Positions 1-38,691 of a DNA stretch of 38,691 bases are shown in pieces. A model generated the notes under the pieces. It made no database searches, was not told the origin of the DNA, and was given only the letters and a program-made list of their open reading frames with translations. How positions within the stretch are numbered: the stretch's first letter is position 1; every line of letters starts with the position of its first letter. A program made the translations under genes and the position numbers. The DNA is from Longimicrobium sp. (GTDB lineage: Bacteria > Gemmatimonadota > Gemmatimonadetes > Longimicrobiales > Longimicrobiaceae). The stretch covers positions 1-38,691 of the forward strand of contig DASVWD010000215.1 of NCBI GenBank assembly GCA_036389795.1, given 5' to 3'.

Positions 1-393
1 GCGCGCGGCCAGGAGCCCGGCGTTGGCCGCGCCCGCCTTGCCGATCGCCACGGTGGCGACGGGGACGCCCTTCGGCATCTGCACGATGGAGAGGAGCGAG
101 TCGAGCCCGCTCAAGCTCGAGGAGAGGACGGGGACGCCGATGACCGGGAGGACGGTCTTGGCGGCGGTCATCCCGGGGAGGTGCGCGGCCCCGCCGGCGC
201 CGGCGATGATCACCTCCAGCCCGCGCTCCTCGGCCTGCTCGGCGTAGCGGAACATGCGGTCGGGCGTGCGGTGCGCGGAGACGATCTCCATCTCGTACGC
301 GATCCCCAGCTCGTCCAGCACCCGCGCCGCCTCCTGCATGGTCTCCCGGTCGGAGCGGCTCCCCATGATGATCCCGACCCGCGGCTGGCTCAT
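1..393 (-). CDS. purE: N5-carboxyaminoimidazole ribonucleotide mutase PurE (cut by the window edge)
   Basis: PurE catalyses the mutase step that turns N5-CAIR into CAIR in cytoplasmic de novo purine synthesis. The visible 131 residues begin [15 protein letters not shown], the typical PurE nucleotide-binding start with the GSxSD loop. They continue with SAHRTPDRM (the conserved AHRTP substrate loop), [13 protein letters not shown] and the PVIGVPV stretch. The ATG at 393 is the natural start because the GSRSD motif lies just behind it. The last roughly 30 residues lie outside the window. It is the only core-metabolism gene here and probably marks the chromosomal border of the accessory DNA to its right. 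The family call is firm from motifs alone. Confidence 0.97.
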
Positions 394-534
394 CTGTCGT
401 CGAACCGTCGTCGTCGCCGGTTTCCGCTTACTTCTTCCAACCGCCAGCCGCGTCCTCGCCGACTGGCGGCCGTCGAGGCGCCGCGAGCAAACGCCCCGCG
501 CCGGGCCGAGTACATCACTGCCTTCCAGACCACT

Positions 535-933
535 TCAGGAGAGCAGTTCCTTGCGAACCTCCACGAACCACGGCGGCGCGATGATGCCCGCGAACCGAAA
601 TGCTTCGTCGAACCCGTTCAGCACACGTACCACCGCACCATGCTTCGACTGCTGGGGTACCGGTCTAAGCAGCCGGCGCAGGAGCGCAGCGACGGCCTGG
701 AAGGGCATGTCGACCCCCGAATCGTCCTGTCGGAGCGAGTACCACAACCGCAGCTTGTCCCAGGTCTTTGCATAAGGCTCGGCGCCGTCGATCACGCCGC
801 GCAAACCCGTTGGGGACATCCCCACCTCGCGAGCCAGGCTTCGCAAGGAGGTACGTTGCTCGGTTGTGGCGAGCGCCTCACGGATCTGTTGCAGCTCGTC
901 CGATTCGAGATGCGAATGGTTGGGATGACTCAT
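535..933 (-). CDS. Small helix-turn-helix protein, SPTGL family (paralog A)
   Basis: This 132-residue protein has an N-terminal helix-turn-helix-like segment (about residues 15-50: TSLRSLAREVGMSPTGLRGV) and a helical C-terminal half ending in PPWFVEVRKELLS. It is clearly paralogous to the gene at 10922-11380: both share REAL, RTSLR, MSPTGLRG, IDGA, RVLNGF and EAFRF in the same order. More distant relatives lie at 1826-2305, 2498-3058 and the broken copy at 29609-30144. Its ATG overlaps the stop of the upstream 77-aa gene as ATGA, so the two are probably translationally coupled. DNA binding is inferred from the HTH pattern; no target is visible. I do not recognise a named family. Confidence 0.8.
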   Translation of the reverse strand: MSHPNHSHLESDELQQIREALATTEQRTSLRSLAREVGMSPTGLRGVIDGAEPYAKTWDKLRLWYSLRQDDSGVDMPFQAVAALLRRLLRPVPQQSKHGAVVRVLNGFDEAFRFAGIIAPPWFVEVRKELLS

Positions 934-1163
934 CGGCCATCAATTCCGGTGGTTCCGCTCTCGGGCTGCTGCAGCCGTCTCCACTGGATTTCCTCGGACA
1001 GCCCATGAACCGCGGCTTCCAGTACCTCAACTCGTATCTGCAGGTCTTCCTGCACTGCCCGAGCCTGGCGACCACTCCGCGTAGCGTCAATTGCAGGTCG
1101 GACGACGCGCTCAACGAGGTACACGGCTCCTACAACCAATCCGACGATCTCGATTCCGATCAT
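930..1163 (-). CDS. Small single-pass membrane protein with predicted coiled coil
   Basis: This 77-residue protein starts with a hydrophobic segment (about residues 1-18, IGIEIVGLVVGAVYLV) followed by an amphipathic, heptad-like stretch (about residues 30-60, with RAVQEDLQIRVEVLEAAVHG). That suggests a membrane anchor with a short cytoplasmic coiled coil. The TGA stop overlaps the ATG of the downstream HTH gene by the ATGA arrangement, so I take both as real and co-translated. No enzymatic motif is visible. Pairing of an anchored coiled-coil peptide with an HTH protein could mean membrane sequestration of the regulator, but this is speculation. Confidence 0.65.
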   Translation of the reverse strand: MIGIEIVGLVVGAVYLVERVVRPAIDATRSGRQARAVQEDLQIRVEVLEAAVHGLSEEIQWRRLQQPESGTTGIDGR

Positions 1164-1193
1164 CTGGGACGCACCCCTGGTGTGGTTTATCTC

Positions 1194-1496
1194 TCAGCAG
1201 CGAGTCGGCGGCGCCTCGCCGATCGCGACGTCGGCCTCAGGCGCGCGATCCAGCAGTTCCGCGACGAAGCGGGCGAGGAGACGCCCCACATCGCAGTCTG
1301 CATCCATGTACTCGATCACCCCCTCGACCTTGAGCTGCACCGCGTAATCGGGCTCTCCGGTCCCCGGCGCCACCAATGTCGCGAAGGCTCCTGGCCACGG
1401 GATGCAGTGGAGGATCCCGGCTGCGTCGATCCGCTCGACGACCTCCTCATCGGAGACTGCGTACAGCGGCCCGTATGGTGTCACGTACCGTCGCAT
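1194..1496 (-). CDS. Hypothetical protein, 100 aa
   Basis: The reading frame MRRYVTPYGPLYAV... is protein-like, with mixed alpha/beta composition and an acidic middle (EGVIEYMDADCDVGRLLARF). It has a plausible purine-rich ribosome site (GAAGGTG) before the ATG. It lies 30 bp upstream of the 77-aa membrane protein gene on the same strand, so it probably belongs to the same transcript. I recognise no family. The last residues (PPTRC) include a C-terminal cysteine. Confidence 0.55.
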   Translation of the reverse strand: MRRYVTPYGPLYAVSDEEVVERIDAAGILHCIPWPGAFATLVAPGTGEPDYAVQLKVEGVIEYMDADCDVGRLLARFVAELLDRAPEADVAIGEAPPTRC

Positions 1497-1535
1497 GCAT
1501 CGGCACCTTCTTCGTGGGGGCAGTTCGCGCGGGGC

Positions 1536-1823
1536 TCAGTTTCCGCCGCCGAACATCAGCCAGTGCAGGTGCGAGCGGGGATGCTCGCCCTCCCACTCCG
1601 GCTCAGGCCGGGGACGCCCGCCGCGCCACTCCCACCAGCCCGCCAGGACCCTGGCGGGGACGAGCGCCCACGGATATCCCGGCGGCTCCCCAGGAAAGCG
1701 ACGCAGGTACCGCGAGCACGGGGTGCACAGGATGCGCGGCGGCGGCCGCTCGGCGCGTGAGCTTCCGTGAGCGCCAGTCACCGGTCCCGTGCACGCCCGG
1801 ACATCCGGCGGCTCGCCGCGCAT
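1536..1823 (-). CDS. Hypothetical protein with a CxxC pair, 95 aa
   Basis: The ATG at 1823 lies two bases after the stop codon of the upstream HTH gene (1826-2305), an operon-like spacing, and this decides the start over longer open frames. The N-terminal 30 residues are Pro/Arg-rich. The C-terminal part is Trp-rich and contains one CTPC pair (RILCTPCSRYLRRF) that could bind a metal with a partner, but there is no second CxxC in the chain. The end LHWLMFGGGN looks like a natural C-terminus. No family was recognised. Confidence 0.5.
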   Translation of the reverse strand: MRGEPPDVRACTGPVTGAHGSSRAERPPPRILCTPCSRYLRRFPGEPPGYPWALVPARVLAGWWEWRGGRPRPEPEWEGEHPRSHLHWLMFGGGN

Positions 1824-1825
1824 GC

Positions 1826-2305
1826 CTACTCCTCCGGAACGGCTCGGGCCCGGCGACGAGTGGGACGTCGGCGGGCGGGGGGCGCATCCATCCCGAGCTC
1901 CGAGCGCACCCACTCCGGAACACTGTCTCCGGCTCGGTGGTGGCCGCTCGCGAGCGCTTCCGCCAGCTCCCGGCGCACGCGGGATCGCGCAGTTCCAGGC
2001 AGGTCCCGCGTGAGCGCGGCGAGCAGGACCGACGCGAGCGGTGTGGAACCCGGGGGGCGGTTCTCGGCCCAATCGCGGATTCGGCTGAGATGCGTCGCGA
2101 TCGGGACCGTTTCCAGGGCCAGGAACTTCCGCAGCACGATTCGCCCGACGCCGATCTCCTCGGCGACGCCCGCGAGGCCGCGATGCACCGCGATCTCGCG
2201 CCGGAGAGCCGATCGAAGCGCCTCCAACTCCCGCTCAGCCGAGAGGAGGTCGACTTCGGCCTTCTCGATCGGTCCTGGCCCGATCAGTCTCCCGATTCCC
2301 ACCAT
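1826..2305 (-). CDS. Helix-turn-helix-like protein, distant SPTGL-family member
   Basis: The open frame extends further upstream, but the ATG at 2305 is preceded by a strong GGAGGTG ribosome site, giving 159 residues that start MVGIGRLIGPGPIEKAEVDL. About residues 35-65 (HRGLAGVAEEIGVGRIVLRK) look like a helix-turn-helix. The rest is helical, followed by a VPEWVRSELG element that corresponds to PPWFVEVRKEL in paralog A. The C-terminus is an Arg-rich tail. Family membership is my reading of shared order and spacing, not of high identity. It is probably co-transcribed with the 95-aa gene that follows it. Confidence 0.6.
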   Translation of the reverse strand: MVGIGRLIGPGPIEKAEVDLLSAERELEALRSALRREIAVHRGLAGVAEEIGVGRIVLRKFLALETVPIATHLSRIRDWAENRPPGSTPLASVLLAALTRDLPGTARSRVRRELAEALASGHHRAGDSVPEWVRSELGMDAPPARRRPTRRRARAVPEE

Positions 2306-2497
2306 CGCGGCACCTCCGGACGAGTGGCTCTTTCGCAGGATCCGAGAATTCAGATGGACAAAGTGGCCGGGAGAGCCGCGTGCCGGGCGATTCCGCGCGC
2401 CGCGCTTGAAGGAACGCTGCCTCCCGTCGCCGGGCGAGGAGCCATTTGCCACGTCCTCGGTTGGCCACGGGCTCCCCCGAACGTCTCCGCTGGCTCC

Positions 2498-3058
2498 TCA
2501 CCGGCCGACGCCGAATGCGGCGCGGACATCCGGCGCGGGCCACGGTAGCGGCTGCCTCCGCGCTGCATAGGCCTCCTCCACCGCGCGGAGCACCTCCGCC
2601 GCAGCGAGGGTGCGCTGCGGCTCCGGAAGCGACCTCACGAGGTATCGCAGGGCGGCGATCTCGCCACCTCCGTCGGACGCCGCCGGGTCGTTCGCGCACA
2701 CATGCCAGAACCAGGTCTCGAGCTTGCGCCGGGTTTCGGCCTGAGGCGCTCGTACCTCACCCTGGATGAGCTGCCTCAGCGTATCCGGGCTCACTCCCAC
2801 CGTGCGGGCGGCGGCGCGTAGACCCAGCGCTTCGACCCGCGACTCCACGAAAACCCGAAGATCCACGGTCGGAACTCTCGGGGCTACCGCATCCGTGTCG
2901 CGCGTGGGATCAGCCACCGTTCGAGGCCCGGTACCGGGTGGCGCTCGCATCGAATCGCTGCCGCCACCGTTTGCAGCTCTCGCCGGGACCACCATCCGCG
3001 GCAGCAGGCTCGCGTCCGCACCAGGGGCAATCACATGGTCGTTGCTTCTTTCGATCAT
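2498..3058 (-). CDS. Helix-turn-helix protein, distant SPTGL-family member
   Basis: The 186-residue frame has a low-complexity N-terminal 60 residues, then a clear HTH region (LRAAARTVGVSPDTLRQLIQ, about residues 78-97). This matches the RTSLR...VGMSPTGLRGVIDG region of paralog A in order. The C-terminal helical part includes ALRYLVRSLPEPQR and a final PAPDVRAAFG. The start is uncertain: the ATG at 3058 sits against an AGGGG run, and an internal ATG at 2950 would remove most of the unstructured N-terminus. It follows the HNH-like gene by 24 bp and is probably in the same operon. DNA binding is inferred. Confidence 0.65.
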   Translation of the reverse strand: MIERSNDHVIAPGADASLLPRMVVPARAANGGGSDSMRAPPGTGPRTVADPTRDTDAVAPRVPTVDLRVFVESRVEALGLRAAARTVGVSPDTLRQLIQGEVRAPQAETRRKLETWFWHVCANDPAASDGGGEIAALRYLVRSLPEPQRTLAAAEVLRAVEEAYAARRQPLPWPAPDVRAAFGVGR

Positions 3059-3082
3059 CCCCTGTTTGCGCGGCTTCGCCGC

Positions 3083-4090
3083 TCATTGTGGACCTCCTCC
3101 ATTTAGGGCCGAGCGCTCCATCAAGGCTTTGATCCGATGATCCGCCAGCACGCGGCCGACGATCCACCAGGTGTAGAGCCAGGTGGAGTCCTGCGGCACG
3201 CGCGCCTGGTAAGCCGCGAACGACTCGTGTTCGCGGACGGCCACCGGAAGCGGCGCCCCGATCACCCACGGCTCGAGCTGCTGCTGCAGGACCCGCAGGC
3301 GGTCAGCCAGTGAAGCCCTCGTGGCACGCCGGATGATCCGCTCGACCTCCGCCTCGTGGGGGTCCGGCGGCAGGGGCGGGCGGCCCGATGTGGCCGGCTT
3401 CAGGCGCGCATAGGACCGGTTTCGCTCCCGCAAGCACGTCTTGCACAGCCGTGTGCGGATCCTGACCCGCACTCCATCTCGAACCTCCCACCCGGGGTTC
3501 CACGCGGTGTTCTCGGGGGTGAACTCATGGCCCCGCAGGCAGTGGGTCCGGGGCGTGTGCTTCCGCGTCCTGCCCATCTCCCGGGCCAGGCGCCTCGCGG
3601 CCGACGGGTCCAGCGCCGCGAGGTCGAACGGGCTGACGCACCGCTCGTTTCCGCACGTCGTCGTGACGACGCGGCCTGATGGAATCGGACCGCACCACAG
3701 CCGGTACGAGACACGACGCGCCAGCTGTTCACCCAGTGCTTCGAATCTCGGAAATCCCTGGCCGCCAGGCGCAGGGTGGTACGACCCGCCCCACTCCCAG
3801 CACCCCGTCTCCGGATCGACCCGCACCCGCGCGGCGATCTTCTGCGCCAGGGTCGGGGGCGACGGCTTCGAGCGGCAGGCTCGCGCGATGCATCGCCGCT
3901 CCGGCGCCCGCTGTACCGACGATCCGGTCCGCTGCTCGAACGCGACGACGAGCTGCCGGACGCGCTCGCGTGAGAGTCCGATGCGCTCACCGACGGTCTT
4001 GTAGGTCTCTTCCTCAGAGGCCGTGTACGCGGCGACGACGGCGGCCTCACGAGCCGGATCGCGGGTGAGTGGCAATCCGGCCACGGTCAC
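3083..4090 (-). CDS. Sigma region-4-like HTH fused to a degenerate HNH-type domain
   Basis: The start is set at a GTG (4090) that overlaps the TGA of the upstream gene as GTGA; an ATG at 4123 would overlap that gene by 37 bp. Of 335 residues, about 28-50 (TYKTVGERIGLSRERVRQLV) match the helix-turn-helix of sigma-70 region 4. Residues about 97-225 resemble the phage/actinobacterial HNH_3-type layout: CWEWGG, TTTCGNERCVSPFDL, HCLRGHEF and CKTC. In typical members the equivalent of TTTCGNERCVSPFDL carries catalytic and metal-binding histidines (an H before CxNxxC and an NPxHL). Here these are T and D, so nuclease activity is doubtful. The zinc-type cysteines (146, 151, 184, 216, 219) remain. A DNA-binding role is more likely than cleavage. 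Confidence 0.7.
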   Translation of the reverse strand: MTVAGLPLTRDPAREAAVVAAYTASEEETYKTVGERIGLSRERVRQLVVAFEQRTGSSVQRAPERRCIARACRSKPSPPTLAQKIAARVRVDPETGCWEWGGSYHPAPGGQGFPRFEALGEQLARRVSYRLWCGPIPSGRVVTTTCGNERCVSPFDLAALDPSAARRLAREMGRTRKHTPRTHCLRGHEFTPENTAWNPGWEVRDGVRVRIRTRLCKTCLRERNRSYARLKPATSGRPPLPPDPHEAEVERIIRRATRASLADRLRVLQQQLEPWVIGAPLPVAVREHESFAAYQARVPQDSTWLYTWWIVGRVLADHRIKALMERSALNGGGPQ

Positions 4091-4410
4091 GAGCCGAGGC
4101 AGATCGCGCGTGGAGCCGCGCACACCGCCGGGCTTCCTGCAGCCTCACCGCCGCACCCGGCCTGGATTTGCCGAGCCACGCTCCGCGCCAGGTCGCGCAG
4201 CGACTGCGCGAGTGGCCGCGTTCGGTCCACACGGATCCGCGAATCCATGAGCCGAAGGAACACCACGATCACCTGGGACCTTGCCTGGTCGGGACTGAGC
4301 CCCGCCGCCTCCAGCTCCCGCCGGACCGACTCCCGGTGGCGAGCGAACAACGTGGCGAACGCCTCGCCGGCGCCGGTGGCGAGGTAGAGCACTTCGTCGG
4401 GATGCAGCAC
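4087..4410 (-). CDS. Sigma-70 region-2-like protein (split sigma factor half?)
   Basis: This 107-residue GTG-initiated protein resembles the start of an ECF sigma factor. AFATLFARHRESVRREL, GLSPDQARSQVIVVFLRLMD and LRDLARSVARQI correspond to the region 2 helices (typically FxxLYxxYxxxVxxxL, DAEDLxQEVFLRLW and WLxxIARN). It has no region 4; a region-4-like HTH sits in the next gene, coupled by a GTGA overlap. The pair could be one sigma factor divided into two chains. Conserved acidic residues of region 2 are weak here (AEDLTQEVF-type is replaced by QARSQVIVVF), so core-polymerase binding is unproven. The last 25 residues look unstructured. Confidence 0.6.
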   Translation of the reverse strand: MLHPDEVLYLATGAGEAFATLFARHRESVRRELEAAGLSPDQARSQVIVVFLRLMDSRIRVDRTRPLAQSLRDLARSVARQIQAGCGGEAAGSPAVCAAPRAICLGS

Positions 4411-4433
4411 TCGCGGGCGTGGCGCTGGAGGTT

Positions 4434-4826
4434 TCAGGGCTGTGTAGCCGCGGTCGAGAGCGCGGCGATCAGCGGCCTCAGCTCACGCTGACCGGCACCT
4501 TGCCCAAGCCGAAGCATGATCTGGTCAAGACGCGCGGCCGCATTCTGCACGTCCGCCGAGGAGACCGGCTGGCGGCCAGATGCAGGCTGGCTTCCGGCCA
4601 ACGCACGGCTGCTGCGAAGCAACTCGGAGAAAGCGGGTGAAAGCTGGTTCGCGGGGACCGAGGCATCGGAAGTGGAACTCGGGAGCGCCACCGCGTCCAA
4701 TTGCACGGGGACCATTGCCGTCGGCGCAGCAGAGGGGCTGGACCCGCTGATCGACTCAGGCTCGCAAGCAGTGACTACCACGAGCACGATGGCGAAGAGC
4801 GGTAGTGCGCTTCTCATGCGGAACAT
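4434..4826 (-). CDS. Small lipoprotein, 130 aa
   Basis: The ATG at 4826 follows a GGAGGGA ribosome site and begins MFRMRSALPLFAIVLVVVTAC, a lipoprotein signal peptide with a lipobox ending at Cys21. A Ser/Pro/Ala-rich linker follows, then a helical C-terminal region (AFSELLRSSRAL, NAAARLDQIMLRLGQG). It should be lipid-anchored outside the cytoplasmic membrane. It lies 59 bp after the end of the ATGA-coupled group at 4886-6913 and upstream of the sigma-like pair on the same strand. No family was recognised. A membrane sensor for the neighbouring sigma-like proteins is possible but not shown. Confidence 0.75.
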   Translation of the reverse strand: MFRMRSALPLFAIVLVVVTACEPESISGSSPSAAPTAMVPVQLDAVALPSSTSDASVPANQLSPAFSELLRSSRALAGSQPASGRQPVSSADVQNAAARLDQIMLRLGQGAGQRELRPLIAALSTAATQP

Positions 4827-4885
4827 TCGTCCCTCCTGGAAACGAGCTGAGGAAATTGGAGCGGTCTCGGCTCCCCACGACCCTG

Positions 4886-5059
4886 TCACGCCCGCCGTGT
4901 AATTTCCGGGGCCGGTCGGGGAGGACGGGCGCCATCCGATCCCGCACCGCGCGGCCCGATGTTGTGGGTGCCCGGCGGGATCGTGAGGATGTTCCCCCGC
5001 CGGGGAGCGTTCGGCTCTTCGGGAGCCGTCGCCTTCGTTTCGTCGCGACGATCCCCCAT
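4886..5059 (-). CDS. 57-aa proline-rich small protein, translationally coupled
   Basis: The ATG at 5059 overlaps the stop of the upstream HTH-like gene in the ATGA form. The 57-residue product (MGDRRDETKATAPEEP...) has no signal peptide. It contains a central NILTIPPGTHNIGPRGAG element between charged, proline-rich ends. The coupling is the main reason to call it; codon position bias agrees. Function is unknown. It could be a small accessory or toxin/antitoxin-type peptide, but nothing specific supports this. Confidence 0.5.
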   Translation of the reverse strand: MGDRRDETKATAPEEPNAPRRGNILTIPPGTHNIGPRGAGSDGARPPRPAPEITRRA

Positions 5060-5469
5060 CAGGGCTCCTCTCGCCGCGTGTCGTCCTGGTGCGCCGTAAG
5101 CGCGCGCACCCGCTCCTGGAGCTCGTGGATGTACCTGCGGAGCGGCGGCGGGAGCGCCGCGATGTTGACCTCCGTAGGACGCCAATCGGCGTATCCGCTG
5201 GAGGGATCGTCGTCGGCTTCCAGCATTTCCTCGTACGCGTCGAGCGCGCCGGGGAGCGGGATCGTGCGGCGGCGAACGAAGGCCTTCACCGCAGCCATGC
5301 CGAGCCCGGTGCGGGCCGCGACGGCCGCCGGCCCCAGCAGCTCCACCCAGCGGGCGACGTGCGGACGGAGCCGGGCGGCGCGCACTTCGCGCGGCTCGGG
5401 TTCGTCCGGCGCGTTCGCGCGCGGCGGGAGCGGGATCGCCCGGCGCGTATCGCTGGGAGGGCGCGGCAT
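5059..5469 (-). CDS. Small HTH-like protein, 136 aa
   Basis: The basic N-terminus (MPRPPSDTRRAIPLPPR) leads into a probable helix-turn-helix (LLGPAAVAARTGLGMAAVKA, about residues 44-63), an acidic linker and a C-terminal helix (PPLRRYIHELQERVRALTA). Its ATG overlaps the stop of the 40-aa exported peptide gene upstream and its stop overlaps the ATG of the 57-aa gene downstream, both as ATGA. It sits in a strictly coupled four-gene string that starts with the TPR gene at 6913. The order TPR sensor, exported peptide, HTH protein suggests a signalling unit. DNA binding is inferred. Confidence 0.65.
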   Translation of the reverse strand: MPRPPSDTRRAIPLPPRANAPDEPEPREVRAARLRPHVARWVELLGPAAVAARTGLGMAAVKAFVRRRTIPLPGALDAYEEMLEADDDPSSGYADWRPTEVNIAALPPPLRRYIHELQERVRALTAHQDDTRREEP

Positions 5470-5591
5470 CAGAACGGCGTCCGGCCTCGGCTCGGCTGCA
5501 CATCGACGTCATTTCCCGACTGCACGTCATTGCACGACGGCGTCACCGGCAACACCACGAGCGTAAGGGGTAGCGCGAGGCGACGTTTCAT
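5469..5591 (-). CDS. 40-aa exported peptide coupled to a TPR gene
   Basis: MKRRLALPLTLVVLPVTPSC is a short signal sequence: two Arg, a hydrophobic core, and a TPSC that may act as a weak lipobox. A 20-residue tail with NDVQSGNDVDVQPSRGRTPF follows. The start codon overlaps the TPR stop (ATGA at 5588-5591) and its own stop overlaps the next ATG, so translation is probably reinitiated along the chain. A tiny exported peptide encoded at the end of a TPR gene is the layout of Rap-Phr pairs, in which the processed peptide binds the TPR protein. The comparison is one of layout only; the residues are not Phr-like. Confidence 0.55.
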   Translation of the reverse strand: MKRRLALPLTLVVLPVTPSCNDVQSGNDVDVQPSRGRTPF

Positions 5592-6913
5592 TTCATGACG
5601 CGGGAGCGGAGGCGACGCGGAGTCGGGACTGCAATCCCGGGAACTCCGAATTCTTCGAGCAACGCGGCGGCTTCGACCGCCAACGGCTGCTCCACGCGGC
5701 GGGTCGCGATCGCGAGGGCGCGCCGCGCACTTTCCTGCGCCATGCGCACCTCCGTGACGTCGGCCGCGGCTCGCGCGAGTTTCAGCAGGTACCGTGCGGC
5801 CTCGGGCGTTTCGCCAAGGCGCTGGAGGGCGTCCAAGACATCCAACCACGCCTGCTGGAGAACGGTCTGCTCCCCCGCGCCGCCGGCCGCCTTCACTAGC
5901 AGCGTCAGCGTCTCGATTCGTTCTCCGTGCGGGCGCCTGGTGGGGAGGAGGTTCTGGAGGATGTGCATCGCTGCGAGGCTGTTGTCGCCCCGGCGAAGCA
6001 TCAACTCGGCGAGATCGTGCAGGAGTGCGGGGATGTCCGGATGCTGCTTGCCCAAGGCGCTGAGGGCGGTCTGCGCGTACCGCTCGGCGTCATCGTGGTC
6101 ATCCGCCGCGACAGCGGCCTTGAAGAGACCGTAGTACGCCTGACCGCGCGTGGCCCATAGACTGTGGCGCCGCGCGGCGCGGGTGGCCTTGAGAAAGCAC
6201 GTGCGCGCGCGCGCCACCTGGTCGCGCAAGAGCATCACGCGCCCCAGCTCGACCCAGGCATCTCCGTACGAGGCCCAGTCTCCCGAGCGGCGTCCAAGCG
6301 CGATCGCGCGGCGCAGCCAGTCCTCAGCCAGGGTGAGGCGGCCGAACCCCGCGGTGAGCTGGCCGACCCGCATTGCGACCGACGCGTCGGCGGGGCTCGC
6401 GGCGGCAGCCGCCTGGGCGAACCACACGGCGGTCTGCGGGACCCGGGCCGAGACCGCCCAGTCGGAGAGGCGCTCGCAGCAGTAGGTGACGTGGCTGGCG
6501 TCCTCGACCACGTCGCTGCGCAGGAGACCCGTCAGCAGCTCGACGGCGGCGAGAGCCTCCCCCGCCAGCCCGGCGTGCTTCACCTGCCGCTCGCGCCGGC
6601 TCAGCGCACCGGCTGTGAACAGGCGAGGCCTCTCCTCGGGCTCGGTGCCGGCCCACAGCAACACGTCGCGGTTGATCTGCCAGAGCAGCATGCCCAAGTC
6701 GCTGCGCAGCTCGTCGAGGATCTCCACGCCGTCCATCTGCGCTATGGAGCCCGGCTCGCGAAACAGCACAGGAGGAAGACACCAGCGCTTGCTCGACTTC
6801 CGGTGCGCGGGCCGGAGCTGCTTCCACGCCTCGCCCCTACGGGCACGCCGTGAGCCGTTGTTCCGGTCGGCGCCACTCGGTGGCGCACTTTCCTGATCGC
6901 GTGAGTCGGACAT
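5588..6913 (-). CDS. TPR-repeat protein 1 (Rap-like size), head of a coupled operon
   Basis: The 441-residue protein is almost entirely helical-repeat. A basic, disordered N-terminus (1-45) precedes an alpha-helical domain (EILDELRSDLGMLLWQ, DVLLWAG). From about residue 150 come TPR-type pairs such as AVWFAQAAAAASPADA and CFLKATRAARRHSLWA, with later units at DDAERYAQTALSALG. There is no signal peptide or enzymatic motif, so a cytoplasmic protein- or peptide-binding role is likely. It has the same length and domain order as the TPR genes at 7487-8812 and 9180-10484; DVLLWAG, VRLWAD and VALWAR align near the N-terminus. A 206-bp piece (6279-6484) is duplicated at 10673-10878. The 40-aa peptide gene overlaps its stop codon. 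Confidence 0.8.
   Translation of the reverse strand: MSDSRDQESAPPSGADRNNGSRRARRGEAWKQLRPAHRKSSKRWCLPPVLFREPGSIAQMDGVEILDELRSDLGMLLWQINRDVLLWAGTEPEERPRLFTAGALSRRERQVKHAGLAGEALAAVELLTGLLRSDVVEDASHVTYCCERLSDWAVSARVPQTAVWFAQAAAAASPADASVAMRVGQLTAGFGRLTLAEDWLRRAIALGRRSGDWASYGDAWVELGRVMLLRDQVARARTCFLKATRAARRHSLWATRGQAYYGLFKAAVAADDHDDAERYAQTALSALGKQHPDIPALLHDLAELMLRRGDNSLAAMHILQNLLPTRRPHGERIETLTLLVKAAGGAGEQTVLQQAWLDVLDALQRLGETPEAARYLLKLARAAADVTEVRMAQESARRALAIATRRVEQPLAVEAAALLEEFGVPGIAVPTPRRLRSRVMK
6279..6484. repeat. 206-bp direct repeat, copy 1 (inside TPR gene 1)
   Basis: This segment recurs at 10673-10878 in the same orientation, without gaps and with 8 mismatches by my count (about 96% identity). 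Here it is part of an intact TPR gene; the other copy is not in an intact gene. Confidence 0.9.
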
Positions 6914-6968
6914 TAGCTGATAGTTCGATACGTCTCGGACTTGGCGGCGGCGACGTATAGGCCCTGAA

Positions 6969-7217
6969 TTAAAAACCCCAATCCATTAGGCTGCTGGGTC
7001 GAACGCACACCGTCACATTCGTGGCGTTAAACATCCGCACTGGAATGGTGATCGTAAAGTCTCCCGCTATGACGGCAAAGGCTTCGTCCCGATCTACGAC
7101 ATAAAAGGAGCCGCAATATTTTGCGATAAGAAGAGGGACTTTCGAGAACTGGGGCGGGATAACAAAAAAAGGGGAGTTGTGATCGGCCCTGCGATATGGC
7201 GTGAACCGGAAGCGCAA
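6969..7217 (-). CDS. Possible small protein, 82 aa, TTG start (doubtful)
   Basis: A frame opening with TTG at 7217 reads with a protein-like pattern of alternating hydrophobic residues (KVPLLIAKYCGSFYVV, FAVIAGDFTITIPVRMF), consistent with a beta-rich domain. It lacks a clear ribosome site and lies between divergent and convergent genes in lower-GC DNA. It could be a remnant of a larger gene or chance coding. The region 6914-7277 holds nothing else I can support. Confidence 0.25.
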   Translation of the reverse strand: MRFRFTPYRRADHNSPFFVIPPQFSKVPLLIAKYCGSFYVVDRDEAFAVIAGDFTITIPVRMFNATNVTVCVRPSSLMDWGF

Positions 7218-7277
7218 GTGTATCTTTCTGCCACACCCGTCGCGATTCTGCCTTCGCCGCGTACCTCCGAGGTGACC

Positions 7278-7490
7278 ATGAAGCCCACACGCATTCTCGT
7301 CGCGATTATCGCAGTCTCAGGAGCTGCCCTCGGGTGCAGCGGAACGAATCCAACCGCGACACCTCATGAGGCGCCGCGGTTTGACTCAGGGTACGGAATG
7401 GGTTCGGGAAGTGTTACAGGAGGAACATCTGAGACAACTCAATTTGATTCCGCGAGTCGGAATGGTTACGGCATGGGATCCGGAAGCTAG
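7278..7490 (+). CDS. 70-aa lipoprotein-type peptide with repeated GYGMGSGS motif
   Basis: A GAGGTG ribosome site precedes the ATG at 7278. MKPTRILVAIIAVSGAALGC is a lipoprotein signal peptide with lipobox AALGC (Cys20). The mature part is about 50 residues, hydrophilic, and carries the motif FDSGYGMGSGS followed by a second NGYGMGSGS at the very C-terminus. The TAG stop overlaps the TAG stop of the convergent TPR gene through a CTAG palindrome. The same arrangement occurs for the 59-aa peptide at 9004. The product should be exported, and the short C-terminal motif could be released by proteolysis. A signalling role is inferred from pairing with TPR genes. Confidence 0.7.
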   Translation: MKPTRILVAIIAVSGAALGCSGTNPTATPHEAPRFDSGYGMGSGSVTGGTSETTQFDSASRNGYGMGSGS

Positions 7491-8812
7491 AACTCGACGT
7501 CGGGGGGCGGTCCGTCCTCATGGCGCTTGGTAAAGGTCGGACCACGCCACGCTGTCATTCGTCGCGGTACGTCCGCAAGAAGCTGGAACAACCGGTCCCA
7601 CGGGTAACCGGTTAGGGGTCTTGAGTCGTACTGTGGAACAGTACGCGTAGTACAATCTGACAAAAGCTTAGTTGCATCTCTGGCTTCGGCGGTACCGGCC
7701 ACTGCCCGTGCGGCGCCTTCACGCGCATATATCTCCGCGTGTTCCCACAGACCTAGCGACTGTGCACCAAATGCTAGGTTGTTAAACACGGCACTTCCAT
7801 GTACTGGAAAGCGCGTGATGAAATCGAGCGCTTTACCCATCGCTTCCATATACCGTGCTTTGTCTCCGCCACCAGCGACGGCCCTCGCGTAGGTACTCCA
7901 ACCAAGCGCCTGATCGACGGGAGCGATATTCGCCCGCGTCACCAACTCTAACAACGGCAGCGCTATTTCATACCTGCCCTGGCGAACAAATAGCATTCCA
8001 ATATCGTGAACGACAGCTGGGAAACGCGGGTTATGAACACCGTACCACTCTAGGCAATCGATTGCCGTCTCTGCAGCTTCATTGAAATATCCTAGGTCGG
8101 CCTGTAGCAGAAGGAGATCATGAGCGGTCCGCGCAGCGAGCCAGCGCTCGCCACTCTCCGACTTTGCTGCTCTGGCGGCCGCGTGAAAGTAATCAATTGC
8201 CGCTTGCACTTTACCCTGAGCAGCCCGAATCGTACCAAGCCCGAGGTTGCCTCGCACATACTGCGCCCACTGGGATTTATGCCTCGCAAAGTTGATTGCT
8301 CGCTCGTAGTAAACTTCCGCGCGAGAGGGCTGTCCCAGAAGCCGGTTCGTACGAGCTGCAAAATTTAATGCTCTCGGACTTTGCGGCAGGATAGCGGCAC
8401 ATGCCTCTGCATATTGAAGTGATGTGACCGTTAGCCCCTTACGCCCCGCCCACTTAGCGATCAATCTGCAAGCATCGGCAGCTTCAAAGGCACTCACATA
8501 TTCTTCAGAGTGCAATAATTGATAGAGCGTAGCAAGTGTTTTTCGGATGGCTCGAGGCGTAGCACTCGAGTAGGTGTGCACTTTCCGCACGGTAACGCGG
8601 ATGTAGTCTCTTCGATCGGGAGGAGTATCAGCCCAAAGGCGAACACCGCGTACTCGTAAGAACAACTCTGCAGCGAGCGGACCATCAACGCTCGACGCGA
8701 GCTCCTGAACGAATTCTAGAAAAGACCGCTCGCCCGGAAGAGCAATGGGACGCCTCCAATAGGTCCCACGCTCCAAACGATCCCGCGTCTTGCGCGTGCT
8801 AATGGTCGGCAA
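7487..8812 (-). CDS. TPR-repeat protein 2 (Rap-like size)
   Basis: This is a 441-residue cytoplasmic helical-repeat protein. After a short basic N-terminus and an LWADTPPDRRDYIRV element (shared in position with TPR genes 1 and 3) come TPR-like pairs: TSLQYAEACAAILPQSPRAL, RAEVYYERAINFARHKSQWA, QAAIDYFHAAARAAK and NEAAETAIDCLEWYG. A later unit is LWEHAEIYAREGAARAVAG. No signal peptide, HTH or catalytic motif is visible. Its stop codon overlaps that of the convergent 70-aa lipoprotein gene by 4 nt. Its codon use is clearly less GC-rich than purE or the RiPP cluster, suggesting separate origin. The likely job is binding a peptide or protein partner. Confidence 0.78.
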   Translation of the reverse strand: MPTISTRKTRDRLERGTYWRRPIALPGERSFLEFVQELASSVDGPLAAELFLRVRGVRLWADTPPDRRDYIRVTVRKVHTYSSATPRAIRKTLATLYQLLHSEEYVSAFEAADACRLIAKWAGRKGLTVTSLQYAEACAAILPQSPRALNFAARTNRLLGQPSRAEVYYERAINFARHKSQWAQYVRGNLGLGTIRAAQGKVQAAIDYFHAAARAAKSESGERWLAARTAHDLLLLQADLGYFNEAAETAIDCLEWYGVHNPRFPAVVHDIGMLFVRQGRYEIALPLLELVTRANIAPVDQALGWSTYARAVAGGGDKARYMEAMGKALDFITRFPVHGSAVFNNLAFGAQSLGLWEHAEIYAREGAARAVAGTAEARDATKLLSDCTTRTVPQYDSRPLTGYPWDRLFQLLADVPRRMTAWRGPTFTKRHEDGPPPDVEF

Positions 8813-9003
8813 CCCCTGGACAATTTGTTACCAGTCGACGAAGCGTACTGGCCCGATAATAACCATGCATATTCCCAGATTTTACCGGCGAACGTGTCCT
8901 CTTTGGATTTAAGCCGGGGTTCGTGGCGTTTCCAGAGCGGTATTATTAGACTGCGGACTGCCGGAATCGGCACAACCTCTTACCCCATCAAGGAGTAGAC
9001 GCC

Positions 9004-9183
9004 ATGAAAACCGCGCGCACTCTGTTCACCACCATGGTTGTGGTGGCAGCCACCGCCGCTTGCTCGGAACATCCGACCAAGACGGAACCCCTAACCACGC
9101 CGAGCGCTCTTTTCGACGGTAGTTCCCCGCCTCCTGACACCACCGGCGGGATGCGCGGCGGATCGTACGGATCAGGTCACTAA
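9004..9183 (+). CDS. 59-aa lipoprotein-type peptide with GGSYGSGH tail
   Basis: An AAGGAG ribosome site stands 9 bases before the ATG. MKTARTLFTTMVVVAATAAC is a lipoprotein signal peptide (Cys20). The mature part is about 40 residues and ends in GGMRGGSYGSGH, similar in character to the GYGMGSGS tail of the 70-aa peptide at 7278. The frame ends in TAA, which overlaps the TAG of the convergent TPR gene (9180-10484) by 4 nt. Signal peptide, Gly/Ser C-terminus and stop-overlap are all repeated in the 7278 pair, which argues that this small gene is real and functionally linked to the TPR gene. Confidence 0.7.
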   Translation: MKTARTLFTTMVVVAATAACSEHPTKTEPLTTPSALFDGSSPPPDTTGGMRGGSYGSGH

Positions 9184-10484
9184 GCCGGTGGGGATTCACC
9201 TGGTGGGCGTCCACGCTTCGGTCCGCTCCACAACCGGAGTTTGATCCGGCACGCCCGCGTTATGGTTTCAATGCGGTTTAAAGCCGGGGGGGGCGTTTCG
9301 GGCACCCCCGGCTCCCTTATCCGCACACGATCTAATAGCTCTAGCGAAGTTCGCTCTACTTCAAACATACGGCGCGCGCGTGCCACCTCAGCAGCGTTTC
9401 TTGCCACGTGTTCGGCAACATCCCAATCTTCTGCCAATTGTGCCGCGTATCCAAGACTCCGCAGAGTTGCAGGGGCGAATTCCGGATACGTTTCCAGCAG
9501 ATCCAAGGCCGTATCTCTCGCTTCGTGATACAAATCCGTGCGATGCGCACCCGCTGCCGCCTGCGCCATGGTTCCCCAAGCGAGCACCGGGTCTTGAGGG
9601 CGCCGCATTGTTTTGATCGCCTGTTGAAGCAGATTGAGAGCGGGAGAATAAAAGGCACAAGCTACGAAGAGATAAGCTACATCGTGCACCAAGAATGGCA
9701 CTAGCGGATGATGGATTGGATAATGATCAAGCGCGTTAAGTGCGTATTGCTCGCCTGCCTTGTATTGCTTTAATTCCGAACAAATCGCGAGCAGGTTATG
9801 TTCCGCCTCACCCGCCATTCGCATATGCCGCTCGTTGTAAGCTGCCCGAGCAGCCTTATCTATTATCCTACGTGCACGATCATACCGTCCCAAGCTGTAC
9901 ATTAGCCATCCGTAGCCAACAAACGCACTAAACTTCTCACCGAAGTCGTTGGCTAGGACTGCTAAGACACGGCCTCGAACATACCATGGGCCAGCACGGG
10001 CGGGCAGACCAGCACGCCGGCACGTACGAGCGGCTAAGTTCGCAAGAGAAGCGTCATTCGACTTCACCAGGGCTGCCGCTTCGGCAAAGTGGGCAGCCGT
10101 CTGCAGGTATGCCCGATCTTCGGCCCACTGGTATACCTGACGGCATGCCTCGGCTACCTCGTCCCGCACAAGATCAACGGGGGTGCGAACTAAATCGCGG
10201 AATCGCTCCAGGGATTCCATAATTTCGGGAATCGCTTTACCAGCGTCCGACCAAAGATCAGCGGGCGGTGGGTGGAACAGGTAAATGCGGTCCCCAGGGT
10301 CGGAGCGCGCCCATAGCGCGACGTCACGCAAGGATTCCCAAAGCGCCAATGCAACTAACCGCTCAGAACACAATTCATCCAAGATCTCGAAATCGCGGCG
10401 CCAACTTGGAATAGGCGGCACGATTTGCCGACGACTGGACCGCCGCGGCCTCCTGAGCGTTGCGCTTGAGCCGTTCGCTGTCAA
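9180..10484 (-). CDS. TPR-repeat protein 3 (Rap-like size)
   Basis: The 434-residue protein matches TPR proteins 1 and 2 in length and order. A basic N-terminus (RRPRRSSRRQIVPP) is followed by FEILDELCSERLVALALW (compare EILDELRSDLGMLLW in protein 1) and VALWARSDPGDRIYLF, then TPR-like helices: YLQTAAHFAEAAALVKSNDA, RYDRARRIIDKAARAA, KAGEQYALNALDHYP and WDVAEHVARNAAEVAR. The only start near the N-terminus is a TTG at 10484, just after an in-frame stop, so the true start is uncertain. It is cytoplasmic with no catalytic motif. It converges on the 59-aa lipoprotein gene with 4-nt stop overlap. Confidence 0.76.
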   Translation of the reverse strand: MTANGSSATLRRPRRSSRRQIVPPIPSWRRDFEILDELCSERLVALALWESLRDVALWARSDPGDRIYLFHPPPADLWSDAGKAIPEIMESLERFRDLVRTPVDLVRDEVAEACRQVYQWAEDRAYLQTAAHFAEAAALVKSNDASLANLAARTCRRAGLPARAGPWYVRGRVLAVLANDFGEKFSAFVGYGWLMYSLGRYDRARRIIDKAARAAYNERHMRMAGEAEHNLLAICSELKQYKAGEQYALNALDHYPIHHPLVPFLVHDVAYLFVACAFYSPALNLLQQAIKTMRRPQDPVLAWGTMAQAAAGAHRTDLYHEARDTALDLLETYPEFAPATLRSLGYAAQLAEDWDVAEHVARNAAEVARARRMFEVERTSLELLDRVRIREPGVPETPPPALNRIETITRACRIKLRLWSGPKRGRPPGESPPA

Positions 10485-10672
10485 CGGGATGTCTCAGGGC
10501 CGAGTGGTTACGATTGGGCGTAACACCCACACGTAAAGTGTACAGACGGACACCCTAAGATATGTAAAAAGGATCATGGCGCTAGAAGAGCGGAGGTGTG
10601 GACGTGACTCTTCGCAGCCCCAAGTAGCCGGGCAGCCGCCCAGGCACTTCCGCAAGAAGCCGCAAGGAGCGA

Positions 10673-10878
10673 TCTCCCGAGCGGCGTCCAAGCGCGATGG
10701 CGCGGCGCAGCCAATCCTCACCCAGGGTGAGGCGGCCGAACCCCGCGGTGAGCTGGCCGACCCGCATTGCGACCGACGCGTCGGCGGGGCTCGCGGCGGC
10801 AGCCGCTTGGGCGAACCACACGGCGGTCCGCGGGGCTCGGGCCGAGACCGCCCAGTCGGAGAAGCGCTCGCAGCAGTA
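10673..10878 (-). pseudogene. 206-bp duplicated fragment of TPR gene 1
   Basis: This is the second copy of 6279-6484, in the same orientation, with 8 mismatches by my count. On the minus strand it still encodes the TPR piece WFAQAAAAASPADASVAMRV and ...FGRLTLGEDWLRR in frame, but the flanks are unrelated to a TPR gene. It is therefore a fragment, not an expressed paralog. It may be a relic of a fourth TPR gene or of a recombination event. The flanks (10485-10672 and 10879-10921) hold no gene I can support. Confidence 0.8.
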
Positions 10879-10921
10879 CCTCCAGCGAGACGTTGTGAGA
10901 AGGCCCGCTCGCGAGAACCGC

Positions 10922-11380
10922 TTATTTTTCGTCAGTACCTCCGATTAAGCCCTGACGAATCTCTGCAACCCACGCGGGAACCTCCACGCCCCCGAACCGG
11001 AACGCCTCCTCGAACCCGTTGAGCACACGTACCTCTGCCCCGCTCCGGGACTGCCCGGGGACACGCCACAGCAGGCGGCGCAGGACTCCCGCAACCGTGC
11101 TGGTGGGAAGATCCCCGTGCACATCGCGGTCGTAGGACGCCAACCAGATTCGCACCTTCTGCTGGGTCTTCACGTATGGGGCAGCTCCGTCGATCAGTCC
11201 CCGTAGACCCGTGGGGGACATGCTCAGTTCGCGTGCCACCCCGCGGAGGGAGGTGCGCTCCACGGCCTCCCTGAGCGCCTCGCGGATTTGTCGAAACTCT
11301 TCGTCTTTCGCAGGCTCCTGCGGTTTCGACGGTTTCTTTTCTTTCTTCACGCTACGCTCGCGGCTGCAGTTCTCGTCCAC
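10922..11380 (-). CDS. Small helix-turn-helix protein, SPTGL family (paralog B)
   Basis: The frame encodes 152 residues from a GTG at 11380, or 142 from a GTG at 11350; neither has a strong ribosome site. A Lys-rich N-terminus precedes the HTH region RTSLRGVARELSMSPTGLRG, then LIDGAAPYVKT and RRLLWRVPGQSRSGAEVRVL, ending with EVPAWVAEIRQGL. It aligns nearly end to end with paralog A at 535-933, which argues that this is a conserved family and not chance. It stands alone, not in an operon, and just beside the duplicated TPR fragment. The role is probably transcriptional; the target is unknown. Confidence 0.8.
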   Translation of the reverse strand: MDENCSRERSVKKEKKPSKPQEPAKDEEFRQIREALREAVERTSLRGVARELSMSPTGLRGLIDGAAPYVKTQQKVRIWLASYDRDVHGDLPTSTVAGVLRRLLWRVPGQSRSGAEVRVLNGFEEAFRFGGVEVPAWVAEIRQGLIGGTDEK

Positions 11381-11921
11381 TCAGCAAGCGGAAAATACGC
11401 TCTGGACAAGACGAAGCAAGTGAGTGCCGGAAAGTGCCGGATAGAAACTCAGGAAGCGCTTTCCGACGACCACGCCACCGCCCACGCAGGCGAAAGCGGA
11501 GAGCGACCTTCAAGTGTATTCTGAATCCGGGCCGGGGCGGCGGGCGCTCTGGGTGGGACGAGTTGACGTGCGGGAACGCGGATCGCTTCGGGCAGCTTCT
11601 GCCACTGCTCCACCGTCAGGATCTCTACCGCGTCGAACAGTTGCTCGGAGAGCTGGACGGGACGGCTACGAGTCCGCTCTGGTCGAGCGTGTCCGCGAGG
11701 CCGCAGCGGCGTGCCAGCCCTCGGCCTCGACTCAACTCTGCGGCTGGGCCTGACACCTGAGCAACGGGAGCGCCTGCTTCAGGACGCGGAAGCTCTTGGA
11801 GCTTCGCCTCGCGCAGGAGCTCCGGAAGCTGCGTGAACTCGACCGGCTCCTGGTTCAAGTGCTGGCAGCGGTGTGGGACAACGCCGATGCACACTTACCG
11901 CCGTTGCTAGGCCCGGCCGGA
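11381..11921. other. 540-bp stretch without a clear gene
   Basis: No open frame here has a good start with convincing composition. Short plus-strand pieces read as helical protein in alternating frames (for example YESALVERVREAAAAC near 11670 and LRKLRELDRLLVQVLAAVWD near 11820), as if a gene has decayed by frameshifts. I cannot name the ancestor. Confidence 0.4.
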
Positions 11922-12911
11922 TCAACTCCCCAGCTTCGCAAGCGACTCCTGCGCGGGCTTGAAGTCCGGGTCGAGCGTCAGCGCGGCGCGGTATGAGGCA
12001 CGGGCTTGGTCGAGCTTCCCCTCGCGCTCGTAGATCATGCCTAGCCGCCAGTGTGCGGCGGAAAGGGGAGGCTCGCCAGCACGGGGGGTGTGGCGCAGGT
12101 AGCGCCGCAGCAGCACCGCGCCGCGTTCCATCTGGTTCCCGGTGAGCACGCTGAGCCGCGCGAGCTGGTAGTAGGCGGTCATCTCCTGTGGCTGACGTTG
12201 CATCAGGCGCTCGAAAACGCCCACGCTCGCATCGAGGCGCTGCATCTGCTCGTAGGTGTTCCCCAGCCCCACGTACAGGCCGACGCTGTCGGGGAAGTGG
12301 CGGAGGCCCGCCTCCAGTTCGCGCGCCGCGGCCGCCAGGTCGTCCTGCTCGCGGTAGACGGCGGCGTGGGCGTACACGCCCGCGTACGCGTTGCGCCGTC
12401 GGATCTCGCCCGCCTGTTCCAAAGCCCTCTCCCTGCCTCCCCCCAGCACGCCAGGGGCGAGCATGTAGAAGCGCATCAGTCCCCAGCGCGCCTCGACGCT
12501 GTTGGGCGCCAGCGACACGGCGGCCTCGAACTCGGTTTTGGCCTTGCGGGCAAGGAGGGCGCGGCGGATGACACTGGCGCGCATGGCCTTCAGTCCGTAC
12601 GCGTTTCCCAGGTTCAGGTGATGGTCGGCGCTGCGGCCGTCAAGTACCACGGCCCGCTCCAGCCACTCCACTGCGCGGTCGACGTCGCGCTCGGAGAGGT
12701 GCGTGAGCCCCACGTAGTAGGCGGCGCGAGCGTCGCGCGGATGGCTCTGCGCGTATGGCTCAATGGCGCGGCGAGCGGCGGCGTACTGCCCCTGCTCGAA
12801 CAGGCGCACCCCGCGGGCGATGGGGTCCTGCGCCAGGAGCGGCGGCGCGAAGAGCGCCAGGAGCACCGCGGCGGCGAGGATGCGGCGCGCGAGTTGGGAC
12901 GGTGACTGCAT
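11922..12911 (-). CDS. Exported TPR-repeat protein, 329 aa
   Basis: MQSPSQLARRILAAAVLLALF...LLAQD is a Sec signal peptide with a likely signal peptidase I site after LLAQ (about residue 28), so the protein acts outside the cytoplasm. The mature part is made of classic TPRs: GVRLFEQGQYAAARRAIEPY, RAAYYVGLTHLSERDVDRAV, ADHHLNLGNAYGLKA, GLYVGLGNTYEQMQRLDASV and SAAHWRLGMIYEREGKLDQA. It is unlike the three cytoplasmic 440-aa TPR proteins in repeat regularity and export. It lies 137 bp after the M28 peptidase gene on the same strand, at the end of the RiPP cluster. Membership of the cluster is uncertain. Confidence 0.85.
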   Translation of the reverse strand: MQSPSQLARRILAAAVLLALFAPPLLAQDPIARGVRLFEQGQYAAARRAIEPYAQSHPRDARAAYYVGLTHLSERDVDRAVEWLERAVVLDGRSADHHLNLGNAYGLKAMRASVIRRALLARKAKTEFEAAVSLAPNSVEARWGLMRFYMLAPGVLGGGRERALEQAGEIRRRNAYAGVYAHAAVYREQDDLAAAARELEAGLRHFPDSVGLYVGLGNTYEQMQRLDASVGVFERLMQRQPQEMTAYYQLARLSVLTGNQMERGAVLLRRYLRHTPRAGEPPLSAAHWRLGMIYEREGKLDQARASYRAALTLDPDFKPAQESLAKLGS

Positions 12912-13048
12912 GGTTGCGGCTCCGGGCTGGGGTAAGGGGAGTGCGCTGTCGCGATGGATCCGGATCGTCGGCCAGTCGGGCGATGCTCGCGCTTATCCTG
13001 TGGCGCATCGGGACCGTCGTCGGGCCAGTGCGCTCGATCTGCCCGCCG

Positions 13049-14599
13049 TTAGTGCAGCAGGTTCTCCAGGAACTCCACCATGCTGCGGGCGGGCTGGCGG
13101 CAGGCGCCGGGCCCGGGCTCAGAAGCCTGGGGAAGGGGCTCGGGATCTTCGGAAGCCAGGTACGCCAGCATGGCGAGCAGGACAGCGTTGGCCCGCAGGT
13201 CGTCGAAGACCAGCTTGTCGTACGTGTCGCGGTCGGTGTGCCAGGTGTAGCCGCGGTAGTCCCACTCCAGCGACTCGAGATTGAACGCGGGCGCGCCTCG
13301 ACAGACAAACGCCGCGTGATCGCTCCCGCCGTTCTCCCGCACGCCCGGTGCGCTTACCTCCACTCCACCGCCGAGGTCCGTGGGGACGCGCGAGAACCAG
13401 CTGGCGAAGCGGGCGCCGGCGCCCGGGAGCCCTTGCATGGAGACGCGGGTGACGCGCCCCGTCCCCTGGTCGAGGTTGAAGAGCGCGTGCAGCCCGCGCA
13501 CCACCTCCGGGTGGTCGTCGGCGAAAGCGAGCGAGCCGTTCAGCCCCTGCTCCTCGCCGCTCCAGTGCCCGGCCATGATCGTCCGCTTCGGGCGCGGAAC
13601 GAGTTCCTTCAGGATGCGCATGGCCTCCATCACGGCCACGGTGCCGGCGCCGTTGTCGGTCGCGCCGGACGCGGCGTCCCACGAATCAAGGTGTGCGGAG
13701 AGGACGACGTACTCCTCGGGCTCCTCCGACCCGGGGATCACTGCGAGGGTGTTGAAGACGTCCACATCGCCGTCGAACTTTCCTTCGGCGTCGATGCGCA
13801 GCACCGGGCCCTGGCGGTTTTCGGCGAGGCGGAAGACCAGGCCGTAGTCCTCGCACCCCAGGCCGAGCATGGGAGCGCGCAGCGTCCACGCGTTGAGCAC
13901 CGGGTGAGCGCCCCACCCCCCGGAGCGCGGGGCGGAGAGGACCCCCAGCACCCCGGCTTCTTCCAGCCGCACCGGCAGCCAGCGAGCGTCCGCGCCGCTC
14001 ATGGCCACGCGGCGAGCCCAGGCGGCGTCAATGTCGGCGCGCTCGCGCCGCATCCGCTCCAGCCCCTCGGGCGTGGCCCACCGCTCCCAGGTCTCGGGCG
14101 GCCGGCAGGTGCGCTGCGGGGCGGAGACGAGCACCCACTTCCCTTTTGCGGTCGCCAGCCACGCCTCGAATTCTGCGCGCGACGCGGCGGCGGGGAGGAC
14201 GACTGCCTCGCCCTCCAGCGGTCCCCCGGTGCCTGGGCTCCACGCCAGCAGGGTGCCTTCCAACGAGCGGACGCGAGGCTCCCGCAGGTCCACGTGGGTG
14301 ATCCCGCGGCGCCAGCCGGTCCAGGTCCCGTACTTCTCGCTCCGCGCCTCGATCCCCCAGGCGCGGTACTGGGCGACGGCCCACACGTGCGCCGCCGCGG
14401 CTCCGGGCGAGCCGGTGAGGCGCGGACCGATGGAGTCGAGGAGCGCCTGCGCCAGCGGCTCCAGCTGTGAGTCCTCCGTCCCCTCGCGGCGGATGGCCTC
14501 CAGCACGGCGTTGGCCGGAGGCGGAGCCTGCGCGATGACCCGGGCGGCGAGGGCGGCCGCGGCGAGGACAGCCGCGGCGAGGAGGAACGGGCGCTTCAT
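13049..14599 (-). CDS. Exported M28-family metallopeptidase (carboxypeptidase Q-like)
   Basis: The start is set at the ATG at 14599 (MKRPFLLAAAVLAAAALAAR..., a Sec signal peptide ending near AQ24) although the frame is open further upstream. Of 516 residues, the C-terminal half is a two-zinc M28 domain: H303 and D315 (SAHLDSWD, GATDNGAG), catalytic and ligand pair E349/E350 (WSGEEQG), D377 (NLDQGTG) and H454 (YTWHTDRDTY). All five metal positions are present, so activity is expected. The sequence around SAHLDSWD and GATDNGAG is typical of plasma glutamate carboxypeptidase/CPQ-type enzymes. It may degrade leader peptide or scavenge peptides in the periplasm. It lies within the same-strand run of the RiPP cluster, which makes a link possible but not certain. 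Confidence 0.92.
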   Translation of the reverse strand: MKRPFLLAAAVLAAAALAARVIAQAPPPANAVLEAIRREGTEDSQLEPLAQALLDSIGPRLTGSPGAAAAHVWAVAQYRAWGIEARSEKYGTWTGWRRGITHVDLREPRVRSLEGTLLAWSPGTGGPLEGEAVVLPAAASRAEFEAWLATAKGKWVLVSAPQRTCRPPETWERWATPEGLERMRRERADIDAAWARRVAMSGADARWLPVRLEEAGVLGVLSAPRSGGWGAHPVLNAWTLRAPMLGLGCEDYGLVFRLAENRQGPVLRIDAEGKFDGDVDVFNTLAVIPGSEEPEEYVVLSAHLDSWDAASGATDNGAGTVAVMEAMRILKELVPRPKRTIMAGHWSGEEQGLNGSLAFADDHPEVVRGLHALFNLDQGTGRVTRVSMQGLPGAGARFASWFSRVPTDLGGGVEVSAPGVRENGGSDHAAFVCRGAPAFNLESLEWDYRGYTWHTDRDTYDKLVFDDLRANAVLLAMLAYLASEDPEPLPQASEPGPGACRQPARSMVEFLENLLH

Positions 14600-14729
14600 G
14601 TCGCTGAAATGGTGCAACTGCGGGAGCCTGGTTGATGTGGCCGGTGCTGGATCGGATGGGTGCTGCCGGATGGGACCCTGCCCTCTCGACGCGCGCCGAC
14701 GATCCGACATACCAACGGGCGCGTCCGTC

Positions 14730-15917
14730 TCAGTCCGTCCGAAGGGCGGCGAGGATACGCTCCAGGAGCGCGTCGACGGCGGCCGAGGGGGCGGGTGGAC
14801 GGTCGCGCGGGCGCAGGCGCGCGTAGCCAGTGGCATCCGTCCGGCGGCGGAGCTCGTCCGCGCGGCGTGCGCGCTCGGCGGGACGGTCGCTGGCCGCCAG
14901 GAGGCGCAGAATCTCAATCTCCATCACCTCGTCGTCCAGGCGGCGCGCGCCCGCGGCCACGCGCCCGGCAAGGGTGCGCGCGGCGGCCGAGGGAACGTGA
15001 AGAACCGCGAGCGCCGCCAGCGCCTGCACGATCAGGAGCGCGGGGAGCTGCAGCCCCTCCAGCCCGCCCATCCGCCCGAAGACGGCCACCAGTTCACCCA
15101 GCGTGCCGGCCGCACTCGTCTCGTCGCCGGCCAGCAGAAGGAGTTCGGCACGGCGCACGTGCGCCACCATGCGGTCCCAGACGCTCCCCGCGCGCACGGC
15201 AGGCTCCACCTGCGCCAGGGCGACGTCCACTCGCCCCTCGCGCCCGAGGGCGATCCAGCGCGCCTCGCGCAGGAAGGCCGCGGCGCCGCCCGCGCCGCGC
15301 TCCGCGTCGCCGTCCGCCATCTCCCGCACCTCGGCCCAGCGGCCGGCGGCGAGAAGGACGCGGAGCCCGTCGATTGCCCACGCGGTGCGGGCGAAGCGCT
15401 CCAGCCCGGCGGGTTCCCACCCTGCGGCCTTCCAGTGCGCGGGGATGATGGCGCGTCCGGCGAGCGACACGGGCGCATCCATCCGGCAGGCGCGCACCTC
15501 GGCATAGTGGCGTAGTGCGGCGGCGGCGTGGCCGCGCAGGGCGTGCAGGCGGCCCAGGTTTATCCAGGGCTGCAGCGCCAGCGCCAGGAGCGCTCCCTCC
15601 CCCGTGCGGTCGGCGCCCGCCTGCAGCCAGGCGACCTGCGCGCGCACGACGCGCTCGGCATCGTCAAGCCGGCCGGCATGCGCGAGGATGAGCGAGGCGT
15701 TGTTCCCGCACCCGGTGACTGTCCGCGCCCGGCCTATCACGTCGGGCTCGGCGAGTGCGGTGGCCAAGCTCCCGGAGAGATCCTCGGCCCACGCTCCCAG
15801 CGGGCGCCGCGCGGGCTGCTCGTTGACCGTGAGCAGGCGCACCCCGGGAAGCGCCGCCGCGTGCGAGTTCGGCGTCAGGGGCGGAGCGAGGGTTGGGGCG
15901 GCCAGTGCGGCACTCAT
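14730..15917 (-). CDS. Helical-repeat (TPR-like) protein, 395 aa
   Basis: The protein has no signal peptide and consists of Ala-rich helical pairs resembling degenerate TPRs: NASLILAHAGRLDDAERVVR, INLGRLHALRGHAAAALRHY and AAFLREARWIALGREGR. No catalytic motif is visible. A VTGCGNNASL element near residue 70 and a basic C-terminus (ELRRRTDATGYARL) stand out. It starts 119 bp after the fatty acyl-AMP ligase gene on the same strand. TPR-type proteins in biosynthetic clusters often scaffold or regulate, but I do not recognise this one. Confidence 0.75.
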   Translation of the reverse strand: MSAALAAPTLAPPLTPNSHAAALPGVRLLTVNEQPARRPLGAWAEDLSGSLATALAEPDVIGRARTVTGCGNNASLILAHAGRLDDAERVVRAQVAWLQAGADRTGEGALLALALQPWINLGRLHALRGHAAAALRHYAEVRACRMDAPVSLAGRAIIPAHWKAAGWEPAGLERFARTAWAIDGLRVLLAAGRWAEVREMADGDAERGAGGAAAFLREARWIALGREGRVDVALAQVEPAVRAGSVWDRMVAHVRRAELLLLAGDETSAAGTLGELVAVFGRMGGLEGLQLPALLIVQALAALAVLHVPSAAARTLAGRVAAGARRLDDEVMEIEILRLLAASDRPAERARRADELRRRTDATGYARLRPRDRPPAPSAAVDALLERILAALRTD

Positions 15918-16036
15918 CGGGATACATCCGGCAAGAGGATAGACTCACACACAGACGCAAATAAGATCACGAAGTAGAATCGCCTGGCCACGCTCGCGAT
16001 CGCGGCCCACCGGGTCGGGAGACGAGCCTCGACCCT

Positions 16037-17779
16037 TCATGCACTCCGCGTCTCCACGTGAAGCAGCCGTTCAGGAATCGCCAACGCGCCGTCCATGTAG
16101 AGGCTCCGCAGCCGCACGCGCTGGATCTTCCCGCTGGAGGTGCGGGGGATGGAGCGCGGGAGCACCAGCACCACATCGCGCACGGGGAGCTGGAACTCCT
16201 GCAGCACGCAGAGGCGGATGCGCTCGGGAAGCGCCTGGTGTCCGCCGTCCTTGAGCGCCCGGGGTGGCTCGGCGACCACCACCAGCTGCTCGCCCCCGGC
16301 CGTGGCATCGTACACGCCGAAAGCGGCCACCCCGCCCAGGTCGTCGCGCAGCCGTGCTGCGAGCGCCGCCTCAATGTCGGAGGGGACGAAGGTGCGGCCG
16401 CCGTACTTGAGAATCTCCTTGATGCGGCCGATCACGTGCAGTTCCCCATCCAGCACCACGCCCACGTCGCCCGTGGGCACCCAGCCTTCGACCGCCACGG
16501 GGCGCATCTCGCCGTCCGCTCCGCAGAAGGCGGTGGTGGCGCTGATGCCGGCGATGTGGATCTGTCCCACGCGCCCCGCAGGGAGGTCTCGCCCGTCGTC
16601 GTCGCGGATTGAGATCCTCGTCCCTCGCACGGAGCGGCCGTTTCCCACCGTCGCCTGCGCGTCGACCGCGTCGCCCTCCCCGTTGCCCAGGACGCGCACC
16701 TCGCCGCGCGCCAGGGCGCTCCGGCTCAAGCGGCGGACCGGCACTTCAGTCCCCGGCGTGCGGAGGGTGACTGCGACGCAGTTCTCAGCCAGGCCGTAGG
16801 CGGGCTGGAGGACGCCCGGGCGCAGGCCGAGCGCAGCGAAACGCTCCTCAAAGTGGCGCGAGCTCTCGGCGTGAACCGTCTCGCTCCCGTTCAGCGCCAG
16901 CCGCAGCGACGACAGGTCGTGCTGGCGCAGCCGCTCCCACGCCGCAGGGCGCTGGCTGCGCGCCAGGCAGAGCGAGTAGCCGAACTGGGGCCCCATGGTG
17001 ATGGTGCCGCGGTAGCGCGCGACCGTCTCCAGCCAGCACAGCGGGTTGCGGACGAAGTCCGCGGGGCGCAGCAGCACCAGCATGCCCCCCGACCAGAGCG
17101 AGCCCAGGAGCGCGCCGACCAGTCCCATATCGTGGTAGAGCGGAAGCCAGCTCACCGTCACGTCGTGCGCGCCGCCGCCCAGCCGCTCGGTGACGGCAGC
17201 CAGATGCGCGTTCACGTTCCCGCGCGTGAGGCACACGCCCTTGGGCTGCGCCGTGCTCCCGGAAGAGAACTGGATGAGGAGGAGGTCGTCCGCGCGGCGC
17301 TCGGCGTCCACGAAGCCATCGACCGGCGACCCGGCGGCGAGCAGCGGCTCGACCGCGAGCACGCGCACGGGGATCTCCGCTGCCGAAAGCGCGGAGGCGA
17401 ACGCGGCGAGGCTGGGTTCGGCCACCAGGCACCAGCGGGCGCGTCCGGCGCGGAGGGCGGCGCGCACGGCATCGCTCTTCGCATCACCCGGAACAGGGGC
17501 GGCCACGTCCTGCACAGGGACGAGGGTCGCGCCCAGGCGCTGGACGGCGATCAGGGTGACCACCGTCTCCCACCGCGACGACATCGCCAGCGCCACGCGG
17601 GCGCCACGCTCCACGCCGCGCGCGCGCAGGGCGGCGGCCACCGTCGCGCTCCGAGCCCAGAGCGACGCGTAGGTATGGCGCTCCTCGGCGGCGCCGGGGG
17701 TGACGAGCGCCAGGTGATCGGGGTTGCGGGCATGTTCGCGGACCGCCTCCGGAACGCCGCGCTCCAGGTCGAACGTCAT
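16037..17779 (-). CDS. Fatty acyl-AMP ligase (FAAL-type adenylate-forming enzyme)
   Basis: The enzyme should activate a fatty acid as acyl-AMP and load it on the ACP encoded upstream. The start is the ATG at 17779, which overlaps the preceding stop as ATGA and follows GGAGGGGAAGG; a longer frame upstream is not needed. The 580 residues carry the P-loop LLLIQFSSGSTAQPKG (about 167-181), the FAAL-like WLPLYHDMGLVGALL (211-225), the adenine-binding YGLAEN, TGDVGVV, the hinge GRIKEILKYGGRTFVPSDIE and, near the end, SSGKIQR with the catalytic lysine. It is probably competent. With ACP and two dehydrogenases it matches the lipid-starter cassette of ramoplanin/enduracidin-type pathways. The exact chain length cannot be read. 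Confidence 0.9.
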   Translation of the reverse strand: MTFDLERGVPEAVREHARNPDHLALVTPGAAEERHTYASLWARSATVAAALRARGVERGARVALAMSSRWETVVTLIAVQRLGATLVPVQDVAAPVPGDAKSDAVRAALRAGRARWCLVAEPSLAAFASALSAAEIPVRVLAVEPLLAAGSPVDGFVDAERRADDLLLIQFSSGSTAQPKGVCLTRGNVNAHLAAVTERLGGGAHDVTVSWLPLYHDMGLVGALLGSLWSGGMLVLLRPADFVRNPLCWLETVARYRGTITMGPQFGYSLCLARSQRPAAWERLRQHDLSSLRLALNGSETVHAESSRHFEERFAALGLRPGVLQPAYGLAENCVAVTLRTPGTEVPVRRLSRSALARGEVRVLGNGEGDAVDAQATVGNGRSVRGTRISIRDDDGRDLPAGRVGQIHIAGISATTAFCGADGEMRPVAVEGWVPTGDVGVVLDGELHVIGRIKEILKYGGRTFVPSDIEAALAARLRDDLGGVAAFGVYDATAGGEQLVVVAEPPRALKDGGHQALPERIRLCVLQEFQLPVRDVVLVLPRSIPRTSSGKIQRVRLRSLYMDGALAIPERLLHVETRSA

Positions 17780-19008
17780 CCTTCCCCTCCCTCGAGGGCA
17801 GCCCGCCGCATCAGCGCCGCGAGCCGGCTCCCGTACAGCTCGCGCATGGTCTCCGAGGTCCCCGCGAACACGCTGAGGACGCGCACCTCGCGGATCACAC
17901 GCTCCAGCCCCGCGTCTTCCCACGCCGCCGCGGGACCGCGCAGGCGGACGCAGTCGTCCACCACGCGCTGCGCCAGCTCGCAGAGGGCGAACTTGGCCAT
18001 CGAGGCCGCGGCCGCGTCGGTGCGCCCGGCGCCCACCTCGCCCGCGGCGCGGTAGGCGAAGGCGCGCGCGCCCTGCAGCCAGGCGTGCATCCGTGCCAGC
18101 GGGGCCGCGGCCGCCGGGGCGGACGTCGCCGCCGTCTCCTCCAGCACCGAGCCGGCGAGCGCGAGCGAGCCGACGGCGATCAGCAGCCGCTCATGGCAGA
18201 GGACGTGGGCCATCTGCGGATAGCCGTGCCCGGCGCGGCCCACCGTGAGGCGCGCGGGGACGCGGCAGCGGTCGAGCCGCACGTGCCCGGTGGGCGACGC
18301 CTCCAGCCCCAGCTTGCAGTGCCAGGCCACCGTCTCGAATCCCGGTGCGTCGGTGGGGACCGCGATCAGCGACATGGTGAGCGGACCCGCGCCGGGCGAG
18401 GTGCGCGCCAGGACGAGGACCACGTCGGCGATGGGGGCGTTGGTGATGAACATCTTCTCGCCCGTGACCACCCACTCGGTACCCTCGCGGACGGCCGTGC
18501 ACGAGACGGTGTGGGGGAGCGCAGAGCCGCCGGCCGGCTCGGTCGCGCCCAGCGCGCCGATCGCCTCGCCCGCAGCCAGCGGCGCCAGCCACTCGCGCCG
18601 CACCTCAGCCGAGCCGAACAGGGCCAGGAGTGGGCAGAGGGTGTTGGACTGCACCATCAGGCTCACCGCCGCGCTCGTGGCACGGTGACGCATGAGCTCC
18701 TCGGCCAAGGCCACGGCGTAGGAATAGTCCAGCCCGGCGCCGCCCATCTCGGGCGGAACCGTCACCCCCAGGATTCCGGCGCCTCCGGCGGCGCGAAAGA
18801 GCTCGCGGGGGAGGCGCCCCTCGCGCTCCCACCCGTCCAGGTGCGGGAGGACGGCCTCGCGCACCAGTCGTCCGACCCGGACGCGGAAGGCGCGGTGACC
18901 CTCACTCCATGCGTACGGCGCGTCCGTGCCCGGGGCGCTCCGGAGCCCGGCCGGGTCGCGCGCGGCGTCCGCCGACTCGGCGGCTGGAAGGGAGAGGAGG
19001 TCGGTCAT
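17776..19008 (-). CDS. Acyl-CoA (acyl-ACP) dehydrogenase 2
   Basis: The 410-residue flavoprotein starts at the ATG at 19008, which overlaps the stop of dehydrogenase 1 (ATGA). The family pattern is complete: the N-terminal helical domain ends at the FAD-binding segment GALGATEPAGGSALPHTV, then WVVTGEKMFITNAPIADVVL (strong ACAD signature), KLGLEASPTGHVRLDRCRVP, and the C-terminal VFAGTSETMRELYGSRL. The usual catalytic Glu of the YEG motif is Ala here (FAGTSE). The alternative base position of long-chain/isovaleryl enzymes is kept (CHERLLIA), so activity by that Glu is likely. It presumably introduces a double bond into the acyl chain on the ACP. Confidence 0.92.
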   Translation of the reverse strand: MTDLLSLPAAESADAARDPAGLRSAPGTDAPYAWSEGHRAFRVRVGRLVREAVLPHLDGWEREGRLPRELFRAAGGAGILGVTVPPEMGGAGLDYSYAVALAEELMRHRATSAAVSLMVQSNTLCPLLALFGSAEVRREWLAPLAAGEAIGALGATEPAGGSALPHTVSCTAVREGTEWVVTGEKMFITNAPIADVVLVLARTSPGAGPLTMSLIAVPTDAPGFETVAWHCKLGLEASPTGHVRLDRCRVPARLTVGRAGHGYPQMAHVLCHERLLIAVGSLALAGSVLEETAATSAPAAAAPLARMHAWLQGARAFAYRAAGEVGAGRTDAAAASMAKFALCELAQRVVDDCVRLRGPAAAWEDAGLERVIREVRVLSVFAGTSETMRELYGSRLAALMRRAALEGGEG

Positions 19009-20135
19009 GCGGGCACGCCGAAGGCAGATTCGAAGTGGTGCGCCGGGGGCGCGGACACAGCGCGCAGGTCCTCGGCGGCGGCGCGCTCCAGGGCGCCTGG
19101 GTCGCCGGCGGCGAGCAGCCCCACGCTCAGCAGGTCGCGGTACAGGTGCGAGGCCGGGTGGTCGGCCATGAAGCCGCGGGCGCCCATCAGCTGCATGCAT
19201 CCCTCGGCGACCCGCAGCGCGGCGTCCACCGTGACCAGCATCAGCGCCGCCGCGCGCGGGGGAGCGAGGGCGTCGCGGAGGCACGCATCGGCTGCCTCAC
19301 CCGCAAAGGCGGCGGCGATCTCCAGGTCGGCCATCAGGTCCGCCAGGCGGTGGCGGACGGCCTGCTGATCGCCCAGCACCCGTCCGGGGCCGAAGGCGCG
19401 CGTCCCCGCGAAGGCCAGCGTGCGCCGCAGCACCTCCTCCGCCGCGGCGACGACCGCCGTCGCGAGCAGAAGCCGCTCCTCCGCAAGCGCCCCGGCGATC
19501 CCCGGCGCTCCAGCGGCGAAGACTCGCTGGGCGGGATCGACGAGACACCCGTCCAGCCGCACCTCCCCCAGGGCGGCGGCGTGCAGCCCCACCGCGCCAC
19601 GCGGCACGATGGAGACGCCGGGGTCCGCCAGCGAGACCACGGCCAGCGCCCCCGTCCCGGCGCCGGGGACCAGTTCCAGGGGAACGATGACCCAGTCCGC
19701 GCCGGGCGCGTTCAGCACTGCGCCCAGGACGCCGTCCAGCCGCAGCCCGCCCGATTCCCCCAGGCGCTGCGCCCGCACCCCGTCGCCTTCACGCGCCCAC
19801 GCGACGCAGCCGACCGCCTCCCCCGCGAGCATCGGCGTCAGGACACGCGCCTGCACGGCGGGCCCTGCATGGCGATCCAGCAGGAGGAGCGGCGCGCCGA
19901 CTGCATGCAGCAGCGTGGCCGCGGTCCCCAGGGAGCCGGCGCGGCCCAGCGCGTCCGCCAGTTCCAGCCGGCCGGCGGCGTCCTCCGCCGCCGGAAGGAG
20001 CCCTGCGCGCCCCAGCGCCCGCACCTCCGCAAACGGCGCGGCGCGCTCCCGCTCCCACGCCTCCACGCGGAGCGCCACGTGGTCGCGCACGAACGTGGCG
20101 GCGGCCGACCGGGCGGGGCAGGTGGGGATGATCAC
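19005..20135 (-). CDS. Acyl-CoA (acyl-ACP) dehydrogenase 1, divergent
   Basis: Start: GTG at 20135 overlapping the ACP stop as GTGA. The 376-residue protein is an acyl-CoA dehydrogenase relative. The C-terminal helical domain is clear (AEERLLLATAVVAAAEEVLR, ALRVAEGCMQLMGARGFM, ASHLYRDLLSVG). The middle beta-domain is degenerate compared with dehydrogenase 2: the WVVTGEKxFITN signature is replaced by LRLDGVLGAVLNAPGADWVI. The C-terminal GTxEI motif is absent (LLAAGDPGALER). An ERLLLA glutamate at the long-chain-type base position remains. It may be catalytic or a partner subunit of dehydrogenase 2. Pairs of such dehydrogenases desaturate the acyl chain in ramoplanin-like clusters. Confidence 0.85.
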   Translation of the reverse strand: MIIPTCPARSAAATFVRDHVALRVEAWERERAAPFAEVRALGRAGLLPAAEDAAGRLELADALGRAGSLGTAATLLHAVGAPLLLLDRHAGPAVQARVLTPMLAGEAVGCVAWAREGDGVRAQRLGESGGLRLDGVLGAVLNAPGADWVIVPLELVPGAGTGALAVVSLADPGVSIVPRGAVGLHAAALGEVRLDGCLVDPAQRVFAAGAPGIAGALAEERLLLATAVVAAAEEVLRRTLAFAGTRAFGPGRVLGDQQAVRHRLADLMADLEIAAAFAGEAADACLRDALAPPRAAALMLVTVDAALRVAEGCMQLMGARGFMADHPASHLYRDLLSVGLLAAGDPGALERAAAEDLRAVSAPPAHHFESAFGVPA

Positions 20136-20407
20136 GCGGCCGGGCTCCCCGTGGGCGCGGGCACCAGCGAGTCGCCGATGGCCGCGATCAGCGCGGCCAT
20201 GGTCATTTCGGGCGCCAGGCGGGTGGAGAGCGCCTCGGTATCCACCTCGCCGTGCAGCGCCTGCTCCACCGCCACCACCGACTGCGCCAGCGCCAGCGAG
20301 TCCAGTCCCACGGAAGAGACCGTGGCGCCGTCGTGCAGCACCTCCACCTCCACCCTCAGCTCGGCGGCGATGGCCTCGCGGATCGCTTCCCTGTGGTCGT
20401 CGCTCAT
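20132..20407 (-). CDS. Acyl carrier protein
   Basis: The 91-residue protein has the carrier-protein fold signature: an N-terminal helix (HREAIREAIAAELRVE), then SSVGLDSLALAQSVVAVEQ with Ser37 as the phosphopantetheine attachment site (GLDSLAL), and a short C-terminal helical part. The extra acidic C-terminal tail is short. The stop overlaps the GTG of dehydrogenase 1, beginning the coupled run ACP, dehydrogenase 1, dehydrogenase 2, FAAL. No phosphopantetheinyl transferase is in the window, so that activity must come from elsewhere. The carried acyl chain is the probable donor for the LPLAT-like transferase encoded upstream. Confidence 0.92.
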   Translation of the reverse strand: MSDDHREAIREAIAAELRVEVEVLHDGATVSSVGLDSLALAQSVVAVEQALHGEVDTEALSTRLAPEMTMAALIAAIGDSLVPAPTGSPAA

Positions 20408-20553
20408 CGTCTGCGCCTTCTGTCGGTCGTTGGAAGTGGATGCGGATCAGGTCGCGGTGCCGTGGCGTCGCCTGAGATCGACGTTTCTTCACCACGACCT
20501 TGACGGAACGGGCGTAGGTCCGGTGGGCGACGGATCACCCGCCGCTCGCTGGT

Positions 20554-22965
20554 TCAGTCATGGCGAAGTGCGACGGAGGGCTCCACGCGGGTGGCCGCAC
20601 GGGCGGGGATGAATGCGGCGGTCAGCGCCACGGCGAACATCACCACCGGGCCCGCGGCGAACACCACCAGGTCCGAGCCACCCACTCCGTACAGGAGCGA
20701 GCGCAGCAGCCGGGTGAGCACCCACGACGCGGGGAGCCCCAGCACCACCGCCATCCCGGCCAGCCGCGCCCCGCGCGCGACGAACAGCGCCGTCACCGCG
20801 CGCGGCGAGGCGCCCAGCGCCGCGCGGATGCCGATCTCCTGCGTGCGCTGCCGCACCGTGTACGAGAGGATGCCGTAGATCCCCAGCGAGGAGAGTCCCA
20901 ACGCGATGACCGCGAAGACACCGGCCAGCCAAGCGTACAGACGCGGGAGCCACATCGAGCGGCGCGCCACCTCGTGGAGCGTCCCGGCCTGATCCACCGG
21001 GAGCTCCGGATCGATGCGACGGAGCTCCCCGCGCACGCCCGGGATCACGTCGGCGGGATTCCCGGCACGGGTGCGAACCACCAGTCGCCCAAACGGAAGC
21101 GCCGCCTGCGCGAGCGGGACGTACACGGTGGGCCAGGGGGGGAGGGCCACCCGCGTGTCCTTCACGTCGCCCACCACCCCCACCACCTCGCGCCAGGGGC
21201 CGGCGGCGCGGCCCAGCCGCACCCGCTTCCCCACGGCGCTCTCCCCTGGCCACCAGAGCCGTGCCATCGTCTCGTTGACCACCACCACCGGCACCGCGTC
21301 GGCGCGCTCGCTCCCGTCGAAGGCACGACCGGCGCGCAGCGGGATGCGCATCACCCGGAAATAGCCGCGGCTCACCGGATTGGAGAGGGCGAACGGAGCC
21401 TCCTCGCCCGCGGCCGCGACGCGGCCCTCGACGGCGACCTCGCTCCCCCGGCCCCCACCGCCCAGCGGGAGGACGCCCACCGCAGCGGCACCCTCCACCC
21501 CGGGGAGCGCCGAGACGCGGGCGATCAGCTCGTCCCACAGCGCCTGCTGCTGCGCCGACGCCGGATAGCGCCGCAGCGAGAGCGCCAGGCGCGCGGTGGC
21601 CACCCCCTCCGCGCGGAAGCCGGGGTCCACGGCCCGCAGTGCCACCAGGCTCTTCGCCAGCATCCCGGCGCCCACCAGCAGCACCAGCACCAGCGCCGTC
21701 TCGACCACCACCAGCGTACCCTGCATCCGGCCGGCGTGCGCGTCGGTGGTGCCGCGCCCGCCGGCTTTCAGCACCTCCTGTAGCTCCACCCGCCGCAACT
21801 GCAGCGCGGGCGCCAAAGCGAAGAAGACGACGCCGGCCAGAGAGAGCCCCGCCGCGAAAACCAACACTCGCCAGTCGAGGGAGAAGTCCACCCAGAAGGG
21901 GAGCTGGATGGGAATGGCCGCCACAAGAAGGCTGCGTCCGGCGAGCCCCATGAGCACCCCGGCGGCACCGCCCAGTCCGGCCAGCACCGCCCCCTCGGCC
22001 ACGAGCTGCCGAACAATTCGCCCGCGGGAAGCTCCGAGCGCGCTGCGCACCGCCATCTCCTTGCGGCGTTCCACCGAGCGGGCCAGGAGGAGATTGGCCA
22101 CGTTGGCCCAGGCGATCGCCATTACCACCAGGGTAAGCCCCTGGAAGAGGAGCGCGGCGTGGCCGGTCTCGCCGCGTAGCGCCTCGTGCAGCGGCCTTAC
22201 CGCGACGGTAACCCCGTCGTTGCTCTCCGGGTGTGCCTCGGCCAGGCGCCAGTTGATGATGGCGATCTCGCCCGCCGCGCCCTCCAGCTCCGCCCCGGGC
22301 GCCAGCCGGCCGACTGCGGCCAGGGTGCGCTCGCCGCGGCGGCGGTGCGCGGAGTCGGCCCGGAGCGGCACCCAGAGCTCGGCATACTCGGGGAAGCGAA
22401 AGCCCACCGGCATCACGCCCACGATCGTGTGCTCGGTGCCGTCGATCCTCAGCGTCTTCCCCACCGCTGCGCGATCGCCCCCGTACCAGCGCGTCCACAG
22501 CGCGTGGCCCAGCACCACCACCGCCGGAGCGCTCGGCGCTCCCTCGCCGACGGCGAAGCCGCGGCCCAGGAGGGGGGTGACGCCGAGTACCCGGAAGAGA
22601 TCCTCGCTCACCACCGCCCCGGACGCACGCTCGGCCTCGCCGCCGCCGGAGAGGTCGAAGGCGGCGTCGCGGAAGGCGGCCATCGCGGAGAACGAGCGGC
22701 TCTGCGCCCGCCAGTCGGCGAAATCCGGGTACGAGGTCGACATCCAGTCCACCGTCCCCCGCTCCGGTGTCTGCTCGTCCAGGTACAGCAGCCGGTCCGG
22801 TTCCGGGAAGGGGAGCGGCTTCAGCACCAGCGGGTTCAGCACGCTGAAGATCGTGGTGTTCGCCCCCACGCCTAAGGCGATTGCGCCCACCGCCAGCAGC
22901 AGGAAGCCGCGGGTGCGGAAGAGCGCGCGGACCGCGAAACGCAGGTCGTGGGTCAGGAATTCCAT
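20554..22965 (-). CDS. ADOP/MacB-type ABC permease, 803 aa
   Basis: The protein begins MEFLTHDLRFAVRALFRTRG, the usual start of acidobacterial duplicated orphan permeases. It has two FtsX-like halves, each with an N-terminal membrane helix, a periplasmic MacB core and several C-terminal helices. Visible elements: GAIALGVGANTTIFSVLNPL (first helix), GVMPVGFRFPEYAELWVP (periplasmic core), ANLLLARSVERRKEMAVRSA (coupling helix) and TQEIGIRAALGASPRAVTAL (second coupling helix). No ABC ATPase gene is in the window, so it must borrow one, which is why such permeases are called orphan. In this cluster it probably exports the mature peptide or helps place it in the envelope. It starts 110 bp after the M50 gene ends. 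Confidence 0.93.
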   Translation of the reverse strand: MEFLTHDLRFAVRALFRTRGFLLLAVGAIALGVGANTTIFSVLNPLVLKPLPFPEPDRLLYLDEQTPERGTVDWMSTSYPDFADWRAQSRSFSAMAAFRDAAFDLSGGGEAERASGAVVSEDLFRVLGVTPLLGRGFAVGEGAPSAPAVVVLGHALWTRWYGGDRAAVGKTLRIDGTEHTIVGVMPVGFRFPEYAELWVPLRADSAHRRRGERTLAAVGRLAPGAELEGAAGEIAIINWRLAEAHPESNDGVTVAVRPLHEALRGETGHAALLFQGLTLVVMAIAWANVANLLLARSVERRKEMAVRSALGASRGRIVRQLVAEGAVLAGLGGAAGVLMGLAGRSLLVAAIPIQLPFWVDFSLDWRVLVFAAGLSLAGVVFFALAPALQLRRVELQEVLKAGGRGTTDAHAGRMQGTLVVVETALVLVLLVGAGMLAKSLVALRAVDPGFRAEGVATARLALSLRRYPASAQQQALWDELIARVSALPGVEGAAAVGVLPLGGGGRGSEVAVEGRVAAAGEEAPFALSNPVSRGYFRVMRIPLRAGRAFDGSERADAVPVVVVNETMARLWWPGESAVGKRVRLGRAAGPWREVVGVVGDVKDTRVALPPWPTVYVPLAQAALPFGRLVVRTRAGNPADVIPGVRGELRRIDPELPVDQAGTLHEVARRSMWLPRLYAWLAGVFAVIALGLSSLGIYGILSYTVRQRTQEIGIRAALGASPRAVTALFVARGARLAGMAVVLGLPASWVLTRLLRSLLYGVGGSDLVVFAAGPVVMFAVALTAAFIPARAATRVEPSVALRHD

Positions 22966-23075
22966 TGGCGGCTACTGCTACATGCGAGCGTGATGCGGGA
23001 ATCCCGGTAAATACTGGCCTCGTTCGTCCCCAATCCGAAGTGTCCCGCCGCCGGGACTCGCCCGGACCTCAGGAC

Positions 23076-24401
23076 CTATCCTGCCCGTTGTGAGGCCTGC
23101 GCCTGGCGCGGCCGCACCTCGCGCCAGACGGCGCGCGCGGCGCGGGCCAGACCGAGGAGCATGGATCCCAGGCGAACGACGAAGTGATAGGTGAACTTGA
23201 CGGTACCGATCAGCACCAGCGTTCGCCACGACACCGACAGTAGCGCTGAGCCCAGAGCCACCAAGTGGAAGGGTCCCAGCGCCGTCCACACCCCGCGCAG
23301 CGCCGCCGGATAGGTGACCGCCACCGCCATCAGCAGCCGCTGGAAGACGAAGTGGAAGGTGAAGACGAAAAAGGCGAGCCCCACCCCCGAGTACGCGAGC
23401 AGCACGGCGAGCGCCCCGCGCGAGAGGGGGAGCGGCTCCGGCCGCACCCGCCCGCGCCCGAAGAGGCGGAGGAAGACCCAGCGGGGGAGCCCCGCGGTGC
23501 GCGCGTGCAGGTTGGGAATGCCCAGCACGTCCGACATCAGCCAGTACCCGTCCATCTTGAAGAACGGGTTCAGCGAACTGGCGATGGCCAGGTCGGTGGC
23601 CAGGAACACGTACAGCGGCACCGCCGACCCCGTGGACGCGAAGACGCCCAGGAGCGCCGCGGCGAAGAGTGCCTGGAAGTAGATGCCCCCCACGTCGATC
23701 AGCGCGCGCTGCTTCCGGGGCAGCCGCCAGGCCTCGGAGAGGTCGGTGTAGAGGACGGTCATGTAGTAGTACATCCCCCACCCGATCTCCAGCCGGCGGC
23801 ACCCGAGCCACGCCGCCGCCGCCGCGTGCCCCAGCTCGTGCAGGAAGGTGCTGGCCACCATCAACCCCAGGATGGCCCCGAAGCGCGGCCCCCGCACCTG
23901 CTGGAACCCCAGCCCGTGCTCCGGCGCCAGCTTCAGCCAAAAGAGGAGGTGCGCGGCGGCGATCAGCACCAGGCCGGCGGCGAACGCCGGACGCGAGAAC
24001 GTCCACCCAACCAAACGGGCCAGCGGGGTGACCACCGACGGCGGGAGGAGCCGCATCCGGAGCGTCAGATACGACAGCCGATCTGCCTTCTTTGCGGGGA
24101 GCGGCGCCGCCTCCGCGCCCACCGGCGCCAGGATGCCGCGGGGGACCAGAAAGCCGTCCACCAGCTTGTGGACGTCCGCCGCAGAGAGGCCGCCGCGCGC
24201 CTCAGCGGCTCGCGCCACCTCGTCGGTCGCGCGCGTGCCATCGAACTCGCGCAGCAACGCCGCCAGCCGGGTGGGGACCACGAAGCGCGCCGCGGAGCCA
24301 TCCACGCGCGGCACCTCGCACAGCGTCTGCGGCTCCACGCCCGCGCCATCGAACGGGCAGGTCTGGATCGCGGTGTTGAAGCGGAGGAGAGTCGAGCTCA
24401 T
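23076..24401 (-). CDS. M50-family membrane metalloprotease with N-terminal PqqD-like domain
   Basis: The start is the ATG at 24401, preceded by GGAAGGA. In 441 residues, about 40-95 form a PqqD-like winged-helix region (VVPTRLAALLREFDGTRATD, ending in a short helix and LVPRGIL), the type that binds RiPP leader peptides. Residues 140-430 are a polytopic membrane domain with zinc motif HELGH (188-192) and downstream NPFFKMDGYW (278-287, Asp284 the third ligand). Both motifs are intact, so proteolysis inside or at the membrane is expected. It follows the precursor gene by 225 bp. Its likely job is to cut the leader or couple cleavage with export. YydH- and daptide-type clusters also contain membrane proteases, but this is not a proven homolog. 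Confidence 0.88.
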   Translation of the reverse strand: MSSTLLRFNTAIQTCPFDGAGVEPQTLCEVPRVDGSAARFVVPTRLAALLREFDGTRATDEVARAAEARGGLSAADVHKLVDGFLVPRGILAPVGAEAAPLPAKKADRLSYLTLRMRLLPPSVVTPLARLVGWTFSRPAFAAGLVLIAAAHLLFWLKLAPEHGLGFQQVRGPRFGAILGLMVASTFLHELGHAAAAAWLGCRRLEIGWGMYYYMTVLYTDLSEAWRLPRKQRALIDVGGIYFQALFAAALLGVFASTGSAVPLYVFLATDLAIASSLNPFFKMDGYWLMSDVLGIPNLHARTAGLPRWVFLRLFGRGRVRPEPLPLSRGALAVLLAYSGVGLAFFVFTFHFVFQRLLMAVAVTYPAALRGVWTALGPFHLVALGSALLSVSWRTLVLIGTVKFTYHFVVRLGSMLLGLARAARAVWREVRPRQAQASQRAG

Positions 24402-24626
24402 CGTCCTTCCCTGAATGTCCGGCATCCTTCCGTCGAGATGCCGTGGTGCCGGGTGAGCGGCTTCCACGGAAGAACCCTCACGCAGCGAGAGGAGAGCGCC
24501 TGCGGGGGCGCCCACCGGGCGGGTTCGCGGTCCGGGGCGGATGCGCGGCGTCCGGTCTCGGCGGTGCCACGCATCGGCCACGGAGTCGCACCGGGAGCGT
24601 AGCGTGTCGGCTCCCAGGCATCGGTC

Positions 24627-24842
24627 TTAGATCTGGGTCGCGCTGAGGCCGGCGCTGGGTTCGAGGCTGCCGCCGCCGCCGCCGCCGCTGGTGCAATAGG
24701 CGTTGGTCGTGGGGCCGGAGGGGCTGCAGGTGGTGTTGGTCCCGCCGGTGGTGCAGCCGCAGTTGTCGTCGCAGAGCTCGGCGAACTCGAGGCGGTCCTC
24801 GAGTTCCAGGATCGAGAACTCCGCAGTCAGCTTCTGGTCCAT
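24627..24842 (-). CDS. RiPP precursor peptide, 71 aa, five Cys and a Gly6 run
   Basis: A GGAGTGA ribosome site precedes the ATG. The leader part (1-22) is acidic and helical (FSILELEDRLEFAE, residues 9-22). The core begins near residue 23: LCDDNCGCTTGG with Cys24, Cys28 and Cys30, then Cys39 and Cys50, many Thr/Ser/Asn/Gly, followed by six Gly (53-58) and the tail SLEPSAGLSATQI. Small size, an acidic hydrophobic leader, a Cys/Gly/Ser/Thr-rich core and placement between maturase and protease genes make it the likely substrate. The Cys residues could take thioether bonds from the radical SAM enzyme; Ser/Thr could be dehydrated, but no dehydratase is seen. Lipidation at a nucleophile is proposed from the neighbours. 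No known precursor family was recognised. Confidence 0.85.
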   Translation of the reverse strand: MDQKLTAEFSILELEDRLEFAELCDDNCGCTTGGTNTTCSPSGPTTNAYCTSGGGGGGSLEPSAGLSATQI

Positions 24843-24943
24843 TGTGTCACTCCGAGGTTGATGGGTGGGATGGTGGATTGCCGAGACCGGGACTGCAAAG
24901 GGTGCAAGGACGAACTTCGTCCTGTTGCATTGAAGGCCCTGCT

Positions 24944-26239
24944 TCAGTCGCTCTCACGGAGGAGCCCGTGGGCCTGCAGTCGCGCCAGCACGTCGAGCGT
25001 GGGGCCGCGCTCCCCGGCCGGAAGGTCTTCGACGGCGGCCCGGTCGAGCCCCCGCTCCGTCTCGAGGGGGCGGAGGAGCTCCGCCGCCTCCGGAGGGAGC
25101 GGGAAGGCACGCAGCGTCCGCGCGTCCACCAGCGCCGCCCCTGCCCGGCCGTCAAGCCGCACGCAGCGGCCCACGTCCAGGCGGAAGGCGGCACCCGAGC
25201 CGAGCCGGCGCTCCACGGCCACCGGGTCCGGCGGACCTTCCACGGGCGGCGCCACCCCGGCCAGCCGCCAGCGGTGCAGGAAGCGGACGTCCTGCCACTC
25301 GGCCGGGTCCCCCGCCACGTGCTCCGCGAAGAAGTCGTACAGCGCCTGCATGGTGCGGTGGACGTGCTCGGCCGCGTCTTCGCCAGGGGGCGGGGGGAGG
25401 ATCGGGACGCCGCACGCCACCCGCCCCGGGTGCGGCCCGTCGGGGAGTGCGGCCACGGGGAGGATCGCCGCGCCGTTGGCGGCGGCCAGGCGCGCTGCAC
25501 CGGTCATCACCCGCAGTTCCATCCCTAGGAAGCGCACCGCGCAATGCGAGAGCACCGCCTCGCCTCCTCCCCAGCCGCGGTTGCCGTCCACGTTCAGGTA
25601 GGCCGCGCCCCCGCCGCGCAGAGCGCGCACCAGGGTGACCAGCCCGGCGGGGTCGTCGATCCGCGCCACCTTCAGCCCGTGCAGACCGGACGCCCCGTTC
25701 CCGCCGCGGCGGTTCTCCTCCACGGTGCGGGTGTCCACCGCGAAGGTGAGCGGGAGACCCAGGTGACAGAGGTCGGTGGGGACGAAGCGGTACGAGCCGA
25801 AGTGGAAGCCGCACACCAGCACCCCGCGCCCGTCCGCACGCAGCGCCTCCAGCGGCGCCTCGTCCCACCCTCTCAGCACCGGACCATTTCCTCCCGGGCC
25901 CGCATCACCGTTCCCCGCGCCGATGCGGCGCAGCGCGGCGTCGTGGTAGCGCATGTTGTGCTGCCACCCGCGCCATAGCCGGTTGCGCGCGCACTGCGCC
26001 GCCACGCTGCGCACCTGCTCCGCCGGCCACCTCTCGCCGAAGAGCGACGTAAGGTTCAGCAGGCACGCCTGATAGCCGAAGGGGACCAGCCCCTCACCAT
26101 TCAGCCGCTGGATGGCGGTGTGCACCTCGTCGGGCTCGCCGCACAGCTCGCCCAGGTAGCGGGCCACCCGCCGTCGGAGCATGTCCTGCCCCTCCGCGCG
26201 ACCCTGGGGGGGAGCGGCAGTCACGGCGGTCACCGCCAT
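24944..26239 (-). CDS. LPLAT/HtrB-like acyltransferase with C-terminal PqqD-like domain
   Basis: The start chosen is the ATG at 26239, 24 bp after the radical SAM stop; the upstream open frame is the shadow of that gene. In 431 residues the order is: N-terminal helical region (1-110), LPLAT-like acyltransferase core (130-320) and PqqD-like winged helix (350-431, FRLDVGRCVRLDGRAGAALV ... LARLQAHGLLRE). Core hallmarks: GVLVCGFHFGSYRFVP, AAYLNVDGNRGWGGGEAVLS and AARLAAANGAAILPVAAL, as in LpxL/HtrB. The catalytic HX4E box is altered: His146 is present but the acid position is Arg151 (HFGSYR). The fused PqqD-like domain should dock on the precursor leader, so the acyl group may be put on the peptide. 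It is the most unusual protein in the window. Alternative: a non-catalytic carrier or scaffold. Confidence 0.85.
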   Translation of the reverse strand: MAVTAVTAAPPQGRAEGQDMLRRRVARYLGELCGEPDEVHTAIQRLNGEGLVPFGYQACLLNLTSLFGERWPAEQVRSVAAQCARNRLWRGWQHNMRYHDAALRRIGAGNGDAGPGGNGPVLRGWDEAPLEALRADGRGVLVCGFHFGSYRFVPTDLCHLGLPLTFAVDTRTVEENRRGGNGASGLHGLKVARIDDPAGLVTLVRALRGGGAAYLNVDGNRGWGGGEAVLSHCAVRFLGMELRVMTGAARLAAANGAAILPVAALPDGPHPGRVACGVPILPPPPGEDAAEHVHRTMQALYDFFAEHVAGDPAEWQDVRFLHRWRLAGVAPPVEGPPDPVAVERRLGSGAAFRLDVGRCVRLDGRAGAALVDARTLRAFPLPPEAAELLRPLETERGLDRAAVEDLPAGERGPTLDVLARLQAHGLLRESD

Positions 26240-26262
26240 CTTCCAGTCGGCCGCACCGCGCG

Positions 26263-27747
26263 CTAGACGGCGGCGGGGATGTTGGGGTCCACCCGAGTGC
26301 CGTCCTTGAGCACCCGGGTGGGGTGAATGCGCTGCTTTCCGGCTTCGTACGTCTCCAGGAGCGCCGTGTGCAGCGCGCGCTTGATGGGCGGGCAGGGGCG
26401 GTTGCCGCTCTCGATGCGCTCCATCGGACAGTGCATTCCCTGGCAGACCGGCACCATGTAGCACTTGGCGCAGCCGCTGTCGTTCTCGAACGCCGGCTCC
26501 GTCCATAGGCTCATCTTGTCCAGGTCCAGGTTCAGCTCGCCGTCCGGCGTGAGCTGGCCCACCACGTTGTAGTCCTTCTTGTCGAGCGCCACCGTGCACT
26601 TCATCACCTTCCCTGTGGCGCCGATCAGGAAGTTGTAGGGGCGGGCGGCATAGCAGACGCCGTTGCCCGGGCGCGACATCGACCCGATCCCGCGCGTCTC
26701 GAAGCCCTGCTCGATGGCCGTGCGGTTCATCTCGCCGCGGACCTTCTTCTCCTCGTCGAGCCCGCAGGTGGAGAGGTTCTGATCATTGTCGCCGCCCCAC
26801 TTCCCCACCGCGTGGAAAGACAGGTGGTAGCGCGGGTCGCCGCCGAACTCCTCCCCGATCATCCGCACGAACTCGGGGAGTGCGGGGGCGTTTTCCCGGT
26901 CGTAGTTCACGCGCAGCGTCACGCGGAACTGATCCGGGCGGGCCTTGAGCGCCTGCAGGTTGGCGAAGATGGTGTCGAAGGTGCCGCTCCCGTCGCGGCC
27001 CACCCGCTTCTTGTTGTGGTACTGCGCGGGCCCGTCCAGGGTGATCTGGAAGTCGCGGATCCCCCACCCCAGCAGCTTGCCGGCGGTCTCAGGGGTCAGC
27101 AGGTACCCGTTGGTGGTCATGTGGCACCCGAAACCCAGCCCGTTCTCACGCGCCGTCTCCTGGAGGAAGGGAGCCAGGTCCTCCACCGCCTCCATTCCGT
27201 ACAGCGGCTCGCCGCCGAAATAGCTGACGGAGAGTTCCTTCAGCCGCGGAGCGCGCTTCCGCACCAGCGCCTTGACGGCCTCGCGTGTCTCCGGCGTCAT
27301 GGTGCCGCGGGCGAAGTCCTCGTAGCAGTACACGCAGCGGAAGTTGCAGTCCTCGCTGGTCATCAGAATCAGCGACAGGATGTCGGTACGGTACTGCTGT
27401 TTCCCGAAAGCGAACTGCAGGCGCTGGCGCTCGTTGGTGCCCCTGCTCACGAGGTAGCCGCGCTTGTGCAGGTACTCCACCATGCCCTCCAGCTTCGCCG
27501 TGATCCCCTGCTGGACCAGGAGCCGTTCCACCGTCTCGACCTGTTCCGGCTCGAATACAGTGATCTTCCCCGAGAAGGTATTCCACATCACCAGGCGGCC
27601 GTCGGGCGAAGTGGTGCGGGTGTTGTAGCGCGAGGGAACGAACTGGCGCCTCCCGGTCGGCAACGGCGGGATCTGGACCAACTGCTTGGGCTTGCAGGGC
27701 GACGCGTCCAGCGGCGACTGCCGCATGATGTCGGGAGTGCCGATCAT
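26263..27747 (-). CDS. Radical SAM/SPASM peptide maturase with N-terminal PqqD-like domain
   Basis: This 494-residue enzyme has an N-terminal PqqD-like region (about 45-105, WNTFSGKITVFEPEQVETVE then LEGMVEYLHKRGYLV). The radical SAM core has CNFRCVYC (Cys134, Cys138, Cys141 bind the cluster) and YFGGEPL (176-182). A C-terminal SPASM domain has Cys365, Cys384, Cys426, Cys429, Cys435, Cys440 and Cys452 for two auxiliary clusters (CAKCYMVPVCQGMHC). All are intact. Such enzymes form thioether (sactipeptide/ranthipeptide) or C-C crosslinks in RiPPs; the precursor has five Cys, so thioether formation is a natural guess. Start: MIGTPDIM with GAGG upstream. A 7-bp inverted repeat lies about 100 bp upstream. 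Confidence 0.95.
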   Translation of the reverse strand: MIGTPDIMRQSPLDASPCKPKQLVQIPPLPTGRRQFVPSRYNTRTTSPDGRLVMWNTFSGKITVFEPEQVETVERLLVQQGITAKLEGMVEYLHKRGYLVSRGTNERQRLQFAFGKQQYRTDILSLILMTSEDCNFRCVYCYEDFARGTMTPETREAVKALVRKRAPRLKELSVSYFGGEPLYGMEAVEDLAPFLQETARENGLGFGCHMTTNGYLLTPETAGKLLGWGIRDFQITLDGPAQYHNKKRVGRDGSGTFDTIFANLQALKARPDQFRVTLRVNYDRENAPALPEFVRMIGEEFGGDPRYHLSFHAVGKWGGDNDQNLSTCGLDEEKKVRGEMNRTAIEQGFETRGIGSMSRPGNGVCYAARPYNFLIGATGKVMKCTVALDKKDYNVVGQLTPDGELNLDLDKMSLWTEPAFENDSGCAKCYMVPVCQGMHCPMERIESGNRPCPPIKRALHTALLETYEAGKQRIHPTRVLKDGTRVDPNIPAAV

Positions 27748-27850
27748 GAGCTTTGCCTCAACGGCGGGGAGGGGGATGCGGTAACTGCAAAGGCTTTAGA
27801 GCTGCAGCGGCTCACAATATCCGATGGCGTGGCCCTCTACCCCACCGCAT

Positions 27851-27880
27851 TTCGACGCATGACTAGAGCAATTCGTCGAA
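27851..27880. promoter_or_regulatory. Candidate operator: inverted repeat TTCGACG-N16-CGTCGAA
   Basis: Two exact 7-bp arms (27851-27857 and 27874-27880) are 16 bp apart, centre to centre 23 bp or about two helical turns. They lie in the 306-bp gap between the AraC-like regulator and the radical SAM gene, about 100 bp upstream of the latter. There is no T-run, so it is not a terminator. The AraC-like protein encoded just upstream is the natural candidate to bind. The rest of 27748-28053 holds nothing else I can support. Confidence 0.45.
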
Positions 27881-28053
27881 TCGTGTCCTGATTCGTGCGT
27901 CAGCTAAGGTTGGCGACTTCATGGAACGGGGAACGAGAAGCGGCCCATGGGGGAATACAGGCCTCCTCGGTCGCACCCCGATGGATGGCTCAGGCCGCTG
28001 ACGACCGCGCGGTTCAGAGTTGAACGCGTTGGATGGGGCTCGAACCGGCCCGC

Positions 28054-28926
28054 TCACGCTCTGGCGACGATCCCCAGCTCTTCTTCGTACACCCTGCCAC
28101 GCGCGTCGGCGAGCTCCGTGTCAGTGCTTGTCTGCTCCACCCCGTGCGCGACTGACGACTCGCAGTCCGTCCGCAGGAGGTGGGTGCGGGCGAACACGTG
28201 CAGTCGCGCCGTAATCAGTCTCCCCTCCTCCGCCGGGGTGTAACCAGCCCTGTGCACGAGTCGCTTGGTCAAACGACGGAGCGTATGCTCGTGGACACCC
28301 AGTTCGACCGCTACCTCGGCGGTGCGGCGCCCAGCCAACCTGCGGCGGCTCGCGTGCAGCAGCAGCACCAGCCCGAGGAAATCCACCAGCCGCAGGCTGG
28401 GGCCCGGACCCGCCGTCTTGCGCCACTGCAGGCACAACGTGGTGCGGTCGCAGTGCACGCTCGCCGCCAACTCGGCCACGGAATAGACCGGGCGATGCGC
28501 CAAGCAGGCGTGCATCAGGGCCGTACGCAGCGAGCGGGGAAGGTGCTGCGCCTCGCCCAACAGTTCCCCCAATGCGTGCAGCGAACTGCACGCACTGGCG
28601 CGCTGCACCGCGTCGGCAAGTGCAGTGTCCGCGTTGGCCAACCACACCACCTCCTCCACCATCAGCGAGCACAGATGGCGCGCGTTCTCCATGCACCCGC
28701 GGGTGGCCAGCACAATGGGGTGACAGGGGAATCGCCTACGGAAGCGGCGCAGCTGCGCCACGTCCTCACCCTCGTGGAGCCACTCGATGCGCACCACCGA
28801 GCAGAGTGCCTGCGGCGCTCGCCGCTCGAACTCGCGCCAGTCGTGCACGAGGCAGCGCTCGGGGAGCGGGCCCGCCGCGAGATATCGTTCGAGGCGCGGA
28901 GAGTCTTTCTCGAAGACGAGGATCAT
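28054..28926 (-). CDS. AraC-type transcriptional regulator (probable cluster regulator)
   Basis: In 290 residues, the first 110 (MILVFEKDSPRLERYL... VRIEWLHEGEDVAQLRR, then HPIVLATRGCMENARHL) resemble a degenerate receiver-like or effector domain without a clear phosphorylatable Asp. Residues 148-170 (SVAELAASVHCDRTTLCLQW) and 203-225 (AEVAVELGVHEHTLRRL) form the two helix-turn-helix units of an AraC family DNA-binding domain. It is on the same strand as, and just upstream of, the radical SAM gene, separated by a gap with an inverted repeat. It probably controls the RiPP cluster. The family call rests on the paired HTH pattern. Confidence 0.75.
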   Translation of the reverse strand: MILVFEKDSPRLERYLAAGPLPERCLVHDWREFERRAPQALCSVVRIEWLHEGEDVAQLRRFRRRFPCHPIVLATRGCMENARHLCSLMVEEVVWLANADTALADAVQRASACSSLHALGELLGEAQHLPRSLRTALMHACLAHRPVYSVAELAASVHCDRTTLCLQWRKTAGPGPSLRLVDFLGLVLLLHASRRRLAGRRTAEVAVELGVHEHTLRRLTKRLVHRAGYTPAEEGRLITARLHVFARTHLLRTDCESSVAHGVEQTSTDTELADARGRVYEEELGIVARA

Positions 28927-29608
28927 GAGTCGAGTCCATCCATTCCGTGTTTACGAGGTGATCCCTGCGGCCTACAGTGCGGGTGAGGCGGGCACAGTCC
29001 CAAAGGAAAGGTCCCGCACCGGTGGAGCGGCTGCTGTCAACCCGTGCGGCGCAACCGACAGCCCCAAGCCCTCGTCGCGATCTCCTGTCTCGACTAGGCC
29101 GACCCTGGGAGCGGAAATCAATCGCTAAACAGGCCCGAGCCTGCAAGACGAGGTGATCTTTCGGATGCCGCTACGGTTCCGGTGAGCGGCTGAGACGGCC
29201 GGGCACGAGGTGCCCTTCAGATCGGAGCGGTATGTTCCGTCTGAGGGTAAGGTCCAGCGCTTTTGCGAGAGAAGCGTGTGTGGGGACAGCTACGGTCACG
29301 TATTCGCCGGAGCGAAATCCTCCGTGCATCCGTATCCACTGCCCTGTGAGAGGATGATGCACTGATGACTGGCGGCTTCCTCGGGATTCTTGCCGCCGCC
29401 TGGACTACCATGCCTGACGTGCGGAGAGAAAATGGCTATAAAGAGGAGGGTACTCGCTACAATCCCATCAAATGCTGGGCGGAGTAGCGACGATGAATCT
29501 CTGATTTGCTCCCAAAGGGTCGATAATAATATGTTTCTACATAATTGGTGTCAAGAGGTGCGCTAGGCTCTCTCTTCTGGCCTTATGTTCCCGCACGGGA
29601 AGAAGTAA
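28927..29608. other. Intergenic stretch, no supported gene
   Basis: No frame here has a start with good composition. The part 29400-29580 is clearly poorer in GC than its surroundings (runs such as AATAATATGTTTCTACATAA), which is unusual for this genome and may mark an insertion boundary between the RiPP cluster and the accessory region. Confidence 0.45.
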
Positions 29609-30144
29609 TTAAGGTGGTCCCGATCTCCCGAGAGGATCGGCCCCGCGGCGTCGATTCCCGCCCTCTGGCAGTGGCGACGCCAGCAGTTCTGTGACCGCCC
29701 GCCTCAAGCGGCCCCGCAACTCCTCTGGAACGCCGGTGGCGGTCAGAAGTGCATCGAGGGCCACTTCGCGTACCTGGTCGGCAGGCTCGTGTCCGACGCG
29801 CCTCAGGTACCAGAGCCAGTCGACGTGCCATCGAGAAAGTTGCTCAGGCCGGTAGGAGCAAACGACCGCTTCTCGGATCTGGGGTCCGCTTCGGCGGACA
29901 GCGCGCTCAGCTCACGCGCGAGCGCGCGCAGTGAAGTCCGGTCGCGTTCACGCCTGAGCGCGGCCCGTACAGGCTCCCAGTCGATTTCCGCGGGAGGAGC
30001 TTGCTCGTCTATCCGCGCGGGCTTCCGCCCGGCAGGTGCAGCGCCGGACTCAGGCTCCGACCTCACTTTGCGTACGCGACGCACGGAGGGATAGACTACG
30101 TGGTCGGGGTACGCTTCCCCAGCACCCTGATAGCCGATTCGCAT
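29609..30144 (-). pseudogene. Frameshifted helix-turn-helix protein, SPTGL family (copy C)
   Basis: From an ATG at 30144 the frame encodes 113 residues with the family pattern RERDRTSLRALARELS and APTGLSNFLDGT, then stops at 29803. The missing second half continues in another frame: RWHVDWLWYLRRVGHEPADQ, DALLTATGVPEELRGRLRRA, stopping at 29609. A single frame change near 29820-29835 restores a full family member. The copy also has about 15 extra residues (ALSAEADPRSEKRSF) inside the HTH. It could be an inactive gene or a sequencing error. Confidence 0.6.
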
Positions 30145-30276
30145 TCTGGGCGTGTGTGGATGATTCGGAGGGTGGCAGCACGTGTCGGGCTCAGAAAGTG
30201 AACATAGGGAACGCTTGGGCGCAAGAGGGGCGGTGCCGTCGAGGTTCCTTCTCTCTCCGGCTCGATGGAAAGGCAA

Positions 30277-30315
30277 AGCCCCTGCGGCACCTCGCACGCA
30301 GGGGCTCTTTCTTCG
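30277..30315 (+). terminator. Hairpin terminator AGCCCCTGC/GCAGGGGCT plus CTTTCTT
   Basis: Arms 30277-30285 and 30298-30306 are 9 bp each with a 12-nt loop, followed by a pyrimidine-rich tail on the plus strand. The minus-strand tail (TTTGCCTTTCC) is also U-rich, so it may act both ways. No plus-strand gene ends just upstream. It directly precedes the radC-like fragment. Confidence 0.6.
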
Positions 30316-30667
30316 GCGAGTTGCTGACGCTCCTCCTCGACCCTGGACGGGGCCGGGCGAGGGCCGAGCGCGCCGCGGCGGCGCTGCTCTCGCGCTGTGC
30401 CGGCGCGGACGGACGCATGCGGCTGCGCGCCGTCGCCGCCGCGCCGCTCGCGCGCGCCGCCGGCATCGGCTACGCATCGGCCGCGCGGATGGCCGCGGCC
30501 TTCGAGCTGGGCCGGCGGGCGGCGAGCGGCGCGGCGGCGCGTTCCTGTTCAAGCAGATGGGGGGTCGCACACCGAAGGCCAGCGGCCGCGAGCTCGACGG
30601 CCGAACACACGTCGAGTGGCCCCAGCACCCGGAGGTGCAGCGGTGGATCGTCCGAGAGGCCGCGTAA
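30316..30667 (+). pseudogene. Chimeric remnant: RadC N-terminal fragment joined to a Gp37/Gp68-like tail
   Basis: From 30316 one frame reads GELLTLLLDPGRGRARAERA, then GADGRMRLRAVAAAPLA and ASAARMAAAFELGRRAAS. This is the same N-terminal part of RadC as in the gene at 31406, but without the JAB metalloprotease domain. At about 30535 the text changes, in another frame, to FLFKQMGGRTPKASGRELDG and ends near 30667. That piece resembles the C-terminus of phage Gp37/Gp68 (DUF5131) proteins, typically FFFKQWGGxxPKxxGRxLDG. Two broken genes have been joined by deletion. No expressed protein is expected. Confidence 0.6.
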
Positions 30668-30691
30668 GAGCGCACCTATAAAGTCTATTTA

Positions 30692-30906
30692 TCAGCCTCC
30701 CAGGAGCATGAAGCGGCGGGTGCGGGGCGCGGACGCAGGGTGCCCGGTCCAGCGCAGCCAGAGAGCCTCGTCGGTTACCTCCGTCTCGCGGCCTGCCGGC
30801 AGCGCTGCGGATGCGGTGACAATTCTGAGCATTCGGTACGTCACGGTAGTGGATGCAGGAAAGGCATCGGTCCCGCATGCCGCGCACGTCTCACTGCGGC
30901 GGCGGG
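30692..30906 (-). CDS. Possible small zinc-ribbon-like ORF (doubtful)
   Basis: A minus-strand frame reads TCAACGTDAF-like text (ETCAACGTDAFPASTTVTYR), then MLRIVTASAALPAGRETEV and ALWLRWTGHPASAPRT, ending MLLGG. One CAAC pair suggests a metal site but there is no second pair. The frame stays open to 31210 through an unlikely N-terminus that contains a terminator hairpin. It is either a small truncated gene or chance; the start is not determined. Confidence 0.3.
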
Positions 30907-31092
30907 ACCGGGGTTGGGTGTCAGCGCTGAGTTGGTGAAGGACGACCCGGGTGTGGGACGAACGTTGCCCGACGACAGGCCCGAGCTCAACCAACGCCCG
31001 CCGGTCAGGACCGCTCGTTTCAGAGCACGGTGACCAGGCTCGGGGAGAAGAGCCCCCGCCAGGCCCGGGAGGTGGGAGGAACCCGGGAACAG

Positions 31093-31138
31093 AAAAAAAG
31101 GTGGGAGCGCCGCGTGAATCCATCGCGGCATCCCACCT
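31093..31138 (-). terminator. Strong rho-independent terminator on the minus strand, no gene upstream
   Basis: AGGTGGGA (31099-31106) pairs with TCCCACCT (31131-31138), and GCCGCG (31109-31114) with CGCGGC (31124-31129). On the minus strand the stem is followed by seven T. It is a textbook terminator, yet no minus-strand gene lies between it and 31945; radC is on the other strand. It may end an unannotated transcript or be left over from a lost gene. Confidence 0.75.
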
Positions 31139-31208
31139 CTGGTCCGGGGCCGTGATGATCTTCCCGAGCGCGGGCGTCCAGGCGGACGAGCTCGCCCTTC
31201 CCCCCTCC

Positions 31209-31405
31209 ATGCACGGGCGCCGGCTCCGGCGTCGCTTTCATGCGCTGGGCCCCGACGCGCCCGCACGCCGCCTGCACGAACTGGGAGCGGGCGAGCTGGC
31301 GTCCGCGAGCTGCTGACGCTCCTGCTCGATCCCGGCCGGGGCCGGGAGAAGGCTGAGCGCGCCGCGGCGGCGCTGCTCGCGCGTTTCGCCGGCGCGGACG
31401 GCCAC
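31209..31405 (+). pseudogene. Out-of-frame N-terminal part of radC
   Basis: An ATG at 31209 opens MHGRRLRRRFHALGPDAP... HELGAGELAS, which has the layout of a RadC N-terminus, but stops at 31316. From about 31305 another frame continues RELLTLLLDPGRGREKAERA and runs without a stop into the gene at 31406. A single frame change near 31300-31312 would join the pieces into a near full-length RadC of about 245 residues. Either the gene is damaged, an indel error exists, or an alternative start is used downstream. Confidence 0.6.
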
Positions 31406-31945
31406 ATGCGCCTGCGCGCCATCGCCGCCGCGCCGCTCGCGGAGCTCGCGCGCGCCGCCGGCATCGGCCACGCGTCGGCCGCCCGGGTAGCGGCCGCGTT
31501 CGAGCTCGGCCGACGGGCGGCAAGCGAGTACGTCCTCGACCGCGAGCGGCTCGCGAGCGCCCGCGACGTCTACGAACTGATGCGGCTCGCGCTACGGGAC
31601 CTCCCGCAGGAGGAGCTGCACGCGCTGCTGCTCGACACCCAGAACCAGCTGATCCGCGACGTGCTGGTGTCGCGCGGCACCGTCGACGCTACCCTCGCGC
31701 ACCCGCGCGAGATCTTCCGCCCGGCCATCCAGGAGGCCGCCGCGGGGGTGATCCTGGTCCACAACCACCCCAGCGGCGAGCCTCACCCCTCCCCCGAGGA
31801 TCGCGCCATCACGCTCCAGGTCGCGCACGCGGGCCGCACCATCGGGATAGCGCTGCTGGACCACGTGATCATCGGCGAGGGCCGCTACCACTCCTTCGTC
31901 GAGTCCGGCACCCTGCCGGACGCGCCGCTCGGCGCCTTCGCGTAG
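31406..31945 (+). CDS. radC: RadC-family JAB metalloprotease-like protein (N-terminally broken)
   Basis: The 179 residues from the ATG at 31406 contain the end of the N-terminal helical region (GIGHASAARVAAAFELGRRA) and the complete JAB/MPN domain. Motif: VILVHNHPSGEPHPSPEDRA (JAMM: HxH...SxxD), followed by LLDHVIIGEGRYHSF. The HNHP and SPED residues are intact. RadC homologs are common on plasmids and integrative elements; despite the name, a DNA repair role is not supported for E. coli RadC. The N-terminal half lies in a different frame just upstream. A second N-terminal fragment at 30316 shows that part of this gene was duplicated. A plus-strand terminator follows at 32003. Confidence 0.85.
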   Translation: MRLRAIAAAPLAELARAAGIGHASAARVAAAFELGRRAASEYVLDRERLASARDVYELMRLALRDLPQEELHALLLDTQNQLIRDVLVSRGTVDATLAHPREIFRPAIQEAAAGVILVHNHPSGEPHPSPEDRAITLQVAHAGRTIGIALLDHVIIGEGRYHSFVESGTLPDAPLGAFA

Positions 31946-32002
31946 CCGCCGGGCCGGACGTCCGGCCGCGCGGCCCCAGCACGACCCACCGCATCCTGAG
32001 CA

Positions 32003-32035
32003 GGGGGAGCCGCCCACGGCCCCCTCTTTCGTTTT
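32003..32035 (+). terminator. Rho-independent terminator after radC
   Basis: GGGG (32004-32007), a bulged A and GCCG (32009-32012) pair with CGGC (32017-32020) and CCCC (32021-32024). The tail TCTTTCGTTTT follows on the plus strand. It stands about 60 bp after the radC stop. Confidence 0.65.
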
Positions 32036-32056
32036 CCCCCCACGCCCACGGAGCCG

Positions 32057-32530
32057 ATGCCGCCGCACGCCCTCGAGCCAGGCGGGTTCTGCAGGTCGGG
32101 GAGTCGGACGTCTACGACGGCTGGACGGACGGCAGGACGTACATCGCCCTCGAGCGCCGCCGGCTCCGGGGGCTCACCTCGCTGGAGCAGTGGTACCGCC
32201 TCGGCCACCTCCTCCTCCCACGAGTACTGCCACGACGACTCGACGGAGGAGACCCACGTCCACGGGGCCGAGTTCTTCGAGACCCACCACAACCTGACCG
32301 ACGAGCGGATCGGGCCCTTCCTGGAGGCGGTGATGCGCGAGTGGCCGGACGCGCTCCGGCGCGCCGCGCGGAAGCTGCGCGGCATGATCTCCAGCATGCG
32401 TGACCACCTCGCGCGGCTGGAGCGGGAGGGCGCCGCCTACGCCCGGGTGAAGACCGAGTTCGACGATGTCTCCGCCCAGCTCGCGCTCTTCGACCTCCCG
32501 CCCGCCGCCCGCCGGCGCGCCGCGGCGTAG
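32057..32530 (+). pseudogene. Frameshifted ORF with HExxH motif and clamp-binding-like C-terminus
   Basis: In the first frame (about 32095-32210) the text is VGESDVYDGWTDGRTYIALE and LTSLEQWYRLGHLLL. After an apparent one-base change in the C-rich run near 32212 it continues in the next frame as HEYCHDDSTEETHVHGAEFF ... RIGPFLEAVMREW and ends QLALFDLPPAARRRAAA. HEYCH has the HExxH form of zinc proteases, and HVH adds possible ligands. A C-terminal QLALF matches the beta-clamp-binding consensus QL(S/D)LF in shape. The layout reminds me of the C-terminal part of some phage/plasmid ATP-binding proteins, but I cannot name it. The frame change may be a sequencing error. Confidence 0.5.
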
Positions 32531-32552
32531 CGCGCCCGGCGCGCGGGCCGCC

Positions 32553-34064
32553 TCACAGGCTGTTGCAGTCGGTATCCGCCGAGGTCGCGTCCGAGGCGCC
32601 GTCCATGCTCGCCGTGCCGCTCGCCACCGACACCGTGTAGCCGCCGCCCACCGTGCCCGGGGTGGTGATGGTGATCCTCCCGTTGGTGTCGGTGCGGTAC
32701 CACGGGATGCTGCGGCCGCTGAGCAGCGTCTTCGTCTGCGTGTGGACGTGGCCGTACCCGTTGCTGCTGCCGACGCCCATCGTGACGTACGCGGGCGTCG
32801 CCAGGTCGAGCAGCCGGCTGGTGACCCCGTTGCAGCTGCCGTGGTGGTCGGCCTTCAGCACATCGACGTTCATCCCCGGACTGGTATCGTACGACGCCGT
32901 GTTGTCGAACCAGTCGATCGCCTCGTGCTCCGCGTCCCCCGCCATCCACATGGTGAATGACGCGGAGTCGGGGCCGACGAGCTTTGCGACCACCGAGCGG
33001 TTGTTCTCGTTGCTGTCGCTCGTCTTCGGCTTGAGCACGTGCAGCCGCGCGCCGCCGTCCAGCAGGAAGGTGCAGACCGCGGCGCCCGTCCCGCAGGGGT
33101 CGTCCGCGTCGCGGTAGTCGAGCTCCCCGCGGCCGACGCGCGCGTTGAGGCTGTCGCGCAGCTCGGTGATCGTCGTCCCCGAGTTCGTGTTCTTGGTCTC
33201 CAGGAAGACGGGGACGTCGATGTCGTGCGTCGCCTTCAGGAACTCGCGCAGGCCGGCGAGGTGGTCCAGGTGTCCGTGGGTGAGGATCATCAGGTCGATC
33301 CGCCCGTGGTCCAGCCCGAACTCGCTGATGAAGCTCGAGATGGCGGTCGTGGAGGGCCCGCCGTCGATGATCACCTTCGAGAGCCCGTTGGTGATGTAGA
33401 GGGCGTCCCCCTGCCCGACCGCCAGGACCCGCACCGTGAGGGCGCTCCTGCGGCCGTCGTTCTGCGCCCCCGGCGTGCCTTCGTCGCCGCCGCCGTAGGT
33501 CGCGGCCGACGTGTGCCAGTTGCTCCCGGTGACCGTCAGGTTGTCGGTGTCGGGATCCGTCACCCCCTTGCTCGCCCCGGCGGGGAGCGCGCTGCTCCAG
33601 GTGACCGAGTCCACGCTCGCGCCCGCGGCGTCGCGCAGCGCGATCCAGTCCGACGAGTTGGCGAGGTTCAGCGCTCCGTAGGCGTAGCTGACGGTGACCC
33701 CGCCGTTCGTGCCGGAGGTGCCGTTCTTGGCCAGCACGGCGTAGCCGCGCGACGGGATGGGGACGGAGGAGGCGATGGTGTGGGCGGCGTCGCTGTTCGA
33801 GGCGATCGTCCACCCCTGGAGGTTGATGGTGGTGTCCGCCCGGTTGTGGACCTCGAGCCACTCGCCGTTGGCGTCCGTCACCGCGCTCGGGTCGGCCATC
33901 ACCTCGTTGATCACCACCTTCCCCGCGAGCGCGGAGACGACGAAGCGTGGCTCCGGTGGCGTACCCGGCACGGGCGCGGTGGGGATACGCCCGCGGTCGC
34001 TGCACGCGGCGGCGAAGAGGAGCGTGGCGAGAGCGAGCGCGGGGGAGAGGCGGAGACGTAGCAT
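32553..34064 (-). CDS. Exported lamin-tail domain plus metallo-beta-lactamase (ComEC-like) lipoprotein
   Basis: The start is the ATG at 34064 with AAGGAG upstream. Of 503 residues, 1-21 are a lipoprotein signal (LATLLFAAAC, Cys21). A lamin-tail domain (48-160: VVINEVMADPSAVTDANGEW, LEVHNRADTTINLQGWTIAS) follows. From about 208 comes a metallo-beta-lactamase domain like that of ComEC/Rec2: VLAVGQGDALYI, THGHLDHLAG (His263, His265, Asp267, His268), WMAGDAEHEAI and KADHHGSCNG. The key ligands are present, so hydrolase activity outside the cell, perhaps on DNA or phosphodiesters, is plausible. It is the only minus-strand gene in this part of the island. The C-terminal 80 residues form a beta-rich domain. 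Confidence 0.9.
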   Translation of the reverse strand: MLRLRLSPALALATLLFAAACSDRGRIPTAPVPGTPPEPRFVVSALAGKVVINEVMADPSAVTDANGEWLEVHNRADTTINLQGWTIASNSDAAHTIASSVPIPSRGYAVLAKNGTSGTNGGVTVSYAYGALNLANSSDWIALRDAAGASVDSVTWSSALPAGASKGVTDPDTDNLTVTGSNWHTSAATYGGGDEGTPGAQNDGRRSALTVRVLAVGQGDALYITNGLSKVIIDGGPSTTAISSFISEFGLDHGRIDLMILTHGHLDHLAGLREFLKATHDIDVPVFLETKNTNSGTTITELRDSLNARVGRGELDYRDADDPCGTGAAVCTFLLDGGARLHVLKPKTSDSNENNRSVVAKLVGPDSASFTMWMAGDAEHEAIDWFDNTASYDTSPGMNVDVLKADHHGSCNGVTSRLLDLATPAYVTMGVGSSNGYGHVHTQTKTLLSGRSIPWYRTDTNGRITITTPGTVGGGYTVSVASGTASMDGASDATSADTDCNSL

Positions 34065-34235
34065 GGCTGCTGCTCCTTCGGCCGGGCTGCGAACAAAAAA
34101 CCTCCGGAAATGATGCGTCCGCCCAGCCCTCCCGGTCAACGGTCGTGAAGATCCCCCGCTGCCGGATGCAGACCCGCCGGAGAAGACAGCGGGGCGTCCG
34201 TCGTCACCGCGCGCCGACCTGCCTACCCCACCCAT

Positions 34236-35102
34236 TTGCCCGCCCAGAAGAAGAAGCTCCGCCGCGCCGGCGCTCCGTCCGCGGCACCCATCCCCGCGGC
34301 GATCCCGGCCGGCTGGCACCCCGACGTGGCCGCGGAAGTCCGCAGCGCCGCGTCCGAGATCCGCTACGACCACCGCTTCGCCGGCATGACGCGCGGCGAG
34401 GTACGCGCCCGCTTCCTGGCCGGCGCCGAGGCCGCGCTCTCCCTGCAGGGTGAGCCCGCCCCGTATCCGGACCCCGGTCACCGCGGGTGGCTGTGGGCCT
34501 ACCGCCGCATGCACCGGGAGGACCGGCCCGAGGCGTGGGCGCTGGCCCGGGCCGAGGTGCTGGAGGGACGGCCGCTCCTGCGCCCCGAAGGGCTGCGCTA
34601 CATGCAGGTCCCCGTCGGCGACGACGCGGACCCGCCCGTGCACTGGCCCGCCGCGGCGGGTCACGACTGGACCACGCACCAGCTCTGGCTCGCGCTCAAC
34701 TCCATCCACGGCTCCGACCGGCGCTGGAAGCTGCGCTCGGAGATGGCGATGGACGACGACACGCTCGCCGCGGCCGTGGTCCGTGAGACCGCGCTCCGTT
34801 GCTGGAGCATGTCCGCCGGGGCGCACCGCACCGGATACCAGACCACCGGCACGGCGGCGGTCGTGGTCTTCGCGGGCGCAACCGAGGTCGAGCTCTCCGG
34901 GAAGCGCCTGCTCGACCTCGTCCGCGCCGTCGGCGGGATCCGGCGCCCGGACGGCTCGCTCCCGGCCCTCCCCCCGCCCGAACCGCTCCCGCTGGGCTCC
35001 CTCGCCGGGCCGGCGGCCTCCCCCGCGCGCCGCGACCGCCGCCCCCGGCCGGGCACCGCAGCCGAGGCGTCCCCTTCCGTGTCGCAGGAATCGCTGTTCT
35101 GA
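34236..35102 (+). CDS. Unrecognised protein, 288 aa, C-terminal clamp-binding-like motif
   Basis: A TTG at 34236 is the likely start; no ATG precedes the conserved-looking part. Residues 25-130 are mixed (WHPDVAAEVRSAASEIRYDH, HRGWLWAYRRMHREDRPEA) and residues 140-240 contain HDWTTHQLWLALNSIHG and AAAVVRETALRCWSMSAGAH, perhaps a helical domain. The last 50 residues are Pro/Arg-rich and end in SQESLF. QESLF at the extreme C-terminus matches the QxSLF beta-clamp-binding form seen at polymerase tails. It could be a replication- or mobile-element-associated protein, but the family is not recognised. Confidence 0.7.
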   Translation: MPAQKKKLRRAGAPSAAPIPAAIPAGWHPDVAAEVRSAASEIRYDHRFAGMTRGEVRARFLAGAEAALSLQGEPAPYPDPGHRGWLWAYRRMHREDRPEAWALARAEVLEGRPLLRPEGLRYMQVPVGDDADPPVHWPAAAGHDWTTHQLWLALNSIHGSDRRWKLRSEMAMDDDTLAAAVVRETALRCWSMSAGAHRTGYQTTGTAAVVVFAGATEVELSGKRLLDLVRAVGGIRRPDGSLPALPPPEPLPLGSLAGPAASPARRDRRPRPGTAAEASPSVSQESLF

Positions 35103-35188
35103 AGGCGCGGGCGCCGGCCACGGTCAGCCCCGCCGGAGAAAAGCCCGGTGCGACCCCTCGCATCCGTCCTTCCGCCGGGCTGCCGCGC

Positions 35189-35854
35189 ATGCACCCTTCC
35201 GCCGTCCCCCGCACGGTCACCGTCCTCCCCAACCGGGGCCGCCCCGGGTTCTTGACGACCGGCGGGCTCCTCGTGCTCCAGCGGGAGGGTACCGGCCCCG
35301 GGCTCGTCGCCCACGTCGGCCTCGGCCGCATCGGCGTCTTCCCCGGCCCCGGAGGCGAGTGGGTCGCCGAGGTCAGCGCCGCCGTCCCAGAGCGCGCGAG
35401 CTTCCCTTCCCGGGAAGCCGCGTGCGCCGAGGCCGCCGCCTTCGCCCAGCGGCTCGTCGGCTTCCCGGTCGCCCCCGCGCCGTTCGTGGCCGCGGGGGTG
35501 TTCGCGCCGGACGCGCCCGCATCGGCCGGGGACCGGGTGGTCTCACCGCTCCGCTACGACCCCGGCACCGACACCGTGCGCGCGCTCGACGGCGACCACC
35601 CTGTGGCCGCCTTCCCGGGAGGCGCATTCGCCCGCGCCGAGCTCGCCGACGACACCCACGCACGTCCTTACCTCACCCGCGCGCTGGAGGCGGGCTTCGG
35701 TCCCGCGGCGCGAGCGCGGAGTGACGCGCACTGCAAGCGGCTCCTCGCGTGGCTGGCCGGCGCCGACTGGCTGGCCGACGCCCACGGCCCGCTCCTCTGT
35801 GGCGTGCTCCGGCCCGACATGACGCTGGAGGAAGCGGAACGCCGGGGAGATTGA
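35189..35854 (+). CDS. Unrecognised protein, 221 aa
   Basis: The frame stays open well upstream, but that part is the antisense-like shadow of the previous gene; the ATG at 35189 is chosen as it follows the stop of the neighbour by 86 bp. The sequence is MHPSAVPRTVTVLPNRGRPG..., with a beta-rich first half (LVLQREGTGPGLVAHVGLGR) and a helical second half (YLTRALEAGFGPAARARSDA, LLAWLAGADWLADAHGPLLC). No motif is recognised. A hairpin terminator follows directly at 35856. Confidence 0.6.
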   Translation: MHPSAVPRTVTVLPNRGRPGFLTTGGLLVLQREGTGPGLVAHVGLGRIGVFPGPGGEWVAEVSAAVPERASFPSREAACAEAAAFAQRLVGFPVAPAPFVAAGVFAPDAPASAGDRVVSPLRYDPGTDTVRALDGDHPVAAFPGGAFARAELADDTHARPYLTRALEAGFGPAARARSDAHCKRLLAWLAGADWLADAHGPLLCGVLRPDMTLEEAERRGD

Positions 35855-35855
35855 G

Positions 35856-35896
35856 CAGCCCCGCGGCAGAAAAGCGGAGGGCTGTCCCGCTTGTTT
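35856..35896 (+). terminator. Rho-independent terminator after the 221-aa gene
   Basis: CAGCCCCGC (35856-35864) pairs with GCG (35874-35876) and GGGCTG (35879-35884), with a short bulge. The tail TTGTTTT follows on the plus strand. It separates two plus-strand genes, so these are probably transcribed as single units. Confidence 0.6.
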
Positions 35897-35919
35897 TCCC
35901 TTCCCGCGCTGGAGCCGCC

Positions 35920-36366
35920 ATGCCCGATCCCGTCACGCCCCCGGCGCCGGTCCGCGGCACCTTCCTGGGGGTCCGGGTCCCGCGCACCGTCCCCTTCTTC
36001 GACTGCCGCGAGGCCGACGAGGACCTGTTCCGCACCGACGCCGCCGGGCGCCCGCGCCTGGGTCCGGACCGCGCGGCCCTTGCGCTGGGCGACCCCGCGT
36101 CCCGCGTGGTGGTGCAGCGCCGTGGGATCCGCTTCGACTTCGACGCCCGCGACCCTGGCCGCGCGCAGGAGACCCGCCGCATCGCCCTGGACCTGCGGGT
36201 CCAGCTCGCCCGCGCCTGGCGGGCGTACCGCCACGCGCTCCGCCACCCCGCCGGGCCGGACGAGGGCGGGGGCGTGGAGTACCCGCCGGTCGCCGTCGCC
36301 CTCTACAACTTCGGCGCGTCCGTGCTCGGGGACCTCCGGCACCCGGCGGTCGAGCGGCTCGGCTGA
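35920..36366 (+). CDS. Unrecognised protein, 148 aa
   Basis: MPDPVTPPAPVRGTFLGVRV begins the protein at the ATG at 35920. It is rich in charged residues (FFDCREADEDLFRTD, VVVQRRGIRFDFDARD) and ends with a helical part (LRVQLARAWRAYRHALRHPA) and ALYNFGASVLGDLRHPAVE. The gene is flanked by a terminator upstream. No family was recognised; single-domain cytoplasmic. Confidence 0.65.
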   Translation: MPDPVTPPAPVRGTFLGVRVPRTVPFFDCREADEDLFRTDAAGRPRLGPDRAALALGDPASRVVVQRRGIRFDFDARDPGRAQETRRIALDLRVQLARAWRAYRHALRHPAGPDEGGGVEYPPVAVALYNFGASVLGDLRHPAVERLG

Positions 36367-36427
36367 GCTCTCCTCCCCCGCGCGGGCCACGCGCACGCGA
36401 CCACCCACTGCAACGAGGAGTGACCCT

Positions 36428-37657
36428 TTGCCGGAGACCACGGAGATCTGCGGGGTGGAGATCGAGCTCCACCGCGATGAGGCGGGCATCACGGTCTGGA
36501 TCGGGAAGACGTGCCTCACGCCCGCGGAGATCGTCGCGCTGGAAGTCTGCCGCGCGAACTGGTCGCGCGTGGTGCGGATCGGCGAGTTCGATTTCGACGA
36601 GGCCGGCCTGGAGGCGCTGAAGCGGTGGACTGCCGCCAGGGCCGAGGACGAGGCCGGCGCCTCGCGACGGTTCGTGGCCGCGCTCCTCGCCGCCGCCGCG
36701 GACGGACCCGTGCAGCGCACGCGGGAGATGGCGCTGCTGGCGGAGCACGGCGGGGAGCGCCTCGGCTTCCGCGACTTCGGGCTCCACGGCTCGGGCGTCG
36801 GCTACGCCTTCTCCGACGGGTCGGCGTGCCTGGTCCGCTCCGCAGCTTCGATCGACCATCTGTACCGCGCGGACCTCGTGACGGGCGGCGGCCTGGGCGA
36901 GCGCCTTGCCCCGCGATCCGTCCACCCACCCGCACCGCGAGGACGACCGATGATCGAGGAGCTGGAAGGCACCGTCGCCGAGACGCTCCGCCGCCTGGCG
37001 GCGGACACGCTCGACCCGCGCGACGAGACGCTGTTCTGCGAGCCGCGGTGGTCGCAGGAGACCGGGACGGTCTGGGAGCTCCAGGGTGGCTTCCTGGGCT
37101 CGGGCTACCGCTTCCACCTCCGCCACGCCGGCGAGTACGCCGGGGTCCGGGAGCTCGCCGACGCGATCCACGCGAACCGGCAGAGCGCGGCGTACCGCGC
37201 CGCCTGGCGCGGCTTCGTGCCGCACATCGACCGGTGGCTGCGGATCGGCCGCGAGAACCCCTGGATCTGCGAGGCCCACGACCCGCCGTTCACGGTGCGG
37301 TCGTTCGCGCTCTGCCGCACGGCCGAGCAGGTGGCCAGCGTCGTGGACCGCAACAACTGGTCGCTCGGCACCGCCTTCGTCCTGGTGGGCGCCGACATCT
37401 GCATGATCCAGCAGTGCGAAGGCCCGGGCGAGTTCCTGATGATCCGGGGGCCGGTGGCCTTCGACTCGTGGACCACGGGGCGGCCCTGGATCCACAGCGC
37501 CAAGCTCATCGCCTACCTGGAGGCCGTCGCCCGCGCACCGCTGGACGCGCGCGGACACCCCCAGTGGTACGAGCTCGTCGAGCGGGACGCGGACGAGGAG
37601 CGGCCGGGGGTCGCCGTCGCCGAATCGGCCGCCGACCTGGCTTGCCTCCTCGCGTAG
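36428..37657 (+). CDS. Unrecognised two-part protein, 409 aa (possible internal start)
   Basis: A TTG at 36428 follows a good GAGGAG ribosome site. The N-terminal part (1-175) contains ICGVEIELHRDEAGITVWIG and LEALKRWTAARAEDEAG. From residue 175, MIEELEGTVAETLRRLAADT begins a second part that runs to the end (FRFHL-type beta strands, GFVPHIDRWLRIGRENPWIC). The internal ATG at 36950 has a GAGGACGACCG spacer that resembles the upstream regions of neighbouring genes. So either one fused protein or two overlapping products are made; there is no stop between them. The family is not recognised. Confidence 0.6.
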   Translation: MPETTEICGVEIELHRDEAGITVWIGKTCLTPAEIVALEVCRANWSRVVRIGEFDFDEAGLEALKRWTAARAEDEAGASRRFVAALLAAAADGPVQRTREMALLAEHGGERLGFRDFGLHGSGVGYAFSDGSACLVRSAASIDHLYRADLVTGGGLGERLAPRSVHPPAPRGRPMIEELEGTVAETLRRLAADTLDPRDETLFCEPRWSQETGTVWELQGGFLGSGYRFHLRHAGEYAGVRELADAIHANRQSAAYRAAWRGFVPHIDRWLRIGRENPWICEAHDPPFTVRSFALCRTAEQVASVVDRNNWSLGTAFVLVGADICMIQQCEGPGEFLMIRGPVAFDSWTTGRPWIHSAKLIAYLEAVARAPLDARGHPQWYELVERDADEERPGVAVAESAADLACLLA

Positions 37658-37693
37658 CGCCCGCACTGATCCACCTTTCCACCAGCCACTCCG

Positions 37694-38110
37694 ATGAGAG
37701 ACCTCGCACGGCCTCGCCCCACGCCCGGCCCGGGTCCGGGGCGCGTCCTCGACCCGCCGCACGAGGTGGGGGAGCTCGTCTTCATCGACCCGGACGTGGA
37801 CGGCGCGGGCCGGATGCTCTTCCGCGACTTCGTGGCCGAGCCGGCCGCGCTCGGCCACGGGTTCACGATCCTGCGGGCCGGCGCCCCGGTGGGCACCGCG
37901 CGCAGCGCCGTGGAGGCGCGCCGACGGATCGAGACGCTCGCGGGGCTGCGCACCTGCACCACCCACGGCCACGCCGGGCCGCTCCGCGGGGGCAGCGTCG
38001 CCGCGCTCTTCGAGCGGCGGGGCACCTGCGAGACCTGCGGCCTGGAGATGAGCGAGGCCGACTACGCGCTGTCGCGGCTCGCCGGCCACGACCTGGACTC
38101 CGCCGCCTGA
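37694..38110 (+). CDS. Unrecognised protein with a CETC zinc-type motif, 138 aa
   Basis: An ATG starts MRDLARPRPTPGPGPG... after a short purine-poor gap of 36 bp from the previous gene. Residues about 27-75 are beta-rich (VGELVFIDPDVDGAGRMLFR, GFTILRAGAPVGTARSAVEA). The C-terminal part has one CTTH and one CETC motif (TCTTHGHAGP, RRGTCETCGLEMSEAD) that could bind zinc. No family is recognised. Confidence 0.65.
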   Translation: MRDLARPRPTPGPGPGRVLDPPHEVGELVFIDPDVDGAGRMLFRDFVAEPAALGHGFTILRAGAPVGTARSAVEARRRIETLAGLRTCTTHGHAGPLRGGSVAALFERRGTCETCGLEMSEADYALSRLAGHDLDSAA

Positions 38111-38174
38111 CCCGCCGCCGTTCCCCCCGGGAGCGGGGGGCGACGCTCGTCCCTTTCCCTGACACGTCCCCGTC

Positions 38175-38654
38175 ATGATCACGCACCCGGACTCGACCCT
38201 CCCCGAGGACGCCCTCCGCGGCGCCTACGCGGACCTGCTCTTCACCCTGGCGCGCGAGGAACCCGAGGCGCTCCGGCGGGCGGCCGACCTGATGGAGGCG
38301 GACGCCGTCGACCACTCCGGCGCGCTCCCCGACGGGAGCTCCGGCGCCCGGCTCGCGCGCACCTGGCTCGTCTTCACCGGCGACCGCCCGACGTCCGCGG
38401 CGCCCGAGGACGCCCGGGTCTTCACCTTCTCGTACCCGGCCCACCTGATCTTCCAGGTCACCAGCGCCCGCGGGGTCGCGGCCGCGCGCCGGCTGGCCCG
38501 CCGCGGCATCACCGCGCTCATCGCCTCCGAGGCGCCGGTGGGCGCGATCGAGGGCCCGCTCCCGGCCTCCCCCGGCCTCTCCAGCCTGGTCGTCTGGCCC
38601 GGGTCGGGGGACGACGACGAGCGGGACGTGCTGGAGCTGGAGGTGATCGACTAG
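38175..38654 (+). CDS. Unrecognised protein, 159 aa
   Basis: The ATG at 38175 begins MITHPDSTLPEDALRGAYAD, followed by a helical part (LLFTLAREEPEALRRAADLM) and a beta-rich segment (ARVFTFSYPAHLIFQVTSAR), ending LELEVID. It is the last gene of the plus-strand row, with a 64-bp gap before it. No catalytic motif or family is recognised. Confidence 0.6.
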   Translation: MITHPDSTLPEDALRGAYADLLFTLAREEPEALRRAADLMEADAVDHSGALPDGSSGARLARTWLVFTGDRPTSAAPEDARVFTFSYPAHLIFQVTSARGVAAARRLARRGITALIASEAPVGAIEGPLPASPGLSSLVVWPGSGDDDERDVLELEVID

Positions 38655-38691
38655 CGCGCGCTCCCGCCGTCCCGCTCACCCCCCGCGGAAG

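Follow-up and report, generated by a model that had tools for sequence, protein, structure and literature searches.

Intracellular peptide signaling through TPR receptors has been described for Bacillota and their mobile elements, at least in the portions of the literature on which we draw. In the Rap-Phr systems of Bacillus, the receptor and precursor genes are co-directional. Phr precursors can hold repeated pheromones (excerpt of PMC11343458), and in Rgg group III the shp genes lie convergently downstream of the receptor gene (excerpt of PMC3679016). The RRNPP_detector program looks for receptors of 250-500 aa with precursors of 10-100 aa at a spacing of -60 to 400 bp, and its survey was confined to complete Firmicutes and viral genomes, according to the excerpt of PMC10075063. 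Within the open-licence PMC literature, we found no published description of the gene pairs treated here, which come from Gemmatimonadota. Members of this phylum have a Gram-negative-type envelope.

We analyzed a 38,691-nucleotide stretch of DNA (the window) from a Longimicrobium relative within the Gemmatimonadota. Like Rap-Phr, the pairs of the family found in it combine a TPR receptor whose predicted fold has Rap structures among its best matches (RapI, Z 21.1) with a small, putatively exported precursor that adjoins the receptor gene, a unit in one to several copies, as in Phr-phi3T and Phr-phi105 (excerpt of PMC11343458), and, as probable partner, a response-regulator-like protein; the titles of structures 3q15 and 3ulq record Rap in complex with Spo0F and with ComA. 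Unlike Rap-Phr, they come from another phylum, have no sequence-level match to Rap families, are convergent, have a lipoprotein-type precursor, and, at the loci that have one, encode the probable partner regulator alongside, fused to an AraC domain. A peptide gene that converges on the 3' end of the receptor gene is also found in Rgg/SHP group III of streptococci (excerpt of PMC3679016), whereas Rgg is itself a transcriptional regulator and the SHPs are short hydrophobic peptides. Most of the Gemmatimonadota pairs would also fit the size and spacing criteria given in the excerpt on RRNPP_detector.

An earlier note on this DNA had described three pairs of TPR genes and tiny exported peptides with 4-nt overlaps, had likened them to Rap-Phr and had suggested an undescribed signaling family with lipoprotein-type peptides. 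The six ORFs were found where it had placed them (Table 1), all three TPR ORFs on the same strand, and the overlaps are as it reported, ATGA in pair 1 and stop/stop in pairs 2 and 3; the peptides of pairs 2 and 3 indeed both carry a signal peptide and a lipobox. These two pairs belong to a large family. For them, the likeness to Rap-Phr is well backed by the convergent partner, the repeat units and a Rap-compatible fold, and the proposal of an undescribed family has good comparative support, but neither extends to pair 1, whose peptide is unsupported. Our best reading is peptide signaling of the Rap-Phr kind in a phylum of Gram-negative type, in which the sequence families are new, the precursors are of lipoprotein type, the gene order is convergent and a regulator is linked. 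We consider it probable (roughly 0.7) that the two genes of every convergent pair specify a secreted peptide signal and the TPR receptor for it.

Table 1. Features of the three gene pairs, with positions in the window
Feature	Position	Strand	Remarks
40-aa ORF of pair 1	5469..5591	minus	overlaps TPR 1 stop (ATGA); probably no precursor of the convergent-pair family
TPR protein 1, 441 aa	5588..6913	minus	paralogue; its clade mostly without such precursors
Pair 2 precursor, 70 aa	7278..7490	plus	signal peptide and lipobox ALGC (Cys20); 2x GYGMGSGS
GYGMGSGS copy 1, residues 38-45 of pair 2 precursor	7389..7412	plus	translation and repeat statistic
GYGMGSGS copy 2, residues 63-70 (C-terminal) of pair 2 precursor	7464..7487	plus	translation and repeat statistic
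Pair 2 TPR protein (TPR2), 441 aa, proposed peptide receptor	7487..8812	minus	4-nt stop-stop overlap with precursor
Pair 3 precursor, 59 aa	9004..9183	plus	signal peptide, lipobox TAAC, C-terminal unit GGSYGSGH
Pair 3 TPR protein (TPR3), 434 aa, proposed peptide receptor	9180..10484	minus	4-nt stop-stop overlap with precursor

Conserved pairing of TPR genes with convergent precursor genes

The genome that holds the window has 20 related TPR genes, 16 of which are flanked on the 3' side by a small convergent ORF of lipoprotein type. Across the Longimicrobiales, a convergent ORF with signal peptide and lipobox, searched for from -60 to +400 nt of the TPR stop, was found at 97/133 related TPR genes, compared with 27/2660 (1.0%) dinucleotide-shuffled flanks; such ORFs occurred at 4/133 in the co-directional downstream position and at 3/128 and 9/128 upstream (two strands). 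The 133 genes include 80 further regions taken in descending score among the matches listed and therefore lean to higher scores, and many of the loci are orthologues and hence not independent. Two other families of the same class behaved similarly, with a convergent ORF at 27/29 loci in f5 (9/580 shuffles; the L179 locus, which has no gene call, was left out) and at 28/30 loci in f4 (22/600 shuffles). The ORF filter used hydrophobicity cut-offs of 1.7 for Longimicrobiales, 1.6 for f5 and 1.5 for f4, and the shuffles quoted match their own cut-off. Matches, including generic TPR proteins, were found in at least 110 of 395 genomes, a lower bound since four candidates were scored per genome. As a class, pairs 2 and 3 lie far beyond chance.

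The earlier note had also asked whether a small signal-peptide ORF always flanks the 3' end of homologous TPR genes. It usually does, but 36 of the 133 Longimicrobiales genes lack one, and many of these cluster in the tree, so that the observation which the note had named as refuting its idea was in part made. In four of the 97 positive loci (L011, L136, L143 and L150), the convergent ORF is a longer unrelated lipoprotein, which leaves 93 precursors. These genes look genuine: a ribosome-binding-site-like motif precedes 71/93 of them (5/93 when shuffled), and for the majority of close relatives among the precursors, pairwise dN/dS is <0.5, which points to purifying selection.

Pair 1 was rejected as a signal pair given the clade to which TPR 1 belongs, the lack of a repeat motif and the poor lipobox (TPSC) of the 40-aa ORF, and a co-directional arrangement that is not the family pattern; the 40-aa ORF is probably a chance ORF. 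The 4-nt stop overlap likewise fails as a family hallmark, being present in 7/97 loci only.

Repeat units and the predicted receptor fold

The precursors end in a short unit or repeat that unit up to six times, as with GYGMGSGS (twice) in the window and FVNPNV, DYVNPLG and NQGTYGPKV (four times each) elsewhere. A repeated 7-mer (6 or 7 of 7 identities) was found in 18/93 precursors but in only 0.38% of 1860 residue shuffles; in f5, an exact repeated 7-mer was present in 14/26 precursors, 8 of the 14 being close orthologues, and in 0/1300 shuffles. Identity at variable positions was 0.47 and 0.62 between copies in one precursor and 0.23 and 0.16 across precursors, and 0/5000 permutations gave a within-precursor identity as high; the stricter unit pattern behind these values was chosen after an earlier, looser pattern, which counted linker Gly runs, was known to give 0.21 within and 0.23 between precursors. 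Likeness within and difference between precursors is, on this sequence evidence, the signature of multi-copy pheromone precursors. The identity of the units correlated weakly with that of the receptors overall (Spearman 0.11) and was high only for near-identical receptors, which counts against the signal-receptor reading.

The AlphaFold2 model of the pair 2 TPR protein (pLDDT 85.6, pTM 0.83) matched RapI over 259 aligned residues with an rmsd of 3.1, and the structures listed for it include RapI, RapH, Rap pLS20, RapF and NprR. RapH-Spo0F (Z 21.0) scored close to RapI, and LGN, a eukaryotic TPR protein, was tied with them (Z 21.3), so the match indicates shared architecture rather than function. 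For this model, Bacillus Rap receptors rank level with the closest solved structures. It has a Rap/NprR-like TPR superhelix, a feature not specific to RRNPP/RRNPPA because LGN and MalT score similarly. The other RRNPP/RRNPPA feature seen here is, by sequence, the small exported precursor beside the receptor gene (signal peptide plus lipobox); as for restriction to Bacillota and mobile elements, these loci come from Gemmatimonadota. Pfam and NCBIfam returned no known receptor subfamily, only generic TPR, sub-cut-off or no matches, and HMMER filters may drop very weak ones. Protein 3 had no Pfam TPR match above the cut-off and is assigned by homology and fold. A sequence search of solved structures gave 102 matches at E <=0.1, and among the 60 matches listed there were generic TPR proteins and no Rap. 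With regard to a mobile origin, searches of plasmids with the pair 2 TPR protein and of phage records with a relative (L067) were both without a match.

A linked AraC-type regulator and the proposed mechanism

An AraC-type regulator with a receiver-like N-terminal domain is encoded at 49/125 Longimicrobiales, 28/29 f5 and 25/30 f4 loci. Where present, its gene is always downstream of the TPR gene on the same strand and divergent from the peptide gene, 79-139 nt from the precursor start in 36 loci. The window TPR genes have no AraC neighbor within the flank. The protein matches HTH_18, and NarL, FixJ and RcsB were the top Foldseek rows for one model (E about 1e-4), which predicts a (beta-alpha)5 receiver fold together with a DNA-binding domain. 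A complete receiver phosphorylation pocket consists of an acidic pair, Asp, Thr/Ser and Lys. The Asp at the beta-3 site is present in 41/49 Longimicrobiales, 9/28 f5 and 24/25 f4 rows; in Longimicrobiales, the Thr/Ser site is mostly Ala and beta 5 lacks a conserved Lys at its end, and gaps make up most of the acidic-pair columns in f5 and part of them in f4. No complete pocket was thus found in the alignment rows of the three groups. A small HTH gene lies upstream in some loci. A conserved GAATGGG block upstream of precursors (9/93, one clade) was considered as an AraC operator, but its other strand resembles the AraC gene's own promoter, and we conclude nothing from it.

From the pairing, orientation, signal peptide, lipobox, repeats, purifying selection and AraC linkage read in these sequences, we infer export, processing, re-import, binding and output as follows. 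The small gene would give rise to a Sec-exported lipoprotein-type precursor, from which proteases would free a unit some 7-9 residues long (GYGMGSGS in pair 2 and GGSYGSGH in pair 3), of which a precursor has between one and six copies. The peptide would return to the cytoplasm, plausibly via an oligopeptide permease, and bind the TPR protein, which would then change the activity of a regulator. In what is probably the ancestral layout, this regulator would be the receiver-like AraC protein, whose gene comes directly after the peptide gene, the two sharing a short divergent intergenic region. In Longimicrobiaceae, the pair has expanded to many paralogues whose units differ and which probably serve as parallel channels. 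The window genome has five SBP_bac_5 (OppA-type) genes, which do not discriminate, since 11/14 control genomes have them too. In a cell with two membranes, a precursor anchored by a lipid would need extra release and uptake steps, which counts against this scheme. So do the 36 TPR genes that lack a convergent ORF, the lack of sequence-level membership in Rap/RRNPP families, the tie of the fold match with LGN and the lack of an AraC neighbor in the window.

Alternative readings and wider significance

Small exported precursors with Gly-rich C termini and many divergent paralogues could instead be bacteriocin-like or RiPP-like effectors that the TPR and AraC proteins regulate or neutralize, and a radical SAM gene does lie about 16 kb away in the window. 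We consider this unlikely: the partly annotated neighbor clusters listed (flanks mostly 1.3-1.5 kb) included no conspicuous modification enzyme or family of dedicated transporters, the clearly recurring neighbors being the AraC gene on the 3' side and, at some loci, the small HTH gene, and tandem 7-residue units suit a signal better than a bacteriocin. It seems rather less likely still that the TPR protein detects precursor that has yet to leave the cell, in which case the pair would keep watch on lipoprotein synthesis or export and not on other cells. The Sec/lipobox region is kept in all precursors, and the convergent genes allow antisense effects, yet the part that varies and repeats is the C-terminal unit rather than the signal peptide, and its copies are alike within precursors.

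We give even less credence to ordinary envelope lipoproteins that adjoin TPR genes by happenstance, given that the same arrangement recurs in three class branches with wholly different unit sequences between families; the four loci with a longer lipoprotein at the same place, and precursors located away from family TPR genes, speak for it. Chance ORFs of GC-rich DNA, such as the 40-aa ORF of pair 1 probably is, have next to no prospect of explaining the whole family and are refuted in that role by the shuffle controls, ribosome-binding sites, dN/dS and repeats.

Somewhat less firmly than for the individual pairs, we lean toward Gemmatimonadota having their own peptide communication, comprising multi-copy pheromone precursors of lipoprotein type, Rap-like TPR proteins as cytoplasmic receptors and, as output regulator, the linked receiver-like AraC protein, with ~16 parallel channels per cell in Longimicrobiaceae. 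If so, this would be the first RRNPP-like system outside Gram-positives within the literature searched, the TPR-peptide logic would be older or would have arisen more than once, and the question would become how the peptide exits and re-enters across two membranes. Some precursors do not adjoin a family TPR gene, and precursors of this kind also occur beside BTAD regulators, a different TPR protein and histidine kinases. Gemmatimonadota occur commonly in soil, and communication in this phylum has received little study; the pairs form a ready set of testable candidate signals and receptors.

Convergent pairing of TPR genes and small lipoprotein ORFs

The small ORFs that the earlier note had placed at the 3' ends of the window's three TPR genes, which are related, consecutive and all on the minus strand, were present as described. 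The window corresponds to contig C215 of G000, a 7.5-Mb genome that probably belongs in or near Longimicrobium (phylum Gemmatimonadota). A search of this genome with the pair 3 TPR protein matched 20 places. Most of these had a convergent small lipoprotein-type ORF with related C-termini in an initial scan, and the final list placed such an ORF beside 16 of the 20 TPR genes; the remaining 4 were those at C7, C100 and C179 (12 kb) and window TPR 1. By eye, part of the interior of TPR gene 1 (~6283-6490) recurs as a near-copy upstream of TPR 3 (~10670-10880), probably as a duplication or recombination remnant.

TPR genes of the window
Feature	Position	Strand	Description
TPR 1	5588-6913	minus	related TPR gene
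TPR 2	7487-8812	minus	related TPR gene
TPR 3	9180-10484	minus	related TPR gene

G000 and loci from its relatives yielded 138 distinct TPR genes at ≥150 bits, of which 133 had a 3' flank of ≥300 nt. When fixed ORF criteria were applied (hydrophobic segment, positive N-region and lipobox, from -60 to +400 nt), a qualifying convergent ORF was found for 97/133 Longimicrobiales TPR genes, relative to 27/2660 shuffled flanks. Co-directional ORFs of this kind accompanied 4/133 genes, and upstream ones 3/128 and 9/128 on the two strands. Four loci with a longer, unrelated lipoprotein (L011, L136, L143 and L150) were left out, which gave 93 precursors, i.e., candidate sources of a peptide signal. At L136, L143 and L150, this longer lipoprotein is conserved (~180-190 aa) and convergent to TPR genes of a precursor-less clade. 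On the tree of 138 TPR proteins, where these four loci are still scored as ORF-bearing, ORF presence required 14 changes, versus 32 in shuffles. TPR 2 and TPR 3 fell among ORF-bearing relatives, and TPR 1 fell among relatives without true precursors. At L013, two similar precursor genes lie in tandem (2810-2950 and 3335-3475) behind one TPR gene, with the C-terminal ends GGWLGSGH and GNWMGSDH.

Since VDFVNPN repeats were observed at a distant TPR match (L050), we searched its family, f5, which belongs to the same class. Among the 29 TPR loci used from this search of 99 genomes, a convergent precursor was found at 26 with an ATG start and at 27 with any start (9/580 in shuffles). In a third family of this class, f4 (81 genomes), 28 of 30 loci had a convergent ORF, one of them (L223) of merely 25 residues, compared with 22/600 shuffles.

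Precursor sequences and repeated units

A ribosome-binding-site-like motif preceded 71/93 Longimicrobiales precursors, compared with 5/93 when shuffled, and dN/dS was <0.5 in most close precursor pairs, with a few at or above 1. The majority of precursors carry a Gly-rich unit ending in GSGx, and 51 of the 76 with a strict unit end one residue past GSG. Exact repeated 7-mers were found in 13/93 precursors (0/1860 shuffles) and repeats with ≥6 identities in 18/93 (0.38% of 1860 shuffles); in the L126 precursor, NQGTYGPKV occurs four times in tandem. Where a precursor had at least two strict units (19 cases), unit identity was 0.47 within and 0.23 between precursors at three variable positions, and 0.62 versus 0.16 at the last position; the within-precursor identity was matched by 0/5000 permutations. 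Arg (0.16 versus 0.04) and Asp (0.24 versus 0.07) are enriched at the sixth residue before GSG, which gives a hint, no more, of a cleavage site.

In f5, 14/26 precursors had an exact repeated 7-mer (0/1300 shuffles), 8 of these 14 (L168-L175) being close orthologues. The repeats comprise FVNPNV (four copies) and relatives, DYVNPLG (four), GGSQPWY (three), APTLPW (four), RRPTIPW (three) and ATEVVPWF (two). Some f4 precursors have doubled units, e.g., NWQGSGT.

Fold of the putative receptor, linked regulator and proposed logic

The TPR 2 model (pLDDT 85.6, pTM 0.83) aligned best, in a tie, with LGN (Z 21.3, rmsd 4.9), RapI (Z 21.1, rmsd 3.1) and RapH with Spo0F (Z 21.0, rmsd 3.5), followed by other Rap entries, MalT and NprR. 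Plain Foldseek put designed and eukaryotic TPR proteins at the top, with NprR in 42nd place. The modeled fold is thus compatible with a Rap-like receptor, yet does not single Rap out. A family-model search matched the TPR proteins to no named receptor family.

An AraC-type regulator gene lies downstream of the TPR gene, on the same strand and past the precursor, at 49/125 Longimicrobiales loci with enough flank, 28/29 f5 loci and 25/30 f4 loci; none was found in the flanks of the window's three TPR genes. The regulator has an HTH_18 domain and an N-domain of predicted (beta-alpha)5 fold, whose best Foldseek rows were the response regulators NarL, FixJ and RcsB, and its phosphorylation pocket is incomplete. 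At 36 loci, the regulator and precursor starts are 79-139 nt apart, so that both genes share a short divergent intergenic region. In L005, L083, L029, L063 and relatives, this region contains a conserved block just before the AraC start that looks promoter-like on the AraC strand, GCCCATTCT then TATAATTCC.

Judged from sequence, the anatomy of the pairs fits a Rap-Phr-like logic, in which a predicted lipoprotein-type precursor would be exported, the short repeated unit would be cleaved from it as a putative peptide signal, and the cytoplasmic TPR protein would be its putative receptor, with the receiver-like protein as a putative partner. Precedents exist for the convergent order in Rgg group III (PMC3679016) and for repeated pheromones (PMC11343458). 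The five OppA-type genes of G000 are a weak point, since most bacteria have such genes. A large RRNPP survey scanned Firmicutes and viruses and nothing else (PMC10075063), and an RRNPPA structural phylogeny speaks of Bacillota (PMC12700828). By titles and abstract starts, we found no report of peptide signalling in Gemmatimonadota in our searches of the open-licence PMC literature.

Related precursors and other genes nearby

Precursors of the same type that do not adjoin a family TPR gene were also seen in G000, at L258 (4447-4716), L259 (4125-4436) and L260 (3322-3501 and 3834-4019). The first lies behind another TPR protein near a histidine kinase gene, the second has several GSG units and lies near histidine kinase genes, and the last two are in tandem between BTAD regulators. 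The window also encodes a set of small proteins, putatively DNA-binding and of a single type (SLR..AREVGMSPTGL), at 535-933 and 10922-11380, and perhaps at 1826-2452, 2498-3058 and 5059-5469 (minus), with no Pfam match above the cut-off; relatives occur near the TPR gene in 16/138 loci, mostly upstream and divergent. Finally, consecutive genes at 23076-28926 (minus) encode a radical SAM protein, a lipid A acyltransferase-like protein, one product with no Pfam match and an HTH protein, and this row might be a peptide-modification cluster.

Follow-up and report, generated by a model that had tools for sequence, protein, structure and literature searches.

A fatty acyl-AMP ligase cassette with a predicted composite dehydrogenase lies in a radical SAM RiPP cluster of Longimicrobium

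Which acyl chain is made by a compact cassette of an acyl carrier protein (ACP), two acyl-CoA dehydrogenase (ACAD) homologues, here DH1 and DH2, and a ligase, and for which product? We addressed this in a stretch of 38,691 nucleotides from Longimicrobium sp. (the window), where a preliminary description had read these genes as a translationally coupled unit resembling those that make dienoyl fatty acids for ramoplanin and enduracidin. The four open reading frames are confirmed, the Pfam scan identifying them as an ACP, two ACAD-family proteins and an AMP-binding ligase, and they overlap on the minus strand at the three junctions originally given (GTGA, 20135-20132; ATGA, 19008-19005; ATGA, 17779-17776). 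By themselves these overlaps carry little weight, since start/stop overlaps are frequent in GC-rich genomes and the window has a G+C content of 70 %. In G243, a genome from a second genus of this family, the cassette is found in identical order, with close coupling through ATGA and TGATG-type junctions, and with protein identities of 63 % (ACP), 53 % (DH1), 70 % (DH2) and 63 % (ligase). The cassette is therefore a real, conserved unit. Of 298 genomes sampled from the phylum only 2 yielded DH1, and a search of plasmids with it gave no match. A DH1 profile run on genome contigs found four distant ACADs only, an absence of weak value given that the strict patterns may have missed near relatives; the search in a second phylum (centre G310) also gave distant ACADs only, which are of no use for judging kinship to Ramo-type enzymes. 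The Rfam scan of the window gave no match.

The ligase had been taken for a fatty acyl-AMP ligase (FAAL) rather than a CoA ligase, and comparison with the PDB agrees: the 16 best matches, which include 3pbk, 7r7e-g, 3kxw and FadD32/28/23, all belong to FAALs or to loading enzymes of FAAL type, with ordinary CoA ligases scoring far lower. Residues 338-390, the site of the FAAL insertion, align continuously with the FAAL 3pbk. The best alignments with 4CL and malonyl-CoA ligase, by contrast, end near 313-328, and others begin near 380. The protein also matches the MbtM model. These alignments indicate a true FAAL-type enzyme, nearer to FAALs than to CoA ligases and with the FAAL-specific insertion, and the acyl-ACP logic attributed to the cassette is supported. 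The genome itself holds 89 matches to the ligase, many of them within open frames of great length (up to 7955 aa), and is rich in NRPS genes.

The patterns of FAD-binding motifs differ between the two dehydrogenases. We aligned them with 63 other ACADs as references, all 63 of which have the E, G and S of [TS]EP..GS, FITN being almost invariant. DH1 had been said to have lost the classical FAD signature; this is correct, and what is missing in both genera is exactly these E, G and S residues and WITN/FITN, whereas DH2 retains both motifs. Conversely, the R, F and G of RxxFG are invariant among the references, the next Q occurs in 61 of 63 and QxxGGxG is almost invariant; DH2 of both genera is without RxxFG..Q and QxxGGxG, and DH1 retains QLxGARGF and R.FG..Q, its R.FG spacing being short by one residue. 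Both proteins retain the isovaleryl-CoA dehydrogenase-type Glu (ERL), the catalytic base in IVD/LCAD (PMC11153573), and the GT of the EGT loop (AGT) is also present in DH2. As judged from these motifs, only the ADP half of the FAD site survives in DH1, and only the flavin-ring half in DH2. In ACADs each FAD is bound between two subunits, so a DH1-DH2 pair could form one full site, with the ring side from DH2 and the ADP side from DH1, and one dead site.

In both genera this fits the motif pattern of the alpha2beta2 dehydrogenase ChsE4-ChsE5, in which the side of the flavin ring and catalytic Glu is preserved in one subunit and the ADP side in the other (PMC11153573), and we predict a heterotetramer with two FAD. 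ChsE4-ChsE5/FadE26-FadE27 of M. tuberculosis is likewise made of two ACADs with a split FAD site, and DH1 matches 4x28_D at 1.2e-9; those enzymes serve steroid-CoA catabolism, whereas DH1 and DH2 are encoded with a FAAL and an ACP in a peptide cluster. The best models for DH2, all below threshold, include the carrier-protein-acting ACADs RedW, PigA and MbtN. DH1 and DH2 thus do not look like two successive desaturases. Their complementary losses suggest one composite active site and a loss of 2 H (-2 Da) rather than -4, so that one double bond per acyl chain is predicted, with both proteins required, and the two dehydrogenations first proposed are not borne out.

The ramoplanin likeness stands only in part. 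Gene order resembles that of rotihibin RthK-J-I-H and of the taromycin/enduracidin type (PMC8552735, PMC9113097), and the cassettes of ramoplanin, rotihibin, enduracidin and taromycin share the FAAL-ACAD-ACAD-ACP gene set, but they differ in their NRPS context and in that single ACAD homologues (LipB) function alone. Rotihibin has two ACADs yet mainly a mono-unsaturated tail (PMC8552735). To place the dehydrogenases, we built a tree in which the Streptomyces FAAL-ACAD-ACAD-ACP loci L108 and L109, and the single-ACAD loci L043, L044, L102, L104 and L111, stand in for Ramo24/25, RthI/J and Tar5/6. The FAAL-linked Streptomyces pairs (ACADs of ~580 aa) form one clade (100/100, branch 2.2), and DH1 and DH2 fall apart from them, among ordinary short ACADs. 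The exact positions of the latter are unsure because of long branches, and their grouping together is a possible artefact. Kinship to the ramoplanin type is thus not supported, as far as these stand-ins represent it. The preliminary description had named two groupings that would speak against it: that of the dehydrogenases with beta-oxidation-type enzymes was found, but the ligase does not group with CoA ligases. The stand-in cassettes (L108, 9331-12929; L109, 9330-12750) lie on Streptomyces plasmids; in their second ACAD, HE....(N/G)D replaces TE....SD and GHA replaces FDG, and they may be pairs with one degenerate partner.

The genes around the cassette are of another kind than those of an NRPS lipodepsipeptide. 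From upstream to downstream, the same strand encodes an HTH regulator, a radical SAM maturase (rSAM), an acyltransferase homologue (LPLAT), a precursor peptide, an M50 protease, an ADOP permease, the cassette, the uncharacterised protein g14730 and an M28 peptidase (Table 1). The best NCBIfam model of the rSAM is TIGR04463 (rSAM_vs_C_rich), at 199.7 bits against a curated cut-off of 525, which places it, by sequence, on a related but separate branch beside the TIGR04463 maturases. The precursor has a leader, FSILELEDRLEFA, and a Cys-rich core. With a maturase, a peptidase and, next to the maturase genes, a precursor whose leader is conserved and whose core is rich in Cys, the region has the make-up of a radical SAM/SPASM RiPP cluster. 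Neither a GNAT acyltransferase nor a lanthipeptide synthetase is among the Pfam matches of the scanned cluster genes. The g14730 protein has no Pfam or NCBIfam match and recurs at four other loci. Outside the cluster, the window encodes a RadC protein (31406-31945) and a protein with lamin-tail and metallo-beta-lactamase domains (32553-34826).

Table 1. Features of the cluster in the window, in order of transcription.
Feature	Position	Strand	Remarks
HTH regulator	28054..28926	-	PF13384 1.4e-6; likewise placed in G243 and G308
Radical SAM/SPASM peptide maturase (CNFRCVYC)	26263..27747	-	TIGR04463 7e-59, below cut-off; 72 % to G243 copy
LPLAT, PatA/LpxM-like acyltransferase homologue, probable RRE-like C-terminus	24944..26233	-	PF03279
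RiPP precursor MDQKLTAEFSILELEDRLEFAELCDDNCGCTTGGTNTTCSPSGPTTNAYCTSGGGGGGSLEPSAGLSATQI	24628..24842	-	71 aa; same leader in G243 (3 copies), G308, G144
M50-type RiPP metalloprotease (HELGH, NPFFKMDG)	23076..24401	-	NF041824 daptide HExxH 6.8e-32, below its cut-off
ADOP family permease	20554..22965	-	TIGR03434 at 871 bits, above its cut-off; present with each of the four LPLAT clusters
ACP	20132..20407	-	91 aa, GLDSL; PF00550 1.2e-7; 63 % identity to G243 ACP
DH1, beta-type acyl-ACP/CoA dehydrogenase subunit	19005..20135	-	376 aa, GTG start; PF00441 1.7e-21
DH2, alpha-type dehydrogenase subunit	17776..19008	-	410 aa; PF02771/02770/00441
FAAL, fatty acyl-AMP ligase	16037..17779	-	580 aa; PF00501 2.9e-62
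g14730, uncharacterised, recurs beside this rSAM type	14730..15917	-	Homologues at rSAM in L086, L088, L089, L097
M28 peptidase, start probably nearer 14730	13049..14917	-	PF04389 3.7e-34; syntenic in G243
TPR protein, cluster membership unsure	11922..12911	-	Syntenic in G243

This context bears on the ramoplanin-like reading, in which DH1 and DH2 act in succession on acyl-ACP and the resulting 2,4-dienoyl group goes to a lipopeptide of an NRPS encoded elsewhere in the genome. The kinds of genes and their order, and the many long adenylation-type frames of the genome, are what this reading would expect. Against this, no NRPS domain was found among the window ORFs scanned against Pfam and no starter C domain or NRPS adjoins the cassette, the linkage to RiPP genes is conserved in a second genus, two independent sites are unlikely given the complementary FAD losses, and the dehydrogenases belong to another clade than the FAAL-linked Streptomyces pairs. 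We consider it quite improbable.

The same genes recur in other genomes. In G243 the whole cluster is found in the order of the window across two contigs: C456 (L093) encodes HTH-rSAM-LPLAT and breaks off at ...ATGAACAT, where a precursor gene starts, and C167 (L011) begins inside a precursor, followed by two more precursors and by M50-ADOP-ACP-DH1-DH2-FAAL-g14730-M28-TPR. We infer the join between them; a break within near-identical repeated precursor genes is expected from short-read assembly. G308 (L085) has ADOP-HTH-rSAM-LPLAT-precursor-M50, followed on the same strand by a carboxypeptidase-regulatory-domain protein, an ACP and a KASII, the last two (14123-15620) being a different acyl module at the place of the cassette. 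G144, from another family (L097), has rSAM-precursor-M50-LPLAT-unknown-g14730 with a divergent ADOP, and no acyl genes, including ACP, were seen within the 20 kb read. LPLAT, the leader LELE[DE]RLEF, M50 and ADOP thus co-occur in four clusters (those of the window, G243, G308 and G144), and at seven rSAM loci without LPLAT we found neither this leader, nor an M50 homologue, nor a clear ACP ORF. This suggests a core of rSAM, LELE[DE]RLEF leader, M50, LPLAT and ADOP with an exchangeable acyl module, which argues for a role of the cassette as acyl donor. G144 is a warning that general acyl pools may be the source used by the LPLAT. Precursor-like ORFs also lie beside related rSAM genes, all on the minus strand (L087, 8607-8909 and 9938-10159; L088, 2890-3519), with the sequences IDVDSLEVEELDQVAGGETDVN.NCYSCTCP and TLELESN.IDPMSDPNVNVQACYPNNCPP. 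This bacterial family has several distinct rSAM peptide clusters, with four rSAM copies in G306.

The LPLAT is the candidate for the transfer step. It matches PF03279 (Lip_A_acyltrans) at 1.9e-5 in the window, 3.2e-12 in G243 and 2.2e-9 in G308, and its top Foldseek matches are PatA (8.5e-9) and LpxM (7e-8), from a poor AlphaFold model (pLDDT 49). The C-terminal stretch weakly matches NF038044, a model of an actinodefensin-cluster protein (E 0.003), and is probably RRE-like. The three aligned proteins share the motif H-[FY]-G-x-x-R, in which the His is kept and Arg replaces the acidic residue of HxxxxD/E; with this HxxxxR, the LPLAT is a putative acyltransferase. As known relatives of the LPLAT acylate glycolipids, the cassette might instead make a free or membrane lipid and lie beside the RiPP operon by chance or shared regulation, the LPLAT acting on lipid like PatA and LpxM, and its presence in G144 without an ACP fits such a role. 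This is rather unlikely: gene order is retained between genera at 53-72 % protein identity, the cassette is flanked by RiPP-linked genes on both sides (precursor and M50 on one, g14730 on the other), g14730 homologues adjoin other rSAM genes, and the LPLAT seems to have an RRE-like C-terminus, although this last point is weak.

The precursor cores of the window and of G243 contain no Lys, so the candidate acylation sites are the new N-terminus or Cys, Ser and Thr. A core that is Cys-rich and Lys-free would also suit a Michael addition, in which a Cys thiol adds to the 2-enoyl-ACP to give a beta-thioether lipid and the LPLAT serves for binding instead of acyl transfer. The altered LPLAT dyad is consistent with this, and the desaturase would gain a clear purpose, but we know of no precedent for such a reaction and regard it as highly improbable.

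On balance, we think it probable that the cassette is the acyl-supply module of a lipidated radical SAM RiPP cluster, with a composite dehydrogenase and acylation of the peptide. Speaking against it are the HxxxxR motif and the poor model of the LPLAT, the G144 cluster, where no ACP was seen within 20 kb, the Lys-free cores and the shortened R.FG spacing of DH1. As the enzyme families suggest, the FAAL would convert a free fatty acid to acyl-AMP and load it on the ACP. DH1 and DH2, acting as one alpha2beta2 dehydrogenase, would then oxidise acyl-ACP to 2-enoyl-ACP (the regiochemistry being presumed), DH2 giving the flavin-ring pocket, the substrate pocket and the catalytic Glu, and DH1 the FAD-ADP contacts, as the sequences of two genera predict. 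The radical SAM enzyme would modify the Cys-rich core, the acyl group would pass from ACP to peptide, most likely through the PatA/LpxM-like LPLAT, the M50 and/or M28 protease would remove the leader, and the ADOP permease would serve export or protection. A comparable logic is reportedly found in the mycobactin mbt-2 locus, MbtM-MbtL-MbtN-MbtK, where a FAAL, an ACP, an acyl-ACP dehydrogenase and an acyltransferase are said (Krithika, in 2006) to equip a peptide with a 2-enoyl chain. The MbtM and MbtN models match the FAAL and DH2; mbt-2 differs in having one ACAD, a GNAT-type transferase and a siderophore substrate.

Lipidated RiPPs are known: lipolanthines, goadvionins, lipoavitides, selidamides, nostolysamides and lipolasso peptides (PMC13060382). 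In these, too, cluster enzymes put a fatty acyl group on a ribosomal peptide, but they have lanthipeptide or lasso cores and use GNATs or a CoA-transferase, whereas the window combines an rSAM-modified core and an LPLAT with supply by FAAL, ACP and ACADs. The cluster would therefore be a variant among lipidated RiPPs, and a new class if peptide acylation is shown. In the open-licence literature we found no paper that joins RiPP and radical SAM with fatty acyl-AMP ligase (an absence that is not proof), none that joins RiPP, radical SAM, lipidated and acyl carrier protein, and none with three of RiPP, radical SAM, lipid A acyltransferase and lysophospholipid acyltransferase. The product is likely a fatty-acylated peptide, and we found no description of its kind there. 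With a little less than even confidence, we propose a new RiPP class of rSAM-modified Cys-rich peptides, acylated by an LPLAT that its own leader-binding domain would guide, and supplied by exchangeable acyl modules (FAAL-ACP with a heteromeric dehydrogenase here, ACP-KASII in G308). In this reading the dehydrogenase would also be, to our knowledge, the first alpha2beta2 ACAD, with one FAD per pair, whose biosynthetic substrate is an acyl chain bound to an ACP.

The equation of two ACADs with two double bonds can mislead, and any prediction of the lipid tails of cryptic clusters should be preceded by a check for split FAD sites; the rotihibin ACAD pair merits this check too. If our reading is true, it would add a radical SAM branch to the lipidated RiPPs, with an LPLAT as transferase and a FAAL, an ACP and a split dehydrogenase as its acyl supply.

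Follow-up and report, generated by a model that had tools for sequence, protein, structure and literature searches.

A candidate family of lipidated ribosomal peptides with Asn/Asp-Cys crosslinks, predicted from a small precursor gene of Longimicrobium sp.

We propose that a small gene in the window (the whole 38,691-nucleotide stretch of Longimicrobium sp. DNA analysed here) encodes the precursor of a new RiPP family whose products are both lipidated and NxxC-crosslinked, and we give these two features together a probability of roughly 0.45 to 0.5. Expressed in terms of known classes, and with a confidence at the lower edge of this range, the product would be a lipidated ranthipeptide bearing several Asn/Asp-Cys rings and an acyl chain, made with a cassette of the NRPS type and a leader-reading acyltransferase of the LPLAT type. 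The family is new, and so is the combination of known kinds. The argument starts from gene order, homology, conservation of the leader, a [D/N]xxC rule in the core and the co-occurrence of ligase and dehydrogenase genes with the precursor, all of which are observed directly. The features are collected in Table 1.

Table 1 Features of the precursor locus. Coordinates refer to the window; the last column gives the basis of the assignment or a remark.
Feature	Coordinates	Strand	Basis or remark
Precursor peptide gene, 71 aa	24627..24842	minus	ORF, relatives, selection and profile matches
GGAG Shine-Dalgarno site	24850..24853	minus	7 bases 5' of ATG
Conserved leader E8-A21, EFSILELEDRLEFA	24780..24821	minus	five-precursor alignment and purifying selection
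Core C24-C50: C24, D25xxC28, N27xxC30, N36xxC39, N47xxC50	24693..24773	minus	sequence and alignment
Gly6 run, G53-G58	24669..24686	minus	variable among relatives
Lysophospholipid-type acyltransferase, PatA/LpxM fold, C-terminal PqqD/RRE-like domain at about 351-423	24944..26239	minus	Pfam and model
Radical SAM/SPASM RiPP maturase	26263..27747	minus	family matches
M50 (site-2) intramembrane protease, N-terminal RRE-like domain	23076..24401	minus	daptide protease relative
ADOP/MacB-type permease	20554..22965	minus	
Acyl carrier protein, GLDSLAL	20132..20407	minus	
Acyl-CoA dehydrogenase family protein 1	19005..20135	minus	
Acyl-CoA dehydrogenase family protein 2	17776..19008	minus	
Fatty acyl-AMP ligase-like enzyme	16037..17779	minus	
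TPR-like protein	14730..15917	minus	relatives beside related radical SAM genes: L030, L032, L033, Polyangium L042/L043
Helix-turn-helix protein	28054..28926	minus	conserved upstream in G243 and L041

The acidic leader, the cysteines at positions 24, 28, 30, 39 and 50 and the Gly6 run of the precursor (MDQKLTAEFSILELEDRLEFAELCDDNCGCTTGGTNTTCSPSGPTTNAYCTSGGGGGGSLEPSAGLSATQI) are all present as the preliminary description had reported them, in an ORF on the minus strand; the net charge over residues 8-22 is -5, and neither Lys nor Arg occurs beyond residue 22. By itself, a Cys-rich ORF of this size is weak evidence because the window has 91 small ATG ORFs (40-110 aa), 7 of them with at least 5 Cys, and a chance reading frame would fit a window that is high in GC and has plentiful small ORFs. 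This explanation is contradicted by the homologs. Three other genomes have precursors with a near-identical leader at corresponding places (E = 1e-17 to 1e-35; relatives were scored with a 5-row profile), the same three maturation genes are present at all four precursor loci, and the spacing of the Shine-Dalgarno site in the relatives' genes is close to the focal one. Over the leader and C24-C28, pS is higher than pN in every precursor pair compared (0.38-0.53 and 0.06, respectively, for the focal precursor and its closest relative), and the leader is under purifying selection. As the shared leader, the excess of pS, the GGAG site and the shared maturation genes take the ORF beyond chance, we put the chance explanation at practically nil and are highly confident that the ORF is a RiPP precursor. 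None of the Pfam and NCBIfam families matched it and its homologs adjoin related maturases, in agreement with the earlier characterization as an unfamiliar RiPP precursor, for which the absence of similar ORFs near related maturases had been named as the refuting result; the search for such homologous precursors found them. A search of the precursor's own genome for additional copies gave the single occurrence only, and scans of the window with the whole of Rfam and for tRNA were empty.

Five Cys in a core rich in Gly, Thr and Ser could also belong to a metal-binding or disulfide-bonded small protein and not to a modified peptide. We consider this very unlikely, since the leader is conserved while the core is variable, the Cys count among relatives ranges from 2 to 5, and each precursor copy is adjoined by three maturation enzymes.

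The search for relatives covered 395 Gemmatimonadota genomes and gave one genome (G243) with three tandem copies, which are 57-64% identical to the focal precursor, and another (G144) with one copy. The fourth precursor locus (L041) came from the radical SAM scan and belongs to an uncultured Gemmatimonadetes MAG listed under the same genus as the window's genome; one more genome (G224, locus L126) gave a weak match only, in the profile search. Precursors beyond the known ones were absent from 154 genomes of the host order and 151 of the order of G144, which makes the family rare, and no leader of the focal type occurs in the short Cys-containing ORFs around the Polyangium, Tumebacillus and Nonomuraea relatives. 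In Tumebacillus avium, 3 identical 49-aa Cys/Ser-rich precursor-like ORFs lie downstream of a radical SAM gene (L048:13101-13641). The leader pattern common to the relatives is F[SN]ILELE[DE]RLEFA; leaders bound by PqqD/RRE-type recognition domains are usually extended in the bound state. The Gly run, with 6 residues in the focal precursor, has 10, 3 and none in relatives. This variable length suggests that it is probably dispensable and it looks like a spacer, one of the two roles proposed for it earlier; nothing points to the other one, a second cleavage region.

The core follows a spacing rule. F-A-x-x-C24-[D/N]-x-x-C28 is invariant in the precursor alignment, and the focal core consists of three NxxC and one DxxC. 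With one core per genome, there are four non-redundant cores (focal, G243, G144 and L041), in which Asn or Asp stands at position -3 for 11 of 16 Cys (11 of 12 when C24 is left out) while shuffles expect 2.0 of 16 (p=5e-5); these four are all the independent cores there are, and C24-[D/N]-x-x-C28 is a single inherited motif among them. In the focal family, only C24 and one additional Cys in G144 depart from the rule. No other offset between -8 and +8 from Cys is as marked as -3, the runner-up being +1 (p=0.04). A set of 11 sister precursors, which adjoin radical SAM enzymes of about 50% identity and mostly have GG-type leaders, shows D/N at -3 in 18 of 34 Cys compared to 5.6 expected (p=1.2e-4, the floor for 8000 shuffles), with the rule followed by only half of the Cys and the cores hand-picked after inspection. 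The shuffles count related cores as independent. At the sister loci L030-L035, several precursors, short and Cys-containing, accompany the radical SAM enzymes (about a dozen at L033), and GG-type leaders are frequent among them; M50 and acyltransferase genes were absent there at the threshold used.

The preliminary description had reasoned from five Cys that at least one might be left over. The parity argument fails, as the Cys would each pair with an Asn or Asp by the [Asn/Asp]-x-x-Cys rule and an odd count is thus uninformative; the notion of an exceptional Cys stood, in that C24 lies outside the rule and is invariant. Cys24 is possibly free or lipidated.

The maturase has CX3CX2C at residues 134-141, and SPASM Cys 365, 384, 426, 429, 435, 440 and 452 are invariant in three aligned orthologs. 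Among solved structures, its best match is 5wgg (E 4e-18), the SCIFF thioether enzyme CteB. SCIFF membership itself was rejected, with at most 5 Cys here compared to six in about 45 residues and a TIGR03974 score of 74 vs 425 bits. The TIGR04463, Clo7bot and CefB maturases belong to the same large SPASM family and have Cys-containing targets, but the focal enzyme is far under each cut-off, the best NCBIfam equivalog being TIGR04463 with 199.7 vs 525 bits. Among characterised enzymes, NxxcB links Cys to the Asn three residues upstream, which gives NxxcA a single thioether from Cys23 to Asn20 at C-beta, and Asp is a known thioether partner in freyrasin (PMC8326336; PMC13361665). By analogy, we consider it fairly probable that the maturase forms Asn/Asp-Cys thioethers in the precursor. 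It could instead perform another reaction (an S-C-alpha sactionine, epimerisation or C-C bond), with the Asn or Asp at -3 serving as a recognition or turn motif; its position under all NCBIfam equivalog cut-offs and the many reactions catalysed by SPASM enzymes of this large group would be consistent with that. We find this alternative doubtful, as the -3 offset is much stronger than the 15 others tested and is the very spacing of the characterised Asn-Cys thioether. Among the known systems closest to the focal one is the NxxC RaS-RiPP of Streptococcus orisratti (NxxcA/NxxcB, a ranthipeptide), in which a radical SAM/SPASM gene likewise adjoins that of a small precursor having Asn at -3 of Cys. 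The likeness is one of motif and gene neighbourhood, and the focal system differs in its several N/DxxC repeats, its leader and phylum, and its genes for an intramembrane protease and an acyltransferase.

The M50 protease, with HELGH at 188-192, probably removes the leader, judging from its relatives. The daptide leader protease model matches all four members and scores 111 bits for the focal one (cut-off 300), the match beginning at residue 36. The structural model has an N-terminal domain of three strands and three helices, and its similarity to site-2 protease structures (Z 7.7 to 3b4r and 6.4-6.9 to SpoIVFB) is middling and supported by the sequence match. An N-terminal RRE is also present in daptide proteases, and the daptide leader motif is ELExMEAP (PMC10036551), which resembles the focal ELEDRLEFA; thus a site-2 protease with an N-terminal RRE and ELE in the leader are shared with the daptides (MpaP). 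Membership in the daptides was nevertheless rejected, both for the protease score of 111 vs 300 bits and for the lack of a C-terminal Thr, which is invariant in daptide precursors (PMC10036551) while the final residue of the precursors here is I, M, D or S. No other daptide enzymes were seen among the focal neighbours.

Lipidation was assessed from the acyltransferase and from the genes downstream. Lip_A_acyltrans matched all four acyltransferases (25.3 bits vs the Pfam cut-off of 22.3), and the focal model, of low confidence (mean pLDDT 61), aligns to PatA with Z 16 over 186 residues. In the same low-confidence model, the stretch 351-423 has three or four strands and, after them, three helices, an order that fits PqqD; residues 367-427 weakly match a PqqD-like actinodefensin-associated protein B (E 0.003), while Pfam PqqD gave no match. 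The expected HX4D/E motif reads HX4R (HFGSYR), with Arg in all four and in the Myxococcota enzyme of G613, and acyltransferase activity is uncertain because the catalytic Glu of PatA/LpxM is replaced in all four. H146 and D218 are invariant in 5 of 5. All genome contigs were scanned with two short acyltransferase patterns and no relatives came up, a result that does not imply absence.

A search in Myxococcota gave mostly ordinary HX4E enzymes. In three Myxococcota, a related acyltransferase lies directly behind an arginase-domain protein whose N-terminus looks PqqD-like by eye, with ACP and ketosynthases upstream; HX4R was read in two of the Myxococcota enzymes (G613 and G786). In phaeornamide, a peptide arginase is paired with an acyltransferase (PMC9505594), and since the Myxococcota pairing resembles this logic we counted it in favour of peptide acylation. 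The conserved ketosynthase-ACP-arginase-acyltransferase block (L125:4973-9968, L139:7062-13090 and L140:2926-8759), which also holds an unassigned 496-522 aa protein and a 130-170 aa protein with a Tat-like motif, may represent another family of ribosomal peptides that are lipidated.

Fold, putative PqqD-like domain, lipid cassette and Myxococcota pairing jointly point to peptide acylation as the likeliest role of the acyltransferase, and on this basis we lean towards a lipidated precursor. As the focal core has no Lys, candidate acyl acceptors are Cys24, Ser/Thr and the amino terminus. Lipidated RiPPs reviewed to date use GNAT-type or polyketide-coupled acylation (PMC9505594). Selidamides (phaeornamide), lipolanthines and goadvionins likewise join a ribosomal peptide to a fatty acyl chain, whereas the focal system is predicted to use an LPLAT-type enzyme on a core without Lys; selidamide membership was rejected for the Lip_A_acyltrans domain in place of GNAT and for the absence of Lys and Arg past residue 22. 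In the literature searched, which covered few subscription papers and does not prove novelty, a lysophospholipid-type acyltransferase for RiPPs is unreported.

The focal genes, all on the minus strand, run in the order helix-turn-helix, radical SAM/SPASM, acyltransferase with the RRE-like domain, precursor, M50, ADOP permease, ACP, two ACADs, ligase and TPR, where the ACP, dehydrogenase and ligase genes overlap or almost touch, and 2.6 kb with one permease gene lie between this cassette and the RiPP genes. One contig of G243 repeats the order precursors-M50-ADOP-ACP-ACAD-ACAD-ligase-TPR and a second has HTH-radical SAM-acyltransferase, ending just past the acyltransferase gene. The order is ADOP-HTH-radical SAM-acyltransferase-precursor-M50 in L041, followed by an ACP and a FabF-like ketosynthase that could be ordinary fatty acid synthesis, and radical SAM-precursor-M50-acyltransferase-DUF6065-TPR in G144. 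The helix-turn-helix protein is a possible regulator.

The ligase cassette was absent near the precursors of G144 and L041. This, the HX4R motif in all four acyltransferases, and the gaps of 110-146 bp and the permease gene between the two gene groups would also be expected if the product were crosslinked and not lipidated, the acyltransferase being an inactive leader-binding chaperone and the acyl cassette part of an unrelated neighbouring pathway. We judge this unlikely. Orthologs of the ligase and the first dehydrogenase occur in only 2 of 21 family genomes (the window's and G243), in each of them within the precursor locus, and the gene order is shared between the two genera; furthermore, HX4R is kept in Myxococcota beside ACP and ketosynthase genes, and the invariance of H146 and D218 speaks against an inactive enzyme. 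The lipidated reading also has a precedent for its cassette: the rotihibin lipid pathway has a ligase, two dehydrogenases and an ACP, and was likened there to ramoplanin (PMC8552735), and the FAAL-ACP-ACAD logic of lipid initiation is described in general (PMC9113097). The NRPS systems of rotihibin, ramoplanin and taromycin share with the focal locus a fatty acyl-AMP ligase, a free ACP and ACAD-family genes (two in rotihibin), but there a condensation domain places the acyl chain on a nonribosomal peptide, whereas the focal locus has no NRPS.

From these genes we infer the chemistry of a pathway, its acyl site and the order of its steps. Three enzymes would bind the conserved leader through their leader-recognition domains, and the radical SAM/SPASM enzyme would then form the thioethers D25-C28, N27-C30, N36-C39 and N47-C50, with C-beta as the likeliest attachment site by analogy with NxxcA. 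The fatty acyl-AMP ligase would activate a fatty acid and the ACP would be loaded, with the two dehydrogenases probably desaturating the acyl chain. The acyltransferase with its leader-recognition-like domain would transfer this chain to the peptide, perhaps to Cys24, to Ser/Thr, or to the amino terminus if cleavage precedes. Finally, the M50 protease would cut off the leader and the ADOP-type permease may export the product.

Lipidation of ribosomal peptides has been called very rare (PMC9505594), and it is important for their activity on membranes and for their stability. If the proposal is true, a fatty acid initiation cassette of NRPS lipopeptides would serve a ribosomal peptide, an acyltransferase type absent from the searched literature would act on a RiPP, and an NxxC-type crosslinking enzyme would have up to four sites per peptide. 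Together with the Myxococcota arginase, this acyltransferase type would add a second way of lipidating RiPPs to that of the GNAT enzymes.

Other proteins in and around these loci were also noted. The TPR-like protein recurs with the radical SAM clade, including in Polyangium and Streptomyces, and may therefore accompany such enzymes in general. A DUF6065 protein (L029:3658-4470, E 1e-93) beside the G144 cluster is a possible extra tailoring enzyme. Elsewhere in the window, three 434-441 aa proteins are encoded in a row on the minus strand (5588-6913, 7487-8812 and 9180-10484); the one that was scanned had no NCBIfam match, and the three are seemingly divergent copies of one TPR-like family.

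Follow-up and report, generated by a model that had tools for sequence, protein, structure and literature searches.

Acyltransferases of the LPLAT superfamily usually form O-esters, of lipids or sugars rather than acylated peptides. In the mycobactin mbt-2 genes (MbtK-MbtL-MbtM-MbtN), a ligase, an acyl carrier protein (ACP), an acyl-ACP dehydrogenase and an acyltransferase are combined for a peptide-like product, the acyltransferase MbtK being a GNAT. Lipidation by GNATs is also known for the selidamides, nostolysamides, microvionin, goadvionins and lipoavitides, all of which are RiPPs (PMC13060382). RREs are winged helix-turn-helix domains, one of which is contained in NisB (PMC6231123), and fusions of RRE-like domains with JmjC proteins of PF08007 have been reported (PMC12710340). 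The closest solved relative of the protein described here, as judged from a family profile, is PatA (PDB 5f2t), with which it shares a His base and a block-3 acid; PatA uses a PIM acceptor and has no C-terminal winged helix (PMC4792965). In PatA, H126 is the base and the block-3 residue E200 completes the relay with the His; D131 of its HX4D box is structural and contacts the block-2 residue R164, and the D131A variant retains 37% of the activity (PMC4792965). The alignment presented by the PatA authors suggests that the block-3 acid is used likewise by HtrB and MsbB (PMC4792965). According to the sections of the LpxJ report cited here (PMC6148475), this Rickettsia enzyme is an active LPLAT without the HX4D/E acid, for which His61 of block I is proposed to pair with Asp132 of block III.

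The window, that is the whole stretch of 38,691 nucleotides analysed here (genome G000), carries a cluster whose best reading is a new family of fatty-acylated RiPPs with an LPLAT-RRE fusion as acyltransferase. Relatives of the fusion occur within the same family in G014 and G004, with identities of 58% and 34% over the matched part, and, within the same class, in G170. The genes of the cluster and its borders in the window are as follows.

14730..15917, minus strand: 395-aa protein matching TPR marginally, with conserved counterparts next to the cluster in G014 and G170
16037..17785, minus strand: fatty-acyl-AMP ligase, whose strongest PDB matches include FAAL 3pbk, FadD32, FadD23 and FadD28
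17776..19008, minus strand: acyl-CoA dehydrogenase-like protein b (ACADb), matching models of the carrier-bound dehydrogenases RedW, PigA and MbtN
19005..20135, minus strand: acyl-CoA dehydrogenase-like protein a (ACADa), divergent
20132..20407, minus strand: dedicated ACP with a GLDS phosphopantetheine site
20554..22965, minus strand: duplicated permease of the ADOP family (MacB/FtsX type), a candidate for export or immunity
23076..24401, minus strand: M50-type intramembrane protease, nearest NCBIfam model daptide_HExxH (E 7e-32)
24627..24842, minus strand: precursor peptide of 71 aa, with leader ...AEFSILELEDRLEFA and Cys/Thr/Gly-rich core ELCDDNCGCTTGG...
24944..26239, minus strand: putative LPLAT-RRE fusion of 431 aa, with an HtrB/PatA-type core at residues ~50-325 and a C-terminal winged-helix-like domain at ~340-431
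26263..27747, minus strand: radical SAM/SPASM peptide maturase, nearest NCBIfam model TIGR04463 (under cut-off), with 52-71% identity to those of the other three clusters
28054..28926, minus strand: HTH protein, probably a regulator, with conserved counterparts next to the maturase in G014 and G004

The joint distribution of leader and fusion was searched in a 298-genome sample of the phylum, G004 coming from a separate family sample. Within the phylum sample the precursor leader is present only in G000, G014 and G170, and these same genomes give the only strong matches to the fusion (E 4e-49 or better, with other LPLATs at 2e-12 or weaker); G004 also has both leader and fusion. A scan of genome contigs for relatives of the fusion returned only the G004 copy, and searches of plasmids and of viral contigs gave no match. 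The four fusion proteins form one side of a branch in the tree, with a support of 100/100. In all four genomes the fusion is accompanied by the radical SAM/SPASM maturase, the precursor, the M50 protease and the ADOP permease, over two contigs in the case of G014; as in a RiPP pathway, a precursor of conserved leader and variable core is accompanied in each by maturase, protease and transporter candidate. The link of the fusion to a peptide, which the earlier note had drawn, is borne out by this conserved company of precursor, maturase and protease. As for relatives of the maturase itself, no homologue of the fusion, the M50 protease or the precursor is found in the stretches examined around the G015 gene (L043, 7888-9435) or the second G014 copy (L044, 746-2212). 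In G170 (L032, 9266-10470), the fusion is followed by a DUF6065 protein (PF19541, E 1e-93) and adjoined by a protein of 132 aa that matches nothing in Pfam or NCBIfam.

The cluster continues with the ACP, the two ACAD-like proteins and the ligase in two of the four genomes, those of the window and G014, which share the gene order, with identities of 63% for the ACP, 52% and 71% for the ACADs and 63% for the ligase. G004 has its own ACP and a ketosynthase downstream. Since tblastn with the ACP and ligase of the window finds no homologue in the G170 stretch examined, the genes for donor supply are not shared by all four clusters. In NCBIfam, ACADb reaches the MbtN model at E 1e-19, and ACADa and ACADb may function as a pair; the usual C-terminal YEGT motif of ACADs reads VFAGTSE in ACADb and is missing in ACADa. 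The logic of this supply is that of mycobactin mbt-2, but with an LPLAT-RRE fusion and a ribosomal peptide in place of the GNAT route, and a Pfam scan of 13 window genes gave no GNAT model. The maturase scores 199.7 bits against TIGR04463 over residues 46-466, the curated cut-off being 525 bits, and by this score it is related to that family yet outside the equivalog. The M50 protease, through its resemblance to daptide_HExxH, recalls the RRE-bearing intramembrane protease of the daptides (PMC10036551), and its N-terminal ~95 aa may be a second leader-binding domain; a profile comparison of this segment with the C-terminal domain of the fusion was negative. It is the only protein of the cluster that resembles a daptide gene product: the daptide leader differs, and neither decarboxylase, aminotransferase nor methyltransferase of the daptide type is found among the Pfam matches of the same 13 genes.

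The fusion gene is an open reading frame of 431 codons plus stop on the minus strand (26239..24944), the plus strand being interrupted there by stops. The earlier note had recognised an HtrB/LPLAT core, and this assignment holds: residues 135-324 match PF03279 (Lip_A_acyltrans) with 25.3 bits, the Pfam gathering score being 22.3. The nearest NCBIfam model is that of phosphatidylinositol mannoside acyltransferase (PatA), with a score far under its cut-off, and a profile of the four family members retrieves mycobacterial PatA from the PDB at E 5e-5. When ordinary LPLATs are added to the profile, lipid A lauroyl acyltransferase and PatA structures are matched at E 1e-26 to 1e-28. From these matches the core is read as a diverged acyltransferase of the LpxL/HtrB/PatA type. 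As with LpxL/LpxM (HtrB/MsbB), which also belong to PF03279, a donor of the acyl-ACP type is likely; unlike them, the fusion has HX4R, a C-terminal domain and a RiPP gene context, and is without the hydrophobic N-terminal stretch. From PatA it differs by HX4R, by the missing block-2 Arg, by the extra domain and by the peptide cluster around it. The two key positions of the core are these.

25787..25804, minus strand: block 1 HFGSYR, with H146 as predicted catalytic base and R151 in place of the HX4E acid (from the alignment)
25586..25588, minus strand: block-3 Asp218 (VDGNRG), aligned with PatA E200 and invariant in the family and in ordinary LPLATs

The replacement of HX4E by HX4R, pointed out in the earlier note, proved correct. 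R151 is encoded by CGC at 25789-25787 (minus strand), and block 1 of the four family members reads HFGSYR, HFGSYR, HYGAFR and HFGAYR. A sequencing error can be ruled out, because Arg is kept in all four genomes while HX4E is carried by 14/14 ordinary LPLATs of the phylum. The latter also have the block-2 Arg and the DQ of block 3 without exception (14/14 each). The combination of HX4E with the block-2 Arg occurs in 0/4 fusion proteins; the loss of this Arg is read from a loop whose alignment is uncertain. No variation is seen at H146 and D218 in the 11 aligned rows, comprising the four family members and seven ordinary LPLATs. PatA residues H126, D131, R164 and E200 map to H146, R151, the lost block-2 Arg and D218 of the fusion, and HMMER aligns E200 with the Asp of the ordinary DQ, which is D218 here. 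Ten residues after H146, all four fusion proteins have an Asp (D156) that none of the ordinary LPLATs compared possesses. As aligned, the two most important catalytic residues are kept, and the HX4 acid and the block-2 Arg are altered jointly. R151 may provide a positive charge from a new position, the block-2 Arg being lost; we infer such a role for R151, since the block-2 alignment is uncertain and the full-length AF2 model (two input sequences) reached only pLDDT 38 and is not usable. The argument that the mechanism must differ from that of LpxL is not supported, H146 and the block-3 D218 being retained, and the proposal that the protein binds acyl-ACP without acylating did not find support either, the counterparts of PatA H126 and E200 being in place. 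A parallel is LpxJ, where, in the cited sections of its report (PMC6148475), the HX4D/E acid is likewise missing and a block I-III charge relay is proposed; LpxJ is, however, a DUF374 protein acting on lipid A, and those sections describe no fused recognition domain.

All four family members carry the C-terminal extension of about 100 aa, which the seven ordinary LPLATs aligned lack.

24947..25249, minus strand: C-terminal RRE-like domain, residues 331-431 (HMM, AF2 model, structure matches)

NF038044 (act_def_assoc_B), which we take to be a PqqD-like model, matches the domain in one of the four members, with E 0.0012 and 19.3 bits against a cut-off of 45. A Pfam search of the domain gave no relevant match and no PqqD. 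A PqqD-type RRE consists of three strands followed by three helices; the AF2 model of residues 331-431, built from two sequences, has pLDDT 70 and pTM 0.65 and comprises an N-terminal strand, helices and a C-terminal strand, with its residues 28-41 (the wing) below pLDDT 50. VIA-align superposes this model on the C-terminal domain of YcfD, presumably an RRE-like-bearing JmjC protein of the PF08007 kind, over 85 residues with Z 7.6. Lower scores (Z 3.0-4.5) were obtained with the LanB enzymes NisB (133-227), TbtB (257-353) and MadB (143-236), in stretches that we assume to be their RREs. PqqD is absent among the structure matches of the model, and Foldseek against the PDB gave no match at E <= 0.001. 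The extension that the earlier note took for a PqqD-like winged helix is real, and its identity as PqqD or RRE draws moderate support from the sub-threshold NF038044 match, the pLDDT 70 model and Z values of at most 7.6. Taken together, these comparisons suggest, with moderate support, that the extension is probably a winged helix of the RiPP-recognition type (RRE).

The leader motif F[SN]ILELE[DE]RLEFA is near-invariant in the precursors of all four genomes, and a CxxxC follows within three residues of it. The core varies between the genomes and reads ELCDDNCGCTTGG... in the window, ELCDGNCGCTNTGC... in G014, DTCNIYCPQKAEAEAPATS in G004 and MCCDYQCGPNTNCDGTCPPPVKTGGGD in G170. G014 has three precursor copies, one of which is truncated where the contig stops. 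Glycine runs are present in the cores of the window (24627-24842; six residues) and of G014 (L037, 1-916; about ten). Every core contains Cys and Thr and offers an alpha-amine once the leader is cleaved; the cores of the window and G014 contain no Lys. Acylation of Lys, as in selidamides and nostolysamides, is therefore ruled out as the shared chemistry. Peptide N-acylation, which the earlier note had favoured, is possible but is not singled out: with Cys and Thr in every core, S- or O-acylation is just as compatible, and since LPLATs usually make O-esters, O-acylation of Thr would be at least as likely as N-acylation. If the fusion needs the leader for binding, acylation would have to precede cleavage by the M50 protease, which favours a side chain as acceptor.

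We consider it fairly probable that the fusion is the lipidating enzyme of a RiPP pathway, a leader-guided LPLAT that acylates the core peptide with H146 and D218 in catalysis. The C-terminal RRE-like domain would hold the F[SN]ILELE[DE]RLEFA leader (FSILELEDRLEFA) of the adjoining precursor, and the LPLAT core would move a fatty acyl group from the acyl carrier protein onto the core peptide. H146 would be the general base and D218 its acid partner, as H126 and E200 are in PatA, and catalysis would survive the presence of R151. In the window and G014, the fatty-acyl-AMP ligase would load the ACP and the two acyl-ACP-dehydrogenase-like proteins would modify the chain. The radical SAM enzyme would cross-link or otherwise alter the Cys-rich core, and the M50 protease would cut off the leader, with the ADOP permease as possible exporter of the product. 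The sequences show the gene order, the conservation, the motif changes and the common leader, whereas we infer that the peptide is acylated, on which atom, that the C-terminal domain binds the leader, and in which order the steps occur. At the evolutionary level, it can be hypothesised, with about even chances, that an LPLAT of the HtrB/PatA fold became a leader-guided peptide acyltransferase through fusion to a recognition domain, forming an ester, thioester or amide, with no GNAT and with a local supply by ligase, ACP and dehydrogenase, and that a block-1 Arg took the place of both the block-1 acid and the block-2 Arg.

Other readings of the same proteins have to be weighed. The fusion might acylate a non-peptide acceptor, such as a cell lipid or glycolipid, with the peptide playing another role or being a mere neighbour, as would be suggested by its membership of PF03279 and by the fact that PatA, HtrB and MsbB acylate lipids or sugars (PMC4792965). 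We regard this as quite unlikely, as the fusion, precursor, radical SAM and M50 genes are co-located in four genomes although the LPLATs are 29-56% identical to that of the window, and as the extra domain is confined, among the LPLATs aligned, to cluster members. The same confinement bears on the proposal that the free N-terminus is acylated after M50 cleavage and that the C-terminal domain docks the ACP or a partner and is not an RRE. The alpha-amine of every cleaved core and the moderate support for an RRE speak for it; we nevertheless hold it to be unlikely, given that the domain accompanies an LPLAT only in precursor-bearing clusters and that LanB stretches, albeit at low Z, are among its structure matches.

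It could also be surmised, along the lines of the alternative offered in the earlier note, that the core is a catalytically dead scaffold that binds acyl-ACP or lipid and joins the precursor with the membrane or with partner enzymes. Such a role would be in line with the loss of the HX4 acid and the block-2 Arg and with the unusual Asp at H+10 and block-3 VDG of the family. Its probability is very low in our view: H146 and D218 are strictly kept and their equivalents H126 and E200 are essential in PatA, where loss of the HX4 acid is tolerated in D131A (PMC4792965), and LpxJ is functional without this acid according to the cited sections of its report (PMC6148475).

The reading that we prefer, a leader-guided LPLAT acting on a ribosomal peptide, sets this cluster beside the GNAT-lipidated RiPPs, both being fatty-acylated (here by prediction), with a GNAT there and an LPLAT here. 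Those peptides are lanthipeptides, whereas the present one is a Cys-rich peptide of a radical SAM pathway, with two cores devoid of Lys. Literature searches among open-licence papers found no title on an LPLAT in a RiPP pathway, and the word 'acyltransferase' is missing from the main text of the RRE surveys PMC7470986 and PMC12710340. If the reading is true, peptide lipidation would gain a second enzyme fold, that of an LPLAT directed by a leader-binding domain and able to use acyl-ACP donors, and the family would offer a natural test of the role of the HX4 acid in the LPLAT superfamily. The leader F[SN]ILELE[DE]RLEFA provides a search handle for the entire family. Elsewhere in the window, a stretch of the ORF at 30036-30938 (plus strand) resembles the start of a RadC-like ORF at 31406-31945 (plus strand), a resemblance left unconfirmed by tblastn, in which the RadC-like protein matched only itself in the window at E <= 1e-3. 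The window also contains a direct repeat of 206 bases, at 6279-6484 and 10673-10878, whose copies are 96% identical by self-BLAST.
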